Positions 1-64,000 of a DNA stretch of 64,000 bases are shown one piece after another (within the stretch, counting starts at the first letter, position 1; every line of letters begins with the position of its first letter). Made by a program: the position numbers and the translations under genes. Below the pieces are notes generated by a model. It saw only the letters and a program-made list of their open reading frames with translations. It was not told the DNA's origin and did no database searches. The stretch comes from Micromonospora sp. NBC_01796. Its GTDB lineage: Bacteria; Actinomycetota; Actinomycetes; Mycobacteriales; Micromonosporaceae. The stretch lies in NCBI RefSeq assembly GCF_035917455.1, contig NZ_CP109078.1, positions 5,068,001 to 5,132,000 on the forward strand, in the 5' to 3' direction.

Positions 1-2
1 TC

Positions 3-566
3 GTGGTCGTGGCCGTACTGGTCGCCGCGACCGCCTTCGGGCTGTGGCGCCGCCGACGTGACGGTCGGCTGCGCCCCGTGCCGGCCCGACCGGCACCTGC
101 GGAGGGGCGAACGGCGGTAGCGGAGGGGCGAACGGTGTCAGTGCGGGGTCAGTCGGAGCAGCCGCAGGACCGGCCGGCCGACGATCCCGGTGCGCCGGGG
201 ATGGTGGTGGAACCCGCCCTGCTGGCCGCGCTCGGCGTACTGCCGGGGACGCCCGCGACGCTGTTGCAGTTCTCGTCGGCGTTCTGCGCGCCCTGCCGGG
301 CCACCCGGCGGGTGCTCGGTGAGGTCACCGGGCTGCTCGACGGCGTACGGCATGTCGAGGTCGACGCGGAGAGCCAGCTCGCCGCGGTCCGGGCACTGAA
401 CATCTGGCGTACGCCGACGGTGCTGGTGGTCGACGGGGCCGGCCGGATCGTCCAGCGGGCCACCGGTGTGCCGGGCAAGGCGCAGGTGATCGCCGCGTTG
501 GCGCCCCTGCTCGCCGCTTCCGGTGACACCGCCGGTGGGCGGGACCGGGAAGGCGCCGGCCGGTGA
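3..566 (+). CDS. Membrane-anchored thioredoxin-fold protein (5' end probably cut)
   Basis: Thioredoxin-like protein of about 187 residues. It opens with a hydrophobic stretch followed by an arginine cluster (LWRRRRDGR), which looks like the end of an N-terminal membrane anchor. The reading frame is open to the window edge, so the true start probably lies upstream. A proline/alanine/glutamine-rich linker leads to a thioredoxin domain with the redox motif CAPC (FCAPCRATRRVL) and the family's cis-proline segment (IWRTPTVLVVDG). By family it should act as a thiol-disulphide oxidoreductase outside the membrane. The next gene is a DUF4395 membrane protein, a common companion of such thioredoxins, so the two probably form an operon. 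Its electron donor is not visible here. Confidence 0.82.
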   Translation: MVVAVLVAATAFGLWRRRRDGRLRPVPARPAPAEGRTAVAEGRTVSVRGQSEQPQDRPADDPGAPGMVVEPALLAALGVLPGTPATLLQFSSAFCAPCRATRRVLGEVTGLLDGVRHVEVDAESQLAAVRALNIWRTPTVLVVDGAGRIVQRATGVPGKAQVIAALAPLLAASGDTAGGRDREGAGR

Positions 567-728
567 CCGCCCGCCTGCTCACCCGGCGCCGCATCGTCGA
601 CCACGGCCGCCTCTGCACCAGCCTCTGTCGCTGAGCCCGGACCCCGTTCGTCCCGGCTCACCGGCGGCCGTCAGCGCGCCGCCTCTTCCCCCGACACGCG
701 TCGCCCTCTTCCCCGACAGAGGTAAACC

Positions 729-1169
729 ATGCTGCTCGACCCTCGCGGTCCCCGGTTCGCCGCGGCCGTCACCACCGTGGTCCTGATCATCGTCCTGCTC
801 ACCGGCTCCGGCTGGCTGGCGCTGGCCCAGGCCGCCGTTTTCGCCATCACCGCCGCGGTTCCGCGCCGGGGTCCGTACGGGCTGCTGTTCCGGGCCCTCG
901 TGGCGCGTCGGCTGAGCCCGCCGACGGAGCTGGAACCGGCCGCCCCGGTGCGGTTCGCCCAGGTTGTCGGGCTGGTCTTCACACTGGTCGCGGCGGCAGG
1001 TTACCTCGGCGGCGCGGACGGCGTGGGTCTGGTCGCGGCGGCCCTGGCGCTCGCGGCGGCGTTTCTCAACTCGGCGTTCGGGCTCTGCCTGGGGTGCGAG
1101 GCCTACCTGGCGTTCCGCCGGCTGAGCGGCCGGGCGATCCCGGCCCGGGTGCCGGTCGACGCGTCCTGA
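729..1169 (+). CDS. DUF4395 family membrane protein
   Basis: Small integral membrane protein of 146 residues with about four hydrophobic segments. The C-terminal signature is typical of DUF4395: a Phe-Gly-x-Cys-Leu-Gly-Cys-Glu run (FGLCLGCEAYLAFRRL) following the last membrane helices. The ATG is preceded by AGAGG at about 7 nt. DUF4395 proteins are often beside thioredoxin or thiosulphate sulphurtransferase genes, and here the thioredoxin-fold gene lies 160 bp upstream on the same strand. The paired cysteines at the membrane edge make a role in passing reducing equivalents across the membrane plausible, but that is inference; the family has no firmly assigned function. Confidence 0.85.
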   Translation: MLLDPRGPRFAAAVTTVVLIIVLLTGSGWLALAQAAVFAITAAVPRRGPYGLLFRALVARRLSPPTELEPAAPVRFAQVVGLVFTLVAAAGYLGGADGVGLVAAALALAAAFLNSAFGLCLGCEAYLAFRRLSGRAIPARVPVDAS

Positions 1170-1246
1170 CCCCGGTCAGCCGGCCTCGCCACGGGTACGG
1201 GCCGACACGGTGTACGCACACCGGGCCGGCCCGAACCGCAGAGCGG

Positions 1247-1915
1247 TCAGAACTTCGGCGCGTCGGGGGCTTCCAGCAGCCCCAGCCGCAGGGCGGTCAT
1301 CAGGGCCTGAGCCCGGTTGGCCGCGCCGAGCTTCTCGTAGAGCTTCGAGATGTGGGTCTTGGCCGTCGACTCGCTGACGAAGAGCTGCTTGGCGATGCCG
1401 GCCACGCTCATCCCGTCGGCGAGCAGGCGGAGCACCTGCCCCTCACGGGGGGAGAGTTGCGGACCGGACGGGGCCAGCCGGCGCTTCATCGCCTCGGCGA
1501 GGTCGGCGGCGGTGAACGCGCTCGGCGACGACGCGGCGTGCCGGGCGGCGGCGACCACCTCGTCGGCCGGGGCGGTCTTCGGTACGAAGGCGCTGGCCCC
1601 CGCCTCGAGTGCCCCGAACAACTGGTCGTCGCCCGCGTACATGGTGAGGACGACGATGCCCATGGTGGCGCTGGACTTGCGCAGGGCGCGGGTGGCCTCC
1701 AGGCCGCTGCCGTCGGGGAGGCGAAGGTCCATGATCACGACGTCGGGCTGGAGGGCACCCGCCTGGCGGACCCCCTCCGCCGCCGTCGCGGCCTCACCGA
1801 CGACCTCGAACTGACGGTCCCGTTCGAACGCGTGGCGCAGGCCCTTGCGGATCAGGTCGTGATCGTCGACAAGAAGGACCTTGGTGCGGCCAGCCGGCGT
1901 GGGGCTCGTGGTCAT
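1247..1915 (-). CDS. LuxR/NarL-family response regulator
   Basis: Response regulator of 222 residues. The receiver domain carries acidic residues DDHD near position 17-20, the phosphoacceptor Asp63 (VVIMDLRLPDGSG) and the conserved Lys113 (FVPKTAP). A NarL-type helix-turn-helix follows at about 155-215 (LSPREGQVLRLLADGMS...). The ATG at 1915 is chosen because translation would start 8 nt after the stop of the upstream kinase and the protein then begins directly with the receiver domain; the open frame further upstream reads through the kinase gene. It is the cognate partner of that kinase. The location beside a FadD15-like ligase, SRPBCC protein and ROK glucokinase resembles, from memory, the MacRS locus of Streptomyces (SCO2120/2121). 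Orthology is inference. Confidence 0.92.
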   Translation of the reverse strand: MTTSPTPAGRTKVLLVDDHDLIRKGLRHAFERDRQFEVVGEAATAAEGVRQAGALQPDVVIMDLRLPDGSGLEATRALRKSSATMGIVVLTMYAGDDQLFGALEAGASAFVPKTAPADEVVAAARHAASSPSAFTAADLAEAMKRRLAPSGPQLSPREGQVLRLLADGMSVAGIAKQLFVSESTAKTHISKLYEKLGAANRAQALMTALRLGLLEAPDAPKF

Positions 1916-1922
1916 GCTCGGG

Positions 1923-3614
1923 TTACTCCCCTTCTGATGCGGTGACGCTATCGCGCACGTTATCTCGTCGGGGCGTGGTTCCGAGCACCACTGCCACCGT
2001 CGTGCCGCTGGGATGCCGTGGACGGATCTCCAACCGGCCCCGGATACGTTCCGCTCTCTCGGCCATGATCGCAAGACCATACCGCCCGTCCGGGCGCTGG
2101 TCAGCTATGCCGTGACCATCATCCGACACTTCTATTTGTGCGTACGGCGGGTCCACGGCGCAAGTTACCCACAAATTGGACGCGCCCGCGTGCTTGCGCG
2201 CGTTCGTGATTGCCTCTTGCGCGATACGTAACAACTCGGCCTCGGTGGCTGCGGGAAGCCGGGCGGTGGACTCATCGAGGGACAAATGGACACGGAGTCC
2301 GCCCGAAGCGCCGACGGTTCGGGCGTACTCGGCCATCGCGGCGGCCAGTCCGCCGTGCCGGTCGACCTCGCTGCGCAGTTCGAACAGGCTGAGTCGCAGT
2401 TCCTGGATCACCCGGGTGACCTCGCCGCGCAGCGTACGGAGTTCGCCGGCGGTCTCCTCCGCGCCCTCGGGGAGGGTGGCCATGGCGTTGTCGATGCCGT
2501 AACCGACCATCACGAGTTCCTGGGCCACCCCGTCGTGGATCTCCCGGGCCAGCCGCTGGCGTTCCTCGTTGGTGGCCAGCGAGCGCACCTCGTCGAAGAG
2601 CAGCGCGGCCTCCAGCCGGAGCGCGGCGGGTCGGGTCAGCGCGGTCACCCGGCCCACCACGGCGGCCGGGTACGCGGTCGCGGCGTCCGCCTCGATGATC
2701 ACCAGGCCGACCGTGCGTACGCCCGCGACCAGCGGCACCACCAGGGCGGAGACCTCCCCGCCGGGGTGGGACCGGGCCTGCGAGCGGGGGGCGGTCTGCG
2801 GCTGCTGGCTGGCCCAGGCGTCGGCGATGGCGGAGTCGGCGTCGAGGGTGGTCTCCCAGTCGACCCGGTCCACGCCGACCTGGGCGAGCACCACCAGCCG
2901 GCCGCCGCCGCTGGCCGAGAGGACGGCCGCCCGGTCGGCACGGGCCACCGCGCGCAACTCCTCCAGCAGGTGCTCGGAGATGCTGCCCGGATCCAGGGTC
3001 GCTCCCGGTAGTTGGCGAGCCACGCTCCGGAGTTGGGTGAGCAGTCGGGTCGCCTCGGCGTACGGCTGGGGCCGGCTCTCGCCCCGGAGCTGCCAGATCC
3101 GTTGCAGGGTGCCGGCGGCGTACAGGCCGAGCGCGGCCAGCACCAGCCACTGGGCGGACACCGCCAGGTAGCCGAGCTGACCGAGGTGCCCGAGCGGCTC
3201 GTTCGTGCTGTTGCCGCTGATGAAGCCGCCGACGGCGAGGCTGGCCGCGGTGACCGCGAGCAGCGCGGCCCCCTCGGTCGAGCGCCGTTGCAGGGCCGCG
3301 ACGGTCAGCGGTACGGCGAGGTACGGCAGGATCGCCGCCGCCCCCATCCCACCGATCGACGCCTCGGCCGCCACCTGGCTCGCCGCGAAGCCGACGATCA
3401 CCACCTCGGCGAACCGACCGAGCGGGGCGAGGATCGGATGGTGCGGGGCGAGTACGGCCGGGATGCCGGCGACCGCCAGCAGGGCGATCCAGCGCAGCTG
3501 GTCCACCTCGCCGGTGGTGATCAGAGTGAGGATCGCGACCAGCGCGAGCATGACGACGCGTGCCGCCGCCGCGAGCGGATGCGGACGGGGGAGGGCGGGA
3601 GTCGAGGCGGGCAC
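1923..3614 (-). CDS. Sensor histidine kinase with membrane domain and GAF domain
   Basis: Sensor kinase of 563 residues. The N-terminal 180 residues hold several hydrophobic helices (membrane sensor region). A GAF-like domain follows at about 200-340 (AVLSASGGGRLVVLAQVGVD...). The dimerisation/phosphoacceptor region is HisKA_3 type, with the H-box EERQRLAREIHDGVAQEL around residue 355, and a HATPase domain closes the protein (N-box AITNARKHA, G-box DDGHGI). This architecture belongs to the NarX/DegS/DesK-like kinases that pair with LuxR-type regulators, and the regulator gene starts 8 nt downstream, so the two are surely co-transcribed. The signal sensed is unknown. Confidence 0.92.
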   Translation of the reverse strand: MPASTPALPRPHPLAAAARVVMLALVAILTLITTGEVDQLRWIALLAVAGIPAVLAPHHPILAPLGRFAEVVIVGFAASQVAAEASIGGMGAAAILPYLAVPLTVAALQRRSTEGAALLAVTAASLAVGGFISGNSTNEPLGHLGQLGYLAVSAQWLVLAALGLYAAGTLQRIWQLRGESRPQPYAEATRLLTQLRSVARQLPGATLDPGSISEHLLEELRAVARADRAAVLSASGGGRLVVLAQVGVDRVDWETTLDADSAIADAWASQQPQTAPRSQARSHPGGEVSALVVPLVAGVRTVGLVIIEADAATAYPAAVVGRVTALTRPAALRLEAALLFDEVRSLATNEERQRLAREIHDGVAQELVMVGYGIDNAMATLPEGAEETAGELRTLRGEVTRVIQELRLSLFELRSEVDRHGGLAAAMAEYARTVGASGGLRVHLSLDESTARLPAATEAELLRIAQEAITNARKHAGASNLWVTCAVDPPYAQIEVSDDGHGIADQRPDGRYGLAIMAERAERIRGRLEIRPRHPSGTTVAVVLGTTPRRDNVRDSVTASEGE

Positions 3615-3628
3615 CTGACGGATCGTAG

Positions 3629-5458
3629 TCAGTCTCCGTAGATAGCGGCGATTTCTGCGGCGTATGTCTGGTGTACGACCGCGCGCTTGACCTTCAGTGA
3701 TGGGGTCAGTTCACCCGTCGCCTCGGTCAGGTCGCGCGGCAGGATCCGGAACTTTTTGATCGACTCGGCGGCGGAGACGGCCTTGTTCGCGTCGTCTATC
3801 GCCGACTGTACGTCGGCGGTCAGCGCCGGGTCCTCGCGCAGGTCGGCCACCGGGGTCTCGGTCGGGTGACCGTGCTCGGCGAGCCACTTCGGCCAGGCGT
3901 CCTCGTCGATGCTGACCAGCGCGGCGATGAACGGCCGCCGGTCGCCGACCACCACGCAGTGGCTGATCAGCGGGTGCGCCCGGACCCGGTCCTCGAGCAC
4001 GGCCGGGGCGACGTTCTTGCCCCCGGCCGTCACGATGATCTCCTTCTTTCGGCCGGTGATGCTGACGAAGCCGTCACCGTCGAGGTTGCCCAGGTCGCCG
4101 CTGTGGAACCAGCCGTCCTCGTCGAGCGCCTCGGCGGTCGCCTCCGGGTTGTTCCAGTACCCCTGGAACACGATCTCGCCCTTGACCAGGATTTCCCCGT
4201 CGTCGGCGATCCGGACCGAGACACCGGGGAGCGGGCGGCCGACCGTACCGATCCGGATGGCGGTGACCAGGTTGGCGGCGACCGCCGGGGAGGTCTCGGT
4301 CAGCCCGTACCCCTCCAGTACGGTGACCCCGACGCCGCGGAAGAAATGGCCGAGCCGGGCGCCGAGCGGGGCGCCGCCGGAGATCGCGTCCCGGCAGCGT
4401 CCGCCGAGCGCGGCCCGCAGCTTGCGGTAGACCAGCCGGTCGAAGACGCGGTGCTGCATCCGCAGCGGCAGGCCCGGTCCGCCGGGGGAGTCCAACGCCT
4501 CGCTGTACGCGATCGCCACCCGCTCGGCCCGCGCGAAGATCGCACTCTTGCCCTCGGCCGCGGCCTTCTGGGCGGCGCCGTTGTAGACCTTCTCGAACAC
4601 CCGGGGCACCGAGAGGACGAACGTCGGGCGGAATGCCTGCAGCTCGTTGACCAGGTTCTTCGGGTCGGAACTGTGCGCCAGGGTGGCACGGGCGTAGATC
4701 ACACCGACCTGGATCAGCCGGGCGAACGAGTGCGCCAGCGGCAGGAACAGCAGCGTGGAGGCGCCCTCGTTGAACAGGTGCGGGAGCACCGCCACCGCGT
4801 TGGCGGCGTCGGCGTACAGGTTGCGGTGGGTCAGCAGGCAGCCCTTGGGGCGCCCGGTGGTACCGCTGGTGTAGATGATCGTGGCGAGATCGTCGGCCTT
4901 GACGCCGCGCCGACGGGTCTCGACCTCGGCGGGGTCGATCCGGCCGCCCTCGCCGACCAGCGCGTCCAGGTCGTCGGTCTCGATCTGCCAGACCTGCTTC
5001 AGGGCGGGCACCTGGTCCCGGACGCCGGTCAGCAGCAGGGCGTGCGCGGTGGTCTCCACCACGCAGGCCACCGCGCCGGAGTCGGCGAGGATCCAGGCCA
5101 CCTGTTCGGCGCTGGAGGTCTCGTAGATCGGCACGGTCACCGCGCCGGCCGCCCAGATGGCGTAGTCGAGCAGGGTCCACTCGTACCGGGTCTTGCTCAT
5201 CAGGCCGATCCGGTCACCGGGGGCGATACCGGCCGCGATCAGGCCGCGGGCGACCGAGACCACCTCGTCGCGGAACTGCCGGGTGGTGATCTCGGTCCAA
5301 CCGTCCCGGCCACCCGCCGTCGGCGTGTCGGCCGTGCCCCGGGTACGGCGGGCGAACTGGATCGCGTCCGGGGCCACCTCGGCGTTGTCCCAGACCGTGT
5401 CGGTCAGGTTCGCCGTGTCGCCGATGGTCGCGACGGGTGGGACGGAGAACTCGCGCAC
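3629..5458 (-). CDS. Long-chain fatty-acid-CoA ligase, FadD15 type
   Basis: AMP-forming acyl-CoA synthetase of 609 residues. It activates long-chain fatty acids to acyl-CoA through an acyl-adenylate. Visible core motifs are IIYTSGTTGRPKG (phosphate-binding loop), GYGLTETSP, GWFHSGDLG and GRKKEIIVTAGGKNVAP near the C-terminus. I place the start at the GTG at 5458, not at an ATG 63 nt upstream: a strong GAAGGAG lies 5 nt before the GTG, and the protein then begins VREFSVPP, as family members do. Neighbours (SRPBCC protein divergently upstream, two-component system downstream) match the FadD15 locus of mycobacteria (Rv2185c-Rv2187) as I recall it. Cytosolic or membrane-peripheral. Confidence 0.93.
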   Translation of the reverse strand: MREFSVPPVATIGDTANLTDTVWDNAEVAPDAIQFARRTRGTADTPTAGGRDGWTEITTRQFRDEVVSVARGLIAAGIAPGDRIGLMSKTRYEWTLLDYAIWAAGAVTVPIYETSSAEQVAWILADSGAVACVVETTAHALLLTGVRDQVPALKQVWQIETDDLDALVGEGGRIDPAEVETRRRGVKADDLATIIYTSGTTGRPKGCLLTHRNLYADAANAVAVLPHLFNEGASTLLFLPLAHSFARLIQVGVIYARATLAHSSDPKNLVNELQAFRPTFVLSVPRVFEKVYNGAAQKAAAEGKSAIFARAERVAIAYSEALDSPGGPGLPLRMQHRVFDRLVYRKLRAALGGRCRDAISGGAPLGARLGHFFRGVGVTVLEGYGLTETSPAVAANLVTAIRIGTVGRPLPGVSVRIADDGEILVKGEIVFQGYWNNPEATAEALDEDGWFHSGDLGNLDGDGFVSITGRKKEIIVTAGGKNVAPAVLEDRVRAHPLISHCVVVGDRRPFIAALVSIDEDAWPKWLAEHGHPTETPVADLREDPALTADVQSAIDDANKAVSAAESIKKFRILPRDLTEATGELTPSLKVKRAVVHQTYAAEIAAIYGD

Positions 5459-5631
5459 CTGCACTCCTTCGTGCTCGTACTCGACGGCGGGGATGAGCCG
5501 CGCGGGCCGGGCCGGATACACGAAACCTACCCGCCCGTCCGGGTCGACCCGCCAGGCAGGCCGGTCGGACGGGAGGTGCCGGGTTGAGCCGGAGGGCCGT
5601 GCCGGCCGGTGAACCGGGTAGCCTGCCCCCC

Positions 5632-6087
5632 ATGGCGGACAGCTCCATCCAGTCGATCGTCATCGCCGCGCCCGCGGACCGGGTGGCGGCGGTGATCTGC
5701 GACTTCGCGCGCTACCCGGAGTGGACCGACGCGGTCCGCAGGGTCGAGGTGGTCGAGGAGTACGAGGACGGTTACGCCAGCCAGGTCCGGTTCGTCCTGG
5801 ATGCTGGCGTCCTGGCGGACGAGTACACCCTCGTCTACGAGTACGCCGAGGACATCTCCCGGATCCAGTGGCACCTGGCCGCGCCGTCCCGGATGCAGCA
5901 GGCCCAGAACGGGTCGTACGACATCGAGGAGAACGGCGACGGCACCTCCACGGTGACCTACATGCTGGAGGTCGAGCTGTCGGTCGGCATGCTGGGCATG
6001 TTCCGCCGCAAGGCCGAGAAGATGATCATGGATACGGCGTTGAAGCAGCTCAAGCGGCGGGTCGAGTCGCTCGATGCGACCAACTGA
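5632..6087 (+). CDS. SRPBCC (START-like) family protein, Rv2185c type
   Basis: Protein of 151 residues with the features of the SRPBCC/polyketide cyclase-dehydrase fold: N-terminal strand SIQSIVIAAPADRVAAVI, then FARYPEW, a central antiparallel sheet (TSTVTYMLEVEL) and a long C-terminal helix (ALKQLKRRVESLD). Such proteins bind a hydrophobic ligand in a deep pocket. The ATG at 5632 (MADSSIQS) is chosen because it begins the domain; the in-frame codons upstream are not domain-like. It lies head-to-head with the FadD15-like ligase, an arrangement also found in mycobacteria, suggesting a role in lipid handling. The ligand is unknown. Confidence 0.88.
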   Translation: MADSSIQSIVIAAPADRVAAVICDFARYPEWTDAVRRVEVVEEYEDGYASQVRFVLDAGVLADEYTLVYEYAEDISRIQWHLAAPSRMQQAQNGSYDIEENGDGTSTVTYMLEVELSVGMLGMFRRKAEKMIMDTALKQLKRRVESLDATN

Positions 6088-6128
6088 ACCGACCGCGCAC
6101 GGCAGCGTCACGGCGAGAGGAGGCGGGC

Positions 6129-7004
6129 ATGGCGGCAACCGACCCAACGTCCGCGCGTACGGAGGCTGAGCGCCTGGTCGCCACCGCGCTGGCCGCGGTG
6201 CGCCTGGGTACGTCCGGCCGGGCCGGCGGCTTCGGCCCGCTGGGCGACCTGATCACCGGTGTGCTTGGTCACAGCGGTGCCGACCGCCCCACCGGCGGCG
6301 GCACCTCCCGGACCGGCGCCACCGGCCACCACGGCGGCCCCGGATCCACCACCGGTACGCCCGGCGGCGCCTTCGCCACCGGCTCACCCGAATGCTGCGT
6401 CTGCCCGATCTGCCGGACCATCACCGCGCTGCGCGACCCGAGCCCGGAGTTCGCCGAACGGCTCGCCACCGGTGCCGGCGACTTCGCCGCCGGCCTGGCC
6501 AGCCTGCTGCGGGCCCTGTCCACGGCCACCACCAGCCCACCGGCCCCGGGCACCCCGTCGGCCCACCCCGGCACCCCGCCACCGCCCACCGGCACCCCGG
6601 CAGGGTCACCGGACGCTGCGGCACCGGCGACCGGCACCCCGCCGGAGGCACCGGACGGACCGGCCGACCCGGCCCCCACCCACCCCGCCGCACCGGCCGC
6701 CCGACCGGGGGCGGACGACGAGGTGTGGCGCGGAGCCACCCGTACCGTGCATGATTCGTGGCCGGCACCGGAGCGGGACGTCTGGGCGGCCGCGACCCGC
6801 GCGGCAACCGAGACCCGAACCGACCGGACCACCCCGCCCGCCGACGCGGCCGGGACCACCGGCGCGTCCGCGCGGCCGGCGCCGCCCAGCTCCACCGGAG
6901 CCGGGCCCGGCGCCGAAGCCACCGGCCCGGCGCCGGTGGTACCCGCCGCCCGGATACCGGGAGAGCCGGCGCTCGCCGACGGCGACACCGGCGACGGGGG
7001 CTGA
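6129..7004 (+). CDS. Pro/Thr/Ala-rich protein with CxxCPICR motif
   Basis: Protein of 291 residues I do not recognise functionally. The ATG is preceded by GAGAGGAGG, so it is clearly expressed. The N-terminus is helical (TEAERLVATALAAVR). A cysteine motif CCVCPIC at about residues 85-91 is followed by a helix (FAERLATGAGDFAAGLASLLRAL). The remainder is low-complexity Pro/Thr/Gly/Ala sequence with the segment DEVWRGATRTVHDSW. The motif resembles half of a small zinc knuckle. It sits 41 bp after the SRPBCC gene and 114 bp before glucokinase on the same strand, so it is probably in that operon. Composition suggests a cytosolic, largely disordered protein. Confidence 0.78.
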   Translation: MAATDPTSARTEAERLVATALAAVRLGTSGRAGGFGPLGDLITGVLGHSGADRPTGGGTSRTGATGHHGGPGSTTGTPGGAFATGSPECCVCPICRTITALRDPSPEFAERLATGAGDFAAGLASLLRALSTATTSPPAPGTPSAHPGTPPPPTGTPAGSPDAAAPATGTPPEAPDGPADPAPTHPAAPAARPGADDEVWRGATRTVHDSWPAPERDVWAAATRAATETRTDRTTPPADAAGTTGASARPAPPSSTGAGPGAEATGPAPVVPAARIPGEPALADGDTGDGG

Positions 7005-7118
7005 GCGGACCGGGCTGCAGCGACGCAGCGGGACGCGATCGGCCGGTGTGACGCCGGCAGGGCAGGGCACAGACCGGTGTGGTGCCGGCAGAACAGAGCA
7101 CAGAGGGGAGCGGCGGCG

Positions 7119-8066
7119 GTGACGCTGACCATCGGAGTCGACGTCGGTGGTACCAAGGTGGCCGCGGGCGTGGTCGACGCCGACGGCAATGTCCTGGTAC
7201 GGACCCGGCGGGACACCCCCGCCGATGACGTCGCCAAGACCCGCGACGTCATCGTCGAGGTCGTCGCGGAACTGGCCACCGGTCGGGACATCGAGGCGGT
7301 GGGGATCGGCGCGGCCGGCTGGATCGACGCCAGCCGCTCGATCGTGCTCTTCGCGCCCAACATCGCCTGGCGTGACGAGCCCATCCGCGACTACGTCAGC
7401 GCGGCCGTCAACCTGCCGGTGATCGTGGAGAACGACGGGAACGTCGCCGCCTGGGCCGAGTTCCGGCACGGCGCCGCCCGGCACGCGACCGACTCGATGG
7501 TGATGCTGACCATCGGCACCGGCGTCGGCGGCGGCATCGTCCTCGGCGGCGAACTGGTACGCGGCGCGCACGGCATCGCCGCCGAACTGGGGCACACCCT
7601 GTCCGTACCGAACGGGCACCTCTGCGGCTGCGGCCGGCTCGGCTGCATCGAGCAGTACGCCAGCGGCCGGGCCCTGGTCCGGTTCGCCCGCGCCGGTGCA
7701 CGTCAGGCCCCGGCCCGCGCCACCCGGCTGCTCGAGATGGCCGCCGGCGAGGTCGAGTCGATCACCGGACCGATGGTGACCAGCGCCGCCCAGGAGGGCG
7801 ACCCGATCTCCTGCGAGGCGTTCGCCCAGATCGGCCACTGGCTCGGGCTGGGACTCGCCGACATGGTGCAGATCCTCGACCCCGAGGTGCTGGTTGTCGG
7901 CGGAGGCGTGGTCGAGGCCGGCGACCTGCTGCTCGGCCCCACCCAACAGGCGTTCACGGAAACGCTGGCGCAGCGCTCCCGACTGGCGGTGGCGGAGATC
8001 CGTCCGGCCGAGCTGGGCAACACCGCCGGCATGGTCGGGGCGGCCGACCTGGCCCGGCGCCGGTAG
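7119..8066 (+). CDS. glkA: ROK-family glucokinase
   Basis: Sugar kinase of 315 residues, phosphorylating glucose to glucose-6-phosphate by family. The N-terminal phosphate loop is IGVDVGGTKVAAG. The sugar-binding ENDGNVAAWAE segment and the glycine-rich TIGTGVGGGIVLGG are present, and the ROK zinc motif is intact (GHLCGCGRLGCIEQYASG). The GTG at 7119 is chosen because GAGGGGAG lies 9 nt upstream and the protein begins MTLTIGVDVGG. In Streptomyces the ROK glucokinase GlkA also mediates glucose repression; the surrounding genes agree with that locus as I recall it. Regulatory function here is inference. Confidence 0.93.
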   Translation: MTLTIGVDVGGTKVAAGVVDADGNVLVRTRRDTPADDVAKTRDVIVEVVAELATGRDIEAVGIGAAGWIDASRSIVLFAPNIAWRDEPIRDYVSAAVNLPVIVENDGNVAAWAEFRHGAARHATDSMVMLTIGTGVGGGIVLGGELVRGAHGIAAELGHTLSVPNGHLCGCGRLGCIEQYASGRALVRFARAGARQAPARATRLLEMAAGEVESITGPMVTSAAQEGDPISCEAFAQIGHWLGLGLADMVQILDPEVLVVGGGVVEAGDLLLGPTQQAFTETLAQRSRLAVAEIRPAELGNTAGMVGAADLARRR

Positions 8067-8106
8067 CCGACCCGACTCCCGGACCAGGACGAGCGAAGGG
8101 GTACCC

Positions 8107-8880
8107 GTGACGCAGGCAGAACCGTCCGGCGGAGGCGTCGCGGGCGTACGCCTGCGGGTGCTGTCGTACAACGTGCACGGCCAGCGCGACGACGTGGCGG
8201 CGCTGGCCGCGACCGTCCGGGAGGCCGAGCCGGACGTCGTGATCGTCCAGGAGGGACCCCGCCGGTTCCGCTGGCGCCACAAGACCGGTGTCCTGGCCGA
8301 CGCGCTCGGCCTGGTGGTCGGCGGCGGCGGGCTCCCGTCCCTGGGCAACATCGTCCTGACCAGCCTGCGGGTACGGGTACGCCGGACCTGGCACCGCCAG
8401 TTCCCGCTCACCCCGGGCCGGCACATGCGCGGCGCCATCTTCGCCGAATGCGCGGTCGGCTCCGACACCATCGCCCCGTTCGTGGTCGCCGGGTCGCACC
8501 TGGGCACCGACCCGACCGAACGTCCCGGACAGGCCGCGCTGCTCAAACGGGAACTGTCCGAACTGCACCTGCCGGTGGTGCTCGGCGCCGACCTCAACGA
8601 GAACTCCGGCGGCGCCGCCTGGCGGACCATCGCCGACGGGCTGACCGACGCCGCGGTCGCCGCCGGCCGGGCGGACGCGCGTACGTTCCCGTGCGCCGAC
8701 CCGCGCGACCGGATCGACGCGCTCTTCGTCGACCCACGGATCGTGGTCACCGGTTATGACGTGGTGGACACCCCGCAGACCCGCCGCGCCAGCGACCACT
8801 TCCCGGTCCTGGCCGACCTCCTGCTCCCGGCCCACGAACCGGCCACCACCGGCGCGAACCGCCCCGCCACCACCGCCTGA
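8107..8880 (+). CDS. Endonuclease/exonuclease/phosphatase family protein
   Basis: Metal-dependent phosphoesterase of 257 residues in the DNase I/exonuclease III superfamily. The motifs read in order: LRVLSYNVHG (Asn), VVIVQEGPR (catalytic Glu), AGSHLG, LGADLNENS (Asp/Asn pair) and the closing ASDHFPVLADL (Asp-His). The set is complete, so an active hydrolase is likely; the substrate (nucleic acid, phosphoinositide or sphingomyelin-like lipid) cannot be told. No signal peptide is visible. The GTG start has GAAGGG about 7 nt upstream and lies 40 bp after the glucokinase stop. Confidence 0.88.
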   Translation: MTQAEPSGGGVAGVRLRVLSYNVHGQRDDVAALAATVREAEPDVVIVQEGPRRFRWRHKTGVLADALGLVVGGGGLPSLGNIVLTSLRVRVRRTWHRQFPLTPGRHMRGAIFAECAVGSDTIAPFVVAGSHLGTDPTERPGQAALLKRELSELHLPVVLGADLNENSGGAAWRTIADGLTDAAVAAGRADARTFPCADPRDRIDALFVDPRIVVTGYDVVDTPQTRRASDHFPVLADLLLPAHEPATTGANRPATTA

Positions 8881-8907
8881 CCCGCCACCCCGTCCCCCGG
8901 AACACCG

Positions 8908-9666
8908 ATGACCACCCTGGTGCACCTCACCCCGGAGGCCAACGCCCGGCGGATCGTCCGCGCCGGCATCCGGGCACGCAGCCGAGGCTGGTACGACGAC
9001 GACAGCGACGGCGTCTACTGCATGCCGGTGCTGCCGTCGTACACGCTCACGCACCAGTGGGTACGCGAACTGCGCCGCTGGCAGCGACGGGTCCTGGTGG
9101 CGGTGGACGTACGGCTGCCCGACGACGAGCGGGTGACCGTGGGTCGGTACGGCCGGCCACCCCTGCGGGTCACCTCCGCCGAGGCCGTGGCGGTCGTCCG
9201 GAAACTCGAGGATCCCCGCGGGTGGGAGGTGTTCGTGCCCAGGGCCATCCGTCCCGGCGAGGTCCGGCGGATTCGCCCGGTCCGGCAGGGGATCGGCTGG
9301 CGCTACCAACCCGATGCCCACGGCCGTGCCCCCTGCGCCTGTCCCGTCTGCCTGCCTGCGGGCTCGTACCGGGCGACCCGGATCAGGGCCCGCTACTCCG
9401 GCGACGAGCCGGGTCCGACCGTGCCGGAGATGATGGCCACGCTCCGGGCCGCCACCACCACCGAGGACCTGGTCGACGCGGTGTGGGCGATCGGGGCCCG
9501 GCGCCGGGGCAGTGCCGAGGACCTGGCGTACCTGGTCGACCATCCGGAACTCGAGGTGCGCCGGGCGTTGGCCGAGGCGCTGACCGGTTACCGGGGGCGG
9601 GTCGCCCGCGACCTGCTGGCGCGCCTGGCCGACCGGGACGGGCCGTACGTCGATCCGGAGGAATGA
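8908..9666 (+). CDS. HEAT-repeat-like protein with possible ART-like N-terminal domain
   Basis: Unassigned protein of 252 residues in two parts. The first 140 residues begin TTLVHLTPEANARRIVRAGI and contain GVYCMP. That spacing (strand with His, then a helix ending in Gly-Ile, then a Val-Tyr strand) recalls ADP-ribosyltransferase and KptA-like folds; this is a weak structural guess. A cysteine cluster (CACPVC) at about 148-153 could bind zinc. The C-terminal 80 residues look like two HEAT helices (DLAYLVDHPELEVRRALAEALTGY). It starts 27 bp after the nuclease-like gene, so is probably co-transcribed. It could instead be a plain HEAT-repeat scaffold. Confidence 0.72.
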   Translation: MTTLVHLTPEANARRIVRAGIRARSRGWYDDDSDGVYCMPVLPSYTLTHQWVRELRRWQRRVLVAVDVRLPDDERVTVGRYGRPPLRVTSAEAVAVVRKLEDPRGWEVFVPRAIRPGEVRRIRPVRQGIGWRYQPDAHGRAPCACPVCLPAGSYRATRIRARYSGDEPGPTVPEMMATLRAATTTEDLVDAVWAIGARRRGSAEDLAYLVDHPELEVRRALAEALTGYRGRVARDLLARLADRDGPYVDPEE

Positions 9667-9759
9667 CCAAACGTTGGGCACCGGGCTGGACAAAGGGTCA
9701 CGCGAGCCGAGAGGATTCGGCAGCACTCGGCATTCGTGCCGGACAAAAGGAGATTCCCG

Positions 9760-11154
9760 GTGTCCACCTCCACTGGCCAAGACAGCTCCGAAACGGGCGC
9801 GACCCTGCGGTCTGATGGGCGCCCGGTCTACGACCGGGGCGGCACCGTCTGCGTCATCGGCGCCGGTGCCAGCGGCCTGGCCGCGATCAAAAACCTGAAG
9901 GAGTACGGCTTCGGCGTCGACTGCTACGAACGGGAAACCAGCGTCGGCGGGGCCTGGAACTGGCGGCACGACCGCAGCCCGGTCTACGCCAGTACGCACC
10001 TGATCTCGTCGAAGCCCTTCACCCAGTTCCCCGACTTCCCGATGCCGGACTCCTGGCCGGACTACCCCCACCACAGCCAGCTCCTCGGTTACCTGGAGCG
10101 GTACGCCGACCACTTCGACCTGCGCGAGGACGTCTGGTTCGGCACCGAGGTGATCCGGGTCGAACCGGCCGACGGCAACCGGTGGGACGTCACCACCCGC
10201 AGCACCGGGGGTTACGGCGCCGAACGGACCTCCCGCTACGCCGCCGTGGTGATCGCCAACGGGCACAACTGGGCCCCGAAGATCCCCGCGTACGAGGGAC
10301 TCGACGAGTTCCGGGGGCAGGTCATCCACGCGTCGGCGTACAAGGACACGACGCAGTTGCGGGGCAAGCGGGTACTGGTGATCGGGGCCGGGAACACCGG
10401 TTGCGACATCGCGGTCGAGGCCGCCCAGCAGGCCGCCAAGTGCTGGCACTCCACCCGGCGCGGCTACTGGTACGCCCCCAAGTACGTGCTGGGCCGCCCG
10501 ACCGACCAGGTCAACGCCGGACTGGCCAAACTCCCCCTGGGACTGCGCCAGTGGTTCTCCGCCCGTACGCTGCGGCTCACCGTCGGTGACCTGACCCGGT
10601 TCGGTATGCGGGCACCCGATCACAAGATCTACGAGACGCACCCGATCGCGAACAGCCAACTCGTCTACTACGTTGGTCACGGCGACATCACCCCCGTACC
10701 GGACGTGGCCCGGTTCCGTGGGCACAGCGTCGAACTGACCGACGGGCAGCAGATCGAACCGGACCTGGTCGTGCTCGCCACCGGCTACCTGCCGAAGTTC
10801 GAGTTCCTCGACCCGTCGCTCCTCGGCGACGACAACTCCGGCCGCCCCACGCTCTACCTCAACGCGTTCCCGCGCCGCCATCCCACCCTGGCCGTGGCCG
10901 GCCTGCTCCAGTCCGACTCCGGCATCTTCCCGCTCGTGCACTGGCAGACGGTGGCGATCGCCCGACGCCTGCGCGTACAGGAGACCGAACCGGACCGGGC
11001 CAACGCGTTCGCCGCGCGCGTGGAGGCCGGTGCCGCCCGCCGGTGGAGTTCGGCGAAGGTCAAGGACAGCACCCGGCACTGGTTCGAGATCGGCCACCGG
11101 GACTACCTGAGCGAGCTGCAAACCGTCCTCGACGACCTGGAGGTCAGCAAATGA
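9760..11154 (+). CDS. Flavin-containing monooxygenase
   Basis: FAD/NADPH-dependent monooxygenase of 464 residues. It has an FAD-binding loop at 34-39 (VIGAGASGLAA), the GGAWNW segment, the FMO fingerprint FRGQVIHASAY, a second Rossmann loop for NADPH (VIGAGNTGCDIA) and the LATGYLPKF motif. These complete features predict oxygenation of a soft nucleophile or a Baeyer-Villiger type reaction. The start is the GTG at 9760 because AAGGAG sits 7 nt upstream; an ATG 24 nt earlier has no such site. The stop overlaps the start of the following hydrolase-fold gene (ATGA), so the two are translationally coupled and probably act in one pathway. Confidence 0.92.
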   Translation: MSTSTGQDSSETGATLRSDGRPVYDRGGTVCVIGAGASGLAAIKNLKEYGFGVDCYERETSVGGAWNWRHDRSPVYASTHLISSKPFTQFPDFPMPDSWPDYPHHSQLLGYLERYADHFDLREDVWFGTEVIRVEPADGNRWDVTTRSTGGYGAERTSRYAAVVIANGHNWAPKIPAYEGLDEFRGQVIHASAYKDTTQLRGKRVLVIGAGNTGCDIAVEAAQQAAKCWHSTRRGYWYAPKYVLGRPTDQVNAGLAKLPLGLRQWFSARTLRLTVGDLTRFGMRAPDHKIYETHPIANSQLVYYVGHGDITPVPDVARFRGHSVELTDGQQIEPDLVVLATGYLPKFEFLDPSLLGDDNSGRPTLYLNAFPRRHPTLAVAGLLQSDSGIFPLVHWQTVAIARRLRVQETEPDRANAFAARVEAGAARRWSSAKVKDSTRHWFEIGHRDYLSELQTVLDDLEVSK

Positions 11155-11969
11155 GCGCGGCCGGCACCCGGATCATCCGGACGCGCGACTGGTCCAACCC
11201 GGTCCCACCCGTACGCCGCGAGGTGCGCAGCGCCACCCCCGAGACCGACGAGGGCAAGCCGCCGCTGCTGTTCGTACCCGGCTTCGGTCACGGCGCCTGG
11301 GCCTTCGCCGAGCACTGGCTGGAGCACTGCGCGACGCGCGGGTTCGCGGCGCACGCGGTGAGCCTGCGCGGGCACGGCGGCAGCGGCGCGGCGCCGAAGG
11401 CGACGCTTCGGGCGTACGTCCATGATGTTGTCCAGGTGGCGGCGAGCCTGCCCCGGCAGACGGTGCTGGTGGGGCACGGCGCCGGCGCGCTCGTGGTGAC
11501 CCACGCCCTGGCCCGCTATCCAGCCAGGGCCGGGGTGCTGGTGGCGCCGGTGCTCGGCGGCTGGGGCACGTTCGCCGGCGCCCTGCGGCGCAACCCCGCC
11601 GGTACCCTGCCGGCGATCTTCGGTGGCCGGCTGCGGCTCAACCGCCGCCAACTGTTCAGCCGCGAACTGCCCGCCGCGACCGCCGCCGACTACACCACCC
11701 GACTCGGCCGGGCCACCGCACGCGCCCAGTGGCAACTGCTGCTGCACCGCGACCCCGAGCCACCCGTCGGCAACCCCCCGCTGCTCGTCCTCGGCAGCCC
11801 CGACGACCGGATCGTCTCGGCCGCCGCCCTCACCCGCGCGGCCCGCCGCTACGACGCCGCCCCGCTGCTCTTCCCCGGCATGGGCCACGACCTGATGCTC
11901 GACGCCCGCTGGCGCGAACCCGTGGACGCCCTCCTCGACTGGCTGGACAAAGACCTCCCCACCCCCTGA
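11151..11969 (+). CDS. Alpha/beta-hydrolase fold protein lacking the nucleophile serine
   Basis: Protein of 272 residues with an alpha/beta-hydrolase fold: oxyanion-loop region FVPGFGHGAW, RGHGGSG strand-turn, acidic position SPDDRIV (Asp218/219) and GMGHDLML (His246). The nucleophile elbow reads G108-H-G-A-G112, so the serine of Gly-x-Ser-x-Gly is replaced by Gly110. By sequence it should not be an ordinary serine hydrolase; it may be a binding protein, a lyase-like variant or a degenerate enzyme. Its ATG overlaps the monooxygenase stop by four bases, implying coupling to the FMO reaction. Confidence 0.88.
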   Translation: MSAAGTRIIRTRDWSNPVPPVRREVRSATPETDEGKPPLLFVPGFGHGAWAFAEHWLEHCATRGFAAHAVSLRGHGGSGAAPKATLRAYVHDVVQVAASLPRQTVLVGHGAGALVVTHALARYPARAGVLVAPVLGGWGTFAGALRRNPAGTLPAIFGGRLRLNRRQLFSRELPAATAADYTTRLGRATARAQWQLLLHRDPEPPVGNPPLLVLGSPDDRIVSAAALTRAARRYDAAPLLFPGMGHDLMLDARWREPVDALLDWLDKDLPTP

Positions 11970-11991
11970 CCCAAGCCGGGTCGAGCCACCC

Positions 11992-12069
11992 GAGCCAACC
12001 CCACCCGAGCCACTGAGCCAACTCACCCGAGCCACTGAGCCAACTCACCCGAGCCACTGAGCCAAGCTG
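11992..12069. repeat. 22-bp tandem repeat
   Basis: Just after the hydrolase-fold gene, a 22-bp unit beginning CCCGAGCCACTGAGCCAACT is repeated at 12004, 12026 and 12048, the last copy diverging at its end, with a degenerate half copy upstream. No coding sequence crosses it. It is a simple direct repeat in the 3' intergenic region. Confidence 0.85.
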
Positions 12070-12122
12070 CCCAAGCCACTCACTGCCAACCCGCAGCCGG
12101 CCAGCGCAGAACGACCAGGTCA

Positions 12123-12198
12123 GGGGTTCGGGGGCGGCGTGCCCCACGGAGAGATCAAGCCTGACCGCTCGGAGTGGGGCACGTCGCCCCCGAACCCC
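12123..12198. repeat. Dispersed palindromic repeat, copy 1
   Basis: Two 25-nt arms (12123-12147 and 12174-12198) pair at 24 of 25 positions around a 26-nt centre that contains GATCAAGCCTGACCGC. A second copy, in inverted orientation and with the same 16-base core, lies at 58345-58418. It sits between the convergent hydrolase-fold gene and otsA, where it could also work as a bidirectional terminator. The form resembles REP/BIME-type or MITE-like elements; no mobility gene is present. Confidence 0.85.
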
Positions 12199-12207
12199 CC
12201 ACCGCAA

Positions 12208-13626
12208 CTAAGACGCAGGCGCCAACCGATCAGCCAACGCCCCGGTCTGGTCCAAAGACGTGAGATAAGCCCGAGCCCAAGCCCGAATGTCATACGTCCG
12301 CAGATGGTCGCGCATCGACCGCATCCGGTCGCTGACATCCGCCGGTGTCGCCTGCAACGCGTGCATCAGGGTCAGTTTCAACCCCTCCAGATCATGCGGG
12401 TTCACCAGATACGCCTGGGTGAACTCCGCCGCCGCCCCGGCGAACTCGCTCAGCAGCAGCGCGCCACCGTTGTCGACCCGGGCCGCCACATATTCCTTCG
12501 CGACCAGGTTCATTCCGTCCCGCAGCGGGGTCACCGCCATGATGTCCGCGATCCGGTAGAGCGCCGCCAGCTCCGTACGGTCGAACGGCTGGGTCAGGTA
12601 GTGGATCGCCGGCTCGCCGACCCGCCCGAACTCCCCGTTGATCCGGCCGACCTCGCGCTCCACCCGCTCGCGCAGGACCTGGTACTGCTCGACCCGTTCC
12701 CGGCTCGGCACCGCCACCTGGACCATGACCGTGTCCCGGACCTTGATGTGGCCGTTGGCGATCAGCTCGCTGTACGCCTTGAGCCGCTGCTCGATGCCCT
12801 TGGTGTAGTCCATCCGGTCGATGCTGAGGATCACGTGCTGCGGGTCGCCCAGGTCACCCCGGAGCCGGCGGGCCCGCTGGACCACGTCGGGGCGGCGGGA
12901 CAGTGCCTCCATCTCGGCCATGTCGATGGAGACCGGGAAGGCGCCGATCCGGACCACCCGGTCGTCCACCGCGATCCGGCGGTCGGTGGCGGGCAGCTTG
13001 AGCACCTTGGACGCGAGCTGGGCGAAGTTGTGCGCCGCCTGGGCCCGCTGGAAGCCGACCAGGTCGGCGCCGAGCATGCCGAGCAGCAGTTCGGCCCGGC
13101 GGGGCAGTTGCATGAACAGCTCGGGCGGCGGGAACGGCACGTGCAGGAAGAAGCCGATCCGCAGGTCCGGGCGGAGCGCCCGGAGCAGGCCCGGTACGAG
13201 TTGCAGGTGGTAGTCCTGCACCCAGACCACGGCGCCCGGTTCGGCGGCTTCCGCGGCGGCTTCGGCGAACCGCTGGTTGACCCGTTGGTAGGCCTCCCAC
13301 CAGCGGCGGTGGTAGACGGGCTGCTCGACCGCGTCGTGGTAGAGCGGCCACAGGGTGGCGTTGGCGAAACCCTCGTAGTGGTCCCGCATGTCCTCGTCAC
13401 TGAGTGGTACCGCGTGCATCCGTACGCCGTCGATGTCGGGTACGGCGGGAGCGGGGCCACTGCCACCGGCCCAGCCGACCCAGACCGCCGGGGTCTTCTT
13501 CAGGATGGGATGTAGGGCACCGACCAGACCACCGGGACTACGACGCCACTCACAGGCGCCGTCGAGCGCCACACCGTCGTCAACCGGTAGCCGGTTGGCC
13601 ACCACCACAAGCGGACTCTGTCGCAT
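12208..13626 (-). CDS. otsA: Trehalose-6-phosphate synthase (GT20)
   Basis: Glycosyltransferase of 472 residues making trehalose-6-phosphate from UDP-glucose (or GDP-glucose in some actinomycetes) and glucose-6-phosphate. The N-terminus VVVANRLPV begins the GT20 domain; other hallmarks are the SPGGLVGAL loop, WVQDYHLQLVPGLLR, GFFLHVPFPPPELF, LSIDRMDYTKGIEQRL and the sugar-nucleotide site VTPLRDGMNLVAKEYVA. Length and motifs are complete. An ACGAGG site lies about 7 nt before the ATG. It is a single transcription unit bounded by a palindrome at its 3' end. No trehalose-phosphate phosphatase is visible nearby. Confidence 0.96.
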   Translation of the reverse strand: MRQSPLVVVANRLPVDDGVALDGACEWRRSPGGLVGALHPILKKTPAVWVGWAGGSGPAPAVPDIDGVRMHAVPLSDEDMRDHYEGFANATLWPLYHDAVEQPVYHRRWWEAYQRVNQRFAEAAAEAAEPGAVVWVQDYHLQLVPGLLRALRPDLRIGFFLHVPFPPPELFMQLPRRAELLLGMLGADLVGFQRAQAAHNFAQLASKVLKLPATDRRIAVDDRVVRIGAFPVSIDMAEMEALSRRPDVVQRARRLRGDLGDPQHVILSIDRMDYTKGIEQRLKAYSELIANGHIKVRDTVMVQVAVPSRERVEQYQVLRERVEREVGRINGEFGRVGEPAIHYLTQPFDRTELAALYRIADIMAVTPLRDGMNLVAKEYVAARVDNGGALLLSEFAGAAAEFTQAYLVNPHDLEGLKLTLMHALQATPADVSDRMRSMRDHLRTYDIRAWARAYLTSLDQTGALADRLAPAS

Positions 13627-13798
13627 TCGGGCACCTCGTTCCGAGCGAGGCGACCACCGCGAATGATGCGCGATCGGGCAGTCGTGAGGGGGAGTGAGGA
13701 GAGGTGACGTACAGGGGTATTCCTACTGACATCAAGTTACACGAGTGTTACGCACGCACGCTGTGTGCGATCAATCTCACTATTTGCCTGTTACGGGT

Positions 13799-14644
13799 TC
13801 AGACCACCGCACCGTCGTCGGGGTCGTCGTCCTCCTCGTCGCCCGAGCGCAGGCGCCAGATCAGGGTGACGAACCCGCTCAGGATCCCGGTGAAGCCGAT
13901 CAGCGTGACCAGGCCCCGGTCGATCGGCAGCAGGCTCGGGAAGACGAAGAGGATGAAGCCCAGGACAACCGCGAGCACCCCGGCCACGGCGTACTTGGAG
14001 ACGTGCGGGAGCGGCGGCGGAGGCGGGGGGATGTACCGGTCCTCGGTGCCGTCGGGCAGGTCCGCGCCGAAGGTGTCCAGCCCGTCGAGCAGGGAGCCCT
14101 GGTCGGACCGGGGGTCGAGGGAGATCCCGGAGATGTCGGTGGCGGACTGGAGCGGCCGTACCTCGGTGGCCGGGCCGGCGCTCTCCTGGCCGGTCCGGGT
14201 GGCGGTGCCGGTGGCCGAGCCGGTCTTGTCGACCGGCTCGTCCGCGCTCACGTCCTCGGCCGCCGGCCACGGCCGGGCGCCCTCGGTCACGTCCGCGTGG
14301 TAGCCGGCGACGATCCGGGCCCACTCGGCGTCCACGTCCGGATCGGGGCGGGACGGCGTCGGGCTCGGCGTGCCCTCGTCGGCGAGTTGGGTCAGGTAGT
14401 CCCGGGCGGTCGCGAGGTGGGTCCGGTCGACGTAGAGCCGGTCGGTCGGTCGCGCCGGCACCGTGGTGGTCCGGGTCACCGGGTTGAGGTCGGCGGAGGG
14501 CTGGAGGTAGGCGGCGATGCCGCCGGCGGCGAGGACGTCCAGCAGGTGTTCGCCCACCCGTGGGTCCACGTCGCCAGCGACGGCGTATTCGGTCGCGTCG
14601 AGCCCGTTGTCCCGCCGCCCTCGGCGGGCACCACCCGGTGACAC
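13799..14644 (-). CDS. Membrane protein with C-terminal hydrophobic pair
   Basis: Protein of 281 residues. The N-terminal third (DPRVGEHLLDVLAAGGIAAYLQP...) looks like a small alpha/beta domain of the kind seen in DUF2007-like putative signal-transducing proteins. A long acidic/low-complexity middle ends in a polyproline run (PPPPPPLP). Two membrane helices (YAVAGVLAVVLGFILFVF and a second near LVTLIGFTGILSGFVTLI) and an acidic tail close it. I chose the GTG at 14644 because GAGGGAGGG lies just upstream and the domain begins there; the open frame extends 88 codons further without domain character. Function unknown. Confidence 0.82.
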   Translation of the reverse strand: MSPGGARRGRRDNGLDATEYAVAGDVDPRVGEHLLDVLAAGGIAAYLQPSADLNPVTRTTTVPARPTDRLYVDRTHLATARDYLTQLADEGTPSPTPSRPDPDVDAEWARIVAGYHADVTEGARPWPAAEDVSADEPVDKTGSATGTATRTGQESAGPATEVRPLQSATDISGISLDPRSDQGSLLDGLDTFGADLPDGTEDRYIPPPPPPLPHVSKYAVAGVLAVVLGFILFVFPSLLPIDRGLVTLIGFTGILSGFVTLIWRLRSGDEEDDDPDDGAVV

Positions 14645-14977
14645 TGGATACCCTCCCTCACCGGCGCGTGCGCGCGCCCGACCCAGACCCCCGTCGCGCG
14701 CGATCGCGCGTGCCGTGCCTTGAATCGTGACACGCCAGGCGCGGGTTCCGGGAGTGCGTTGTGGCGCGCCGTACTCGCTTCGTAGGCTCATTCCTGACAG
14801 ATCACCCCGTGGGGAGGGTCGCGTACGCGCGGAATCCGGTCGGGACCGACGCTCGTGCTGTGCCGACTGATCGGGAGCCGGGTCGGATCGGATCCCCACC
14901 CCGTTCATGATCGAGTGAAAAGTGACCTTCGTCGCAAAGGCCGAAAACCTTACCGGCGGGGGTGCGAGCGGCCCTTC
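14645..14977. other. Intergenic region
   Basis: This 333-bp stretch separates the membrane-protein gene start from the 3' end of the large cyclase gene, both on the minus strand. It carries the GAGGGAGGG ribosome site of the former next to 14645 and a palindromic CGCGCGATCGCGCG near 14695. I see no convincing gene in either strand. It should contain the promoter of the downstream membrane-protein gene. Confidence 0.5.
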
Positions 14978-17900
14978 TCAGGAGGCGAGGACCGGCGACC
15001 ACCCGCCCGCGCCACCCGGGTTTCCGCCCAACCGGAGCAGACCGGGCGCCTGGTTGCGCAGCGCGAACGCGCGTACCTCGGCGAGCGTGACCTGCGCGGT
15101 CGCCCGCTCGCCCGAACGGCTCAGCTCACCTCCGGCCAGCGCCAGCGCCAGCATCCGGTCGGTCACGTCCGGGATCTGCGCGTAGATCTCCGCCGCCGCC
15201 GCGTAGAGCTGGGCCGCGCGGTGATGGTCACCGTCCGCAGCGGCCACCGCGGCGGTCACCGTACGCAGCGCGGCCTCCGCCCACGGCGTACGGTGCGTGA
15301 CCCGGTCCAACATCCCGCGTACGCGTACCGCCTGGTCCCGCCCGGTCAGCGCGGCGGCGTACGCGGCTGCGGTGATCCACTCACCGCTGGCCAGGGCCGG
15401 CACCGGGGCCCAGGTGTCGGCCAACTCGTCGATCAACTCGACCACGTCCGCACTGCGCCCCTGGAGGGCTCGGCAGAGGGCGGCCGGCCCCAGCACGGTC
15501 CAGTGCAGCCGGTGGAACCCGCTGCGACGGGCCGTCTCCAACGCCTCGGCGATGTCGTCCGCCAGCGGCACCGGCTGACCCCCGGCCGGCACCGACACCG
15601 GCTGAGCCGGTACGGCCTGCGGTCCGCTCGGCTGCGCCGCCCCGCCCGCCGCCGCCCCGCCCGCCGCCGCCCCGGTCGACGCGGTGGCCGTACCCGATGG
15701 CAGGGCGGCCTGGGCGGCCCGGTTCGCCAGGCTGTCCCGGCCGCTCGGCACCGGTTCGCCGCGCAGCACCCGCAGGCAGGCGCGCAGCCCCCGGACCTGC
15801 ATGTCCCAGCGGCCCTCGTCGGTGTCGACGAACGCGTCCGCGGCGGCGAGGAGCTTGCCGAACTCGCCGTTGAAGTACGCCCGCATCGCCTCGCCGGAAT
15901 AACCGGTGGTCAGCGTCTGCTCGTCGCCCTGCTCGGCCGCGGCGGCGGTGAGCATGGCGTTGGACTGGACCCAGTCGCCCTCCTCCAGCATCGCGTACGC
16001 GAGGTTCTGCATGGCCCGGGTCAGGGCCTGGAGCTTGTGCGTCCGGCAGAACTGGACGGCCGCGTGCAACTCGTCCAGCCCGGTCCGGTCACCGGCGTAG
16101 TAGCGGGTCGACGCCATGGTGATCCGGGCGTTGGTCTGCGCCTCGACCAGTCCGAGCCGTTCGGCGATGTCGGCCGCGGCACCGGCGGCGGCGAGCGCCG
16201 GGTCGCGTTCCATGTTGAGCATGTGCAGCCGGCCGAGTTCGGCGTACGCCTCGGCCTTCTGCTCGCTGTCGGGCAGCGCGTCGAACAGTTCCACCGCCCG
16301 GTCCAGGCAGGCCAGGGCCGCCGCCCGGTCGGCACGCAGCCAGGCCGCGTGCCCGAGCAGGGTCCAGGCGCGGGCGGCCGAACCCTGGTCGTTGATCGCG
16401 TAGAGCCGGTCGGCGAGCGCGGTCAACTGCTCGGTCCCGCCACCGGACAGGAACGCCCGCCCGTCCCGGAAGAACGAGATCTCGGTGCTGAGCAGTTCCA
16501 GTTGGAGCCGGTCCAGCTTGTCGTCGAGGCCGGCGAGCAGCAGGGCCTTGGCCGCGTGGTTGGCCGCGGCGTCCAGGGCGTGCAACGCGTACGCCCGGCG
16601 GGCCGCCCGGTGCAGCGCGTCCCGTGCGGCCGGGGCGTACCGCTCGGTGTCCACCCCGAGGGTGCCGGCGATCTCGTGCGCCGCCCAGCGGTGGTGGGCC
16701 AGGACCTCGGCCAGGTCGGTGTCCCGGCTGCGCGACAGCGCGTCCAGCCAGTCCGCCGTACGCTCGTGCCGGGCCACCCGCTCGGTACGCGGCAACCGCT
16801 GGTAACAGACGTCGCGTACCAGCACGTGGCGGAACCGGAACTCCGGCTGACCGGCCATGATGGACCCGGCCTGCTCGTGGACGAAGTCCCGCTGCTCCAG
16901 CCGGCGCAGGGCCCGCTCCACCGACTCGACCGGCTGGCCGAGCGCCGAGGCGACCGCACCGGGCCAGAACTGCATCCCGACCACCGACGCGGCCAGCAGC
17001 ACCGTACGGTCGTTCACGTCGAGCAGGTCGACCCGGTTGGCGATGACCGCGTGCACGCTGTCCGGCATCGGCAGGTCGTGCTGCTTCTCCAGCGACCACC
17101 CCCGCCCCGACTGCCGCAACGCACCCTGCTCGATCAGCATCCGGACGTACTCGTACGCGTAGAGCGGGTTGCCGTCGGCGACCTCGACCAGCGGGCTGAG
17201 CATGTCGGCGGAGAACGCGGCCTGGCCGAACATGTGCGCGTAGAGCGAGGCGATGCCGGTGTTGCGCAGCGGCGGCAGGTTGATGGTCAGCGACGAGGTG
17301 ATGCTCGCCGCCCAGCTCGGTTCCCGGTCGACCAGTTCCGGCCGTGCGGTGCAGAGCAGCACCAGCGGTACGTCCCGGGCCGAGGCGCCGAGCAGTTCCA
17401 CGAAGCGCAGCATCGCCTCGTCCGCCCAGTGCAGGTCCTCGAAGACCAGTACGGTCGGCCGCCGGGCGGCCAGGGCCACCAGCAACCGCCGCCAGGCCGA
17501 CTCGGTCTCCTCCACCGGCAGCGCCGGCCCCGGCAACCCGACCAGGGGGCGCAGCGCGTCCACCACCCGGGCGGTCTCGCCGTTGGTGGCGACCAGTTCG
17601 CTGACCGCCGACTCGAGACGTTGGGCGGCGACCGACGCCGGGTCGGTGTCCAGGATTCCCGCCTCGGACTTCACGATGTCGGCGAGCGCGGCGAAGGTGA
17701 CGTTCTCCCCGAACGGTGGGCAGCGCCCGGTACGCCAGGTGACCGGTTCGTCGATCAGCCGGTCAGCGTGCCGGAACAGCTCCCGGACCAGCCGACTCTT
17801 GCCGATCCCGGCCCGACCGAAGACCGTGACCACCTGCGGGATCTGTTCCCGGACCGACCGGTGCAGGGCGTTGACCAGCAGGCCCAGCTCGTGTTCCCGG

Positions 17901-18685
17901 TCGATCAGCGGGGTCGAGTCGAGTTCCCGGTCCGGGTGCTGTCGGCGTACCGGCGCGAGGGCCAACCACACCTCGGTCGGCGACGACCGCCCACGCAGCG
18001 TCACCGGCGGCTGCTCGTCGTACCGGATCGCGTCCTTCGTCAGCAGGTACGTGTTGCCGCAGACGAGCACGCCGCCGGGGGGCGCGACCGACTGCATCCG
18101 GGAGGCGGTGTTGACCACGTCACCGGCGACGATCGCCTGACCGCCGTCGCGGGCGGCGGCCACGTCCACGAGGGCCTCACCGGTCGACACCCCGACCCGG
18201 AACCGCAGACCACCGGCGTCGGCGGGGGCGAACCGGGCCAGTACCCGCTGCAACTCCAACCCGGCCCGGACACACCGCAACGCGTCGGTCTCGGTCGCCA
18301 CCGGCGCCCCGAACAACGCCATCACCGCGTCCCCGATGTACTTCTCCACCACCCCGCCGTACTGACCGACGACTCGGCGGGCGGCGGAGAAGAAGCTCGT
18401 CTGCATGCCACGGACGAGTTCCGGGTCGGCCCGCTCCACGTACGGGGTGAAGTCGATCAAGTCGACAAAGAGGACACTGACCCGCCGCCGGTCCTCCTGC
18501 GCGGTGGTCGCCGGCCGGGTCGCCCCACCCGGGCGGGGTTTGCCGCAGGAGGTGCAGAACGCCGCGTTGGTGGCCAGCGGCCGATCGCAGTGCGGGCAGG
18601 CGGGCACGAGTTCGTTGCCGCAGCCGCCGCAGAAGCGGTCCTCGGCTGCGGCGATCCGGCCACACTTGGCACACGGAGCGGAGAT
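14978..18685 (-). CDS. Zinc-ribbon / class III nucleotidyl cyclase / AAA ATPase / TPR regulator
   Basis: Very large multidomain protein of about 1,235 residues. Two zinc ribbons at the N-terminus (C-x2-C with CGGCG, then CPHC with CTSCGK) precede a class III adenylate/guanylate cyclase domain: metal Asp residues in SVLFVDLIDFTPY, EKYIGDAVMALFG, and the GDVVNTASRM segment, all intact. A STAND-type ATPase follows, with Walker A GRAGIGKSRLV and Walker B LVFEDLHWAD, then TPR-like helices to the C-terminus. Start choice: the first GTG (18607) would cut the first zinc ribbon off. The frame upstream encodes it and ends at ATC (18685), with TAGGAGGA 4 nt before and an in-frame TAG just beyond. So I infer a rare AUC start; 18607 is the conventional alternative. 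Confidence 0.9.
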   Translation of the reverse strand: MSAPCAKCGRIAAAEDRFCGGCGNELVPACPHCDRPLATNAAFCTSCGKPRPGGATRPATTAQEDRRRVSVLFVDLIDFTPYVERADPELVRGMQTSFFSAARRVVGQYGGVVEKYIGDAVMALFGAPVATETDALRCVRAGLELQRVLARFAPADAGGLRFRVGVSTGEALVDVAAARDGGQAIVAGDVVNTASRMQSVAPPGGVLVCGNTYLLTKDAIRYDEQPPVTLRGRSSPTEVWLALAPVRRQHPDRELDSTPLIDREHELGLLVNALHRSVREQIPQVVTVFGRAGIGKSRLVRELFRHADRLIDEPVTWRTGRCPPFGENVTFAALADIVKSEAGILDTDPASVAAQRLESAVSELVATNGETARVVDALRPLVGLPGPALPVEETESAWRRLLVALAARRPTVLVFEDLHWADEAMLRFVELLGASARDVPLVLLCTARPELVDREPSWAASITSSLTINLPPLRNTGIASLYAHMFGQAAFSADMLSPLVEVADGNPLYAYEYVRMLIEQGALRQSGRGWSLEKQHDLPMPDSVHAVIANRVDLLDVNDRTVLLAASVVGMQFWPGAVASALGQPVESVERALRRLEQRDFVHEQAGSIMAGQPEFRFRHVLVRDVCYQRLPRTERVARHERTADWLDALSRSRDTDLAEVLAHHRWAAHEIAGTLGVDTERYAPAARDALHRAARRAYALHALDAAANHAAKALLLAGLDDKLDRLQLELLSTEISFFRDGRAFLSGGGTEQLTALADRLYAINDQGSAARAWTLLGHAAWLRADRAAALACLDRAVELFDALPDSEQKAEAYAELGRLHMLNMERDPALAAAGAAADIAERLGLVEAQTNARITMASTRYYAGDRTGLDELHAAVQFCRTHKLQALTRAMQNLAYAMLEEGDWVQSNAMLTAAAAEQGDEQTLTTGYSGEAMRAYFNGEFGKLLAAADAFVDTDEGRWDMQVRGLRACLRVLRGEPVPSGRDSLANRAAQAALPSGTATASTGAAAGGAAAGGAAQPSGPQAVPAQPVSVPAGGQPVPLADDIAEALETARRSGFHRLHWTVLGPAALCRALQGRSADVVELIDELADTWAPVPALASGEWITAAAYAAALTGRDQAVRVRGMLDRVTHRTPWAEAALRTVTAAVAAADGDHHRAAQLYAAAAEIYAQIPDVTDRMLALALAGGELSRSGERATAQVTLAEVRAFALRNQAPGLLRLGGNPGGAGGWSPVLAS

Positions 18686-18789
18686 AACGTCCTCCTACCG
18701 CAGTCGGGTCGGGATGGGTCGTGCTGCCGCAACCAGACGGGAGCGCCAGCCGAAGCACTGGTGGCGAACCGGTCGTGCCGCTGCCCGGC

Positions 18790-18846
18790 TTGCGGTGTGC
18801 TGGCCGGGTTGCGGCTTGCTGGCCGTGTTGCGGGGTGCTGGCCGTG
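18790..18846. repeat. 19-bp tandem repeat, three copies
   Basis: Three consecutive 19-bp units beginning TTGCGG and containing TGCTGGCC lie at 18790, 18809 and 18828. They are in the 310-bp gap between the cyclase gene start and the next small gene, which are divergent, so they lie in the probable promoter region of both. No gene is seen in this gap. Confidence 0.85.
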
Positions 18847-18995
18847 TTGGTCGCCAACGCCGAGTATCGCCGGTCCGCGCCAGTGTCGGTAACCGGGCTG
18901 TTGGCTAGCAGACACTCGTTCGGCCGGCTGACCCGAGCGCCTGCCGGCTACAGTCGGGCAGCCAAGTGATCGAGCGATGTTAGGGAGATACGTCG

Positions 18996-19190
18996 ATGGT
19001 GTACGTCCAGCTGGCACAGGGGTGGACCGACGACGCGGGTGTCAACCACTCCGCGGGCGCGATGGTCGATGTGGACGCCGCGACGCTGGCCCGGCTCCAG
19101 GCCGAGGGAATCGTGGGCGAGGCGGGCGGCGGCTCCGGTGGCGGCGGCGCCGACACCGACTGGGTCGGACCGACCAGCACCAAGCCCTGA
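18996..19190 (+). CDS. Small conserved-type hypothetical protein
   Basis: Protein of 64 residues, MVYVQLAQGWTDDAG..., with AGGGAG 9 nt before the ATG. The first 45 residues look folded (strands VYVQLAQGW and AMVDVDAATLARLQAEGIV); the tail is a Gly-rich linker and DTDWVGPT. The segment 'hydrophobic - valine - Asp - Leu - Leu - Glu - Gly - Ile - Val' resembles the small domains of phage head-tail or sheath accessory proteins that bind by a short helix, but that is only an impression. Function unknown. Confidence 0.7.
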   Translation: MVYVQLAQGWTDDAGVNHSAGAMVDVDAATLARLQAEGIVGEAGGGSGGGGADTDWVGPTSTKP

Positions 19191-19292
19191 TTTCCGGGCT
19201 GCCGCAACACAGCGGGAACCGTGGGGTTCCGCGGGTCGCCGAGAGCGACCGGCGGGGCCCCACGTTCCGTTCGGCCGGAATGTGTACGCCGA

Positions 19293-19985
19293 TCAGCGGT
19301 CGGACATGCCCGCTCGGCGACGCAACGCCGCCACATCGGTCACCACGATCCGGCGCCCCTCCGTACGCAGCCAACCCCGGCTGGCGAAGGAGCCGATCGC
19401 CTGGTTGACGCTCTGCCGCGAACCGCCGGCCATCTCCGCGAGCTGACTCTGGTTCAGCTCGATCGTGATCATCGGCGCCTGGCTCTCGCCGGCCAGCCGG
19501 ACCAGGGTCTTGGCCACCCGGCCGGGCAGGTCGAGGAAGACGTGGTCGGCGTTCTGCTCGGTGAGCCGGCGGATCAGGCCGCCCAACGACCGCATCACCG
19601 CGTCGAGGATGCGCGGGTTGGAGTGGACCAGCTCCATGAAGGCGCCCCGGGACAGGGCGAGCGCGGTGCAGTCCTCGATCGCCTCGGCCGACAGGGAGCG
19701 GGTGGAGGCGTCCAGGAGGGACACCTCACCGAGTACGTCGGGCGGCCGGATCACCGACAGCACGGCACGCTCGCCGGTCGGTGCCGTACGGAAGACGACC
19801 ACCGCGCCGCGACGCAGCACGATCAGTGACTCGCCGGGGTCGTTCTCGACGAACAGCAGTTGGCCCTTGCGATAGGTGCGCGGGACCGCGGCAGCGATCA
19901 CCCGCTGCCGTACCTCCGGTTCGAGGCCGGCGAACATCTGCACACCCGTGAGCGCGTCACCCGGCTCCGGCAGGCGAACCTCCAA
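19293..19985 (-). CDS. Crp/Fnr-family transcriptional regulator
   Basis: Regulator of 230 residues: cyclic-nucleotide-binding fold at 15-135 (FAGLEPEVRQRVIAAAVP, GESLIVLRRGAVVVF, PPDVLGEVSLLD), the dimerisation helix, and a winged helix near the C-terminus (LNQSQLAEMAGGSRQSVNQAIGSF). The phosphate-binding cassette has GEVSLLDASTRS, close to Crp's GE-x-ALL-x-RSA, so cyclic nucleotide binding is possible. The neighbouring large cyclase gene makes a cAMP/cGMP link tempting. Start is TTG with GAGGGG 8 nt upstream; an in-frame ATG (MFAGLEPE) is the alternative. Confidence 0.92.
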   Translation of the reverse strand: MEVRLPEPGDALTGVQMFAGLEPEVRQRVIAAAVPRTYRKGQLLFVENDPGESLIVLRRGAVVVFRTAPTGERAVLSVIRPPDVLGEVSLLDASTRSLSAEAIEDCTALALSRGAFMELVHSNPRILDAVMRSLGGLIRRLTEQNADHVFLDLPGRVAKTLVRLAGESQAPMITIELNQSQLAEMAGGSRQSVNQAIGSFASRGWLRTEGRRIVVTDVAALRRRAGMSDR

Positions 19986-20038
19986 GGCTCAACCCCTCAC
20001 AGTCTGCTTTCGGTCGAGGCTCTCGCCCCCGAGAGCAA

Positions 20039-20089
20039 CATGATCTGACACCGGATGACCCGTCCGGTAGCGGTACACATCAGATCATG
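20039..20089. promoter_or_regulatory. Inverted repeat upstream of the Crp-like gene
   Basis: Perfect 10-bp arms CATGATCTGA (20039-20048) and TCAGATCATG (20080-20089), 31 nt apart, lie 54 bp upstream of the regulator's start. Position and spacing suit a pair of operator half-sites, perhaps for autoregulation. The sequence is not the classic TGTGA-N6-TCACA Crp site. Confidence 0.4.
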
Positions 20090-20227
20090 ACGGTCCTGTC
20101 GCGTGCTGTACACCCCTCGAATCGCTTCTGTGACAGTCCTGCGTCCTGGCGACCGGCATTCTTGTGCTCAGATCCGCCGCTGGGTGGGGGCTGTACGGGG
20201 GCGTGGCGGATTGGGGTCGCGGGGTGC

Positions 20228-20278
20228 CGCGACCGGCCGGACGGCGAGCGTGCTGCGCCCGTCGTCCGGCCGGTCGCG
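20228..20278. other. Perfect 16-bp hairpin
   Basis: Arms CGCGACCGGCCGGACG (20228-20243) and its exact complement (20263-20278) flank a 19-nt loop. It lies in the 419-bp region between the Crp-like gene and the exoribonuclease gene, about 125 bp before the latter. There is no T-run, so it is not a typical intrinsic terminator. The rest of this gap shows no gene that I can support. Confidence 0.6.
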
Positions 20279-20404
20279 TGAGCGGCCGGGGGACGCGCCG
20301 CTGACAGCCGGGCGACCGGCCGGCGGCACCACCGGGGACCGTGCCGATGATCGGGTACGCCCCCGGCGCCGGACCCGCAGAGCGGGTGGGCGAGGATGGC
20401 GGGG

Positions 20405-20899
20405 ATGGTTTACCGCTATTTCTACGACTGCGAATTCATCGAGGACGGCCGGATCGTCGACCTCGTGTCGATCGGCGTCGTCGACGAGTACGGCCGGGAG
20501 TTCTACGCCGTCTCCACGCAGTTCGACGACTCCCGAGCCGTGCCCTGGGTCCGCCGCAACGTGCTGGACAAGCTCCCGTCACCCGGCGACCGGGTCTGGC
20601 GCTCCCGGGAGCGGATCCGCGACGAGCTCTACGAGTTCCTGACCGAGCCCGTACGCGGACGTCCGGACGAGAAGCTGGAGCTGTGGGCCTGGTACGCCGC
20701 GTACGACCATGTGGCGCTCGCGCAGCTCTGGGGGGCGATGCCGGCGCTGCCCCGGGAGATTCCCCGGTTCACCAAGGACCTGCGGCAGCGCTGGGACGAC
20801 CTGGGGCGCCCGCCGCTGCCGGACGCGGCGGCCGAGCGGCATGACGCGCTGGTCGACGCCCAGCACAACCTGGCCCGGTGGCGGGCCATGGGCGGCTGA
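20405..20899 (+). CDS. 3'-5' exoribonuclease, Rv2179c type (DEDDh)
   Basis: Exoribonuclease of 164 residues with the RNase T-like fold. Motif I is YDCEFIEDG near the N-terminus, the second Asp is in WAWYAAYDHVAL, and the closing motif is RHDALVDAQHNLARW, giving the DEDDh acidic set and catalytic His. Family member Rv2179c of M. tuberculosis is a 3'-5' exoribonuclease. I chose the second ATG (20405) because the protein then begins MVYRYFYDCEF as relatives do; an ATG 9 nt upstream is possible. It is the last clearly conserved match to the Rv2174-Rv2187 block on this side. Confidence 0.9.
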   Translation: MVYRYFYDCEFIEDGRIVDLVSIGVVDEYGREFYAVSTQFDDSRAVPWVRRNVLDKLPSPGDRVWRSRERIRDELYEFLTEPVRGRPDEKLELWAWYAAYDHVALAQLWGAMPALPREIPRFTKDLRQRWDDLGRPPLPDAAAERHDALVDAQHNLARWRAMGG

Positions 20900-21111
20900 A
20901 ACCGGTCGATGCCGGCCGGGCCGACGGCTCCGCCCGAAGGTCGACCCGGGTCCCTCCTCGCCCGTGAGGCGTGCTGGCTTGCCTCCGGCGCGACGACTAC
21001 AGTGCGCATTGACGGCCCGCCCCGGGCCGGCAACGACGCCGATGGTCTGACGTGACTTCGCTCCTGGGGCTGAATTGGGCTTACCTGAAGCTCCTGGAGG
21101 ATGAGCAGATC

Positions 21112-22140
21112 ATGCGTATCGGCGTGCTCACCGGCGGCGGTGACTGTCCGGGTCTGAACGCGGTGATCCGAGCGGTCGTGCGTAAGGGTGTCGCTACCTA
21201 CGGTCACGAGTTCGTGGGCTTCCGCGACGGCTGGCGCGGTCCGCTGGAGGGGCTGACCAAGCAGCTCGGCATCGACGAGGTACGGGGGATCCTGCCGCGC
21301 GGCGGGACCATCCTCGGCTCGTCCCGGACCAACCCGTTCAAGATCGAAAACGGGGTCGAGCGGATCAAGGACAACCTTGCCGCGCAGGGCGTCGACGCGC
21401 TGGTCGCGATCGGCGGCGAGGACACCCTCGGCGTCGCGACCAAGCTGACCGAACTCGGCGTCCACGTGGTCGGCGTACCGAAGACGATCGACAACGACCT
21501 CAACGCGACCGACTACACGTTCGGCTTCGACACCGCGGTCAACATCGCGATGGAGGCGATCGACCGGCTGCACACCACCGCCGAGAGCCACCACCGCACC
21601 CTCGTGGTCGAGGTCATGGGCCGGCACGCCGGCTGGATCGCGCTGCACGCCGGCCTCGCCGGTGGCGCCAACGTGATCCTCCTGCCGGAGCGGCAGTTCG
21701 ACGTGGAGCAGGTGGCCACCTACGTCGAGAAGCGGTTCCAGAAGCAGTACGCCCCGATCGTGGTCGTCGCCGAGGGCGCACAGCCGCTGGACGGGCAGAT
21801 GGTCCTGCACAACCAGGAGCTGGACTCCTTCGGGCACGTTCGGCTCGGCGGCATCGGGCAGTGGCTGGCCGGCGAGATCGAGGCCAAGACCGGCAAGGAG
21901 GCCCGCACGGTCGTGCTCGGGCACATCCAGCGCGGTGGCACCCCGACCGCGTTCGACCGGGTGCTCGCCACCCGGCTCGGCCTGCACGCGATCGACGCCG
22001 TGAACGAGGGCGACTGGGGCAAGATGGTCGCCATGCAGGGCACCGACATCGTCCGGGTGCCGCTGGCGGAGGCGACCCGCGAGCTGAAGACCGTGCCGAT
22101 CGAGCGCTACGAAGAGGCCGAGGTCTTCTTCGGAAGCTGA
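21112..22140 (+). CDS. pfp: Phosphofructokinase with PPi-type signature
   Basis: Phosphofructokinase of 342 residues, complete: GGGDCPGLNAVIR at 8-20, PKTIDND at 123-129, the MGRHAGWIAL segment, and HIQRGGTPTAFDR. Numbering matches the E. coli enzyme exactly at the donor site. There the ATP enzyme has Gly104 and Gly124; this protein has Asp104 (GGEDT) and Lys124 (PKTID). In this family Asp104 with Lys124 marks the pyrophosphate-dependent enzymes such as that of Amycolatopsis methanolica, so I predict a reversible PPi-dependent fructose-6-phosphate kinase. The ATG has GGAGG 12 nt upstream. A strong hairpin follows the stop. Confidence 0.93.
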   Translation: MRIGVLTGGGDCPGLNAVIRAVVRKGVATYGHEFVGFRDGWRGPLEGLTKQLGIDEVRGILPRGGTILGSSRTNPFKIENGVERIKDNLAAQGVDALVAIGGEDTLGVATKLTELGVHVVGVPKTIDNDLNATDYTFGFDTAVNIAMEAIDRLHTTAESHHRTLVVEVMGRHAGWIALHAGLAGGANVILLPERQFDVEQVATYVEKRFQKQYAPIVVVAEGAQPLDGQMVLHNQELDSFGHVRLGGIGQWLAGEIEAKTGKEARTVVLGHIQRGGTPTAFDRVLATRLGLHAIDAVNEGDWGKMVAMQGTDIVRVPLAEATRELKTVPIERYEEAEVFFGS

Positions 22141-22160
22141 TCGGCCACGTACCACCCGGG

Positions 22161-22209
22161 CCGGGGTGGACTCCGCGAAGCTGGTTCCAGCCAGCGGAGA
22201 CCACCCCGG
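22161..22209 (+). terminator. Hairpin downstream of phosphofructokinase
   Basis: Arms of 16 nt (22161-22176 and 22194-22209) pair at 15 positions, and the loop itself contains a further GCTGG/CCAGC stem, making one long hairpin 20 bp after the stop. There is no T-run, as is common for actinomycete terminators. It lies just before the ribosome site of proC, so it could instead attenuate proC. Confidence 0.5.
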
Positions 22210-22244
22210 TTCGGTGCGACCGGAACCGACGAGGGGGGAACCAG

Positions 22245-23063
22245 ATGGCACCGGGTGCGCACACGGTGGCCGTGATCGGCACCGGGAAGATCGGTGAGTT
22301 GATGCTCTCCGGCCTGCTCCGGGCCGGTTGGCCGGCGGGCCGGCTGCTGGCCACCACCCGGCGGCAGACCCGGGCCGAGGAACTCGCCACCCGGTACGGC
22401 ATCCGGGTGGTGGACAACCTGACCGCCGTCGCCGAGGCCGACGTGCTCGCCATCTCGGTGAAGCCGCAGGACGCGGGCACGCTCCTGGACGAGGTCGGCC
22501 CGAAGGTGCCGGCCGACAAGCTGGTGATCTCGCTCTGCGCGGGCCTGCCGACGAGCTTCTTCGGTCGGCGGCTCCCGGAGGGGACCCCGGTGGTCCGGGT
22601 CATGACGAACACCCCGGCCCTGGTCGACCAGGCGATGACGGCGATCTCCGCCGGTCCGTACGCGACCGGGGCGCACCTGAGCCTGGCCGAGGAGATGTTC
22701 ACCCCGCTGGGCTCGACCATCCGGGTGCCCGAGTCGCAGCAGGACGCCGTCACCGCGCTCTCCGGCTCCGGACCGGCCTACTTCTACCTGCTGGTCGAGG
22801 CGATGATCGACGCCGGCATCCTGCTCGGGCTGCCCCGGCAGGTCGCCCACGAACTGATCGTGCAGACCGCGATCGGCTCGGCGGTCATGCTCCGGGACTC
22901 CGGTGAACATCCGGTGAAGCTTCGGGAGGCGGTCACCTCGCCGGCCGGCACCACCATCTCCGCGATCCGCGAGTTGGAGAAGCACGGCGTACGCGCCGCT
23001 CTGCTCGCCGCGCTGGAGGCGGCCCGGGACCGGGCTCGGGAGATCGCCGCGCAGAGCGACTAG
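22245..23063 (+). CDS. proC: Pyrroline-5-carboxylate reductase
   Basis: Enzyme of 272 residues for the last step of proline synthesis, reducing pyrroline-5-carboxylate with NAD(P)H. The N-terminal Rossmann loop is VAVIGTGKIGELML, the VKPQD segment is present, and the C-terminal signature runs ALSGSGPAYFYLLVEAMIDAG through VTSPAGTT. Length is typical. The ATG has GAGGGGGGAA a few bases upstream. It follows phosphofructokinase on the same strand, separated by a strong hairpin. Confidence 0.96.
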   Translation: MAPGAHTVAVIGTGKIGELMLSGLLRAGWPAGRLLATTRRQTRAEELATRYGIRVVDNLTAVAEADVLAISVKPQDAGTLLDEVGPKVPADKLVISLCAGLPTSFFGRRLPEGTPVVRVMTNTPALVDQAMTAISAGPYATGAHLSLAEEMFTPLGSTIRVPESQQDAVTALSGSGPAYFYLLVEAMIDAGILLGLPRQVAHELIVQTAIGSAVMLRDSGEHPVKLREAVTSPAGTTISAIRELEKHGVRAALLAALEAARDRAREIAAQSD

Positions 23064-23114
23064 CCGGGCTCGGGGTCGCCCCGGTTCGGCGGTCGGTGGC
23101 CCATACTGTCCGGT

Positions 23115-23465
23115 GTGTTCACCCTCGCCCAGGCCAGATACCTGATCGCCACCCTGCGCCCCCGGATCGACGAGCTGATCCTGCTGCGCGCCGACCTGGC
23201 GGAGCTACGGGCCGATCTGGACGGCGGCGGGCTCAGTCCGCTCGGTGGCGTACCGGAGGTCAAGGCCCTGGAGGCCCGGCTGCACGGCATCCTGGAGGAG
23301 CTCAACGAGCACGAGATCCAGGTCAAGGGCTTCGCCCCGGTGCTGCTCGACTTCGTCGGGGAGCGGGAGGGCCGGCAGGTGCTCTGGTGCTGGCTGGAGG
23401 GTGACGACGACATCCGCTGGTACCACCGCGCCGACTGCGGCTTCCAGGGTCGTCGCCGGCTCTGA
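23115..23465 (+). CDS. DUF2203 family protein
   Basis: Small cytosolic protein of 116 residues. It begins FTLAQARYLIATLRPRIDELI, typical of DUF2203, with two helices, then a short sheet including VLLDFVGEREGRQVLWCWLEGDDDIRWYH and a final cysteine/glycine segment. The GTG start lies 51 bp after proC on the same strand and may be co-transcribed. Family function is unknown; the WCWLEGD...YHRADCGF tail is the conserved part. Confidence 0.88.
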   Translation: MFTLAQARYLIATLRPRIDELILLRADLAELRADLDGGGLSPLGGVPEVKALEARLHGILEELNEHEIQVKGFAPVLLDFVGEREGRQVLWCWLEGDDDIRWYHRADCGFQGRRRL

Positions 23466-23551
23466 CCCGCCCACCTGCGGGATGCGGATCCGCAGGTCCT
23501 CGGCGAGGCCGGGTTTGACCGGCGGGAATCCGGGTTGACCGGCGGCCCTGC

Positions 23552-24412
23552 CTACGGGGCGGCGACGGCGTAGACGACCAGGTTGTCGCGGTAGTGGCGG
23601 GTGTCGCGGTCGAAGGTGCCGGCGCAGGTGATCAGCCGCAGTTCCGGGCCGGGGGTGGGGCCGTACACCTCGGCGGTGGGGAACTCGTCCTTCTTGTACC
23701 GGCTGGTGGCCACCACCACGAACGGGATCCGACGTTCACCGCCGAGCACCTCGATCCGGTCGCCCGGGCGCAGCTCGTACAGGCGGTAGAAGACCGCGGG
23801 GCCGGTGGTCGAGTCGACGTGTCCGGCGATCACCGCCGGGCCGGTGTCGCCCGGTGCCGTACCGGCGCCGAACCAGCCGGCCCGGGCGAAGTCGGCCGGC
23901 GCGGCCAGTTGCCCGGACCGGTCCAGGCCGAGCACCTCAAGGGACGAGTCCACGCCGATGCGGGGGATCCGTACCCGGCTCGGTGGGCCGGCGGGTGGGG
24001 TGGACGGTTCCGGTTGCGCCGGTCGGGCGCCGATGGACGGTTGCGGGCCGAAGGGCGGTTGCGCGTCGGTGGGCGGGCAGTCGGTGGTGCAGCCCGCCCG
24101 CCACACCACGGCCGTGGTCACGGGACCCGTACCGGCCAGGCCCAGCCCGGTGCCGGTGATCAGGGCGAGCACCAGGACACCGAGTCCGAACAGCGCCAGC
24201 CCGGTCCGCCGGGGCAGGCCGCCGGCCGGTCCGGGCCCGTCCGGGTCGCCGAGGGCCCCACCCACGCCGGCCGGTCCGAGCCCGTCCGGGTCGCCCAGGG
24301 CACCGCTCGCCGAGGGCACCCGGCGCCCGGTTGTCGTCCGTACCCCGAGGTGGGGCCACCGCCCACGGTGCCGCCTGATCCCGGCGGCACGCGTGGGCGG
24401 CGCGGTGTTCAC
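23552..24412 (-). CDS. Class F sortase
   Basis: Transpeptidase of 286 residues with one membrane helix at about 71-95 (LALFGLGVLVLALITGTGL) and an extracellular catalytic domain at 145-286. The triad is present: His198 (AGHVDS), Cys263 (LITCAGTFD) and Arg275 (RHYRDN). Two copies of a 15-residue Gly/Pro/Asp unit (GALGDPDG...) precede the helix. The GTG at 24412 overlaps the stop of the upstream DUF4397 gene (GTGA), so the genes are coupled. Class F sortases are often paired with such a protein; the natural substrate is usually unclear, and no LPXTG-type signal is found on any protein in this window. Confidence 0.92.
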   Translation of the reverse strand: MNTAPPTRAAGIRRHRGRWPHLGVRTTTGRRVPSASGALGDPDGLGPAGVGGALGDPDGPGPAGGLPRRTGLALFGLGVLVLALITGTGLGLAGTGPVTTAVVWRAGCTTDCPPTDAQPPFGPQPSIGARPAQPEPSTPPAGPPSRVRIPRIGVDSSLEVLGLDRSGQLAAPADFARAGWFGAGTAPGDTGPAVIAGHVDSTTGPAVFYRLYELRPGDRIEVLGGERRIPFVVVATSRYKKDEFPTAEVYGPTPGPELRLITCAGTFDRDTRHYRDNLVVYAVAAP

Positions 24413-25338
24413 CAGGTACGCCGCGCGCGGCGCCGGAGCAGCAGCACGGTTGCCGCCGCGAGCACGACCAGCAGGGCACCGGCCGCGACGGCGGCGATCA
24501 GCGGGTAGGTCCGGCCGGGGTCGTCGCTCGCCTCCGACGCTTCGAGCCCGATCACGTCCTGGGCGCCGATGACGTCCCGGGCGCCGCCCGCGCCGGTGTC
24601 CACCCCGCCGGCTGGCACCACCTCGCCGCCCCGGGCGTCGACCCGCAACTCGGTGGTGAGCCCGCCCTGCTCGGCGTCGAGCACCAGGAGCGAGTAGACC
24701 GTGCCGGCGGCGAGCCGTACGTCGGCCGTGGTCGGGGTCCCGCCGGCGCTGTTCAGTCGCAACTTCCACGAGCCCGGCTCGACCTGGGAGTAGGGGGTGG
24801 TGGTGGCGAACTGCACGGCGTCGGCGATGGTGGGCCCGTCCGCCGCGGCGACGTCGATCACGGGTGCCCGTACGGAGGCCTGCACCACGCGTACCTTGGC
24901 CCGCCCCCTGGCCGGTGCGCTGATGTCGTCGTCGAGGACCCGCAGCCCCAGGTCGGCGTAGCGACCCACCCCGGCGACCGTGTACGCGTCCCCGGCGGTC
25001 ACCGCCACCTCGGCGGTCAGCACCGGTTTGGTGTCCGCAGGGGCACCGGCCTGGCGCATCGCGACTGCGTACCGGCCGACCGGCAGGGTCAGGTAACCCG
25101 AGACGACCCCGTAGCCGACCGCGGGGAAGACTCGTGGCTCGTCCGAGCCGGTGGCCGTGCCCAGGTAGACGTCGACGGCCGGGGTGTCCGGGGACAGGTG
25201 GGCGAGCCGGACGTAACCGACCCCGGCGGCGCCGGCCGGCTGGGCCGCGACCGTGCTCAGACCCGCTCCGAGCAGGGTCGCCGAGGCGATCGCCAGGATC
25301 CGTCGGAGCGTACGGGCGGGCGGTCGGGACGAACGCAT
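24409..25338 (-). CDS. Secreted, membrane-anchored DUF4397 protein
   Basis: Protein of 309 residues: signal peptide (ILAIASATLLGAGLSTVAAQPAGAA), then two DUF4397 units of about 100 residues. Each has YVRLAHLSPD/VRVVQAS-type starts and a VDVY/IDVAA strand; the second continues to about 225. A Gly/Ala/Asp-rich linker and a C-terminal membrane helix with RRRARRTW tail follow. The domains would face outward. It is coupled to the class F sortase, whose start overlaps its stop, and the pair very likely works together at the cell surface. The tail lacks a recognisable LPXTG motif. Confidence 0.9.
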   Translation of the reverse strand: MRSSRPPARTLRRILAIASATLLGAGLSTVAAQPAGAAGVGYVRLAHLSPDTPAVDVYLGTATGSDEPRVFPAVGYGVVSGYLTLPVGRYAVAMRQAGAPADTKPVLTAEVAVTAGDAYTVAGVGRYADLGLRVLDDDISAPARGRAKVRVVQASVRAPVIDVAAADGPTIADAVQFATTTPYSQVEPGSWKLRLNSAGGTPTTADVRLAAGTVYSLLVLDAEQGGLTTELRVDARGGEVVPAGGVDTGAGGARDVIGAQDVIGLEASEASDDPGRTYPLIAAVAAGALLVVLAAATVLLLRRRARRTW

Positions 25339-25527
25339 ACTGCCTCCCTGGTACGGCGAGCGCCGATCGAGCGGTTCCGCACCAAAGAGTCCCGTTCATC
25401 GGACTCCCAGGCAAGTGCAGCACGTCAAGTAATCAAATCGTTACTCGAAGATATTGCCTGGTCGCCGCGTTGCGGGCCGAGAATTCGGGCGGCGGGGTGG
25501 GCGGTTCCCACCCGCGAGGGGGTGCCC

Positions 25528-26361
25528 ATGGTGGCGGTCGGCGAGTGGCGCACGGTGAGCCGGGACGGCGTACGACTGGCCTGCCTCGACCGGTCCGGCC
25601 CGCAACCGCCGGTGCTGTTCCTGCACGGGCTGGCCGGTCACGCGGGGGAGTGGGACGCGAGCGCCGCCGCCCTCGACGGCACCCACCGGGTGCTCGCCCT
25701 GGACCAGCGCGGACACGGCCGCAGCGAACGCCGCCCCGCGCAGGTGACCCGTTCGGCGTACGTCGCCGACGTCGCCGCCGTGGTCGGCGCCCTCCGGGCC
25801 GCCCCGGTGGTGCTGGTCGGACACTCCCTCGGCGGGCACACCGCGATGCTCACCGCGGCCCGCTACCCGCGCCTGGTCCGGGCCCTGGTGGTGGTCGACG
25901 CCTGGCCGGGCGGTGACCGGGCGGACCCGAGGAGGATCGGCGAGTGGCTGGCCAACTGGCCGGTCCCGTTCCCGTCGTACGCGGACGCGGTGCGTTTCTT
26001 CGGTGGCGGCGACCGGGGTCGGGCCTGGGCGGACGGGCTGACCGAGGAGGTCGACGGCTGGCGGCCCCGGTTCGTGCCGGAGCTGATGGTCGAGTCGGTA
26101 CGCGAGGCGTCGACCACGCCGTTCTGGGCCGACTGGTCGGCGGTCCGCTGCCCCACCCTGCTGGTTCGGGCCGGTCGGGGTGTGGTCGGGGCGGACCAGG
26201 CCCAGCGGATGCTGGACCGGCTGCCCGGCAGCGAGCTGGTCGAACTGCCGGACGCCGGCCACGACCTGCACCTGGAACGCCCGCGCGAGTGGCAACGGAT
26301 CCTGCGCGACTTCCTGACCCGGCTGCCCCACCCGGCGGCGCCGGTGCCTAGGCCCGGGTGA
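25528..26361 (+). CDS. Alpha/beta hydrolase
   Basis: Hydrolase of 277 residues. The oxyanion loop is FLHGLAGHAGEWD, the nucleophile elbow GHSLGGH, the acidic position lies in VRAGRGVVGAD, and the general base is AGHDLHLERP. The set is complete, so a serine esterase/lipase/lactonase-type enzyme is likely; substrate unknown. The ATG has GAGGGGG 6 nt upstream. Its 3' end overlaps the convergent DUF1579-like gene by 14 bp. Confidence 0.9.
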   Translation: MVAVGEWRTVSRDGVRLACLDRSGPQPPVLFLHGLAGHAGEWDASAAALDGTHRVLALDQRGHGRSERRPAQVTRSAYVADVAAVVGALRAAPVVLVGHSLGGHTAMLTAARYPRLVRALVVVDAWPGGDRADPRRIGEWLANWPVPFPSYADAVRFFGGGDRGRAWADGLTEEVDGWRPRFVPELMVESVREASTTPFWADWSAVRCPTLLVRAGRGVVGADQAQRMLDRLPGSELVELPDAGHDLHLERPREWQRILRDFLTRLPHPAAPVPRPG

Positions 26362-26797
26362 ACTCCATGACCCAGTTCGTCTCCCAGGTAACTCCTCCGT
26401 CGGCGGAGAACTCCTGCTCCCAACGGGCCGAGTTCGGGGTGATGCCGGACCAGATGAAATGGGCCTTGATCGGCGCACCTTCGTGGGTGTCGTCGCCGTA
26501 GAAGTCACCCCGGCCGTCGGCGAAGGTGCCGACCACCGGCGGGTAGAGCAGTCCGGTACGGCTGTTCGCCCAGTACAGCGACCACTGCTTGCGCTCGGTG
26601 TCGAACAGCCGAAGCGTCATTCCCCGCGTACCGGTCTCCGGAAAGACGATCTCCTCCACGTTGCCCACCCCGCCGAGGACCGGCTGGCAGGTGCTGCTGG
26701 ACGGGTACGTGTCCCAGTCGTCGCTGTCGGAGAAGATCTTCGTGAGTTGGCGGTTGACTATGTTCCACGAGCCGATGAGAAAGTCGAAGTCGTTCAT
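26348..26797 (-). CDS. DUF1579-like small beta-barrel protein
   Basis: Protein of 149 residues, MNDFDFLIGSWNIVNRQL..., with the FLIGSW opening and alternating beta strands (GMTLRLFDTERKQWSLYW, GRGDFYGDDTHEGAPIKAHFIW) of the DUF1579/nitrobindin-like barrel group. No enzyme motif is recognised. No clear ribosome site precedes the ATG, so it may be translated with the upstream hydrolase gene, which ends 44 bp before. Ligand unknown. Confidence 0.8.
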   Translation of the reverse strand: MNDFDFLIGSWNIVNRQLTKIFSDSDDWDTYPSSSTCQPVLGGVGNVEEIVFPETGTRGMTLRLFDTERKQWSLYWANSRTGLLYPPVVGTFADGRGDFYGDDTHEGAPIKAHFIWSGITPNSARWEQEFSADGGVTWETNWVMEFTRA

Positions 26798-26841
26798 GGG
26801 TGCTGATTGTGTACCGCGTACCCCACGATTTCTGCCCCGTG

Positions 26842-27657
26842 TCAGCCGGCGGGGTGGTCCAGCGGTGGCCCGCCGAGCACCGCCGTGCACCGGGCCAGCC
26901 AGTCCAGGGTCAGCCCGCGGAACGCCTCCGGCTGCTCGAACGGCAGGTAGTGCCCGGCGTCGGTGAGCAGGGCGTAACTTGCCGCCGGGTAGCTGGCCAG
27001 GGCACGGAACTGGTCGGCGTACCCGGCGATGTAGTCCTGGCGGCCGGCGATCAGGCTGGTCGGTCCGAGGAAGACCCGCGTGGAGGTCTCGTCGGAGAGC
27101 TGGTAACCGGTGTTGCGCAGCCGCTCCAGGTACTCCTCGTCGCCCGGCCCCGACGCGGCCAGGACCATCGCCACCCGTTCGGCCGCCTCCCTGGTCCGGT
27201 TGCCCAATGCCACCGACAGGTGGGTGCGCAGGTCCGGGGGCACGTCGACCAGCCAGTCGGCCTGCTCGCTCACCACCGGAGCCACCGGGACGTCCCGGTC
27301 GGCCGGCAGGATCCTGGTGCCGTGGCAGATCAGCAGCAGCCCGGCGACCTGGTCCGGCCGGCGCCGGGCCAGCCCGGCGGCGAGGTAGCCGCCGTAGGAC
27401 CAGCCCGCGACCAGGAACGGGGCGGTGCCGATCTCCGCGTCGACGAAGTCGGCGACCGCGTCGAGCACACCGTCGGAGTTCTCCGGGCCACCCGGGGACC
27501 GGCCGGTGCCGGGCAGGTCGAGGTAGATCCGGCGCAGCCCGGCACTGGCGGCCACGGCCGGTTCCAGTGCGGCCACCATCGCCGACCCGGCCAGGCTGAA
27601 ACCGGGCAGGCACAGCATCGGCAGACCGGTTCCGTAGCTTTCCGCCACCAGGCTCAT
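26842..27657 (-). CDS. Alpha/beta hydrolase
   Basis: Hydrolase of 271 residues: CLPGFSLAGSAM near the N-terminus, DLPGTGRS, nucleophile elbow GWSYGGYLAAG, acidic segment LIAGRQDYIAG and catalytic His in DAGHYLPFEQPEAF. This matches the proline-iminopeptidase/epoxide-hydrolase-like group by general form, but substrate is not determinable. A 13-bp palindrome lies four bases before the ATG. It is followed by the DUF1579-like gene on the same strand and probably shares its transcript. Confidence 0.9.
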   Translation of the reverse strand: MSLVAESYGTGLPMLCLPGFSLAGSAMVAALEPAVAASAGLRRIYLDLPGTGRSPGGPENSDGVLDAVADFVDAEIGTAPFLVAGWSYGGYLAAGLARRRPDQVAGLLLICHGTRILPADRDVPVAPVVSEQADWLVDVPPDLRTHLSVALGNRTREAAERVAMVLAASGPGDEEYLERLRNTGYQLSDETSTRVFLGPTSLIAGRQDYIAGYADQFRALASYPAASYALLTDAGHYLPFEQPEAFRGLTLDWLARCTAVLGGPPLDHPAG

Positions 27658-27660
27658 GCG

Positions 27661-27673
27661 GTGATCAAATCAC
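27661..27673. promoter_or_regulatory. GTGAT-N3-ATCAC palindrome
   Basis: A perfect 13-bp palindrome GTGATCAAATCAC lies immediately upstream of the hydrolase start on the minus strand, where a ribosome site would be expected. It may be an operator overlapping the translation start, or the gene may be leaderless. The regulator is unknown. Confidence 0.35.
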
Positions 27674-27743
27674 GTCCGTCGGCCTCGCCCGGCCCGATTC
27701 TCCGACCAGCGAAATCGTCGACCGGACCAGGCCGGCTCCGCGC

Positions 27744-28394
27744 TCAGCCGGGGTGATGCCCGAGGTACGTGAGCACCGCGATCACCCGCCGGTGGCCGCT
27801 CTCGTCGGGTGGCAGGCCGAGCTTGGTGAAGATGTTGCCGATGTGCTTGCTGATCGCCCGTTCGGTGACAAAGAGCTGCCCGGCGATGGCGGGGTTGCTG
27901 TGCCCCTCCGCCATCCGGGCCAGCACCTCGCGCTCGCGTGGACTCAGCCCGGCCAGGGGACTGCGCTGCTGGCCGGCGACCAACTGCGCCACCACGTGCG
28001 GATCCATCGCGGTGCCACCGGCGGCGACCCGGCGCAACGCGTCGAGGAACTCGTCGACCCGGGACACCCGGTCCTTCAACAGGTACCCGATCGCGCCCTG
28101 ACCGTCGGCGAGCAGTTCGGTGGCGTAGGCCCGCTCGACGTACTGCGACAGCACCAGCACCGGCAGACCGGGGTGCCGGGTACGGGCGGCCAGCGCCGCA
28201 CGCAGCCCCTCGTCCCGGTACGTCGGTGGGAGCCGGATGTCCACGATGGCGATGTCCGGCCGCTGCCGGTCGAGCGCGGTGAGGAAGTCCTCGGCGGTGG
28301 CGACGGCGGCGGTCACCTCGAAGCCGGCCGTGCCCAGGAGCAGTTGCAGTCCCTCCTGGAGGAGGACGTTGTCCTCGACGATCAGGACACGCAC
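27744..28394 (-). CDS. LuxR/NarL-family response regulator
   Basis: Response regulator of 216 residues. The receiver domain has the acidic pair in VLIVEDNVLL, the phosphoacceptor Asp52 (AIVDIRLPP) and a Lys in YLLKDRVSR. The C-terminal NarL helix-turn-helix is LSPREREVLARMAEGHSNPAIAGQLFVTERAISKHI. Its start overlaps the end of the kinase gene by 13 bp, so the pair is co-translated. It is the second two-component system of the window. Target genes may include the divergent serine hydrolase and peptidase genes beside it (inference from position only). Confidence 0.94.
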   Translation of the reverse strand: MRVLIVEDNVLLQEGLQLLLGTAGFEVTAAVATAEDFLTALDRQRPDIAIVDIRLPPTYRDEGLRAALAARTRHPGLPVLVLSQYVERAYATELLADGQGAIGYLLKDRVSRVDEFLDALRRVAAGGTAMDPHVVAQLVAGQQRSPLAGLSPREREVLARMAEGHSNPAIAGQLFVTERAISKHIGNIFTKLGLPPDESGHRRVIAVLTYLGHHPG

Positions 28395-29563
28395 GGCAAC
28401 TCCACCCGCAGCACCGTCGGCCCGCCGGGCGGGCTGGACAGTTCGGTACGCCCGTCGAGCGCCGCGACCCGCTGCCGGATCCCGGCCAGACCGGTGCCCC
28501 GGCGCTCGTCGGCACCACCGACCCCGTCCTCGGCGAGGCGTACGACGAGCCGGTCACCGGGATGTTCCAGGTGCAGTTCGGCCCCGCTGGCACCGCTGTG
28601 CCGGGCGACGTTGGTCAGGGCCTCGGCGATGACGAAGTAGGCGGCGCTCTCCACCGCCGCAGGCAGCCGGCCCAGCGGGGCGATCCGCAGGGTCAGCGGC
28701 ACGGGACAGGCCGCGGCGAGGGCGTGCACCGCTCCGGACAGACCCCGGTCGGCGAGGATCGGCGGGTAGATGCCCCGGACCACGGCGCGCAGCTCGGTGA
28801 GAGCGTCCTCCACTCCCGACCTGGCCCGGCCGACGAGCTGGTCCGCGAGTGCCGGGTCGGCCGCCCGGCGGCTCTGCGCGACCCCGAGCTGGATCGCGAT
28901 CGCCACCAGCCGGGCCTGGGTGCCGTCATGCAGGTCGCGTTCGATCCGGCGCAGCTCGGCGGCGTGCGCGTCCAGGGCCCCGGCCCGGCTCTCGGACAGC
29001 TCTGCCACCCGGCGGGCGAGCGATTGACCCGGTCCCGGTGCGAGCAGTGCCCGGTTGAGGCGGGCCTGGGCCAGCGCGAGCACCGGCACACCCCAGCGCA
29101 GTACGGCCAGCGCCCCGGCCGTGAGCAGGGGCGGCACCAGCAGCGCGTGTGACCAGGTGGTGATCGGGACAACGAAGGTCAACGGCCGACCGCCCGGTAC
29201 GCCCCACCAGAGCGCCGGCACGACCACCACACCCGCGGCGACCAGCCACAGCAGCAGCACCCCGGCGGCGAACGGGATCCCGGCAATCGGGTGCAGCCCG
29301 AGCCAGCCGAGCCGTCGCGGGTCGAGCGGACCGGGTTCCGCCTCTTCCTCGTCCTCCTCCTGGTGCAGGTAACGGGTGGCGCGGCGGTGCTCGTACCCGA
29401 CCAGCGTTCGGGCCAGTCGTGCGGCCGGGCGCAGCAGGGGCAGGCCGATGCCGACCGGGATGAGCACCGTGGCCACCGCCAGCGCGACGAGCACTCCGAT
29501 CGAGGCGAGCCCGGTCAGGCCGCCGGTCAACACCTGCCGGGTCGCCGCCCACGCCGTCCGCAC
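28382..29563 (-). CDS. Sensor histidine kinase (HisKA_3)
   Basis: Kinase of 393 residues. The first 190 residues contain about four membrane helices in a sensor domain of the kind found in actinomycete kinases beside antibiotic-stress genes. The phosphoacceptor region is ELRRIERDLHDGTQARLVAI, followed by a HATPase domain (FVIAEALTNVARHSGAS, RLVVRLAEDGVGG, GTGLAGIRQRVAAL). The gene overlaps the response regulator by 13 bp. It is divergent from the serine hydrolase gene, with 111 bp between starts. Confidence 0.93.
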   Translation of the reverse strand: MRTAWAATRQVLTGGLTGLASIGVLVALAVATVLIPVGIGLPLLRPAARLARTLVGYEHRRATRYLHQEEDEEEAEPGPLDPRRLGWLGLHPIAGIPFAAGVLLLWLVAAGVVVVPALWWGVPGGRPLTFVVPITTWSHALLVPPLLTAGALAVLRWGVPVLALAQARLNRALLAPGPGQSLARRVAELSESRAGALDAHAAELRRIERDLHDGTQARLVAIAIQLGVAQSRRAADPALADQLVGRARSGVEDALTELRAVVRGIYPPILADRGLSGAVHALAAACPVPLTLRIAPLGRLPAAVESAAYFVIAEALTNVARHSGASGAELHLEHPGDRLVVRLAEDGVGGADERRGTGLAGIRQRVAALDGRTELSSPPGGPTVLRVELPCVS

Positions 29564-29674
29564 GCCCCCATTCTCCGGGCCGTGGACGCGGGTGTCAGGT
29601 GTAGCCAGCTACACCTTTTACCGGGGTGCACGGTCCATCGCGGAGTACGCCACCGCGTACCTAACGTCACCGGT

Positions 29675-30860
29675 ATGAGAAGTCGTGAATGGACAAGGCG
29701 GTGTTTCGCCCTGGTCGGCGGCCTGCTGTTGCTCGGGGGGACGGTTGCCGTACCGGGTGTCGCCACCGCCCACCCGGGACGTGGCGGGCCGCCGGTCCGC
29801 TGCACCGACCATCCCGGTACGGCCGCCGCCCTGACCGAGCTGACCACGACGTACGGGCTGGTCGGTGCGGCGGTCGAGGTGCACGCCCCGGGGTGTGGGC
29901 GGTGGAGTGCCGGCAGTGGTCTCGCCGACCTGCGTACCGGCCGCCCGATGTCGGCCGATGAACGGATCCGCATCGGCAGTACCACCAAGACCTTCACCGC
30001 GACCGTGGTGCTCCAACTCGTCGCCGAGGGCCGGGATCGACCTCGACACTCCGGTCGAGCGGTACCTGCCCGGACTGGTCCGGGGCAACGGCTACGACGG
30101 CCGGCGGATCACCGTCCGGGACCTGCTCCGGCACACCGGCGGCCTGCCCGACCACGTGGACGCGCTGGACTGGGACCGGGTGGAGAGCTGGCGGCTGCGG
30201 CGTTTCGAGCCGGCGGAACTCCTGGCCCTCGCCCTGGCCCAGCCGCCACCGCCGGCCGGGTGGAACTACTCGACCACCAACTACCTGCTGGCGGGGCTGA
30301 TCGTGGGGCGGGTCACCGGTCGGGACATCGGTGCGGAGATCACCCGGAGGGTCATCGTCCCGCTCGGCCTGCGGGACACGTACTGGCCGGGGGACTCGGT
30401 GCGGATCCGGGGGCCGCATCCGCGCGGCTACGCGCCGGTCGAGGTGGACGGCACCGTACGGAAGGTGGACCGGACCGACTTCCACATGTCCTTCGGCGGT
30501 GCCGGTGGGGCGTTGGTGTCCACCCTGGCCGACCAGCACCGGTTCTTCACGGCGCTGCTCGGTGGCCGGCTGCTGCCGCCCGCCCAACTAGCCGAGATGC
30601 GGCAGACCGTACCGGCCGATCCCGACCGGCTGTGGCCGGGCGCCCGGTACGGCCTCGGCCTGATCTCGACCCCGCTGGACGGCTGCGGCGGGGGCACCTA
30701 CTGGGGCCACGGCGGGACGACGCCGGGTTTTCGGACGCTCGGTGCAACCACCGTCGACGGGCGGTCCGTGCAACTCGTCGTCAACGACGAACCCATGTCG
30801 TACGAGGGCTGGGCGGCCCTGCACGCCACCGTCCGTACCGCCCTCTGCGAAGCCCGATGA
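29675..30860 (+). pseudogene. Serine hydrolase, beta-lactamase/DD-peptidase family, frameshifted
   Basis: The 5' part (from ATG 29675) encodes a signal peptide (LVGGLLLLGGTVAVPGVATA) and the start of a class C beta-lactamase/DD-carboxypeptidase domain with SxxK motif GSTTKTF. At about 30031-30035 (GGCCGGGATC) the frame is lost by one base; the second part continues in another frame from IDLDTPVERYLPGL. It includes RHTGGLPDH, the second catalytic motif YSTTNY and the GHGGTTPG motif, to a normal C-terminus. A single extra G in a G-run explains the break. It is either a sequencing error or a recent inactivation, since all motifs are otherwise intact. Confidence 0.85.
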
Positions 30861-30909
30861 GCCCGGACAGCGGTCTACCGCAAACCGTCCACAGGAGAGG
30901 CAGGAGAAC

Positions 30910-32565
30910 ATGAACAGAGCAGGGTGGAAGAGCGCCTCGGCGATCCTCGTCGCCGCACTGACGACCGGTGCCGGCCTGTCGGTGATCAACATGGCCGGCG
31001 CTGCCGTCGCCGGTGCCACTGCCAGCGGTGCTGCTGTCACCGGCGCTGTCACCGGCGCCGCCAGCGGTCCTGCTGTCACCGGCGCTGCCAGCGGTGCTGC
31101 TGTCACCGGCGCTGCCGGGAGCGACAGGCTGGCCGGGTACCGGCATCAGCGGGTCGACTGGGGGGACTGCCGGCAGGACGTGGGCGACGAGGCGGGCGGG
31201 GAACTGGACCGGGCCGGGGCGAGGTGTGCCGAGATCACCGTGCCGCTGGACTACACCCGGCCGGGCGGTCGGGCGATCACCATCGCGATGTCCCGGCTGG
31301 CGGCGACCGACACCGCGAACCGGATCGGCGTACTGCTGCTCAACACCGGTGGTCCCGGTGCACCCGGCCGGACCGACGTGCTCCCGGTACGCGACTGGAT
31401 GGGTGACGTCGGGGCGCGGTACGACCTGATCGGCATGGACCCACGGTTCGTCGGCCGCAGCACCCCGTTGGACTGTGGCTGGCCGACCGGTACCTGGACC
31501 CGTTCGGCCGGACCTGACCGGGCCGGCTTCGACCGGGTGGTGAAGTTCGAACGGGACCTGGCCGAACGGTGTGCCCGCAGCCAGCCCGACCTGCTGCCGT
31601 ACGCCTCGACCCGGAACACCGCCCGTGACATGGACCTGATCCGGGCGGTGCTGGGTGCCCCGAAGCTGTCCTACCTCGGCTACTCGTACGGCACCTACCT
31701 GGGTGCGGTCTACGCCCAGTTGTTCCCGGAGCGGGCGGGCAGGATGGTGCTGGACAGCGCGGTCGACCCGCAGCGGTACGGTCCCGAGCTGCTGCATGAC
31801 GCCGGCCCGGCCAACGAGACGGCGCTGCGCGACTGGGCCCGGTGGACCGCCGACCGCCATTCCGAGTACGGACTGGGCATCACGCAACGGCAGGTGCTCG
31901 CCACCGTGGACCGGATCTCGGCAGCCGCCGCGCGCCGGCCGCTGGTGGTGGGCGACTACCGGGTGGACGCGTCCCTGGTGCCGTTCCTGCTGTTCAACCG
32001 GCTCTCAGACGACCGCGACGAGACCGGTGACGACCTCGCCGAGACCGTACGTGTGCTGGCTCGGGCGGCGGCCGGTCTGCCGGCCGAGCCGACCCCGTCG
32101 CTCGCCGACACCCTCGAATTCGCGTTGACCGGCGCGGAGTCGGCGTACGGCAGCGTGCAGGCGGCGATCATCTGTGCCGACCGGGCCGGTTCCCGCGACC
32201 CGGAGCACTACTGGCGTGGGATCCGGGAGCACCGGGCAGCCGAGCCCCGGTTCGGGGCGTTCGTCCGGAGCCCGGGCCCGTGCATGTCCTGGCCGGTGCT
32301 GCCCCGCGAGCAGCCGACCAGGGTGGACAACAACGTGCCGGCGCTGATCGTGGCCGCCACCGGGGACACCCGGACCATCTACCAGCACGCGCTGGCGATG
32401 CACCGGGCGCTGACCGGCTCCCGCCTGCTCACCCTGGCCGACGCCCGCATCCACGGCGTCTACGGCAACTACGCCAACGCCTGCGTCGACACCACCGTGA
32501 ACACCTACCTACGCGACGGCCTGCTGCCGCCCACCAACCCAACCTGCCCCACCCAAACCCCCTAA
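30910..32565 (+). CDS. Secreted alpha/beta hydrolase, TAP-type aminopeptidase family
   Basis: Exported peptidase-like hydrolase of 551 residues. It has an N-terminal hydrophobic signal region, then an Ala/Gly/Thr/Val repeat (AVTGAASG..., residues about 35-70), the oxyanion motif NTGGPGAPG, nucleophile elbow GYSYGTYLG, acidic AATGDTRT and catalytic His in DARIHGVYG within the C-terminal TAP-like domain. Tripeptidyl aminopeptidases of Streptomyces belong to this family. The ATG has CAGGAG upstream and lies 49 bp after the serine hydrolase pseudogene. Likely substrate: extracellular peptides (family inference). Confidence 0.9.
   Translation: MNRAGWKSASAILVAALTTGAGLSVINMAGAAVAGATASGAAVTGAVTGAASGPAVTGAASGAAVTGAAGSDRLAGYRHQRVDWGDCRQDVGDEAGGELDRAGARCAEITVPLDYTRPGGRAITIAMSRLAATDTANRIGVLLLNTGGPGAPGRTDVLPVRDWMGDVGARYDLIGMDPRFVGRSTPLDCGWPTGTWTRSAGPDRAGFDRVVKFERDLAERCARSQPDLLPYASTRNTARDMDLIRAVLGAPKLSYLGYSYGTYLGAVYAQLFPERAGRMVLDSAVDPQRYGPELLHDAGPANETALRDWARWTADRHSEYGLGITQRQVLATVDRISAAAARRPLVVGDYRVDASLVPFLLFNRLSDDRDETGDDLAETVRVLARAAAGLPAEPTPSLADTLEFALTGAESAYGSVQAAIICADRAGSRDPEHYWRGIREHRAAEPRFGAFVRSPGPCMSWPVLPREQPTRVDNNVPALIVAATGDTRTIYQHALAMHRALTGSRLLTLADARIHGVYGNYANACVDTTVNTYLRDGLLPPTNPTCPTQTP
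31012..31118. repeat. Short tandem repeats inside the peptidase gene
   Basis: A roughly 27-bp unit containing GCTGTCACCGGCGCTG recurs about three times, with a shorter 12-bp subrepeat, encoding the low-complexity Ala-Val-Thr-Gly-Ala stretch between signal peptide and catalytic domain. Copy number changes here would keep the frame only in multiples of three. Confidence 0.75.
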
Positions 32566-32609
32566 CCCTCCCCCCTGCCCCTCCCCCCTGCCCGCCACAC
32601 CGGCCACGT

Positions 32610-32687
32610 CGACGATCTTGCACTTGTGGTGGTACGCAAATCCGAAGGAATGCCCTGATTCGGGGCACCACAACTGCAAGATCGTCG
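32610..32687. repeat. Long imperfect palindrome
   Basis: Arms of 22 nt (32610-32631 CGACGATCTTGCACTTGTGG... and 32666-32687) pair at 21 positions, with a 34-nt centre. It lies between the convergent peptidase and glutathione peroxidase genes. The arms are AT-richer than the surroundings, suggesting an inserted element; it may also terminate both transcripts. Confidence 0.8.
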
Positions 32688-32709
32688 GCGGGTGCGGGGC
32701 GGGACGTTC

Positions 32710-32749
32710 GGGGGGTGGGGTGGGGGTGGGGGTGGGGTGGGGTGGGGGG
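32710..32749 (+). other. G-tract able to form a G-quadruplex
   Basis: Six to seven consecutive runs of four to six G separated by single T occupy this 40-bp stretch directly beside the stop codon of the glutathione peroxidase gene. Transcribed from the plus strand it would be G-rich RNA at the end of the peptidase transcript. Confidence 0.7.
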
Positions 32750-33238
32750 TTAGTGGGGGAGGGCCTGTTCGATGGCGGTGGTCAGGTCGGGGGACTGGGG
32801 GTCGGTTTTGGTGGGGAAGCGGGCGGCTACCGTGCCGTCCGGGGCGACCAGGAACTTCTCGAAGTTCCACCGGATGTCGCCGGTGTAACCGTCCGCGTCG
32901 GGGGAGTCGACCAGTTCGGCGTAGAGCGGGTGCCGGCCGGGGCCGTTCACCTCGATCTTCTCCGTCAGCGGGAACGTCACCCCGTAATTGGTCGAGCAGA
33001 ACTCGGCGATCTCCTCGGCGGTGCCGGGTTCCTGGCCGGCGAACTGGTTGCTCGGTACGCCGAGCACCACCAACCCGCGCTCGCCGTAGCTGTCCTGGAG
33101 CGCCTGGAGACCGGCGTACTGCGGGGTGCTGCCGCACTTGGAGGCGACATTGACCACGAGGACAGCCTTGCCGCGGTACTGATCCAACCGGGCCGGACCG
33201 CCGCCGAGCGCCGCCAGGTTGATGTCGAAGATCGTCAT
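32750..33238 (-). CDS. Glutathione peroxidase family protein (Cys type)
   Basis: Peroxidase of 162 residues reducing hydroperoxides, probably with thioredoxin as donor because actinomycetes lack glutathione. Catalytic Cys35 lies in NVASKCGSTPQY, Gln65 in VPSNQF and Trp124-Asn125 in IRWNFEKF, so the catalytic set is complete with Cys rather than selenocysteine. A second Cys in EFCSTNYGVTFP is conserved in bacterial members. I chose the ATG at 33238 (MTIFDINLAALGG) over a start ten codons upstream, since the domain begins there. No strong ribosome site is visible. Confidence 0.92.
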   Translation of the reverse strand: MTIFDINLAALGGGPARLDQYRGKAVLVVNVASKCGSTPQYAGLQALQDSYGERGLVVLGVPSNQFAGQEPGTAEEIAEFCSTNYGVTFPLTEKIEVNGPGRHPLYAELVDSPDADGYTGDIRWNFEKFLVAPDGTVAARFPTKTDPQSPDLTTAIEQALPH

Positions 33239-33342
33239 GTGCGTGAGGTTACCCGCTGACCTGGTCATCCGCCGACATCCGGAAATCGAAACATGGACAT
33301 CTTGACGGAGTGGTGAACCCGTGAGTAGCGTCTCACTTGCTA

Positions 33343-33359
33343 TTTGGAAAGTTTCCTAA
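33343..33359. promoter_or_regulatory. TTTGGAAAGTTTCCTAA pseudo-palindrome
   Basis: Seven of eight positions pair around a central G at 33351. It lies 22 bp before the chitinase start, in an AT-rich patch. GAAA/TTTC palindromes in front of secreted glycosidase genes in actinomycetes are commonly LacI-type or similar operators; here that is inference. Confidence 0.45.
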
Positions 33360-33380
33360 CTGTTGTCAGGGAGACGCCGC

Positions 33381-35036
<1,656 letters not shown>

Positions 35037-35087
35037 CCCCGACGGCTGACGCAACACCCACGTGACAGGTACCACCAGCAGTAGGAC

Positions 35088-35127
35088 GGTCCCCGTCCGA
35101 CCCGCGCCCACGGGTCGGCCGGGGACC
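35088..35127. repeat. 40-bp palindromic repeat, copy 1
   Basis: An imperfect palindrome opening GGTCCCCGTCCGACCCGCGC and closing CGGGTCGGCCGGGGACC lies 51 bp after the chitinase stop. A near-identical copy in the same orientation is at 35446-35485. It may serve as terminator of the chitinase transcript. Confidence 0.8.
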
Positions 35128-35445
35128 TCACTCGTACCCCGCCCCGGCGGTGCCTGTCCCGCCCCGGCGGCCCGGCGGTGCGTGTCCCGGCCCGGCGGTG
35201 CGTGTCCCGCCGGGGCGGGCTGTGGCGGTCCACTGCCCCTATGGGGGCAGAAATTCGCCACAGCACCACCGATCTTGAAGTGCGGTTGGCTTGAATTTCG
35301 CCCGATGGGTGGGCGCGCGGCTATCGGTGGCGGTCGGCCGGGACTTCGGGAACCGGTCCATGTACTCCCGAGTGCTCATCCTCGGGCCAGCGCGGTTCCC
35401 TGTACGACATCGGGCCAGCACTGTCAGGCGCCGTGACTGCTGACC
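35128..35445. other. Non-coding spacer with GC-rich direct repeats
   Basis: Between the two palindromes there are three to four copies of a roughly 20-bp GC-rich unit (CGGCGGTGCGTGTCCCG type, about 35145-35215), then a less GC-rich stretch. Short open frames on both strands show neither ribosome sites nor domain character, so I see no gene. Confidence 0.5.
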
Positions 35446-35485
35446 GGTCCCCGGCCGGCCCGCGCCCACGGGTCGGCAGGGGACC
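35446..35485. repeat. 40-bp palindromic repeat, copy 2
   Basis: Second copy of the palindrome at 35088-35127, opening GGTCCCCGGCCGGCCCGCGC and closing with GGGTCGGCAGGGGACC. It lies next to the terminator of the DUF397 operon. Confidence 0.8.
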
Positions 35486-35505
35486 GGCGCTGGGCCAGCA
35501 GAACA

Positions 35506-35541
35506 AAGAAAGCCCCCAGCGTCAACGCCGGGGGCTTTCTT
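35506..35541 (-). terminator. Intrinsic terminator of the DUF397 operon
   Basis: Arms of 16 nt (35506-35521 and 35526-35541) pair at 15 positions with a TCAA loop and end in A/T-rich flanks (AAAGAAAG...CTTTCTT). It lies 15 bp after the last DUF397 gene and could act from both sides. Confidence 0.85.
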
Positions 35542-35556
35542 CCTATCGGTCTGTCG

Positions 35557-35754
35557 TCAGTGGGCTGCGGTCTTGGCGAAGCCGACGAAGGCGCTCCACG
35601 CCGCCGGCCCGAAGGTCAGGGTGCCACCGTCACGATCCTTGGTGTCCCGCACCGCCACGACGCCGGGCAGGTTGTCCGCCACCTCCACGCAATCACCGCC
35701 AGTGCTGCCGCTGCGGGTGCTCTTACGCCACCGTGCGCCGGTCAGGTCACGCAT
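35557..35754 (-). CDS. DUF397 protein, copy 2
   Basis: Small protein of 65 residues: MRDLTGARWRKSTRSGSTGGDCVEVADNL..., with the DUF397 pattern W-x-KS-x-R-S, GxCVEVA and RDTKDRDG, then FGPAAWSAFVGFAK. AAGGAG lies 9 nt before the ATG. It is nearly identical to the gene just upstream, so it arose by a recent tandem duplication. DUF397 proteins pair with XRE/DUF5753 regulators, in Streptomyces as WhiJ- or Scr1/Scr2-like modules that affect development and antibiotic production. Confidence 0.93.
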   Translation of the reverse strand: MRDLTGARWRKSTRSGSTGGDCVEVADNLPGVVAVRDTKDRDGGTLTFGPAAWSAFVGFAKTAAH

Positions 35755-35819
35755 CGTCGCTCTCCTTGCTGGCTCCGAAACCACGTCGGCGGCTTGCCAA
35801 ACTTTCGTGATGCTCCTGC

Positions 35820-36017
35820 TCAGCTAGCCGAGGTCTTGGCGAAGCCGACGAAGGCGCTCCATGCCGCCGGCCCGAAGGTCAGGGTGCCACCGTCACGGTC
35901 CTTGGTATCCCGAACGAAAACGTGCCCCGGCAGATTGTCGGCGACCTCCACGCAGTTGCCGCCGGAACCGTTGCTACGACTGGACTTGCGCCAACGGGCG
36001 CCGGTGAGGTCACGCAT
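35820..36017 (-). CDS. DUF397 protein, copy 1
   Basis: Small protein of 65 residues with the same pattern as its neighbour (RWRKSSRS, NCVEVADNLPG, RDTKDRDGGTLTFGPAAWSAF); the differences lie mainly in the GSGG turn and the VFVRD strand. The ATG at 36017 overlaps the stop of the XRE regulator by 8 bp and has AAGGAG 7 nt before it, so translation is coupled to the regulator. The TTG six bases upstream is less likely. Confidence 0.94.
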   Translation of the reverse strand: MRDLTGARWRKSSRSNGSGGNCVEVADNLPGHVFVRDTKDRDGGTLTFGPAAWSAFVGFAKTSAS

Positions 36018-36879
36018 TGTCAATCTCCTTGGCGATCATCGCTATCAGGTCGGCCGACCGGCCTGGGTCCAGGGCCGAGTCTTCGAGCGCCTTCCATGCG
36101 CCATCGTACGTCGCGACCTCCGTCGGCTTGTCCAGGTACAGGGCGCCCGTCAGCGACTCGCAGTAGACGGTGGTCGGCTCCGGGGTGCGGACCCCGACCG
36201 CAGGGAAGTCCAGGATGACGAAACTGCCGCCGGCCAGCGCGTAGTTGAGTCGGGCCAGCGTGGGCACGACCCGGATGCTCACCCGGTTGGTCTTCCCCTG
36301 CTCGTTGAGGTGCCGGAGTTGCCGAGCCATCCCTGGCACCTGCCGGCGGAGCGCGGCCTCGTCGAGCAGGACGTCAAGTTGTGGCGGGGTGGGTGACTTG
36401 CGGCGGAGCAACTGCTGGCGTTCCATCCGTACGAAGACCAGACGGTCGACCTCCTCATCCGCGATCTCCGGGTGGGAGCGCAACAGTGCCTCGGCGTACT
36501 CCCTGGTTTGCAGGAGTCCCGGCACGGACGCCGGCTCGAAGTGGCGCAACCGGGAAGCCGCCGACTCCAGGCCGACGTACAGCTCGAACCAACTCGGGAT
36601 CGCCGCGCCGTGCGCGTGCCACCAGCCCTTGGCCTTGGTTTCGGCTGCGAGCGCGATGAGCGCCTCGGTCATCTTGGCCGACACGCCGTACGCCGTGCAC
36701 ATCGACACGACGTCAGCCCGTCGTACGGCGGCGTATCCGCCCTCGATCCGATACATCGTCGCTCGGGACCATTCTTGATCTCTTGCTGCGGCCTCGAGAG
36801 TGATCCCCGCTTGTTCGCGAGCCTGCTTCAGATACCGACCCAGTTGCCTACGCGGTACGGACGATCCCGTATCCGTCAT
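36010..36879 (-). CDS. XRE-family regulator with DUF5753
   Basis: DNA-binding regulator of 289 residues. The helix-turn-helix occupies about 12-70 (LGRYLKQAREQAGITLEAAARDQEWSRATMYRIEGG split over its helices), and DUF5753 covers about 100-280 (YVGLESAASRLRHFEP, VPGLLQTREYAEALL, ERQQLLRR). The ATG at 36879 has AGGGGGA just upstream; ATG-like codons earlier are not supported. It heads a three-gene operon with two DUF397 proteins and is divergent from a five-gene small-protein operon, a likely target. Confidence 0.94.
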   Translation of the reverse strand: MTDTGSSVPRRQLGRYLKQAREQAGITLEAAARDQEWSRATMYRIEGGYAAVRRADVVSMCTAYGVSAKMTEALIALAAETKAKGWWHAHGAAIPSWFELYVGLESAASRLRHFEPASVPGLLQTREYAEALLRSHPEIADEEVDRLVFVRMERQQLLRRKSPTPPQLDVLLDEAALRRQVPGMARQLRHLNEQGKTNRVSIRVVPTLARLNYALAGGSFVILDFPAVGVRTPEPTTVYCESLTGALYLDKPTEVATYDGAWKALEDSALDPGRSADLIAMIAKEIDNA

Positions 36880-37087
36880 TCGTCCCCCTGTCTCAATTTC
36901 CTGCATCCGCGAAGCGATTATGCGACGGCTGAACGTCGGATGTCGATACAGCGACTACTTATTTTGAATTGTCGCAAGATCGACCATTGCAATCTCCGGA
37001 AGCTGCCGTACAGAGTGGACTGCAAGCGGTTCCGCTCGGATCCACATCCCTTCGGCGAAGCCCGTCGACAAGGACGGGTGGAACTGC

Positions 37088-37121
37088 GCGGGGCCGTCCC
37101 GCCCCCACGGGACGGCCCCGC
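37088..37121 (+). promoter_or_regulatory. Perfect 14-bp hairpin before the small-protein operon
   Basis: Arms GCGGGGCCGTCCCG (37088-37101) and its exact complement (37108-37121) flank a 6-nt loop, ending 11 nt before the GAGGAGG ribosome site of the first small gene. It could be an attenuator, an RNA-stability element or an operator. Confidence 0.6.
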
Positions 37122-37142
37122 AGCCAACATTGAGGAGGTGCG

Positions 37143-37340
37143 ATGTTACTCATCCGACGCTGGCGGGAGCTGCTTCGGCGGCGAACGTCGGTCGCCGCTT
37201 CGCCGCAATCGGACGTGACGCAGCCGCCACCCGTACCGCCGTGCTGGGCCACGGAGGCGATCGCCGAATACCGGCCGCGCATCATGACGCTCGGCCAGCA
37301 AACCGGGTATCGCGTACGGGATCGGCGTGGTCGGGCATGA
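37143..37340 (+). CDS. Small basic protein, first of the five-gene operon
   Basis: Protein of 65 residues starting MLLIRRWRELLRRRTSVAAS, with a strong GAGGAGG site before the ATG. It is Arg-rich with a hydrophobic start and a middle Pro-rich stretch (PPPVPPCW), then ATEAIAEYRPRIMTL. I recognise no domain. Its stop overlaps the next gene's ATG (ATGA), so the two are translated together. Confidence 0.72.
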   Translation: MLLIRRWRELLRRRTSVAASPQSDVTQPPPVPPCWATEAIAEYRPRIMTLGQQTGYRVRDRRGRA

Positions 37341-37615
37341 CCGGGCGAGCGGGGGAAAGCCCCGTACATCTGCCCCTGAAACCGCTGTGGATCTGCCGTA
37401 CGGATGCCCAGCCGTGGCCCTGCGCGGACGCGCGGCTCGACCTGGCGGCCGGTTTTCGCGACAAGACGATCAACCTGACCCTCTTCCTGGCCGCTCAATT
37501 CGTCGAGGCGCTGGAAGATCTCCACTCGATCGATCCGCAACTGGGCGAGCCGCCCGACTCCCGCATCCTCTACGAACGGTTTCTGGGCTGGGTGCAGGTA
37601 CGGCGTACCGAATGA
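37337..37615 (+). CDS. Small acidic protein with WPC...FLGW pattern, copy 1
   Basis: Protein of 92 residues. It has a WPC motif after a short strand (PWPCADARLDL), a helical middle (NLTLFLAAQFVEALEDLH) and ends with YERFLGWVQ. The gene at 37848 shares the WPC start and FLGW end, so the two are paralogues. Such proteins are often mislabelled flavin reductase; no flavin motif is seen. It overlaps both neighbours by four bases (ATGA). Confidence 0.75.
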   Translation: MTGRAGESPVHLPLKPLWICRTDAQPWPCADARLDLAAGFRDKTINLTLFLAAQFVEALEDLHSIDPQLGEPPDSRILYERFLGWVQVRRTE

Positions 37616-37818
37616 GCGCCCTTACCAAGGTCACGTTCAATCTCACTCCGGCCGCCGCCGACGCGCTCGACTTCCTGGCCGGAGTAACCCTCAGCCGGAC
37701 CGACGCCCTCAACCGGTCGCTCCTGCTGGCGCAGCGGCTGGAAACCATCGCCCCCGGTGGTGAGTTCGTGGTCGTCCTGCCCGACGGCTCCCGGCACCGG
37801 ATCGTCCAACTGACCTGA
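37612..37818 (+). CDS. Probable ribbon-helix-helix protein
   Basis: Protein of 68 residues: a strand TKVTFNLTP, helix AAADALDFLAGV, then SRTDALNRSLLLAQRLE, which together resemble a ribbon-helix-helix DNA-binding unit. A C-terminal hairpin (EFVVVLPDGSRHRIVQL) follows. Its ATG overlaps the stop of the previous gene. It may be a local repressor, or the antitoxin-like partner of an adjoining protein; this is inference. Confidence 0.75.
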   Translation: MSALTKVTFNLTPAAADALDFLAGVTLSRTDALNRSLLLAQRLETIAPGGEFVVVLPDGSRHRIVQLT

Positions 37819-37847
37819 CTTCCTTTAGAGAACGGAGCTGCCCGGTG

Positions 37848-38120
37848 ATGGACGACGACGAGGACGATCTGCGCGCCCCGCACCGCCCCGGTGCCGACTG
37901 GCGCTGCCGCGATGACAACGGGGAGTGGCCGTGTCCGGTTTTCCGGCGCCGGATGTGGACGCTCTACCGGGACGACCCGGACCGCATGCTGGCGTTCATG
38001 GCGCACTTCCGGGACAGGGCGGCTCCCGTCCTGGTGGAGCTGACCGCCGAGCAGATCGAGGTCCGGTTTCTCGGCTGGATCGACGAGCCGCCGATCCGTC
38101 GCCGGCTGCGGGCGGTCTGA
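37848..38120 (+). CDS. Small acidic protein with WPC...FLGW pattern, copy 2
   Basis: Protein of 90 residues beginning MDDDEDDLRAPHRPGADW. It carries EWPCPVFRRRMWTLYRDDPDRM and ends EVRFLGWIDEPPIRRRL, mirroring the pattern of the protein encoded at 37337. GGAG lies about 10 nt before the ATG; a GTG one codon earlier is also possible. It belongs to the same operon, 29 bp after the RHH-like gene. Confidence 0.75.
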   Translation: MDDDEDDLRAPHRPGADWRCRDDNGEWPCPVFRRRMWTLYRDDPDRMLAFMAHFRDRAAPVLVELTAEQIEVRFLGWIDEPPIRRRLRAV

Positions 38121-38123
38121 CCG

Positions 38124-38315
38124 ATGACCGGAGCCACTCGGCGTCCGGTGCCCGAGGCGCCCAGCAGGTGCTGCCACTGCCCGCTCGAATTCCCCGACCT
38201 GGTCACGGGCCAGGTGGCGCCCATCCACCTTGAGGTGGGCGCGCAGGGGAAGACCTGTTTCGGCTCCGGTGCTCGGACCATCTCCCTGGCCCCAACGACC
38301 CCACGGAGGAGCTGA
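38124..38315 (+). CDS. Small cysteine-containing protein, last of the operon
   Basis: Protein of 63 residues starting 3 bp after the previous stop. It has a RCCHCPLEFPDL segment and a later TCFGSG, with His residues between, so it could bind a metal. The C-terminus is Ser/Thr/Pro-rich. I recognise no family, and it might be a fortuitous frame, but tight spacing supports it. Confidence 0.55.
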   Translation: MTGATRRPVPEAPSRCCHCPLEFPDLVTGQVAPIHLEVGAQGKTCFGSGARTISLAPTTPRRS

Positions 38316-38346
38316 CGGAGCTAGGTCTCGCTTATTCCTATTATCC

Positions 38347-38400
38347 GGTATAGAGGCAATGGTGCCCGTTATACCCTCGGTGAGTCATACGGGGGGTATG
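38347..38400 (+). promoter_or_regulatory. Cluster of GTATA/TATAC inverted sites
   Basis: The 148-bp gap before the giant gene is AT-rich for this genome and contains GGTATA (38347), TATACC (38370) and CATAC-N5-GTATG (38386-38400). These repeated, inverted half-sites make a promoter/operator region likely, but I cannot assign -10/-35 boxes with confidence. Confidence 0.4.
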
Positions 38401-38463
38401 TGTGGAAACGCGACTTTCGCTCGGTTTGGTGATCGGGGCCAGTACCGAAGCCGCGGAGACGCT

Positions 38464-41400
38464 GTGAACAGCAGAAGGCTGGCAGCACGGCGGAGGATCG
38501 GTGCCGGGGTTGTCGCCGTGCTGCTCGCGACACTGGCGGTCGTCCTGCCAGCGACCGTGGCGTCGGCGGTCGGCTCGACCCTGTTCGATCAGCCGTTCCA
38601 CAACAATTCGGCGAACGGTCTCGGCGCCGTCATCCTGCCGGCCCTACCGGCCGGCGGGACGGGGACGAACGTCGCCTGCCTGACCGCTTCGGGTAATCCC
38701 GGTACGGGTGGGTTGTACAGCTGCACGGGAACGACCGACCCGCTCGGCAGCGGCAAGCTGCGTCTCACCGATACCACCATCAACAAGATCGGTGGCGTGT
38801 TCGGCGCGGCGAGCGTCCCCACCTCGATGGGTCTGGACGTCACGTTCAACCTCTACCAGTGGGGCGGTGGCAACGCGGACGGGATGTCGCTCGTCCTCGC
38901 GGCGGTCGACCCCACCGGCGGGACCGCGCCCGCGACCCTCGGGCAGGTCGGTGGCGGGCTCGGCTACACCAGCACCAGAGCGTTGAACGGCCTGGCCAAC
39001 GGCTACCTGGGCATCGGCTTCGACGTCTTCGGGAACTACAGCACTCCGACGTACCAGGGGACTGGCTGCGTCGATCCGCCGTTCATCAGCGCGACCAAGA
39101 CCGCGGGCCAGGTGGTGGTTCGCGGGCCGGGGCGCGGAACGGTCGGCTACTGCGGGCTGAACAGCACCGCCACGAACAGTTCCTCCCCGGTGATTCCGTT
39201 GCGTGCGGCCACCCGGGCCGCCTCGGTCGTTCCGGTCGAAGTGGTGATCAATCCGACGGCCAGTTCGTTCACCACCGCCTCTGGCCTGGTCGTCGCTGCC
39301 GGTACCTACCTGGTGAGGTTCACGCCCGTCGGTGGGGCCCCACGTTCCCTGACAGGCCCGCTGCCCGCGGTGGCCGCCGGCCTGTACCCGTCGGCGACGT
39401 GGTTGAACAGCAGCGGGATACCACGGCAGCTCGCCTTCGGTTGGGTGGGTTCCACCGGTTCGGTGGTGGACAACCACGAGGTCGACAACACCAAGGTGGT
39501 CACCTTCACCCCGGTGCCGGACCTGAACGTGTCGCAGACGAGCTACACCGGCCCGACGCCGCAACCCGGTGACCCGGTGAACTACACGGTGGTCGCCGGG
39601 GTCGATGTCGGCGCCGACGAGACCGCCCCGATCTCGGTGACCGAGACCTTGCCGACCGGCGTGGTACCGGTGGGCGCGTTCGGCACGGGCTGGGTCTGCG
39701 CGGCCCCGGTCGGACAGAAGATCACGTGTACCAACAGCAACGCCCCGTTTGCCAACGGATCCACCCTGTCGCCGGTCAGCATTGTCGGCATCGTGACCGG
39801 AACGGGCGTCACACCGACCCTGATCCAGACCGGGTCGACCGCCGCCGCCTCGTCCATCGACGCCAACCCCGGCCTCGCGTTGACGACGACCGCGGGTACG
39901 GTGCCGGCCACCCCGAGCGGGATCACCGTCACGCCGGCCACCAGCACGATCGCCGGTGGCATCCCCGTCACGGTCGGCGGCACCAACATCGCCGGGGCCA
40001 CCGCCATCGAGATCGGCACCACGGCCGAGCAACAGGCAGGCACGCCGGTCACGCTGCTGCCCTGCCAGTCCGGCCCGGCGGCCGGATGCTTCACCGTGAA
40101 CGGCGACGGGACACTCGCGATCTCGTCCATGCCGGCCCGGACCACCGCCGCCACGGTGGGCATCACCGTGGTCACCAGGGGCGTCGCCGCCGCCGCGAGT
40201 TACGTCTACACCGACCGGCCGGGCACCCCGGCCGCCCCGACCGCGACCGCCGGCCTGGGCAGCGCCACCGTCAACTGGGTCGCGCCGGCGAGCAACGGCA
40301 GCCCGATCACCAGCTACATCGTCACCCCGATCCGCAACGGGGTGGCCCAGACCCCGATCACGTACGACGCCTCCACCACCAGCCGGGTGCTCACCGGGCT
40401 GACCGTCGGCGCGACGTACACCTTCACGGTCACGGCGGTGAACGCGATCGGCACCGGTCTGCCCAGCCCGGCGTCGGTCGGGGTGGTGCCGTTCAGCCTG
40501 CCCGGAGCGCCGACGATCACGGCCGCGAGCGCCGGGGACTCGTCCGCGACGTTGACCTGGACCGCACCCGGCACCGGAGGAAGCCCGATCACCTCGTACG
40601 TGGTCACGCCGTACATCGGCAACGTCGCGCAGACCACGCAGACGTTCGCCGGGGCGGCCACCACCCAGACAGTGACCGGGTTGACACCGGGTACGGCGTA
40701 CACCTTCACCGTCACGGCGACGAACGCCGGCGGCGCGGGTCCGCCCTCGGCCCGGTCCGCGGCGGTGACGCCGAACTTCTCACCGAGCCTGTCCAATCCG
40801 CCGCCGCCGACCGGTGAGGTCGGTGTGGCGTACAGCGTGCCGCTCACCGTCACCGCCGGTACGGCACCGTACGTCTGGTCGGTCAGCGCGGGTTCACTGC
40901 CGCCCGGGGTGACCCTGAACGCCTCCACCGGCCTGCTCTCCGGCACCCCGACCGCCGCCGGCAGCTTCCCCTTCACCGTCCAGGTGACCGACGCCAGCAA
41001 CCAGTCCGCCACCCAGGCGTTCACCGTGGTCATCGCACCGCAGCCGACGTTGACCTTCCCCGCACCGCCGCAGGGCCAGGTCGGCATCGCCTACAGCGTG
41101 CCGTTCACGGTCAGTGGTGGTACGGCCCCGTTCACCTGGTCGATCCCGGCGGGTAGCCTGCCGCCCGGCCTCACCCTCAACACCGCCACCGGTCTGCTCT
41201 CCGGCACGCCGACCCTGGGCGGCAACTACTCCTTCACCGTCCGGGTGGTGGACGCGTTCGCGCAGGTAGCCAACCGTACGGTCGCGCTCGGCATCACCGC
41301 CTCGCCCACCCTGACGTTCCCGCCGCCGCCACCGGGCCAGGTCGGCGTGCCGTACAGCGACCAGTTGACCGTCAACGGTGGCACGGCCCCGTTCACCTGG

Positions 41401-44400
41401 TCGGTCTCGGCGGGCAGTCTGCCGCCGGGCCTCACCCTCAACACCGGCACCGGTCTGCTCTCGGGCACGCCGACCACCGTCGGCAGCTACCCCTACACGG
41501 TGCAGGTGGTCGACGCCGCCGGGCAGCAGGCGACCCAGGCGGTCACCCACGTGATCGCGGCGGGCCCGCTGATCGTGTCGAAAACCGCCAATGTCAACGC
41601 CGTCGCCTCCGGCGGAACCGTCAACTACTCCATCACCGTGACCAACACCGGCTCGATCGCCTTCACCGGCGTCAGCGTGACCGACCCGCTCGGTGGGGTG
41701 CTGGACGACGCCACCTACAACGCGGACGCGACCGCCACCTCGGGCACGGTGTCGTTCGTCAACCCGACCCTCACCTGGACCGGTGACCTGGCCGCAGGTG
41801 CGGCCGTCACCATCACCTACTCGGTCACCGTGGCCAACCCGTCCGCCGGTGACCTGAGACTGACCAACACGGTGACCTCCGGGACGCTCGGGACCAACTG
41901 CGCCGCCGGCAGTGTCGACGCCCGGTGCACCGCCAGCGTCCCGGTGGCCGTGCTGACCATCGTGAAGACCGCGGACATGGCGACCGCGACACCCGGGGAC
42001 GTCGTGCACTACACCGTCACCGTGACCAATGCCGGCCAGGCCACCTACGCGAGTGCCGGGTTCACCGACGCGCTGGTTGCGGTGTTGGACGACGCGACGT
42101 ACAACGCCGACGCGGTGGCGACGGTCGGCGCGGTCGGGTTCACCTCGTCGAACCTGACCTGGACCGGTGTGCTCGCGGTCGGCGCGAGCGCCACCATCAC
42201 CTACTCGGTGACGGTGCGCAGCCCGGACCCGGGCGACAAGGTCATGACGAACACGGTGACCTCCGCGACCCTGGGCAGCAACTGCCCGTCCGGGGGCAGC
42301 GACGCCCGCTGTACGGCGACGGTCACCGTGCTGGTACCGGGCCTGGTGCTGACCAACACCCCGAGTACGACGACCACCACGCCCGGATCGACCGTCGGCT
42401 ACACCGTGGTCATCAGCAACACCGGGCAGACGCCGTACACGGGGATCAGCGTCACCGACTCCCTGGCGGGGCTGCTCGGCCGGGCGACGTACAACGGTGA
42501 CGCGACCGCCACCAGCGGCACGCTCGGGTACGTCAGCCCGAACCTGACCTGGACCGGCAACCTCGCGGTCGGCGCCTCGGTGACCATCACGTTCACCGCG
42601 ACCGTCACCGCCGCCACCACCGGCCAGTCGGTGCTGACCACCGTGCTCTCGTCGACGGCCGTCGGCAACAACTGTGCCGCCGGCAGCATCGACGCCCGGT
42701 GCACCGCGACGGTCACCGTCCTCATCCCCGGCCTGACCCTGCTCAAGACCGCGAGTACGCCGACCGCGACGCCGGGAACGGTGGTGGCGTACCGGATCGA
42801 GGTGACCAACACCGGCCAGAGTGCCTACCTGGGGGCGACCTTAACCGATTCGCTCTCCGGGGTGCTCGACGACGCCTCCTACGACGCCAACGCCGCCGCC
42901 ACCGCCGGAGTGGTGAGCTACACCGCCCCGACCCTGTCCTGGACCGGCGACCTCGCGGTGGGCGCGACCGCCGTTATCACGTACTCGGTCACGGTCTCCG
43001 TTCCCGATCTGGGCGACCGGACGCTGACCAACCGGGTGGTCTCACCGACGGCGGGGGCCAACTGCGCCGGGGACAGCACCGATCCGCGCTGCGTGGCGGT
43101 CGTCGCCGTGCTGCTGCCCGGACTGACCCTGACCAACACGCCGAGCGCGGCGACCGCCACTCCCGGCGACACGGTCGGTTACACCATCACGATCGCGAAC
43201 ACGGGCCAGTCCGCCTACTCCGCGATCAGCGTGGCCGATGACCTGACCGCCGTGCTCGACGACGCCGTCTACAACGCGGACGCCACCGCCAGCACCGGCA
43301 CGGTCACGCTCAGCGGCTCCGTGCTGACCTGGACCGGTTCGCTCGCTGTCGGGGTGACCGCCACCGTGCAGTTCTCGGTCACGGTGCGCGCCCCCGACTC
43401 CGGCAACCGGGCGATGGTCTCGACGCTCACCTCGACCGCCGCTGGCAACAACTGCCCGTCGGGCGGCACCGATCCGAGATGTACGGCCAGTGTCACGGTG
43501 CTCATCCCCGGCCTTGAGGTGGTCAAGACCTCCGACGTGGCCACGGCGACACCGGGTGGCGTGGTGTCGTACACGATCACGGTGACGAACACCGGCGAGA
43601 CCGCGTACGTGGGTGCCAGCGTGACGGACTCGCTGGCGAACCCGCTCAACGACGCCACGTACAACGGTGACGCGACCGCGTCCACCGGCACCGTGTCCTA
43701 CACCGCCCCCACCCTGAGCTGGCTGGGCAACCTGGCGGTCGGCGCCTCGGCGTCGATCACGTACTCGATGACGATCCTGAACCCCGATCCGGGTGACAAG
43801 ATCCTGTCCAACACGGCCGTCTCCACCACCCCCGGCAGCAACTGCCCGGTCGCGGGCACCGACCCACGTTGCACCGCCACCGTGCTGGTGGAGGTGCCGG
43901 CGTTGACGATCACCACGACGGCCGACGTGGCCAGCACCGCGCCCGGCTCGGTGGTCGGCTACACCGTCACGATCACCAACTCGGGCCAGACGGCGTACCC
44001 GACGCTGACCGTCACCAACGCGTTGGCCGGGGTCCTCGACGACGCGGTCTACAACAACGACGCCTCGGCCTCCGCCGGCACGGTCGGTTTCACCAGCCCC
44101 AACCTGACCTGGACCGGAAGCCTGACCCCGGGTGCTTCGGCGACCATCGCCTACTCCGTCACGGTGGCGAATCCGGACACCGGCGACCTTGTCCTGAACA
44201 GCCGGGTCGCCTCGGCGGCCGTCGGCAGCTCCTGCCCGGTCGGCAACACCATTCCCGCGTGCGCGGTGAGCGTGCCGGTCGCCCGGCTGCTGATCGTCAC
44301 CACGACCGACGTGGCCACCATCACGCCGGGAGGCGTGATCAGGGTCGACGCCACCTTCACCAACACCGGCCAGGTGCCCTACACCGGGATCAGGGTCAGC

Positions 44401-47400
44401 GCCGACTTCTCCGACTTCATCGACGACGTCCTCCCCACCGGTGACCAGACAGCCTCCTCCGGCACCCTCATCGCCGGCTCCGGCGGCGCGGTCTGGACCG
44501 GCGACATCCCGGTAGGGGAGACGATCACGCTGACCGGCACCGCCACCGTGCTCGATCCGGACCCGGGCAACCACGTGATCAGGGGTAGCTGGTCGTCGGC
44601 CGCGCCGGGCAACAACTGCCCGGCGGGAGGCAGCGACCCGCGTTGTGCGTTCAGCGTGGCCGTGCTCATACCGGGGCTCGGCATCACCAAGACTGCGGAC
44701 AGTGCGACCGCCGTACCGGGCGCGGCTGTCGGCTACACCCTGACGGTGACGAACACGGGTACGGCGCCGTACACCGCGATCAGCGTCACCGATCCGCTGA
44801 CCAGCGTGCTGGATGACGCGACGTACAACGGCGACGCGAGCGCCAGCGCGGGTGTGGTGTCGTACGCGGCACCGACGCTGACCTGGACCGGCGACGTCCC
44901 GGTCGGTGGGGCCGTGACCATCGCCTACTCGGTCACCGTGCGGTCGCCCGATCCCGGCAACAAGATCATGGTGAACACCGTCAACTCCACCGCCGCCGGC
45001 AGCTCCTGTTCCGCGGCCGGCCAGGCGGCCGGTTGCACCGCGACCGTCCTGGTGCTCACACCCGCGCTGACCACGGTGAAGTCCGTCAACGCCGTGGCGG
45101 CCACGCCGGGCAACACCCTGACCTACACCGTGTCGATCACCAACTCGGGGCAGATCGCCTACACCGCCATCAGCGTGGTCGACGACCTGACCGACGTGCT
45201 CGACGACGCGGTCTACAACGGCGACGCGGGCGCCACCGGCGGTTCGATGTCATACGCGGCACCGGTGCTGACCTGGACCGGCGACCTGGCCGTCGGGGTC
45301 ACCGTCACCGTCACCTACACGGTGACGATCGACAACCCCGATCCCGGCGACCAGAGCATGGTCAACTCGATCAGCTCGGGCGCGCCCGGAGCCAACTGCC
45401 CAGCGCTCGCGACCGACGCCCGGTGCACGGTCACCGTCGCGGTGGTCCCGTCGACCGAACTCAGCTTCATCAAGACCGCCGACGTGACCTCCACGACCGC
45501 CGGATCGGTGGTGACGTACACGATCGTCGTCGCGAACTCGGGCGCGTCGCCCTACCTTGGCGCCGACTTCACCGATTCGCTGACCGACGTGCTCGACAAC
45601 GCCGACTACAACAACGACGCGGTGGCGACGGGGAGCGGGACCGTCGACTACGACGAACCAGTGCTCTCCTGGAACGGCGACGTGCCGGCGAACGGGTCCA
45701 TCACCGTCACCTACTCCGTGACGGTGCTCGCCCCCGGCGGCGACAACAGCATGAGCAACACCCTGGTCTCGGCCGCGGAGGTCAGCAACTGCACCGAGGG
45801 CAGCGTCGACCCCCGGTGTACGACGGTGGTGACGGTCTCGGAGTTGACCATCGTGAACACCGCCGACGTGGCCACCACCACGCTGGGTGGCACGGTCACC
45901 TTCACCGGGGTCATCAGCAACACCGGTGGCACCCCGTTCTTCGGCGTCACCGTCTCGTTCGACCGTGCGGACCTGCTCGACGACGCCATCCTCACCAGTG
46001 ACGCGGTCTCCTCGGGAACCCTCGTGGTCACGCCGACCACGCTGGAATGGACCGGCGACATTCCGGTGGGCGACGAGGTCACGATCGAGAGAAACTTCCT
46101 GGTACGGAATCCCGATCCGGGCGACAAGGTCATGACGAGCGTGGTCAGGTCGGCGATCCCGGGCAACAACTGCCCGTCCGACGGGACCGACCCACGGTGC
46201 ACGGCCAGCGTGGCGGTACTGCTCCCCGGCCTGAGCATCGCCAAGACGGCCAACGTGCCCGTCACCACCCCCGGTGGGACGGTCGGTTACACCATCAGGA
46301 TCACCAACACCGGCACCGCCCCCTACTTCGGTGCGGTGGTCACCGACAACATGACCGGTGCACTCGACGACGCCACCTACGGCGGCGCGACCACCGACAC
46401 GGGAAGCCTCTCGTACGTCGCACCGACGTTGACCTGGACCGGGGACCTGCCGGTGGGTGCGATCGCCGTCATCACGTACTCGATGACGGTGAACAATCCG
46501 GACCTGGGCGACAAGGTCATGGTGAACGTGGCGTCGTCCACCGAGGTCGGTAGCGACTGCCTTCCGGCGAGCGCCAACCCCGCCTGCACGGTGCTGCGCG
46601 CCGTGCTCACGCCCGCCCTGACCATCACCACCGCCGCCGGCACGGCCAGTACGACACCCGGTGCCGTGGTCGGCTACACCACCACCATCGCCAACACCGG
46701 CCAGACCGCCCAGTCCGGCGTCACGGTGACCAACGCGCTGGCCGGAGTGCTGGACGACGCGTCGTACAACGGCGACGTCGTGGCGTCGGCCGGCACCGCC
46801 GTCTTCACCAGCCCGAACCTGGTCTGGTCCGGCACCCTCGCCCCGGGCGCGACCGCGACCGTCACCTACTCCGTCACGGTCGCCGTCCCGGATGCCGGCA
46901 ACCGCATACTGACCGGCACGGTCACCTCCGCGGCGGTCGGCAGCACCTGCCCGGCGGGCAACACCAACCCCGCCTGTACGAGCACGGTGACGGTTTCCGT
47001 CCTGACCATCGTGAACAGCCCGGGGGCTCCCACCGCCGTTCCGGGCGGAACGGTCGTGTTCACCACGACGGTGACCAACACCGGGCAGACGCCGTACACC
47101 GGGATCAGCCTCACCACCGACTTCGCCGGCTCGGTCGACGACGCGTCGTACAACGGTGACGCCGCCGCTTCGACCGGCACCATCGCCCTGGTGCCGCCCA
47201 CGTCGATCCGGTGGACCGGCGACCTCGCCCCCGGTGCGAGCGCCACCATCACCCGCTCGTTCACCGTGCACGACCCCGATCCGGGCAACCGGAGCATGAC
47301 CTCGGTGGTCACCTCGACCGCGCCCGGCAACAACTGCCCGTCGGATGGCACCGACCCGGCCTGCACCGCCACGGTCACGATCCTGGTCCCGGCCCTGAGC

Positions 47401-50109
47401 GTGCTGAAGACCGCGAGCAGCGCCACCACCGTCCCCGGCGGGATCGTCGGCTACACGATCACGGTCACCAACACCGGTGAGACGCCGTACCCGGCCGCGA
47501 CGATCAGCGACAGCCTGGCCGGGCTGCTCGACGATGCGAGCTACAACACCGACGCCACCGCCAGCGTCGGTACCGTCGCCTACACCGCCCCGAACATCAC
47601 CTGGACGGGGGCGCTGGCGATCGCCGGGACCGCGACGATCACGTACACCGTCACCGCCGACGATCCGCAGACCGGCGGCCGGATCCTCACCAACACCGTC
47701 AGCTCCACCAGCTCGGGCAGCAACTGCCCGCCCGGTGGAACCGATCCGGCCTGTGCCGTGACCGTCCAGGTGCTGCTGCCGGCCCTGAGCATCGCGAAAC
47801 ACGCGAGCGCCGGCACCACCACGCCGGGCGCCACGGTCGGCTACACCATCACCGTCACCAACAGCGGGCAGACCCCGTACACCGGGGCCACCCTGGCCGA
47901 CGACCTCGCCGGTGTGCTCGACGACGCCGTCTACCAGGGCGACGCCGCCGCTTCGGGCGGGGCGGTCTCGTACGACGAACCGGTGTTGACCTGGATCGGT
48001 GATCTCGCCGTGGGCGCCGCCGTCGTGGTGAGTTACTCGGTCGTGGTGCGCACCCCGGCCACCGGTGACCGGAGCATGGGCAACGCGGTCACCTCCACCA
48101 CCGTCGGCAGCAACTGCCCGGCCGGCGGCACCGACCCGGCCTGCGCCGCGACCGTCGCGGTGCTCATCCCGGCGCTCGCGATCACCAACGTCGCCGACGT
48201 CGCCACCGCGACCCCCGGTGGCGTCATCCGGTTCACCGCCACCTTCACCAACGTCGGTCCGACCGCCTACACCGGCATCAGGATCGTGACCAACGCGTCG
48301 AACGTCTTCGACGACGCGCGACCCAACGGCGACCAGGTCGCCAGTTCCGGCACCCTCACCGTGGTCGGCGCCGCCGTGACCTGGATCGGCGACATCCCGA
48401 TCGACGGCGTCGTGGTCGTCACCGGGACCGTCACCGTCAACAGTCCGGACACCGGCAACCGGACCATCGCCAGCACCATCACCACCGACGCGCCGGGCAC
48501 CAACTGCCCGACCGCCGCACCGGGGCCCGGCTGCACCGTCACCGTGTCCGTCCTCCTGCCCGGCCTGGCGATCCAGAAGACCGCCGACAACCCCACGACC
48601 ACACCGGGCGGGACCGTCACGTACACGATCTCCGCCACGAACACCGGTGAGACCGCGTACCTCGGCACCACGATCACCGACTCGCTCGCCGGTCTGGTGG
48701 CCGACGCCGCGTACAACGGCGACGCGGTCGCCTCCAGCGGGGCGCTGTCGTACAACGCCCCGGTCCTGACCTGGACCGGCGACATACCGATCGGCACCGC
48801 CGTCACCATCACCTACACCGTGACGGTCGGTGGTTCCCAGACCAGCGGGCGGATCCTCACCAACACCGTCACCTCCGCCGCGCAGGCCAACAACTGCCCG
48901 ACCGGCAGTCTCGCCCTGGCCTGTACCGCCAACGTCGCGATCCTGATTCCCGGCCTGAGCATCACCAAGGCGGCGGACACCGCGACCGTCACCGCCGGTG
49001 GCACGGTCACCTACACGATCAGGGTGACCAACACCGGGCAGTCGCCGTACGTGGGCGCGACGTTCGCCGACCCGCTCACCGGGGTGCTCGACGACGCCGA
49101 CTACAACTCCGACGCCGCGACCACACTCGGCGAGGTCTCCTACGACGAGCCGGTGCTGAGCTGGTCGGGGGACCTACCGGTGGGCGGCGCGGCCCTGATC
49201 ACCTACTCGGTCACCGTGAACTTCCCGGACGACGGCGACGAGATCCTGGTCAACACCGTCACCTCCGACACCCCCGGCGCCAACTGCCCGGGTGGTCCGG
49301 CCTGCACGGCGACGGTTGCCGTTCTCGTCCCGGCGCTGACCATCACCAAGACCGCCGCCAGCAGTACGGTGGTCGCCGGTGGGACGCTCCAGTACACCGT
49401 GCTGATCACCAACAGCGGGGAGTCGCCCTACCGCGGCGCGACGGTCACCGACTCCCTCGTCGGAGTGCTCGACGACGCCGGCTACGGCAACGACGCCACC
49501 GCCACCACCGGCGCGCTCACGTACACCACCGCGGCACTGTCCTGGACCGGTGACCTGCCGGTCGGTGCCACCGCCGCGATCACGTACACCGTGCTGGTCA
49601 ACCAGCCGACGACCGGCGACGGGCAACTCGTCAACACCGTCACCTCCACCACCCTCGGCAACAACTGTCCGGAGGACGGGACCGACCCCCTGTGTGTCAC
49701 CGACACCACCGTGGTGGAGCAGAGCATCACCCTCACCGACCTGCCCGCCACGGTCGCCATCGCGGGCCTCTCCGGCGACGTCGCGAGGAAGGACGACGCG
49801 GTCAGCATGACGGTCATCACGAACAGTCCCACCGGCTACCTGGTGACGGTCCAGGCCCTGGCGCCCGAGCTCACGCCGGCGCTTCCCGCCAACCCGGACA
49901 CCATCCCGATCGAAAACCTCCGGGTACGCGAGAACGGCGCCGGGCCCTTTCTACCGCTGTCCGACGAGACCGCGCTCGTCCTGTACCGACAGTCGACACC
50001 ATCGGCCCCCGGCGGGGACGCGATCAGCAACGACTACGAGGTTCTCATCCCGGAGGTCGTGGCCGATGAGTACTCCGTGACGTTGGAGTACATAGCGATC
50101 ACCCAGTAG
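38464..50109 (+). CDS. Giant secreted surface protein with 21 DUF11-type repeats
   Basis: Exported protein of 3,881 residues, probably an adhesin or stalk. Signal peptide at 1-36 (VVAVLLATLAVVLPATVASA). Residues about 37-325 resemble a bacterial L-type lectin (DGMSLVLAAVD, YLGIGFDVFGNYS). A DUF11-like unit and a TIG-like unit (about 345-585) lead to two fibronectin III domains (about 586-770) and three Ig-like He_PIG units (about 773-1033, each with SLPPGLTLNTxTGLLSGTPT). From about 1036 to 3750 there are 21 repeats of about 129 residues. Each begins L-x-I-x-K-T-A-D and carries VTNTGQ, LDDATYN and TWTGDL, and each ends with a Cys pair (usually C-x8-C). The last 130 residues form a different beta domain, WxL-like in appearance. 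No LPXTG and no membrane helix are found. GTG start with GGAG nearby; the next gene follows after 18 bp. Confidence 0.93.
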   Translation: MNSRRLAARRRIGAGVVAVLLATLAVVLPATVASAVGSTLFDQPFHNNSANGLGAVILPALPAGGTGTNVACLTASGNPGTGGLYSCTGTTDPLGSGKLRLTDTTINKIGGVFGAASVPTSMGLDVTFNLYQWGGGNADGMSLVLAAVDPTGGTAPATLGQVGGGLGYTSTRALNGLANGYLGIGFDVFGNYSTPTYQGTGCVDPPFISATKTAGQVVVRGPGRGTVGYCGLNSTATNSSSPVIPLRAATRAASVVPVEVVINPTASSFTTASGLVVAAGTYLVRFTPVGGAPRSLTGPLPAVAAGLYPSATWLNSSGIPRQLAFGWVGSTGSVVDNHEVDNTKVVTFTPVPDLNVSQTSYTGPTPQPGDPVNYTVVAGVDVGADETAPISVTETLPTGVVPVGAFGTGWVCAAPVGQKITCTNSNAPFANGSTLSPVSIVGIVTGTGVTPTLIQTGSTAAASSIDANPGLALTTTAGTVPATPSGITVTPATSTIAGGIPVTVGGTNIAGATAIEIGTTAEQQAGTPVTLLPCQSGPAAGCFTVNGDGTLAISSMPARTTAATVGITVVTRGVAAAASYVYTDRPGTPAAPTATAGLGSATVNWVAPASNGSPITSYIVTPIRNGVAQTPITYDASTTSRVLTGLTVGATYTFTVTAVNAIGTGLPSPASVGVVPFSLPGAPTITAASAGDSSATLTWTAPGTGGSPITSYVVTPYIGNVAQTTQTFAGAATTQTVTGLTPGTAYTFTVTATNAGGAGPPSARSAAVTPNFSPSLSNPPPPTGEVGVAYSVPLTVTAGTAPYVWSVSAGSLPPGVTLNASTGLLSGTPTAAGSFPFTVQVTDASNQSATQAFTVVIAPQPTLTFPAPPQGQVGIAYSVPFTVSGGTAPFTWSIPAGSLPPGLTLNTATGLLSGTPTLGGNYSFTVRVVDAFAQVANRTVALGITASPTLTFPPPPPGQVGVPYSDQLTVNGGTAPFTWSVSAGSLPPGLTLNTGTGLLSGTPTTVGSYPYTVQVVDAAGQQATQAVTHVIAAGPLIVSKTANVNAVASGGTVNYSITVTNTGSIAFTGVSVTDPLGGVLDDATYNADATATSGTVSFVNPTLTWTGDLAAGAAVTITYSVTVANPSAGDLRLTNTVTSGTLGTNCAAGSVDARCTASVPVAVLTIVKTADMATATPGDVVHYTVTVTNAGQATYASAGFTDALVAVLDDATYNADAVATVGAVGFTSSNLTWTGVLAVGASATITYSVTVRSPDPGDKVMTNTVTSATLGSNCPSGGSDARCTATVTVLVPGLVLTNTPSTTTTTPGSTVGYTVVISNTGQTPYTGISVTDSLAGLLGRATYNGDATATSGTLGYVSPNLTWTGNLAVGASVTITFTATVTAATTGQSVLTTVLSSTAVGNNCAAGSIDARCTATVTVLIPGLTLLKTASTPTATPGTVVAYRIEVTNTGQSAYLGATLTDSLSGVLDDASYDANAAATAGVVSYTAPTLSWTGDLAVGATAVITYSVTVSVPDLGDRTLTNRVVSPTAGANCAGDSTDPRCVAVVAVLLPGLTLTNTPSAATATPGDTVGYTITIANTGQSAYSAISVADDLTAVLDDAVYNADATASTGTVTLSGSVLTWTGSLAVGVTATVQFSVTVRAPDSGNRAMVSTLTSTAAGNNCPSGGTDPRCTASVTVLIPGLEVVKTSDVATATPGGVVSYTITVTNTGETAYVGASVTDSLANPLNDATYNGDATASTGTVSYTAPTLSWLGNLAVGASASITYSMTILNPDPGDKILSNTAVSTTPGSNCPVAGTDPRCTATVLVEVPALTITTTADVASTAPGSVVGYTVTITNSGQTAYPTLTVTNALAGVLDDAVYNNDASASAGTVGFTSPNLTWTGSLTPGASATIAYSVTVANPDTGDLVLNSRVASAAVGSSCPVGNTIPACAVSVPVARLLIVTTTDVATITPGGVIRVDATFTNTGQVPYTGIRVSADFSDFIDDVLPTGDQTASSGTLIAGSGGAVWTGDIPVGETITLTGTATVLDPDPGNHVIRGSWSSAAPGNNCPAGGSDPRCAFSVAVLIPGLGITKTADSATAVPGAAVGYTLTVTNTGTAPYTAISVTDPLTSVLDDATYNGDASASAGVVSYAAPTLTWTGDVPVGGAVTIAYSVTVRSPDPGNKIMVNTVNSTAAGSSCSAAGQAAGCTATVLVLTPALTTVKSVNAVAATPGNTLTYTVSITNSGQIAYTAISVVDDLTDVLDDAVYNGDAGATGGSMSYAAPVLTWTGDLAVGVTVTVTYTVTIDNPDPGDQSMVNSISSGAPGANCPALATDARCTVTVAVVPSTELSFIKTADVTSTTAGSVVTYTIVVANSGASPYLGADFTDSLTDVLDNADYNNDAVATGSGTVDYDEPVLSWNGDVPANGSITVTYSVTVLAPGGDNSMSNTLVSAAEVSNCTEGSVDPRCTTVVTVSELTIVNTADVATTTLGGTVTFTGVISNTGGTPFFGVTVSFDRADLLDDAILTSDAVSSGTLVVTPTTLEWTGDIPVGDEVTIERNFLVRNPDPGDKVMTSVVRSAIPGNNCPSDGTDPRCTASVAVLLPGLSIAKTANVPVTTPGGTVGYTIRITNTGTAPYFGAVVTDNMTGALDDATYGGATTDTGSLSYVAPTLTWTGDLPVGAIAVITYSMTVNNPDLGDKVMVNVASSTEVGSDCLPASANPACTVLRAVLTPALTITTAAGTASTTPGAVVGYTTTIANTGQTAQSGVTVTNALAGVLDDASYNGDVVASAGTAVFTSPNLVWSGTLAPGATATVTYSVTVAVPDAGNRILTGTVTSAAVGSTCPAGNTNPACTSTVTVSVLTIVNSPGAPTAVPGGTVVFTTTVTNTGQTPYTGISLTTDFAGSVDDASYNGDAAASTGTIALVPPTSIRWTGDLAPGASATITRSFTVHDPDPGNRSMTSVVTSTAPGNNCPSDGTDPACTATVTILVPALSVLKTASSATTVPGGIVGYTITVTNTGETPYPAATISDSLAGLLDDASYNTDATASVGTVAYTAPNITWTGALAIAGTATITYTVTADDPQTGGRILTNTVSSTSSGSNCPPGGTDPACAVTVQVLLPALSIAKHASAGTTTPGATVGYTITVTNSGQTPYTGATLADDLAGVLDDAVYQGDAAASGGAVSYDEPVLTWIGDLAVGAAVVVSYSVVVRTPATGDRSMGNAVTSTTVGSNCPAGGTDPACAATVAVLIPALAITNVADVATATPGGVIRFTATFTNVGPTAYTGIRIVTNASNVFDDARPNGDQVASSGTLTVVGAAVTWIGDIPIDGVVVVTGTVTVNSPDTGNRTIASTITTDAPGTNCPTAAPGPGCTVTVSVLLPGLAIQKTADNPTTTPGGTVTYTISATNTGETAYLGTTITDSLAGLVADAAYNGDAVASSGALSYNAPVLTWTGDIPIGTAVTITYTVTVGGSQTSGRILTNTVTSAAQANNCPTGSLALACTANVAILIPGLSITKAADTATVTAGGTVTYTIRVTNTGQSPYVGATFADPLTGVLDDADYNSDAATTLGEVSYDEPVLSWSGDLPVGGAALITYSVTVNFPDDGDEILVNTVTSDTPGANCPGGPACTATVAVLVPALTITKTAASSTVVAGGTLQYTVLITNSGESPYRGATVTDSLVGVLDDAGYGNDATATTGALTYTTAALSWTGDLPVGATAAITYTVLVNQPTTGDGQLVNTVTSTTLGNNCPEDGTDPLCVTDTTVVEQSITLTDLPATVAIAGLSGDVARKDDAVSMTVITNSPTGYLVTVQALAPELTPALPANPDTIPIENLRVRENGAGPFLPLSDETALVLYRQSTPSAPGGDAISNDYEVLIPEVVADEYSVTLEYIAITQ
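41569..49725 (+). repeat. Array of 21 DUF11-type coding repeats (~388 bp period)
   Basis: In-frame direct repeats within the giant gene. Each unit encodes about 129 residues and contains a Cys pair. In repeats 1-19 and 21 it is C-x8-C; repeat 20 is shortened to C-x5-C. Repeats 8, 12, 15 and 18 form a divergent subtype with N-terminal 'VNT/TTT' and I/V-rich strands. Repeats 7 and 14 resemble each other closely and directly precede subtype repeats 8 and 15, implying duplication of multi-repeat blocks. Confidence 0.9.
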
Positions 50110-50127
50110 GAAGCAGCTAGGAGCATC

Positions 50128-50796
50128 ATGTCCAACCTCCCCGCCCTTGCCGTAGCCGCCGTGGTGTCGATGATCACGATGTCGGTGGCCGTGCCGGCCG
50201 CACCTCGGACGGGCGTGGCCCCGACGCCGACGGTCGACGCGGAGCAGCCGTTGCTGAGCATCGCGATCGACAACGGACGGACCAGTGCCGCCGCCGGCGA
50301 CGAGCTGACGTACAAGATCACGATCCGCAATCTCGGTACGACGGAGGCGAAGGGACTCGAGATCTCGCAGAGCCTTCCCGCGGGTCTGACGTTCGCCGCC
50401 GCCGACAACGGTGGCACCGCCGATGCCGATCGGGTCGTCTGGCCGACCGATTTGAAGACCGGTCAGGAGGCGACGTTCACCACCGTCGCCCGGCTCGGGC
50501 AGACGCCCGACGAACTGCTCCGCCTCGCCACGGTCGCATGCGCCACCGCCGACGGGGCCGAGAAGCCGCTCGTCTGTGCGACCCACTCGGACCTGCTGCC
50601 CGCCGGTGCCGTGGCCACCCGTACCGAGGAGAAGGCCGTCACCCCCTGGATGCGGTACGGCGCAGCCGCCGCGGCACTGGCGGTTCTTGCACTGGTCACG
50701 ACCGTTCTCCTGCGTCGACGTCGTCGACGGCTCCTGGCGGCACGACCCGAGGCGGGAACGGGTAGGCACCTGGCCCGCGCGAGCGTCGCGGACTGA
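50128..50796 (+). CDS. DUF11-domain membrane protein of the surface operon
   Basis: Protein of 222 residues: signal peptide (ALAVAAVVSMITMSVAVPAA), one DUF11 domain at about 45-150 (SIAIDNGRTSAAAGDELTYK, ISQSLPAGLTF, VVWPTDLKTG), then a membrane helix (YGAAAAALAVLALVTTVLL) and an Arg-rich cytoplasmic tail. It lies 18 bp after the giant gene with AGGAG before the ATG, so both are in one operon. A single-copy domain related to the giant protein's repeats but anchored in the membrane suggests a docking partner for the giant protein (inference). Confidence 0.88.
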   Translation: MSNLPALAVAAVVSMITMSVAVPAAPRTGVAPTPTVDAEQPLLSIAIDNGRTSAAAGDELTYKITIRNLGTTEAKGLEISQSLPAGLTFAAADNGGTADADRVVWPTDLKTGQEATFTTVARLGQTPDELLRLATVACATADGAEKPLVCATHSDLLPAGAVATRTEEKAVTPWMRYGAAAAALAVLALVTTVLLRRRRRRLLAARPEAGTGRHLARASVAD

Positions 50797-51037
50797 TCCG
50801 ATGGCCGTTGCGACGCTGACCGGGCCGACCACCGCGCACCGTACCCGCCACCGCGAGACCGAGGTATACCGAGGTCGGTACGGCAATGGACAGCTCACCT
50901 GCCAGGACGGTGATGGTGGCGTCAACGTCCTGGGCGGCCCCCGCCCGCATCGGACACCCGAGGACCAGGAGGCAGGCGATGGCCGCCGAGAGTGGAGCCC
51001 ACCTCACATTTCCACCCGACTTCCTCGTTCGGACCAT
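50780..51037 (-). pseudogene. Probable decayed WxL-like secreted protein
   Basis: On the minus strand, an ATG at 51037 (or GTG soon after) opens a signal-peptide-like sequence (LSAAIACLLVLGCPMRAGAA). It is followed by DATITVLAGELSIAVPTS, which resembles the start of actinobacterial WxL-like domains. At about 50847-50853 (GGTGGTCGG) the likeness jumps to another frame (VGPVSVATAIGSV) and then ends against the convergent gene's 3' end. It is truncated and frameshifted, hence a remnant; identification rests on a short match. Confidence 0.38.
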
Positions 51038-51210
51038 TGTCGTGAATAGAGAGCATCCTGTGGTCTGTTTGGACAGTGGACAGTGCTTTCGGTCGGGACG
51101 GAAACGATGGCTCGGGTGCAGAGAGTTCGATCGACCAGGCGTTTTCCCGCGAGTTATGCGGCTAGGATGAATGGCGGTTACCACGCGACTAAGGATTCGA
51201 ACGAGAAAAT

Positions 51211-51915
51211 ATGTGGATCAATCTCATTCGAGCGACGCTCCCGGTCGTGTTCGTGATGACGCCGACCGCGCCCGCGGTCGCCCGGCAGCCCGCGCAGCCG
51301 GACTTCGCGCTCAATGTGAGCCCGAGCCGGGTGCTCGTCCCGGCCGACCAGACGGCGCGACCCCGACAGTTCACCGTGACCAACCAAGGCCGTATCCCGG
51401 CTGATGTCGTGACCCGGATGGAGAGCTTCACGGCGGGGGAAGACGGCGATCTCCACTTCCGGTCGGACGCACCCCACTCGGCCGCCGGATGGGTCCGGGT
51501 CCAGCCGGAACGCTTCCGTCTGGACGGTGGGACGGCGGGACAGGTGAGCCTGCACATCGCCGTACCGGCCAACGCCGAACCCGGTGAGCACCAGGTCGCC
51601 GTGATCTTCTCGGTGTCCGCTCCGGACGGTCGTACCGGCATCGGCGTGAATCGCAGCGTGGGTGTCCCCGTGTACGTCACGGTCGCGGGGGAGGCCGTCG
51701 ACCCGGTCGAGGCGACCACGGCGACCGGCGGCATCCTGCCGTTGCGGCTGATCGGACTGGTGCTGCTGCCCGTTCTGACCCTGCTGCTGGGCGGGCTGCT
51801 GGTCCGGCGTCGGCTGGTCCGGCGTCGGCTCGGCCGCCTTGGGCCACCCGGTCCCGGGCTCCCTGTGCCCGTGGGGAATATCGATGGCGACGGGCGGCGT
51901 TCCGACCTAACGTGA
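51211..51915 (+). CDS. DUF916/WxL-partner-like membrane protein
   Basis: Protein of 234 residues: N-terminal signal (LIRATLPVVFVMTPTAPAVA), a beta-sandwich of the kind found in WxL-interacting proteins (FALNVSPSRVLVPADQ, QFTVTNQGRIPADV, GWVRVQPERFRLDGG, VSLHIAVPANAEPGEHQVAVIF), then a membrane helix (LIGLVLLPVLTLLLGGLLV) and a basic tail. WxL partners bind peptidoglycan and WxL proteins in Firmicutes. Here it follows the surface operon by 414 bp, so it may anchor the giant protein through its WxL-like end (inference). Confidence 0.85.
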   Translation: MWINLIRATLPVVFVMTPTAPAVARQPAQPDFALNVSPSRVLVPADQTARPRQFTVTNQGRIPADVVTRMESFTAGEDGDLHFRSDAPHSAAGWVRVQPERFRLDGGTAGQVSLHIAVPANAEPGEHQVAVIFSVSAPDGRTGIGVNRSVGVPVYVTVAGEAVDPVEATTATGGILPLRLIGLVLLPVLTLLLGGLLVRRRLVRRRLGRLGPPGPGLPVPVGNIDGDGRRSDLT

Positions 51916-52012
51916 TCGCCATGTTCGCCACCGCAGCCGTCGTGCGGCCCGCAGGTCTACACCTGCCGGCTGCCGCCGACGCCTGCCCGCGGCTGGCTGA
52001 TACGCGAAGCTG

Positions 52013-52050
52013 ACCCTCCTCCCGCACCAGCGGAACCCACGGAGGAGGGT
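52013..52050 (+). promoter_or_regulatory. Hairpin upstream of the EF-Tu gene
   Basis: Perfect 10-bp arms ACCCTCCTCC (52013-52022) and GGAGGAGGGT (52041-52050) lie 136 bp before the start, with a smaller hairpin (GCAGGT/ACCTGC) at 51951-51966. They may terminate the upstream transcript or regulate the EF-Tu leader. Confidence 0.4.
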
Positions 52051-52185
52051 GGCCCGGTCTCCCCGGCGTCGCCCCGAGTGACGCCGCGACGCGCGGTTCT
52101 GGCGCGGTTTCTCTTTCGCGGATTGGCATCCGCCCGCGTACCTCCGTCCGCCATTCCAGCTCCACCCTTCGCGGAGAAAGCCATC

Positions 52186-53373
52186 ATGGCCAAGACCCAG
52201 TTCGTCCGTACCAAGCCGCACCTGAACATCGGCACGATGGGACACGTCGACCACGGCAAGACGACGTTGACCGCCGCCATCACGAAGGTGCTCGCCGACC
52301 GGGACCCGGCGGTCAACCGGTTCGTCTCGTTCGACGGCATCGACCGGGCACCGGAGGAGGTCGCCCGGGGCATCACCATCACCATCGCCCACGTCGAGTA
52401 CGAGACCGCGACCCGGCACTACGCCCACGTCGACATGCCCGGCCACGCCGACTACGTGAAAAACATGATCACGGGGGCGGCGCAGGTGGACGCGGCGATC
52501 CTGGTCGTCTCGGCGCTCGACGGTGCGATGCCGCAGACCCGCGAGCACGTACTGCTGGCCCGGCGGGTCGGGGTGCCGTACCTGGTGGTGGCCATGAACA
52601 AGGCCGACGCGGTGACCGACCCCGAGCTGCTCGACCTGGTCGAGTTGGAGGTGCGGGAACTGCTGACCGAGTACGGCTTCCCCGGCGACGAGGTCCCGGT
52701 GGTACGGGTCTCGGCGCTGCGTGCCCTGGCCGGTGACCCGCGCTGGGTCGCCTCCATCGGTGAGCTGCTCGACGAGGTCGACCGTTACGTCCCGGTGCCG
52801 CCGAGGGAGCTGGGGGAGCCGTTCCTGATGCCGATCGAGAACGTACTCACCATCTCCGGCCGGGGGACCGTGGTCACCGGTGCGGTCGAGCGTGGCACGT
52901 TGCGCGCCGGGGACCAGGTGGAGGTGGTCGGGCTCGGTCCGACCCTGGCCACCGTGGCGACCGGGCTGGAGACCTTCGGTCGTACGTTGGTCACCGCCGA
53001 GGCCGGGGACAACGCGGCCGTACTGCTGCGCGGGGTCAAGCGGGACCAGGTGCAGCGCGGTCAGGTGCTGGCCGCGCCGGGCAGCGTCACGCCGCACCGG
53101 GCCTTCACGGCGCAACTGCACGCGCTGACCACCGCCGAGGGTGGCCGGCACACGCCGTTCCACGCCAACTACCGGCCGCAGTTCTACTTCCGTACCACCG
53201 ACGTGGTCGGTGCGGTCGACCTGGGCGAGTTGGCGCAGGTCGCGCCGGGCGACACCGTGGAGCTGACGGTACGGCTCGGCCAGCCGATCGCGATGGACGT
53301 CGGGCTCGGGTTCGCGGTCCGGGAGGGCGGCCGTACGGTCGCCGCCGGCACGGTGACCGCCCTGCTCGACTGA
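52186..53373 (+). CDS. tuf3: Divergent elongation factor Tu (tuf3-like)
   Basis: EF-Tu paralogue of 395 residues delivering aminoacyl-tRNA to the ribosome. All GTPase motifs are present: GHVDHGKTT (G1), RGITI (G2), DMPGHADY (G3; canonical DCPGH) and NKAD (G4). Domains 2 and 3 are complete, with EGGRHTPF and [11 protein letters not shown]. Standard EF-Tu in other bacteria has Gln124 (E. coli numbering) in GRQVG; here the sequence is ARRVG, so the residue is Arg (R127 here), a substitution known from kirromycin-resistant EF-Tu. Divergence and a gene location away from rpsL/fusA match tuf3 of Streptomyces. Confidence 0.95.
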
Positions 53374-53529
53374 CCCGGGCGGTAGACGCGGCGAACGGGT
53401 GCCCGGTGAACGCGGCGAACGGGTCCGGTGCTGTCGAACGTACGACGGCACCGGACCCCGACGCCGCGCGGCCCGACGGACGCGGGGGTGCCAGGCGCCC
53501 GGCGGTCGCTATGCACCAGACTGCCGGGC

Positions 53530-55065
53530 GTGCAGCCGATAGCCCTCCGCCCCGATCGGTACACCCTGATGGCGGCCATCCTGGGCGGGCTCGGGCTCGC
53601 CTGGCGGATCTGGCTGACGCTGGTCGAATCACCGCCCACGAACAGCGACGAGGCGACCATGGGACTGGCCGCGCTGCACGTCAGCCAGGGGCGCGGGCTG
53701 CCGGTCTTCTTCTACGGCCAGCACTACATGGGCACCATCGAGGCGTACCTGGCCGCGCCGTTGGTGGGACTGTTCGGCCCGTCGGTGACCGCGCTGCGGG
53801 TGCCCACCCTGCTGCTGTACGCGCTGTTCCTGGTCCTGATGTTCCTGCTCGTACGGCGGCTGTTCTCGGCCGGACTCGCGGTCCTGACCACCGCCCTGCT
53901 CGCCTTCGGCGCGGACCGGGTGGTGAAGAACCAGTTGATCGCCGGGGGCGGTTATCCGGAGACCGGACCGATGGTGGCCGGGCTGCTCCTGCTCACGTAC
54001 GCGTTGCTCGCCGCCGACCGGCCACGTCGACGAGTTTTCGCCGGTTGGGGACTCCTGGCCGGGCTGATCGTGTGGAACCACTGGCTGCCGGCGCCGTACC
54101 TGCTGGGCGCGCTGATCCTGCTGGTCGCCGGCCGGGTCCTCACCCGCCGGGCGGCCGTCGTGACGGCGGGCGGGTTCCTGCTCGGCGCGCTGCCCCTGCT
54201 GGTCGACAACGTCCTCGCCGGACCGCGCCACAACTCGATCGCCGTGTTCCTGAGCCTCAACGGCGCCGGTACGGACCCCTCCCTCTGGGACCGGATCGTC
54301 GGCGGCGCCTGGCTGGGGCTGCCGATGGGGATGGGGCTGTGCGCGCCGAGCCGGTGCGACGGCTGGTCGCTGTGGTGGGGGCCTGTTGTCGTCGCCCTGC
54401 TGGCCACGGCACTGGTCCTGTCCGTACGCGCGCTACGCCGTCCCGCCGTCGAGCCGGAACCCGGCTCCGCCGCCGATCCCGAGCGGGCCCGCCAGCAGCT
54501 CCGGCTGGTCCTCGCCGCCGCCGGACTGGTGAGCATCCTCACCTACGTACGCAGTCCGGCCGCCGCCGACTCGTCGATCGAGAGCGCCCGGTACCTGTCG
54601 ACCCTGGCCCTCTCGCTGCCCGTGGCCCTCTGGCCGCTGTGGCGGGTGGTCAGGTCCGGCACCGGCTGGGCGATCCCGGCGGCGGTACCGATCGCCGCGC
54701 TGGTCGCCACGATGCTCGCCGCGACGGTCAGCCTCACCGACGCGGTGCCGCAGTACCGGAGCATGCGGACCAGCCAGGCGGGGCTCGTCGCGGCACTCGA
54801 CCGGGCGGGGCTGACCTACGTGCACAGCGAGTACTGGACCTGCAACTGGATCACGTACCTCACCGGTGAGCGGATCACCTGCGGGGTGGTCGACGACCAG
54901 TTGGACCGGGGGTTCAACCGGTACCCCCGCTACTGGCGCCCCGAGGCACGGGCGGTCGTCGCTCCGGTCGGATCCGCGCTGGACACGGAACTCGCCCACC
55001 GGCCCGGATTCACCCCACAGACCGTCACCGGCTACCACATCTACACACCGATCACCCCTCCCTGA
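53530..55065 (+). CDS. Polytopic membrane glycosyltransferase-like protein
   Basis: Membrane protein of 511 residues with about ten hydrophobic helices and the DE motif of GT-C/ArnT-type transferases (SPPTNSDEATMGLAALH) in the first outer loop, then YGQHYMGTIEAYLAAP. These features suggest transfer of a sugar from a polyprenyl phosphate to a cell-envelope acceptor. The start is uncertain: GTG 53530 begins the protein shortly before the first helix; an open frame from 53428 and an ATG at 53569 are alternatives. It follows tuf3 on the same strand. A direct repeat lies in the intergenic region before it. Confidence 0.82.
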   Translation: MQPIALRPDRYTLMAAILGGLGLAWRIWLTLVESPPTNSDEATMGLAALHVSQGRGLPVFFYGQHYMGTIEAYLAAPLVGLFGPSVTALRVPTLLLYALFLVLMFLLVRRLFSAGLAVLTTALLAFGADRVVKNQLIAGGGYPETGPMVAGLLLLTYALLAADRPRRRVFAGWGLLAGLIVWNHWLPAPYLLGALILLVAGRVLTRRAAVVTAGGFLLGALPLLVDNVLAGPRHNSIAVFLSLNGAGTDPSLWDRIVGGAWLGLPMGMGLCAPSRCDGWSLWWGPVVVALLATALVLSVRALRRPAVEPEPGSAADPERARQQLRLVLAAAGLVSILTYVRSPAAADSSIESARYLSTLALSLPVALWPLWRVVRSGTGWAIPAAVPIAALVATMLAATVSLTDAVPQYRSMRTSQAGLVAALDRAGLTYVHSEYWTCNWITYLTGERITCGVVDDQLDRGFNRYPRYWRPEARAVVAPVGSALDTELAHRPGFTPQTVTGYHIYTPITPP

Positions 55066-55202
55066 TCTTGCGTGTGTGGTCGCCGGATGGTCGATGTGTC
55101 AGACTCGCCGCTTGGCGCGGTCGGTCGCTCGGCACTGTCGGCTCAAAACGCCGTCGGTGAACGGGTCCACCGTCGGTGAGGACGTCGAGGAGGGGGAACG
55201 CG

Positions 55203-55697
55203 ATGGAGGTTCCACGGGGGCGCGCGGCGGTTCTCGCCGTGGTGCTGGCGATGCTGCCGCTCGGTCTGACCGCCTGCGGTCTCGGCGGCGGTGACGACGG
55301 CGGGCCGAACAAGATCCCCGACGACGGCCCGGAGAAGTCCCGCGCGGTGGTGCAGGGCTATCTCGACGCGATGATGACCAAGGACGTCGCCGCCGGGCGG
55401 GTCCAGCTCTGCGTACCGATGCAGGCCGCCTTCGACCAGGCCGCGACCGGCCCGAACGGCGACTTCGCCGACCACTTCAAGGTCACCGAGGCGACCATCA
55501 CCGACGTACGCCCCAACGCCGGCCAACTCGAGGTCAGCACCTCGGTCTCGGTCCTCGCCGGGAACGGGGCGGCCACCCCGGCCAAGCTCGTGTTCACGGT
55601 GACGAAGGCCGAGGCCGGCTGGTGCATCGCGAACGAGACCGTCGGTGGCGCCGGCACCCCCGACCCGTCGCCCAGCGCCGGTGGCGCGAAACCCTGA
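55203..55697 (+). CDS. Lipoprotein with SnoaL-like fold
   Basis: Protein of 164 residues with a lipoprotein signal: basic start, hydrophobic core (AAVLAVVLAMLPLGL) and lipobox LTAC, so Cys20 should be lipidated. A Gly/Asp linker leads to an alpha+beta domain resembling NTF2/SnoaL-like small proteins (RAVVQGYLDAMMTKDVAA through AKLVFTVTKAEAGWCIANE). GAGGAGGGGG precedes the ATG. Substrate or partner unknown; it would sit on the outer face of the membrane. Confidence 0.86.
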   Translation: MEVPRGRAAVLAVVLAMLPLGLTACGLGGGDDGGPNKIPDDGPEKSRAVVQGYLDAMMTKDVAAGRVQLCVPMQAAFDQAATGPNGDFADHFKVTEATITDVRPNAGQLEVSTSVSVLAGNGAATPAKLVFTVTKAEAGWCIANETVGGAGTPDPSPSAGGAKP

Positions 55698-55700
55698 GCG

Positions 55701-55765
55701 GGCACGGTCGGACCCCTGACCCGGCACGGTCGGACCCCTGACCCCGGCACGGTCGGATACCCGGC
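55701..55765. repeat. 22-23-bp direct repeats
   Basis: Two full and one partial copy of a unit starting GGCACGGTCGGACCCCTGAC follow the lipoprotein stop. They fill much of the 188-bp gap before the DAHP synthase gene. No gene is seen there. Confidence 0.8.
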
Positions 55766-55768
55766 TGA

Positions 55769-58319
<2,551 letters not shown>

Positions 58320-58344
58320 TCCTGGTTGTGGGGGTGCGCGGGTC

Positions 58345-58418
58345 GGGATTGGGGGCGGCGTGCCCCACTCTGGGCGGTCAGGCTTGATCCCGACGTGGGG
58401 CACGCCGCCCCCAATCCC
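58345..58418. repeat. Dispersed palindromic repeat, copy 2
   Basis: Perfect 24-nt arms (58345-58368 and 58395-58418) flank a 26-nt centre. The complement of the centre contains GATCAAGCCTGACCGC, identical to copy 1 at 12123-12198, so the copy is inverted relative to it. It lies between the convergent threonine aldolase and endonuclease IV genes. Confidence 0.88.
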
Positions 58419-58523
58419 TGCGTCCGTACCGGGCGGATGCGTGGGCGGGTGCCGGTCCGTCGGGGGTTGGGTTGATCTTTCTGGGTGATTCGGTGCTGTT
58501 GCGTGCTTGCTGCTGGTGTGGGG

Positions 58524-59387
58524 TCAGGGGCGGAGGCGTTTGAGGGTGGCTATGTCGTGGGCGTGGCCCACGTGGCCCTCGGTGGGGGTTTCGGCGACCA
58601 CGGGGATACCGGCGGTCGCGGGGTGGGTCATCAGTTCGGCGAAGGCGGCCTCGCCGATGCTGCCCTTGCCGATGGTCTCGTGGCGGTCCCGGATGGATCC
58701 GCAGGCGTCCCGGGAGTCGTTGGCGTGGATCAGCCAGAGCCGGTCACCGATCGTGGCGACGAGTTCGTCCAGGGTCTCGGTCATGCCGCCGGGTCGGGCC
58801 AGGTCGTGCCCGGCCGCCCAGGCGTGACAGGTGTCGAAGCAGATGCCGAGCCACGGGTGCCGCTCGACAATGTCGAGGTAGGGGCCCACCTGCTCGGTCC
58901 GGGAGGCGAGTGATCGGCCGCCGCCCGCGGTCGGCTCCATCAGCAGCTTCGGTCCGCCGCTGGCGGCGGCCGAGTCGAGCAGCGGCAGCAGCGACTCGCG
59001 TACCTGGGTCATGGCGGTGTCGTAGTAGTCGGCGTCGACCGCGCTACCGGAATGGAAGACCACCCCGGCGGCACCGATGGCGGCGCCCCGGTGCAGGGCG
59101 TGAGCCAGCGTGGCGATCGACTTCTCCACCGTCGCCTGCGTCGGTGAGCCGAGGTTCACCAGCAGGGACGCGTGGATGTAGACCGGTACGCCGCGTTGCT
59201 CGCAGCCCTCCCGGAAGGCGGCGTCCTGGGCCGGGTCACCCGGCGGCAGGGCCCACCCCCGGGAGTTGCCGACGTAGACCTGCGCCACTTCGGACTCGGC
59301 CGCGTCGAGATAGGGCAGGGCGGCCTTGGCCAGCCCACCCGAGGTCGGGGTGTGCGAGCCGATCGGTCGACTGGGTGCGGTTGTCAT
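58524..59387 (-). CDS. Deoxyribonuclease IV (AP endonuclease family 2)
   Basis: Base-excision repair enzyme of 287 residues cleaving DNA at abasic sites with three zinc ions. The barrel's metal-ligand segments are visible: GSHTPTSGGL, VYIHASLLVN, GVVFHSGSA, LLMEPTAGGG, ICFDTCHAWAAGHD, LIHANDSRDACGS and RDRHETIGKG, with PVVAETPTEG near the end. The ATG at 59387 is chosen; a GTG three codons upstream is equally possible. Located 54 bp from the kinase gene's 3' end on the same strand. Confidence 0.92.
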   Translation of the reverse strand: MTTAPSRPIGSHTPTSGGLAKAALPYLDAAESEVAQVYVGNSRGWALPPGDPAQDAAFREGCEQRGVPVYIHASLLVNLGSPTQATVEKSIATLAHALHRGAAIGAAGVVFHSGSAVDADYYDTAMTQVRESLLPLLDSAAASGGPKLLMEPTAGGGRSLASRTEQVGPYLDIVERHPWLGICFDTCHAWAAGHDLARPGGMTETLDELVATIGDRLWLIHANDSRDACGSIRDRHETIGKGSIGEAAFAELMTHPATAGIPVVAETPTEGHVGHAHDIATLKRLRP

Positions 59388-59441
59388 TCGTGTCACCTGT
59401 TGCTCTCGGTCCGACTACCTCGGTGCCGGTGGTCCGGCCAC

Positions 59442-61415
59442 TCAGAAGCAGGTGATCTGGACCTGGCTGCCGGGCGGTACCTGGGTGTTCTCGGGCGGGT
59501 TCTGGAGGCCGACCGTCCCGTTCGGATTGAGTTGTACCACCGGGGTGAGCTGTGCCTCCTGTAGGCGCGCCTGCGCCTCGGGACACGGCAGGCCGACAAC
59601 CCGGGGTACGAGCACCGCCGGCGGACCCTTGCTCACCTTGAGCTTGATCTCGGCACCCTTCTCGACCCCGGTGCCGTTCGGCGGGGTCTGGCCGGTCACC
59701 TGGTCCTTGGGCTTGTCCGAGTCCTCGTACTGCTCCACCGGAACCAGTTCGAGGCGCTGGAGTTCGGCCCGGGCGTCGTTGATGTTCTTGCCGACCAGGT
59801 TCGGTACGGACAGCGGCGCCCGGCCCTTGCTGACCGTCACGGTGACCTTGTCACCGGGCTTGACCTCGGCACCGACGGCGGGATCGATAGCGGTCACCAC
59901 GCCGGCCGGCAGGTTCTCGTCGTAGCGGTCCGGTCCCTTGGTCACCTGGAGCTTCGCCTGCTCCAGGTCGGCCTGGGCCAGGTCGAAGGTCTTGCCCAGC
60001 ACGTCCGGCACCTGGTAACGCTCGGGCCCGAGGGAGAGGGTGAGGGTGATCGTGCTGCCCTTGACCATCCGGGCGGCCGACGCCGGGTCCTGCGCCAGGA
60101 CCTGGTCCTTGGCGGCGGCCTCGTCGTAGCGGGGCGCGGCGTAGGCGAGGGTGAACCCGTCTCTCGTCGCCAGCGCCTCCGCCTCGGCCTTGGTGATGTT
60201 CACCAGTTGCGGGGCGTCGGTGTAGCGGCCGGCGCCGAACCACCAGCCGCCGATCGCGGCGACCAGTCCGAGCACGACAACGGCGGCGGCGACCGCCACC
60301 CTGCCCCGCTTGTCGGCCATCACCTGTTCGCGCAGTGTCTGCAGCCGGGCCAGCGGACCGGTCGGCTCGGCGGCGCGACGGCGGTGCGGGCGGGCGCTAC
60401 GGGGCGGCTCCGGCTGGTCGGGCAGCCGGGCCCAGGACGGCCGGTCGGCCGGGCGTACCGAGGCGACCACCATGGTCGGCTGGGACACCTGACGCAGCAG
60501 CGCGGTGTTCGCGTTGGCGTTGCCGAGGTCGTCGCGTACCACCTGCACCTCGGCCTGCAACGCACCGGCGTCGGTCGGCCGGGCACCGGGATCGCGGCGG
60601 GTGGCCCGGATGACCAGGTCGTCGAGGACCGCCGGCAGGCCGGGGACCAGGGTCGAGGGAGCCGGTACGTCCCGGTCGACGTGCTGCCAGGCGACGTCGA
60701 CCGGACGGTCCCCGTCGTACGGGACCCGGCCGGTGAGCATCTCGAACAGCACGATGCCGGCGGAGTAGACATCCGTACGCGGGTCGGCCCGGCCCTCGGT
60801 GACCAGTTCCGGGGCGACGTACGCCACGGTTGCCATCAACTGGCTGCCGGCGTCGTCGTCGGCGCTCGCCTCGACCGCGCGGGCCAGCCCGAAGTCGGCG
60901 ACCTTGACCACGCTGTCGACCAGGTTGCCGGAGCCACCGCTGGGCGCCTCGGCGACCAGGACGTTCTCCGGCTTGACGTCGCGGTGCACCAGACCGGCCC
61001 GGTGAGCGGCGGCGATCGCCGCGAGCATCTGTTCGAGGATGGCCAGGGCCTCACCGGGGTTGAGCCGGCGGCGTTCAGCCAGGATCTCGCGCAGGGTACG
61101 ACCCCGGACGTACTCCATCACCAGGTACGGCAGGCCGGCGTGGGTGCCCTGGTCGTAGACGGCCACCACGTTGGGATGGGTCAACCGGGCGATGGTCTTC
61201 GCCTCTTCGGTGAACCGGGCCAGGAAGCCGGCCAGCCGGCCCTGCGCCTGCTGGGCCTGGCTGGGGTGAATGATCTTGAGGGCGACGGTGCGCTCGAGGC
61301 GTTCGTCCGTGGCGGTGTACACGGTCGCCATGCCTCCACGGGCCACGCGACCGCGGATGCGGTAGCGCCCGTCGATCAGCGAGCCCAGCAACGTGTCGGC
61401 GACCTGAATGTCCAT
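59442..61415 (-). CDS. PASTA-domain Ser/Thr protein kinase, PknL/PkaF-like
   Basis: Membrane kinase of 657 residues. The kinase domain (about 17-275) is complete: GRVARGGMATVY loop, Lys47 (VALKIIH), HRD 144-146 (LVHRDVKPENVL) and DFG 174-176. A juxtamembrane region and helix at about 372-395 lead to four PASTA domains facing outward, which bind peptidoglycan fragments in relatives. It is divergent from an Rv2175c-like gene; in M. tuberculosis PknL (Rv2176) phosphorylates Rv2175c, so the same pairing is likely here. Confidence 0.94.
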   Translation of the reverse strand: MDIQVADTLLGSLIDGRYRIRGRVARGGMATVYTATDERLERTVALKIIHPSQAQQAQGRLAGFLARFTEEAKTIARLTHPNVVAVYDQGTHAGLPYLVMEYVRGRTLREILAERRRLNPGEALAILEQMLAAIAAAHRAGLVHRDVKPENVLVAEAPSGGSGNLVDSVVKVADFGLARAVEASADDDAGSQLMATVAYVAPELVTEGRADPRTDVYSAGIVLFEMLTGRVPYDGDRPVDVAWQHVDRDVPAPSTLVPGLPAVLDDLVIRATRRDPGARPTDAGALQAEVQVVRDDLGNANANTALLRQVSQPTMVVASVRPADRPSWARLPDQPEPPRSARPHRRRAAEPTGPLARLQTLREQVMADKRGRVAVAAAVVVLGLVAAIGGWWFGAGRYTDAPQLVNITKAEAEALATRDGFTLAYAAPRYDEAAAKDQVLAQDPASAARMVKGSTITLTLSLGPERYQVPDVLGKTFDLAQADLEQAKLQVTKGPDRYDENLPAGVVTAIDPAVGAEVKPGDKVTVTVSKGRAPLSVPNLVGKNINDARAELQRLELVPVEQYEDSDKPKDQVTGQTPPNGTGVEKGAEIKLKVSKGPPAVLVPRVVGLPCPEAQARLQEAQLTPVVQLNPNGTVGLQNPPENTQVPPGSQVQITCF

Positions 61416-61618
61416 CGGCAGGCAGTCTATGTCTCCAGAGGGTGACGGCAGAACAGGATGCCACAGGCGGTGCCGAACGGAAATCTTGACCGAGGGGCGG
61501 GATAGCCCCCGGTGTCCGGTCGGTCACGTACCGCGTGGAAAGTACCCTGGTCGGTTCGGAAACTACCCCGGTGGGGGTCCCGGTGGAACACCGGGACCGG
61601 TCGTGGCACTGTGATCGG

Positions 61619-61978
61619 GTGACCGATTCCCCACTTGCCGGCCCGGCGGACGCCGCGGGCTGGCTGAACCTGCCGGATGTCGCCGTCCGGCTGGACGTGA
61701 CGATCAGCAAGGTGCACCAGATGATCCGCGACCGCGAACTGATCGCGGTACGCCGGGACGGGGTCCGGCGGGTGCCCGCCGAGCTGGTGGCGAACGACAC
61801 CGTACGCAAGCACCTGCCGGGTGTGCTGAACCTGCTGCGCGACGCGGGTTACGACGACGAGGCGGCCGTACGGTGGCTCTACGAGCCCGACGAGACCCTG
61901 CCCGGTACGCCCGCCGCCGCGCTCGGCGGTGACCTGGCCCGTGAGGTCAAGCGCCGCGCCCAGGCGCTGGGCTTCTAG
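61619..61978 (+). CDS. Rv2175c-family DNA-binding protein
   Basis: Protein of 119 residues with a winged-helix/Mer-like DNA-binding region (WLNLPDVAVRLDVTISKVHQMIRDRELIAVRRDG) and a C-terminal domain (LLRDAGYDDEAAVRWLYEPDETLPGTPAAAL). This matches Rv2175c, a substrate of PknL; an N-terminal Thr-containing segment (MTDSPLAGPAD) could be the phosphosite region. Start taken at the GTG at 61619, since translated sequence upstream is not domain-like. It lies 203 bp from the divergent kinase start. Confidence 0.85.
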   Translation: MTDSPLAGPADAAGWLNLPDVAVRLDVTISKVHQMIRDRELIAVRRDGVRRVPAELVANDTVRKHLPGVLNLLRDAGYDDEAAVRWLYEPDETLPGTPAAALGGDLAREVKRRAQALGF

Positions 61979-61993
61979 CTGGTAACGCCGGCC

Positions 61994-62323
61994 ATGGGGC
62001 ATTTCGCCTACCTTGCGGTACTAGCCGGGTGCCTCGTCGGGGCACTCTGGCTGGAACCGATCCTCCGGGTGAACGTGCTCCGCCGCTGGCGGCGCCTCCT
62101 GCTCACCATCGTCCCGGTGGCGGCGATCTTCGTACTCTGGGACCTCGCCGCGATCGCCGCCGGACACTGGACCTTCGACCCGGCGCAGATCACCGGGGTC
62201 CTGTTCCCCGGCGGGCTGCCCCTGGACGAGGTGCTCTTCTTCCTGGTCGTGCCGGTCTGTGCCGTACTCGGGTTCGAGGCGGTCCGTGCGGTGCGAGGCT
62301 GGCCGGCGGGGGACGAGGAATGA
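61994..62323 (+). CDS. Lycopene cyclase domain protein, subunit 1
   Basis: Membrane protein of 109 residues with three helices and the carotenoid-cyclase signature WTFDPAQITGV followed by PLDEVLFFLVVP. In actinobacteria such small cyclase subunits act as a heterodimer (CrtYc/CrtYd or CrtYe/CrtYf) closing the ends of lycopene or a C50 carotenoid. It starts 15 bp after the Rv2175c-like gene and precedes the second subunit by 34 bp. Confidence 0.88.
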   Translation: MGHFAYLAVLAGCLVGALWLEPILRVNVLRRWRRLLLTIVPVAAIFVLWDLAAIAAGHWTFDPAQITGVLFPGGLPLDEVLFFLVVPVCAVLGFEAVRAVRGWPAGDEE

Positions 62324-62357
62324 CGGCCGGGGGACGACGAGCGGATCGGGTCGACCG

Positions 62358-62750
62358 GTGAGTTACACCGTCGCGGCGCTGCTCGGAGTGGTCGGTGCCG
62401 TGCTGGTCGACCTGTACGTGCTGCGTGCCCGACTGGTCCGGCGCCGGGTGTTCTGGGCGACCTACCCGATCATCATCTTCTTCCAGTTGATCTCGAACGG
62501 CATCCTGACCGGGCGCCGGATCGTCCGGTACGACCCGGACGCGATCATCGGCCTGCGGCTGGTCTACGCCCCCGTGGAGGACCTCCTGTTCGGCTTCGCC
62601 CTGGTCCTGCTCACCCTCTCGGTCTGGGTCTGGCTGGGGCGCCGGGGCGTGCAGCGGACCCCGACCGCCGGGACCGGTGGCCGGCTGCGGTGGCCGCCCC
62701 GCCGCCGCCCCGCCGCCACGGCCAGTTCGGACCGGACCCAACCGGACTGA
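62358..62750 (+). CDS. Lycopene cyclase domain protein, subunit 2
   Basis: Membrane protein of 130 residues with three helices and the paired signature VRYDPDAIIGL followed by APVEDLLFGFAL. The C-terminal 30 residues are Arg/Pro-rich. The GTG at 62358 is chosen as the first codon before helix one (SYTVAALLG). Together with the preceding gene it forms the split cyclase. Its 3' end overlaps the tail of the convergent mannosyltransferase gene by 140 bp. No phytoene synthase or desaturase lies within the window. Confidence 0.86.
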   Translation: MSYTVAALLGVVGAVLVDLYVLRARLVRRRVFWATYPIIIFFQLISNGILTGRRIVRYDPDAIIGLRLVYAPVEDLLFGFALVLLTLSVWVWLGRRGVQRTPTAGTGGRLRWPPRRRPAATASSDRTQPD

Positions 62751-64000
62751 CCGGGCTGACAGGGCTGAGTGGGCTGACCGGGCCGAGACCACCGCCGCCG
62801 GCCGTCCCTACCGGCGGGGAACCCGAGCGACTTCGGGGAATTCGGGCAGAACGGTCTACCCCAGTGGCACCCGTGCTCGTCGACGGACTCCGCCGGACCC
62901 GGCGGGCGTTGCGGGCGGCGTACCCGGTCAGCACCGCGACGAGGACAACGTCGAACAGTGCGCCGGGCAGTTTCGTCCGTACCGCGAGGCCCAGCCCGTC
63001 CGGCAGGACCAGGAAACCCGTCGCCAGCACCACCACGGCCAGCGGAACTCGCCACCACCGTTGCCCGACGGTCGCGGCGAGCACGGTGACGGCGGTCAGG
63101 GCGTACCAGGGGTAGAAGACGGGGGAGAGCAGGGTCACCGCCCCGAACGCCAGACCGCACGCGGTCGTCACGGACCGTCGGGCGTCGACCGGTTCCCGCC
63201 CGTCGCTGCCGCGTACCGGGCGGATCGCCTCGGTGGCCCGCCAGGCGCGGAGCACCAGGGCGACCGCCACCGCCAGCAGGACGGTGAGGCCGAGCGTCCG
63301 GGCCACCGCCACCGCCGGGTCGTACGCCTCCGGGTGGCCGAGCACCCGCAACAGGTAGCCGGCGGCCATGCCGAGCCCGGACGGCAGCGAGGTCCACTGC
63401 ACCAGCCGGCCGGTGTCCGGTAGGGCGGCCAGCCAACCCAGGTCCAGCCCGGTGGCCACGGTGGTGGCGGCGAACGTCACCGACACCGCGAGCAGGGTGA
63501 CGCCGAGCGCCACGCCACGGGACAGCCGGACGGTGGCGGGTGCGGTCGCGCGGGGGAGGCGGACGGTGGCGGGTGCGGTCGCGCGGGGGAGGCGGACGGT
63601 GGCTGGTGCGGTCGCGCGGGGGAGGCGGACGGTGGCTGGTGCGGTCGCGCGGGGGAGGCGGACGGTGGCTGGTGCGGTCGCGAGCGGGAGGCGGACGGTG
63701 GCGAGCAGGGCGACGAACGGCAGTGCCACCAGGGCAGTGATCTTGATCGACGCGGCCAGCCCGACCGCCAGCCCCGCGAGAAGCAGCCCCGGCCAGGGAC
63801 CCAGCGGCGGGCGCCCCGACCGGACCGGACCCGGTCCAGGTACGCCGCCCGTCGACGCCCCGACGGCCAGGGCCAGCGCGGTCACCACCAGCCCCACCAT
63901 CAGCGCGTCGTTGTGCGCCCCGCCCACCAGGTGCACCGCGGTCAGCGGGGAGAGCAGGGCCAGCCAGGTGGCCGCCGCGGGTGAGGCGCCGACGGCCCGC
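62611..64000 (-). CDS. Polyprenol-phosphomannose alpha-1,6-mannosyltransferase (MptA/MptB-like), 5' end outside
   Basis: Partial GT-C membrane transferase; the frame is open through the window edge, so the N-terminal half is missing. The conserved HLVGGAHNDALMVGL segment identifies MptA/MptB-like enzymes extending mannan cores of lipomannan/lipoarabinomannan. Several membrane helices follow, with SPVFYPWYAL near the C-terminus. A loop contains five copies of an 11-residue TVRLPRATAPA unit. The last 80 residues are a Pro/Ser/Gly/Arg-rich tail overlapping the lycopene cyclase gene, so the true end may be earlier or frameshifted. Rv2174 (MptA) is adjacent to Rv2175c in M. tuberculosis. Confidence 0.87.
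   Translation of the reverse strand, partial: RAVGASPAAATWLALLSPLTAVHLVGGAHNDALMVGLVVTALALAVGASTGGVPGPGPVRSGRPPLGPWPGLLLAGLAVGLAASIKITALVALPFVALLATVRLPLATAPATVRLPRATAPATVRLPRATAPATVRLPRATAPATVRLPRATAPATVRLSRGVALGVTLLAVSVTFAATTVATGLDLGWLAALPDTGRLVQWTSLPSGLGMAAGYLLRVLGHPEAYDPAVAVARTLGLTVLLAVAVALVLRAWRATEAIRPVRGSDGREPVDARRSVTTACGLAFGAVTLLSPVFYPWYALTAVTVLAATVGQRWWRVPLAVVVLATGFLVLPDGLGLAVRTKLPGALFDVVLVAVLTGYAARNARRVRRSPSTSTGATGVDRSARIPRSRSGSPPVGTAGGGGLGPVSPLSPVSPVSPVGSGPNWPWRRGGGGAATAAGHRSRRSGSAARPGAPARPRPRG
63528..63702. repeat. 33-bp tandem repeat in the mannosyltransferase gene
   Basis: Five full 33-bp units beginning GGACGGTGGC start at 63528, 63561, 63594, 63627 and 63660, with a partial sixth. 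They encode TVRLPRATAPA repeats in frame, between membrane helices. Copies differ by one or two bases. Confidence 0.92.

Follow-up and report, generated by a model that had tools for sequence, protein, structure and literature searches.

WxL domains are defined by two Trp-x-Leu motifs, the distal one reading YXXX(L/I/V)TWXLXXXP (PMC5817068). Anchoring through WxL domains has been described mainly from Lactobacillales and Bacillales, and more than 91% of 938 WxL sequences were reported to be from Firmicutes (PMC9772566). In WxL clusters the WxLIP protein is described as DUF916 and DUF3324 followed by a transmembrane helix, isolated WxLIP domains occurring in only two clusters (PMC10599100). The Llp1 and Llp2 proteins of Lactobacillus rhamnosus combine an L-type lectin with a WxL domain in 679-688 residues (PMC5116675, PMC4990349). 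Stalks of tandem domains are the subject of two further accounts: the CLIPPER families (DUF11 and DUF7507) and DUF7927 are given as isopeptide domains of fibrillar adhesins (PMC12617251), and the tandem repeat copy number of Periscope Proteins is reported to change even between similar strains (PMC8201768).

The window analysed here is a stretch of 64,000 nucleotides from Micromonospora sp. NBC_01796 (contig NZ_CP109078.1, positions 5,068,001 to 5,132,000); positions are counted from its first letter. A single frame of the forward strand, from a GTG at 38464 to the stop at 50109 (38464..50109, +), encodes a giant surface protein of 3,881 residues. The N-terminus resembles a signal peptide (38464..38571, +, limit approximate) with a hydrophobic segment at residues 10-41, and is followed by an L-type lectin-like head (38572..39528, +, limits approximate) sharing 58-82% identity with 8 homologs. 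Pfam identified two fibronectin type III domains (40231..40758, +) and three putative Ig domains of the He_PIG family (40783..41556, +), the limits of both being approximate, and 21 DUF7927, 20 DUF11 and 16 DUF7507 stretches that represent the same repeats. The head in the window had no Pfam match even at E 10; two orthologous heads matched Lectin_L-type_dom (PF18483) at E 3.4e-8 and 2.6e-7, both below the curated cut-off, and the head profile had a weak match (E 0.009) to a legume lectin of known structure. A hydropathy scan revealed no hydrophobic segment at the C-terminus, the five internal segments above threshold all lying within Ala/Val-rich stalk repeats, and no LPXTG or LAXTG motif was found anywhere in the 3,881 residues. 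Sortase attachment was rejected because both the motif and a C-terminal transmembrane helix are missing. Homologs of the giant gene were uninterrupted on one contig at six other loci. These results bear out the preliminary description of a secreted-type protein with no visible membrane or sortase anchor and with Fn3, Ig and DUF11 domains, and support the head, there named a lectin, as lectin-like. The DUF11 membrane protein said to lie 18 bp downstream was confirmed as an ORF (50128..50796, +) separated by that gap from the stop at 50109. It encodes 222 residues with a DUF11 match by Pfam; its family has a conserved Cys-containing stretch ahead of the transmembrane helix and, judged by eye in nine rows, no Lys at the isopeptide position.

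The last 130 residues of the giant protein (49714..50106, +) had been called a WxL-like beta domain. Neither Trp-x-Leu motif was present in any of the nine rows of the domain subfamily, the window domain having GYLV and YSVTLEYIAITQ at the aligned positions, and the Pfam WxL model (PF13731) did not match it even at E 10. Because both motifs and the Pfam match are missing, the domain is not WxL by definition. A widened family of the domain (A6) nevertheless aligned with a set of actinomycete WxL domains (A4) over 116 columns with a probability of 75% and a score of 37.7, compared with 23.2 for the best of 100 column-shuffles, 13.9 for the reversed profile, 14.7 for the stalk repeats and 17.3 for WxLIP. 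The match grew with the breadth of the family, from no useful match to actinomycete WxL domains for the narrow family (A1) alone (1.7%) to 48% with two distant relatives and 75% with nine, the link depending on relatives added through profile search, one of which was initially detected at E 1.4e-4. The A4 set comprised 14 of 20 WxL loci, leaving out L025 and the more divergent L023, L031, L034, L035 and L039, and eight of its 14 members score under the Pfam cut-off; a domain match in genome G429 was excluded for internal stop codons. As in WxL proteins, the domain is C-terminal in a protein that is secreted by hydropathy alone. The profile comparisons support the domain as a putative remote, Trp-less homolog of WxL. 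Solved structures gave weak scattered matches only (E 0.06 and above) with the C-terminal and WxL alignments, and plasmid and phage records held no homolog of the domain at E 1e-3. The host genome contained no second strong match to it, the single Pfam WxL match of that genome being located elsewhere, and the 10 ORFs neighbouring the giant gene, assigned to other Pfam families or none, included no second WxL-type protein. The corresponding domain of the distant genome G382 matched a CPR pilin domain weakly (E 0.085).

The third gene (51211..51915, +) encodes a membrane protein of 234 residues comprising a DUF916-like domain and one strong transmembrane segment at residues 170-200, any N-terminal signal falling below the threshold used. 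Comparison of its family with WxLIP by hhalign, covering both domains and the transmembrane helix, gave 99.3%, E 1.7e-20 and a score of 145; the controls scored 18.6 (stalk repeats) and 32.3 with 27% (DUF11-TM family). The WxLIP set (A2) was drawn from 16 of 20 loci, with L050, L052, L058 and L059 left out. The window protein belongs to a remote subclade of WxLIP. Both extracellular domains, the DUF916-like and the DUF3324-like one, were found in six of eight aligned relatives; the copies in the window and in M. arborensis have the first domain and the helix only, and the WxLIP order of DUF916, DUF3324 and helix is therefore incomplete in the window. No solved structure matched the alignment better than E 0.13. 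The earlier assignments thus hold in part: the C-terminal domain is WxL-like by remote profile homology but has neither the defining motifs nor a Pfam match, and the membrane protein is DUF916-like by WxLIP homology and by its helix but lacks the second extracellular domain that most relatives have. Three of the WxL, WxL-cluster and WxLIP features checked here were found and four were not.

The DUF11-TM gene adjoined the giant gene in all nine loci compared, and a WxLIP-like gene lay within about 4 kb in eight; around the S. subroseum homolog none was found in about 11.7 kb flanking the head end and 6 kb flanking the tail end. The three-gene order proposed earlier was therefore recovered as linkage, including Streptosporangium and Frankia, but not as a fixed order, since four relatives have the WxLIP-like gene upstream and one has it on the opposite strand. 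The C-terminal domain was present in 5 of 250 Micromonosporaceae genomes, and at E <= 3.7e-80 the WxLIP subclade was found in exactly these five, the next genome scoring 1.6e-20. Since four of the five supplied sequences to the subclade model, the informative genomes are M. arborensis, as the fifth, and the remaining 245. Outside the model, Streptosporangium carneum and two Frankia loci had subclade members beside the giant gene (E 8e-80 to 1e-90). The distant genome G382 encodes a short protein, the domain and little else, with a two-domain WxLIP-like gene directly after it; the domain-bearing proteins of G382 and G619 have no DUF11 repeats by Pfam, yet WxLIP-like genes accompany them. Among remote relatives in the class of G619, a WxLIP-like ORF was found in the fetched piece at 14 of 21 loci, three of which (L112, L114, L115) have a stop-to-stop ORF overlapping the domain in another frame; four of the other seven (L101, L113, L116, L119) end at contig ends. 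In the class of G382 the domain was found in only 1 of 66 genomes. As for the suggestion that the assembly is undescribed in actinomycetes, the literature on WxL and DUF916 contained, as far as it was searched, no description from them, but of 25 Micromonosporaceae genomes searched 10 had Pfam-level WxL/WxLIP neighbours, indicating that such a principle is not alien to actinomycetes.

The genes lie in an accessory block of 16.9 kb (38283..55178, approximate, from alignment ends) that is missing at the same place in both sister genomes. The block also contains an EF-Tu-like paralogue (52078..53373, +) and a candidate PMT_2-like membrane glycosyltransferase (53428..55065, +). Neither was found at the fetched loci of relatives by tblastn at 1e-5, and both were therefore rejected as parts of the module. 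Compared by blastn with the loci fetched from other genera, the window flanks gave no match.

The stalk (41557..49713, +) is built from 21 DUF11/DUF7927 repeats, each about 130 residues long, as revealed by Pfam and repeat alignment, with a Cys pair in every one. Exactly 21 repeats were counted in six of seven one-contig arrays, the window included, from four genera, and 15 in Frankia nepalensis; variation among close relatives of the Periscope kind was not seen in this comparison, which is between species and genera. The repeats are diverged, with a mean DNA identity of 73.4%. Their register appears conserved from Micromonosporaceae to Streptosporangium: register 0 was best on average between S. 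carneum and the window, the best window partner lying at the same position for 6 of 21 S. carneum repeats and 4 of 21 in the reverse direction. For the five S. subroseum repeats on a second contig register 0 was unclear, being reached by 135 of 5000 permutations, and a shift of -3 scored higher, on two repeats. The Lys-Asp-Asn isopeptide triad, which in tandem DUF11-type domains marks a CLIPPER stalk, is complete in 13 of the 21 window repeats, Lys and Asn being jointly absent from the remaining eight. Complete triads were found in 10-13 of 21 repeats in four other Micromonosporaceae, in 2 of 21 in S. carneum and in 2 of 15 in F. nepalensis, so isopeptide locking is not general. S. carneum keeps the Lys in 11 repeats, with mostly Gly at the required Asn position; the six triad-less positions that it shares with the window were not significant (about 0.06, hand count).

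Built on the observed architecture, remote homologies, linkage, repeat number and register, and triads, the favoured reading, to which we assign a probability of about 0.6, is a lectin-tipped fibrillar adhesin whose C-terminal domain is held by the WxLIP-like partner. The giant protein would be exported and its C-terminal domain caught outside the membrane by the DUF916-like domain, itself tethered by the transmembrane helix. As in the published WxL-WxLIP model, the partner would probably insert one of its beta-strands into the sandwich of the WxL-like domain. The DUF11-TM protein may act as a second membrane-bound dock or as an assembly factor. The Ig-like stalk would carry the head outward over a distance on the order of 100 nm, judging from rough domain sizes, stabilised by putative bonds of the Cys pairs in all repeats and of the triads in 13, and the head may bind sugar.

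Strand donation is also the working mode of some chaperones, and the two partners, both of them small, membrane-bound and with a single extracellular Ig-like domain, might instead assist the export or folding of a very long Thr-rich protein that is then released or held otherwise. The missing second domain of the window WxLIP-like protein and the reported occurrence of WxL proteins on cells as well as in the medium (PMC5817068) agree with such a role, which we consider unlikely since the same source describes WxL domains as cell-wall binding and the C-terminal placement of the domain fits an anchor. Peptidoglycan binding reported for WxL domains (PMC9772566, PMC5817068) would also allow the C-terminal domain to bind peptidoglycan or another wall polymer itself, with the membrane proteins as accessories; the linkage of WxLIP-like genes, at eight of nine loci and beside distant relatives of the domain, favours a partner over a wall ligand alone and makes this arrangement quite improbable. 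A main anchoring role for the DUF11-TM protein, which might for instance pack against the end of the DUF11 stalk, would suit its presence at one locus more than the WxLIP-like gene and the Cys-containing stretch before its helix, but is very improbable given the WxLIP-like genes of G382 and G619. Non-covalent anchoring through the WxLIP-like partner, a contact predicted from sequence, is thus the most likely mechanism. More tentatively, and with more doubt than confidence, the locus may represent a hitherto undescribed actinobacterial anchor class in which a Trp-less WxL-like domain pairs with a membrane-tethered WxLIP-like protein and 21 repeats, constant in number and order from Micromonosporaceae to Streptosporangium, form a ruler of fixed length that places the lectin while cross-links come and go.

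If the pair works in this way, a giant actinomycete adhesin would use the WxL principle with a domain lacking the motif that names it, and a set of unannotated C-terminal domains would become readable. Like Llp1 and Llp2, the protein has an N-terminal L-type lectin-like head and a C-terminal WxL-type domain proposed as a non-covalent anchor; those proteins are from Firmicutes, match Pfam WxL and have no long stalk in the cited accounts, whereas here 3,881 residues with 21 repeats end in a Trp-less domain. As in the WxL clusters described, the gene of a secreted protein with a C-terminal WxL-type domain lies next to one for a DUF916-like membrane protein; the window differs in the missing second WxL-type protein and Trp-x-Leu motifs, in the extra DUF11-TM protein and in a WxLIP shortened to its first domain and helix. 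The stalk resembles those of the CLIPPER account in its Pfam families, in the Lys-Asp-Asn triad and in tandem domains that link an adhesive head to an anchor, and departs from them in the incomplete retention of the triad (13 of 21 repeats in the window, 2 of 21 in S. carneum), in the Cys pair of every repeat and in a copy number constant between genera. With Periscope Proteins it would share folded tandem repeats that fix the distance of a ligand-binding head. Unlike the fast-varying stalks described for them, the diverged repeats here recur as 21 copies in four genera, an opposite behaviour that makes selection on stalk length directly testable.

The window spans positions 5068001-5132000 of an 8.56-Mb, single-contig genome, and the giant protein is encoded on its forward strand by a single frame of 3,881 residues extending from a GTG start at 38464 to 50109. 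Pfam searches of the protein returned two fn3, three He_PIG, 21 DUF7927, 20 DUF11 and 16 DUF7507 stretches, the latter three falling on identical repeats, and NCBIfam returned three stretches of the isopeptide-forming fimbrial domain. A lectin-like head lies N-terminal to the Fn3 domains. Eight homologous heads are 58-82% identical and two of them matched Lectin_L-type_dom of Pfam (3.4e-8 and 2.6e-7, both below the curated cut-off); the window head by itself had no Pfam match. A further L-type lectin-like stretch was found on another contig of the S. subroseum genome (Lectin_L-type_dom, 9.1e-12, below the cut-off). The giant protein has no transmembrane segment at its C-terminus and no LPXTG or LAXTG motif anywhere, in agreement with the preliminary description of a protein with no visible membrane or sortase anchor.

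The stalk is composed of 21 repeats of ~130 residues apiece, with one Cys pair per repeat that is mostly CX8C. The Lys-Asp-Asn triad assigned to DUF11, DUF7507 and DUF7927 in a passage of PMC12617251 is complete in 13 of the 21 window repeats, while the other eight lack both Lys and Asn, a coincidence expected once in 203,490 under random placement, to be read with the shared ancestry of the repeats in mind. The same number of repeats is found in M. arborensis, genome G186, P. alkalitolerans, genome G058 and S. carneum, with 13, 12, 10, 11 and only 2 complete triads, respectively. Complete triads are also few in F. nepalensis (two of 15 repeats). The S. subroseum stalk lies on two contigs that are not joined (10 of 16 and one of five repeats with complete triads), and the Frankia EI5c array is incomplete (four of seven). 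In S. carneum, Lys is kept in 11 repeats and the partner Asn is mostly Gly. The best window match was at the same position for 83 of the 84 repeats of four other Micromonosporaceae. Mean identity between window and S. carneum repeats was 53.4% in register and no higher than 49.9% when shifted by one to six repeats in either direction; none of 5000 permutations reached the in-register mean, likewise when the first and last repeats were excluded. Since register and count are kept as far as S. carneum, the sequences indicate that repeat number and order are old and that the predicted cross-links are not constant. The DNA identity of the window repeats among themselves has a mean of 73.4% and a maximum of 79.3%, which fits a statement in PMC8201768 that the most extreme copy-number variation accompanies the highest repeat identity.

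The DUF11-TM gene, encoding the DUF11 membrane protein, is located at 50128-50796 on the forward strand, 18 bp after the giant gene stop at 50109 as originally proposed, and is followed on the same strand by the WxLIP-like (DUF916-like) gene at 51211-51915. Both small proteins have a transmembrane segment close to the C-terminus. The DUF11 domain of the former has no Lys at the isopeptide position, as judged by eye, and a role as dock or assembly factor is therefore more likely for this protein than one as a stalk unit. The window WxLIP-like protein had no Pfam match above the cut-off. Comparison of its subfamily (four sequences) with 16 actinomycete proteins matching Pfam WxLIP_PGBD gave an hhalign result of 99.3% (E 1.7e-20, score 145) spanning both extracellular domains and the transmembrane helix. 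In runs of the same program the score of the subfamily was 18.6 for the stalk repeats and 32.3 (27%) for the DUF11-TM family, indicating an Ig-like background far below the 145 obtained with the WxLIP_PGBD proteins. These results bear out the proposed kinship of the third gene with WxL-binding DUF916 proteins. The second (DUF3324-like) domain is missing from the window and M. arborensis (L018:9067-9765) copies, and is kept in six relatives, namely G186, P. alkalitolerans, S. carneum, two Frankia and genome G382. Since G186 is congeneric with M. arborensis, one loss took place inside Micromonospora. PMC10599100 counts 47 first domains alone among 1308 proteins, with an isolated domain in only two clusters.

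The C-terminal domain of the giant protein matched zero Pfam families at E 10. In its subfamily (nine sequences), GY and TLEY or TLDY stand at the places of the GW and TW of WxL domains, and neither motif is present. Comparison with 14 actinomycete WxL domains obtained with the Pfam WxL search (six above the cut-off and eight below) gave 1.7%. A phylum-wide profile search with the domain matched four of 396 genomes: its own, G382 (1.4e-24), G619 (1.4e-4) and G429, the last left out of the alignments owing to internal stops. Addition of G382 and G619 raised the value against WxL to 48%. Within the class of G619, a profile search had matches in 18 of 149 genomes, and eight of the nine distant rows of the widened alignment show Trp at the position of the first motif, as in SNTMWGLKV. 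The widened alignment reached 75%, scoring 37.7 across 116 columns. The best of 100 column-shuffles of the WxL alignment scored 23.2 and the reversed alignment 13.9; scores were 14.7 with the stalk repeats, 17.3 with the WxLIP_PGBD proteins, 14.3 with the WxLIP-like subfamily and 10.9 with DUF11-TM. The results are read, with caution, as remote homology, the domain being a putative Trp-less relative of WxL recognized through members added by profile search. The WxL likeness first proposed is thus retained at the level of remote homology, but without either Trp motif or a Pfam match.

The C-terminal domain was found in five of 250 Micromonosporaceae genomes and in one of three same-genus genomes. 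A search of an equal number of family genomes with the WxLIP-like subfamily matched 65 at E 1e-10 or better; at 3.7e-80 or better only the five domain-bearing genomes were matched, the next best being 1.6e-20. Since four of these five supplied the alignment, their scores follow by construction and the real test is M. arborensis together with absence from the other 245 genomes. The S. carneum and Frankia members, which are outside the model, scored 8e-80 to 1e-90. In nine distinct loci (window, M. arborensis, G186, P. alkalitolerans, G058, S. carneum, S. subroseum, F. nepalensis and Frankia EI5c) the DUF11-TM gene always adjoins the giant gene, directly downstream except in F. nepalensis, where it lies ~0.6 kb upstream. 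A WxLIP-like gene is present within ~4 kb in eight of the nine. It follows the giant gene in the window, P. alkalitolerans and G058, precedes it in M. arborensis, G186, S. carneum and EI5c, and lies ~3 kb off on the opposite strand in F. nepalensis. None was found near the giant gene in the retrieved S. subroseum sequence, which covers ~11.7 kb on the head side and 6 kb on the tail side. A second WxLIP-like gene of P. alkalitolerans (L020:536-1546) precedes the giant gene by ~0.9 kb and is nearer to the general WxLIP profile than to the module subclade. In G382 a short protein with little beyond the domain, secreted as judged by eye, is encoded immediately ahead of a two-domain WxLIP-like gene, and a WxLIP-like ORF was present within the retrieved piece in 14 of 21 loci with domain relatives from the class of G619. 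Gene order is free and the WxL-like/WxLIP-like partnership recurrent; the anticipated co-occurrence in relatives therefore holds for the partnership but not for a fixed order.

Sister genome G002 aligned up to window position 38282 and resumed at 55179 with 267 bp in between, and sister genome G001 aligned on both sides (35544 and 55317) with ~1.1 kb in between, which suggests that a 16.9-kb region was gained or lost as one block. In addition to the three module genes, the block contains, on the forward strand, an EF-Tu-like gene (52078-53373) with all three EF-Tu Pfam domains and a gene for a PMT_2-like multi-transmembrane protein (53428-55065; Pfam E 2.9e-5, just under the cut-off) that could glycosylate the Thr-rich stalk. 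Neither gene was found in the retrieved loci of relatives, and none of the plasmid and phage records searched contained the C-terminal domain. A GH18 family protein with CBM2 (33363-35036) is encoded upstream of the block and a Ser/Thr kinase with PASTA domains (59442-61415) downstream. A class-II DAHP synthase is encoded at 55847-57292, with a second genome match of 79% DNA identity at G000:C1:5535612-5536923.

The best supported interpretation is a lectin-tipped fibre whose WxL-like foot would be held by the membrane-tethered WxLIP-like protein, the DUF11-TM protein being a likely dock or assembly factor. By homology with a model proposed in PMC10599100, a hairpin of the DUF916 domain would complete the WxL sandwich. 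The module probably works like a WxL/WxLIP adhesin, although by the defining motif its sequence is not that of a WxL member.

Pfam WxL matches were present in 15 of 41 genomes (own included), above the cut-off in six, and WxLIP_PGBD matches in 18 of 41 (own included), above the cut-off in 17. Ten of 25 Micromonosporaceae genomes had a WxL match, and by coordinates WxLIP_PGBD was within 2 kb of one in all ten, indicating that predicted pairs of WxL type occur often in this family. The window's own genome has a Pfam-level WxL match adjoining a WxLIP_PGBD match at G000:C1:7550272-7551145. No description of such pairs in Micromonosporaceae or actinomycetes was found in the open-licence literature, in which one paper retrieved for Actinomycetota touches on WxLIPs in passing. 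The view that the assembly is undescribed in actinomycetes is consistent with this finding, but has to be qualified by the Pfam-level neighbours in these ten genomes. The WxL proteins of PMC4449606 are placed in honeybee lactobacilli. The nearest known design to the giant protein, at small scale, is that of Llp1 and Llp2 of Lactobacillus rhamnosus, described in passages of PMC5116675 and PMC4990349 as an L-type lectin with a C-terminal WxL domain.
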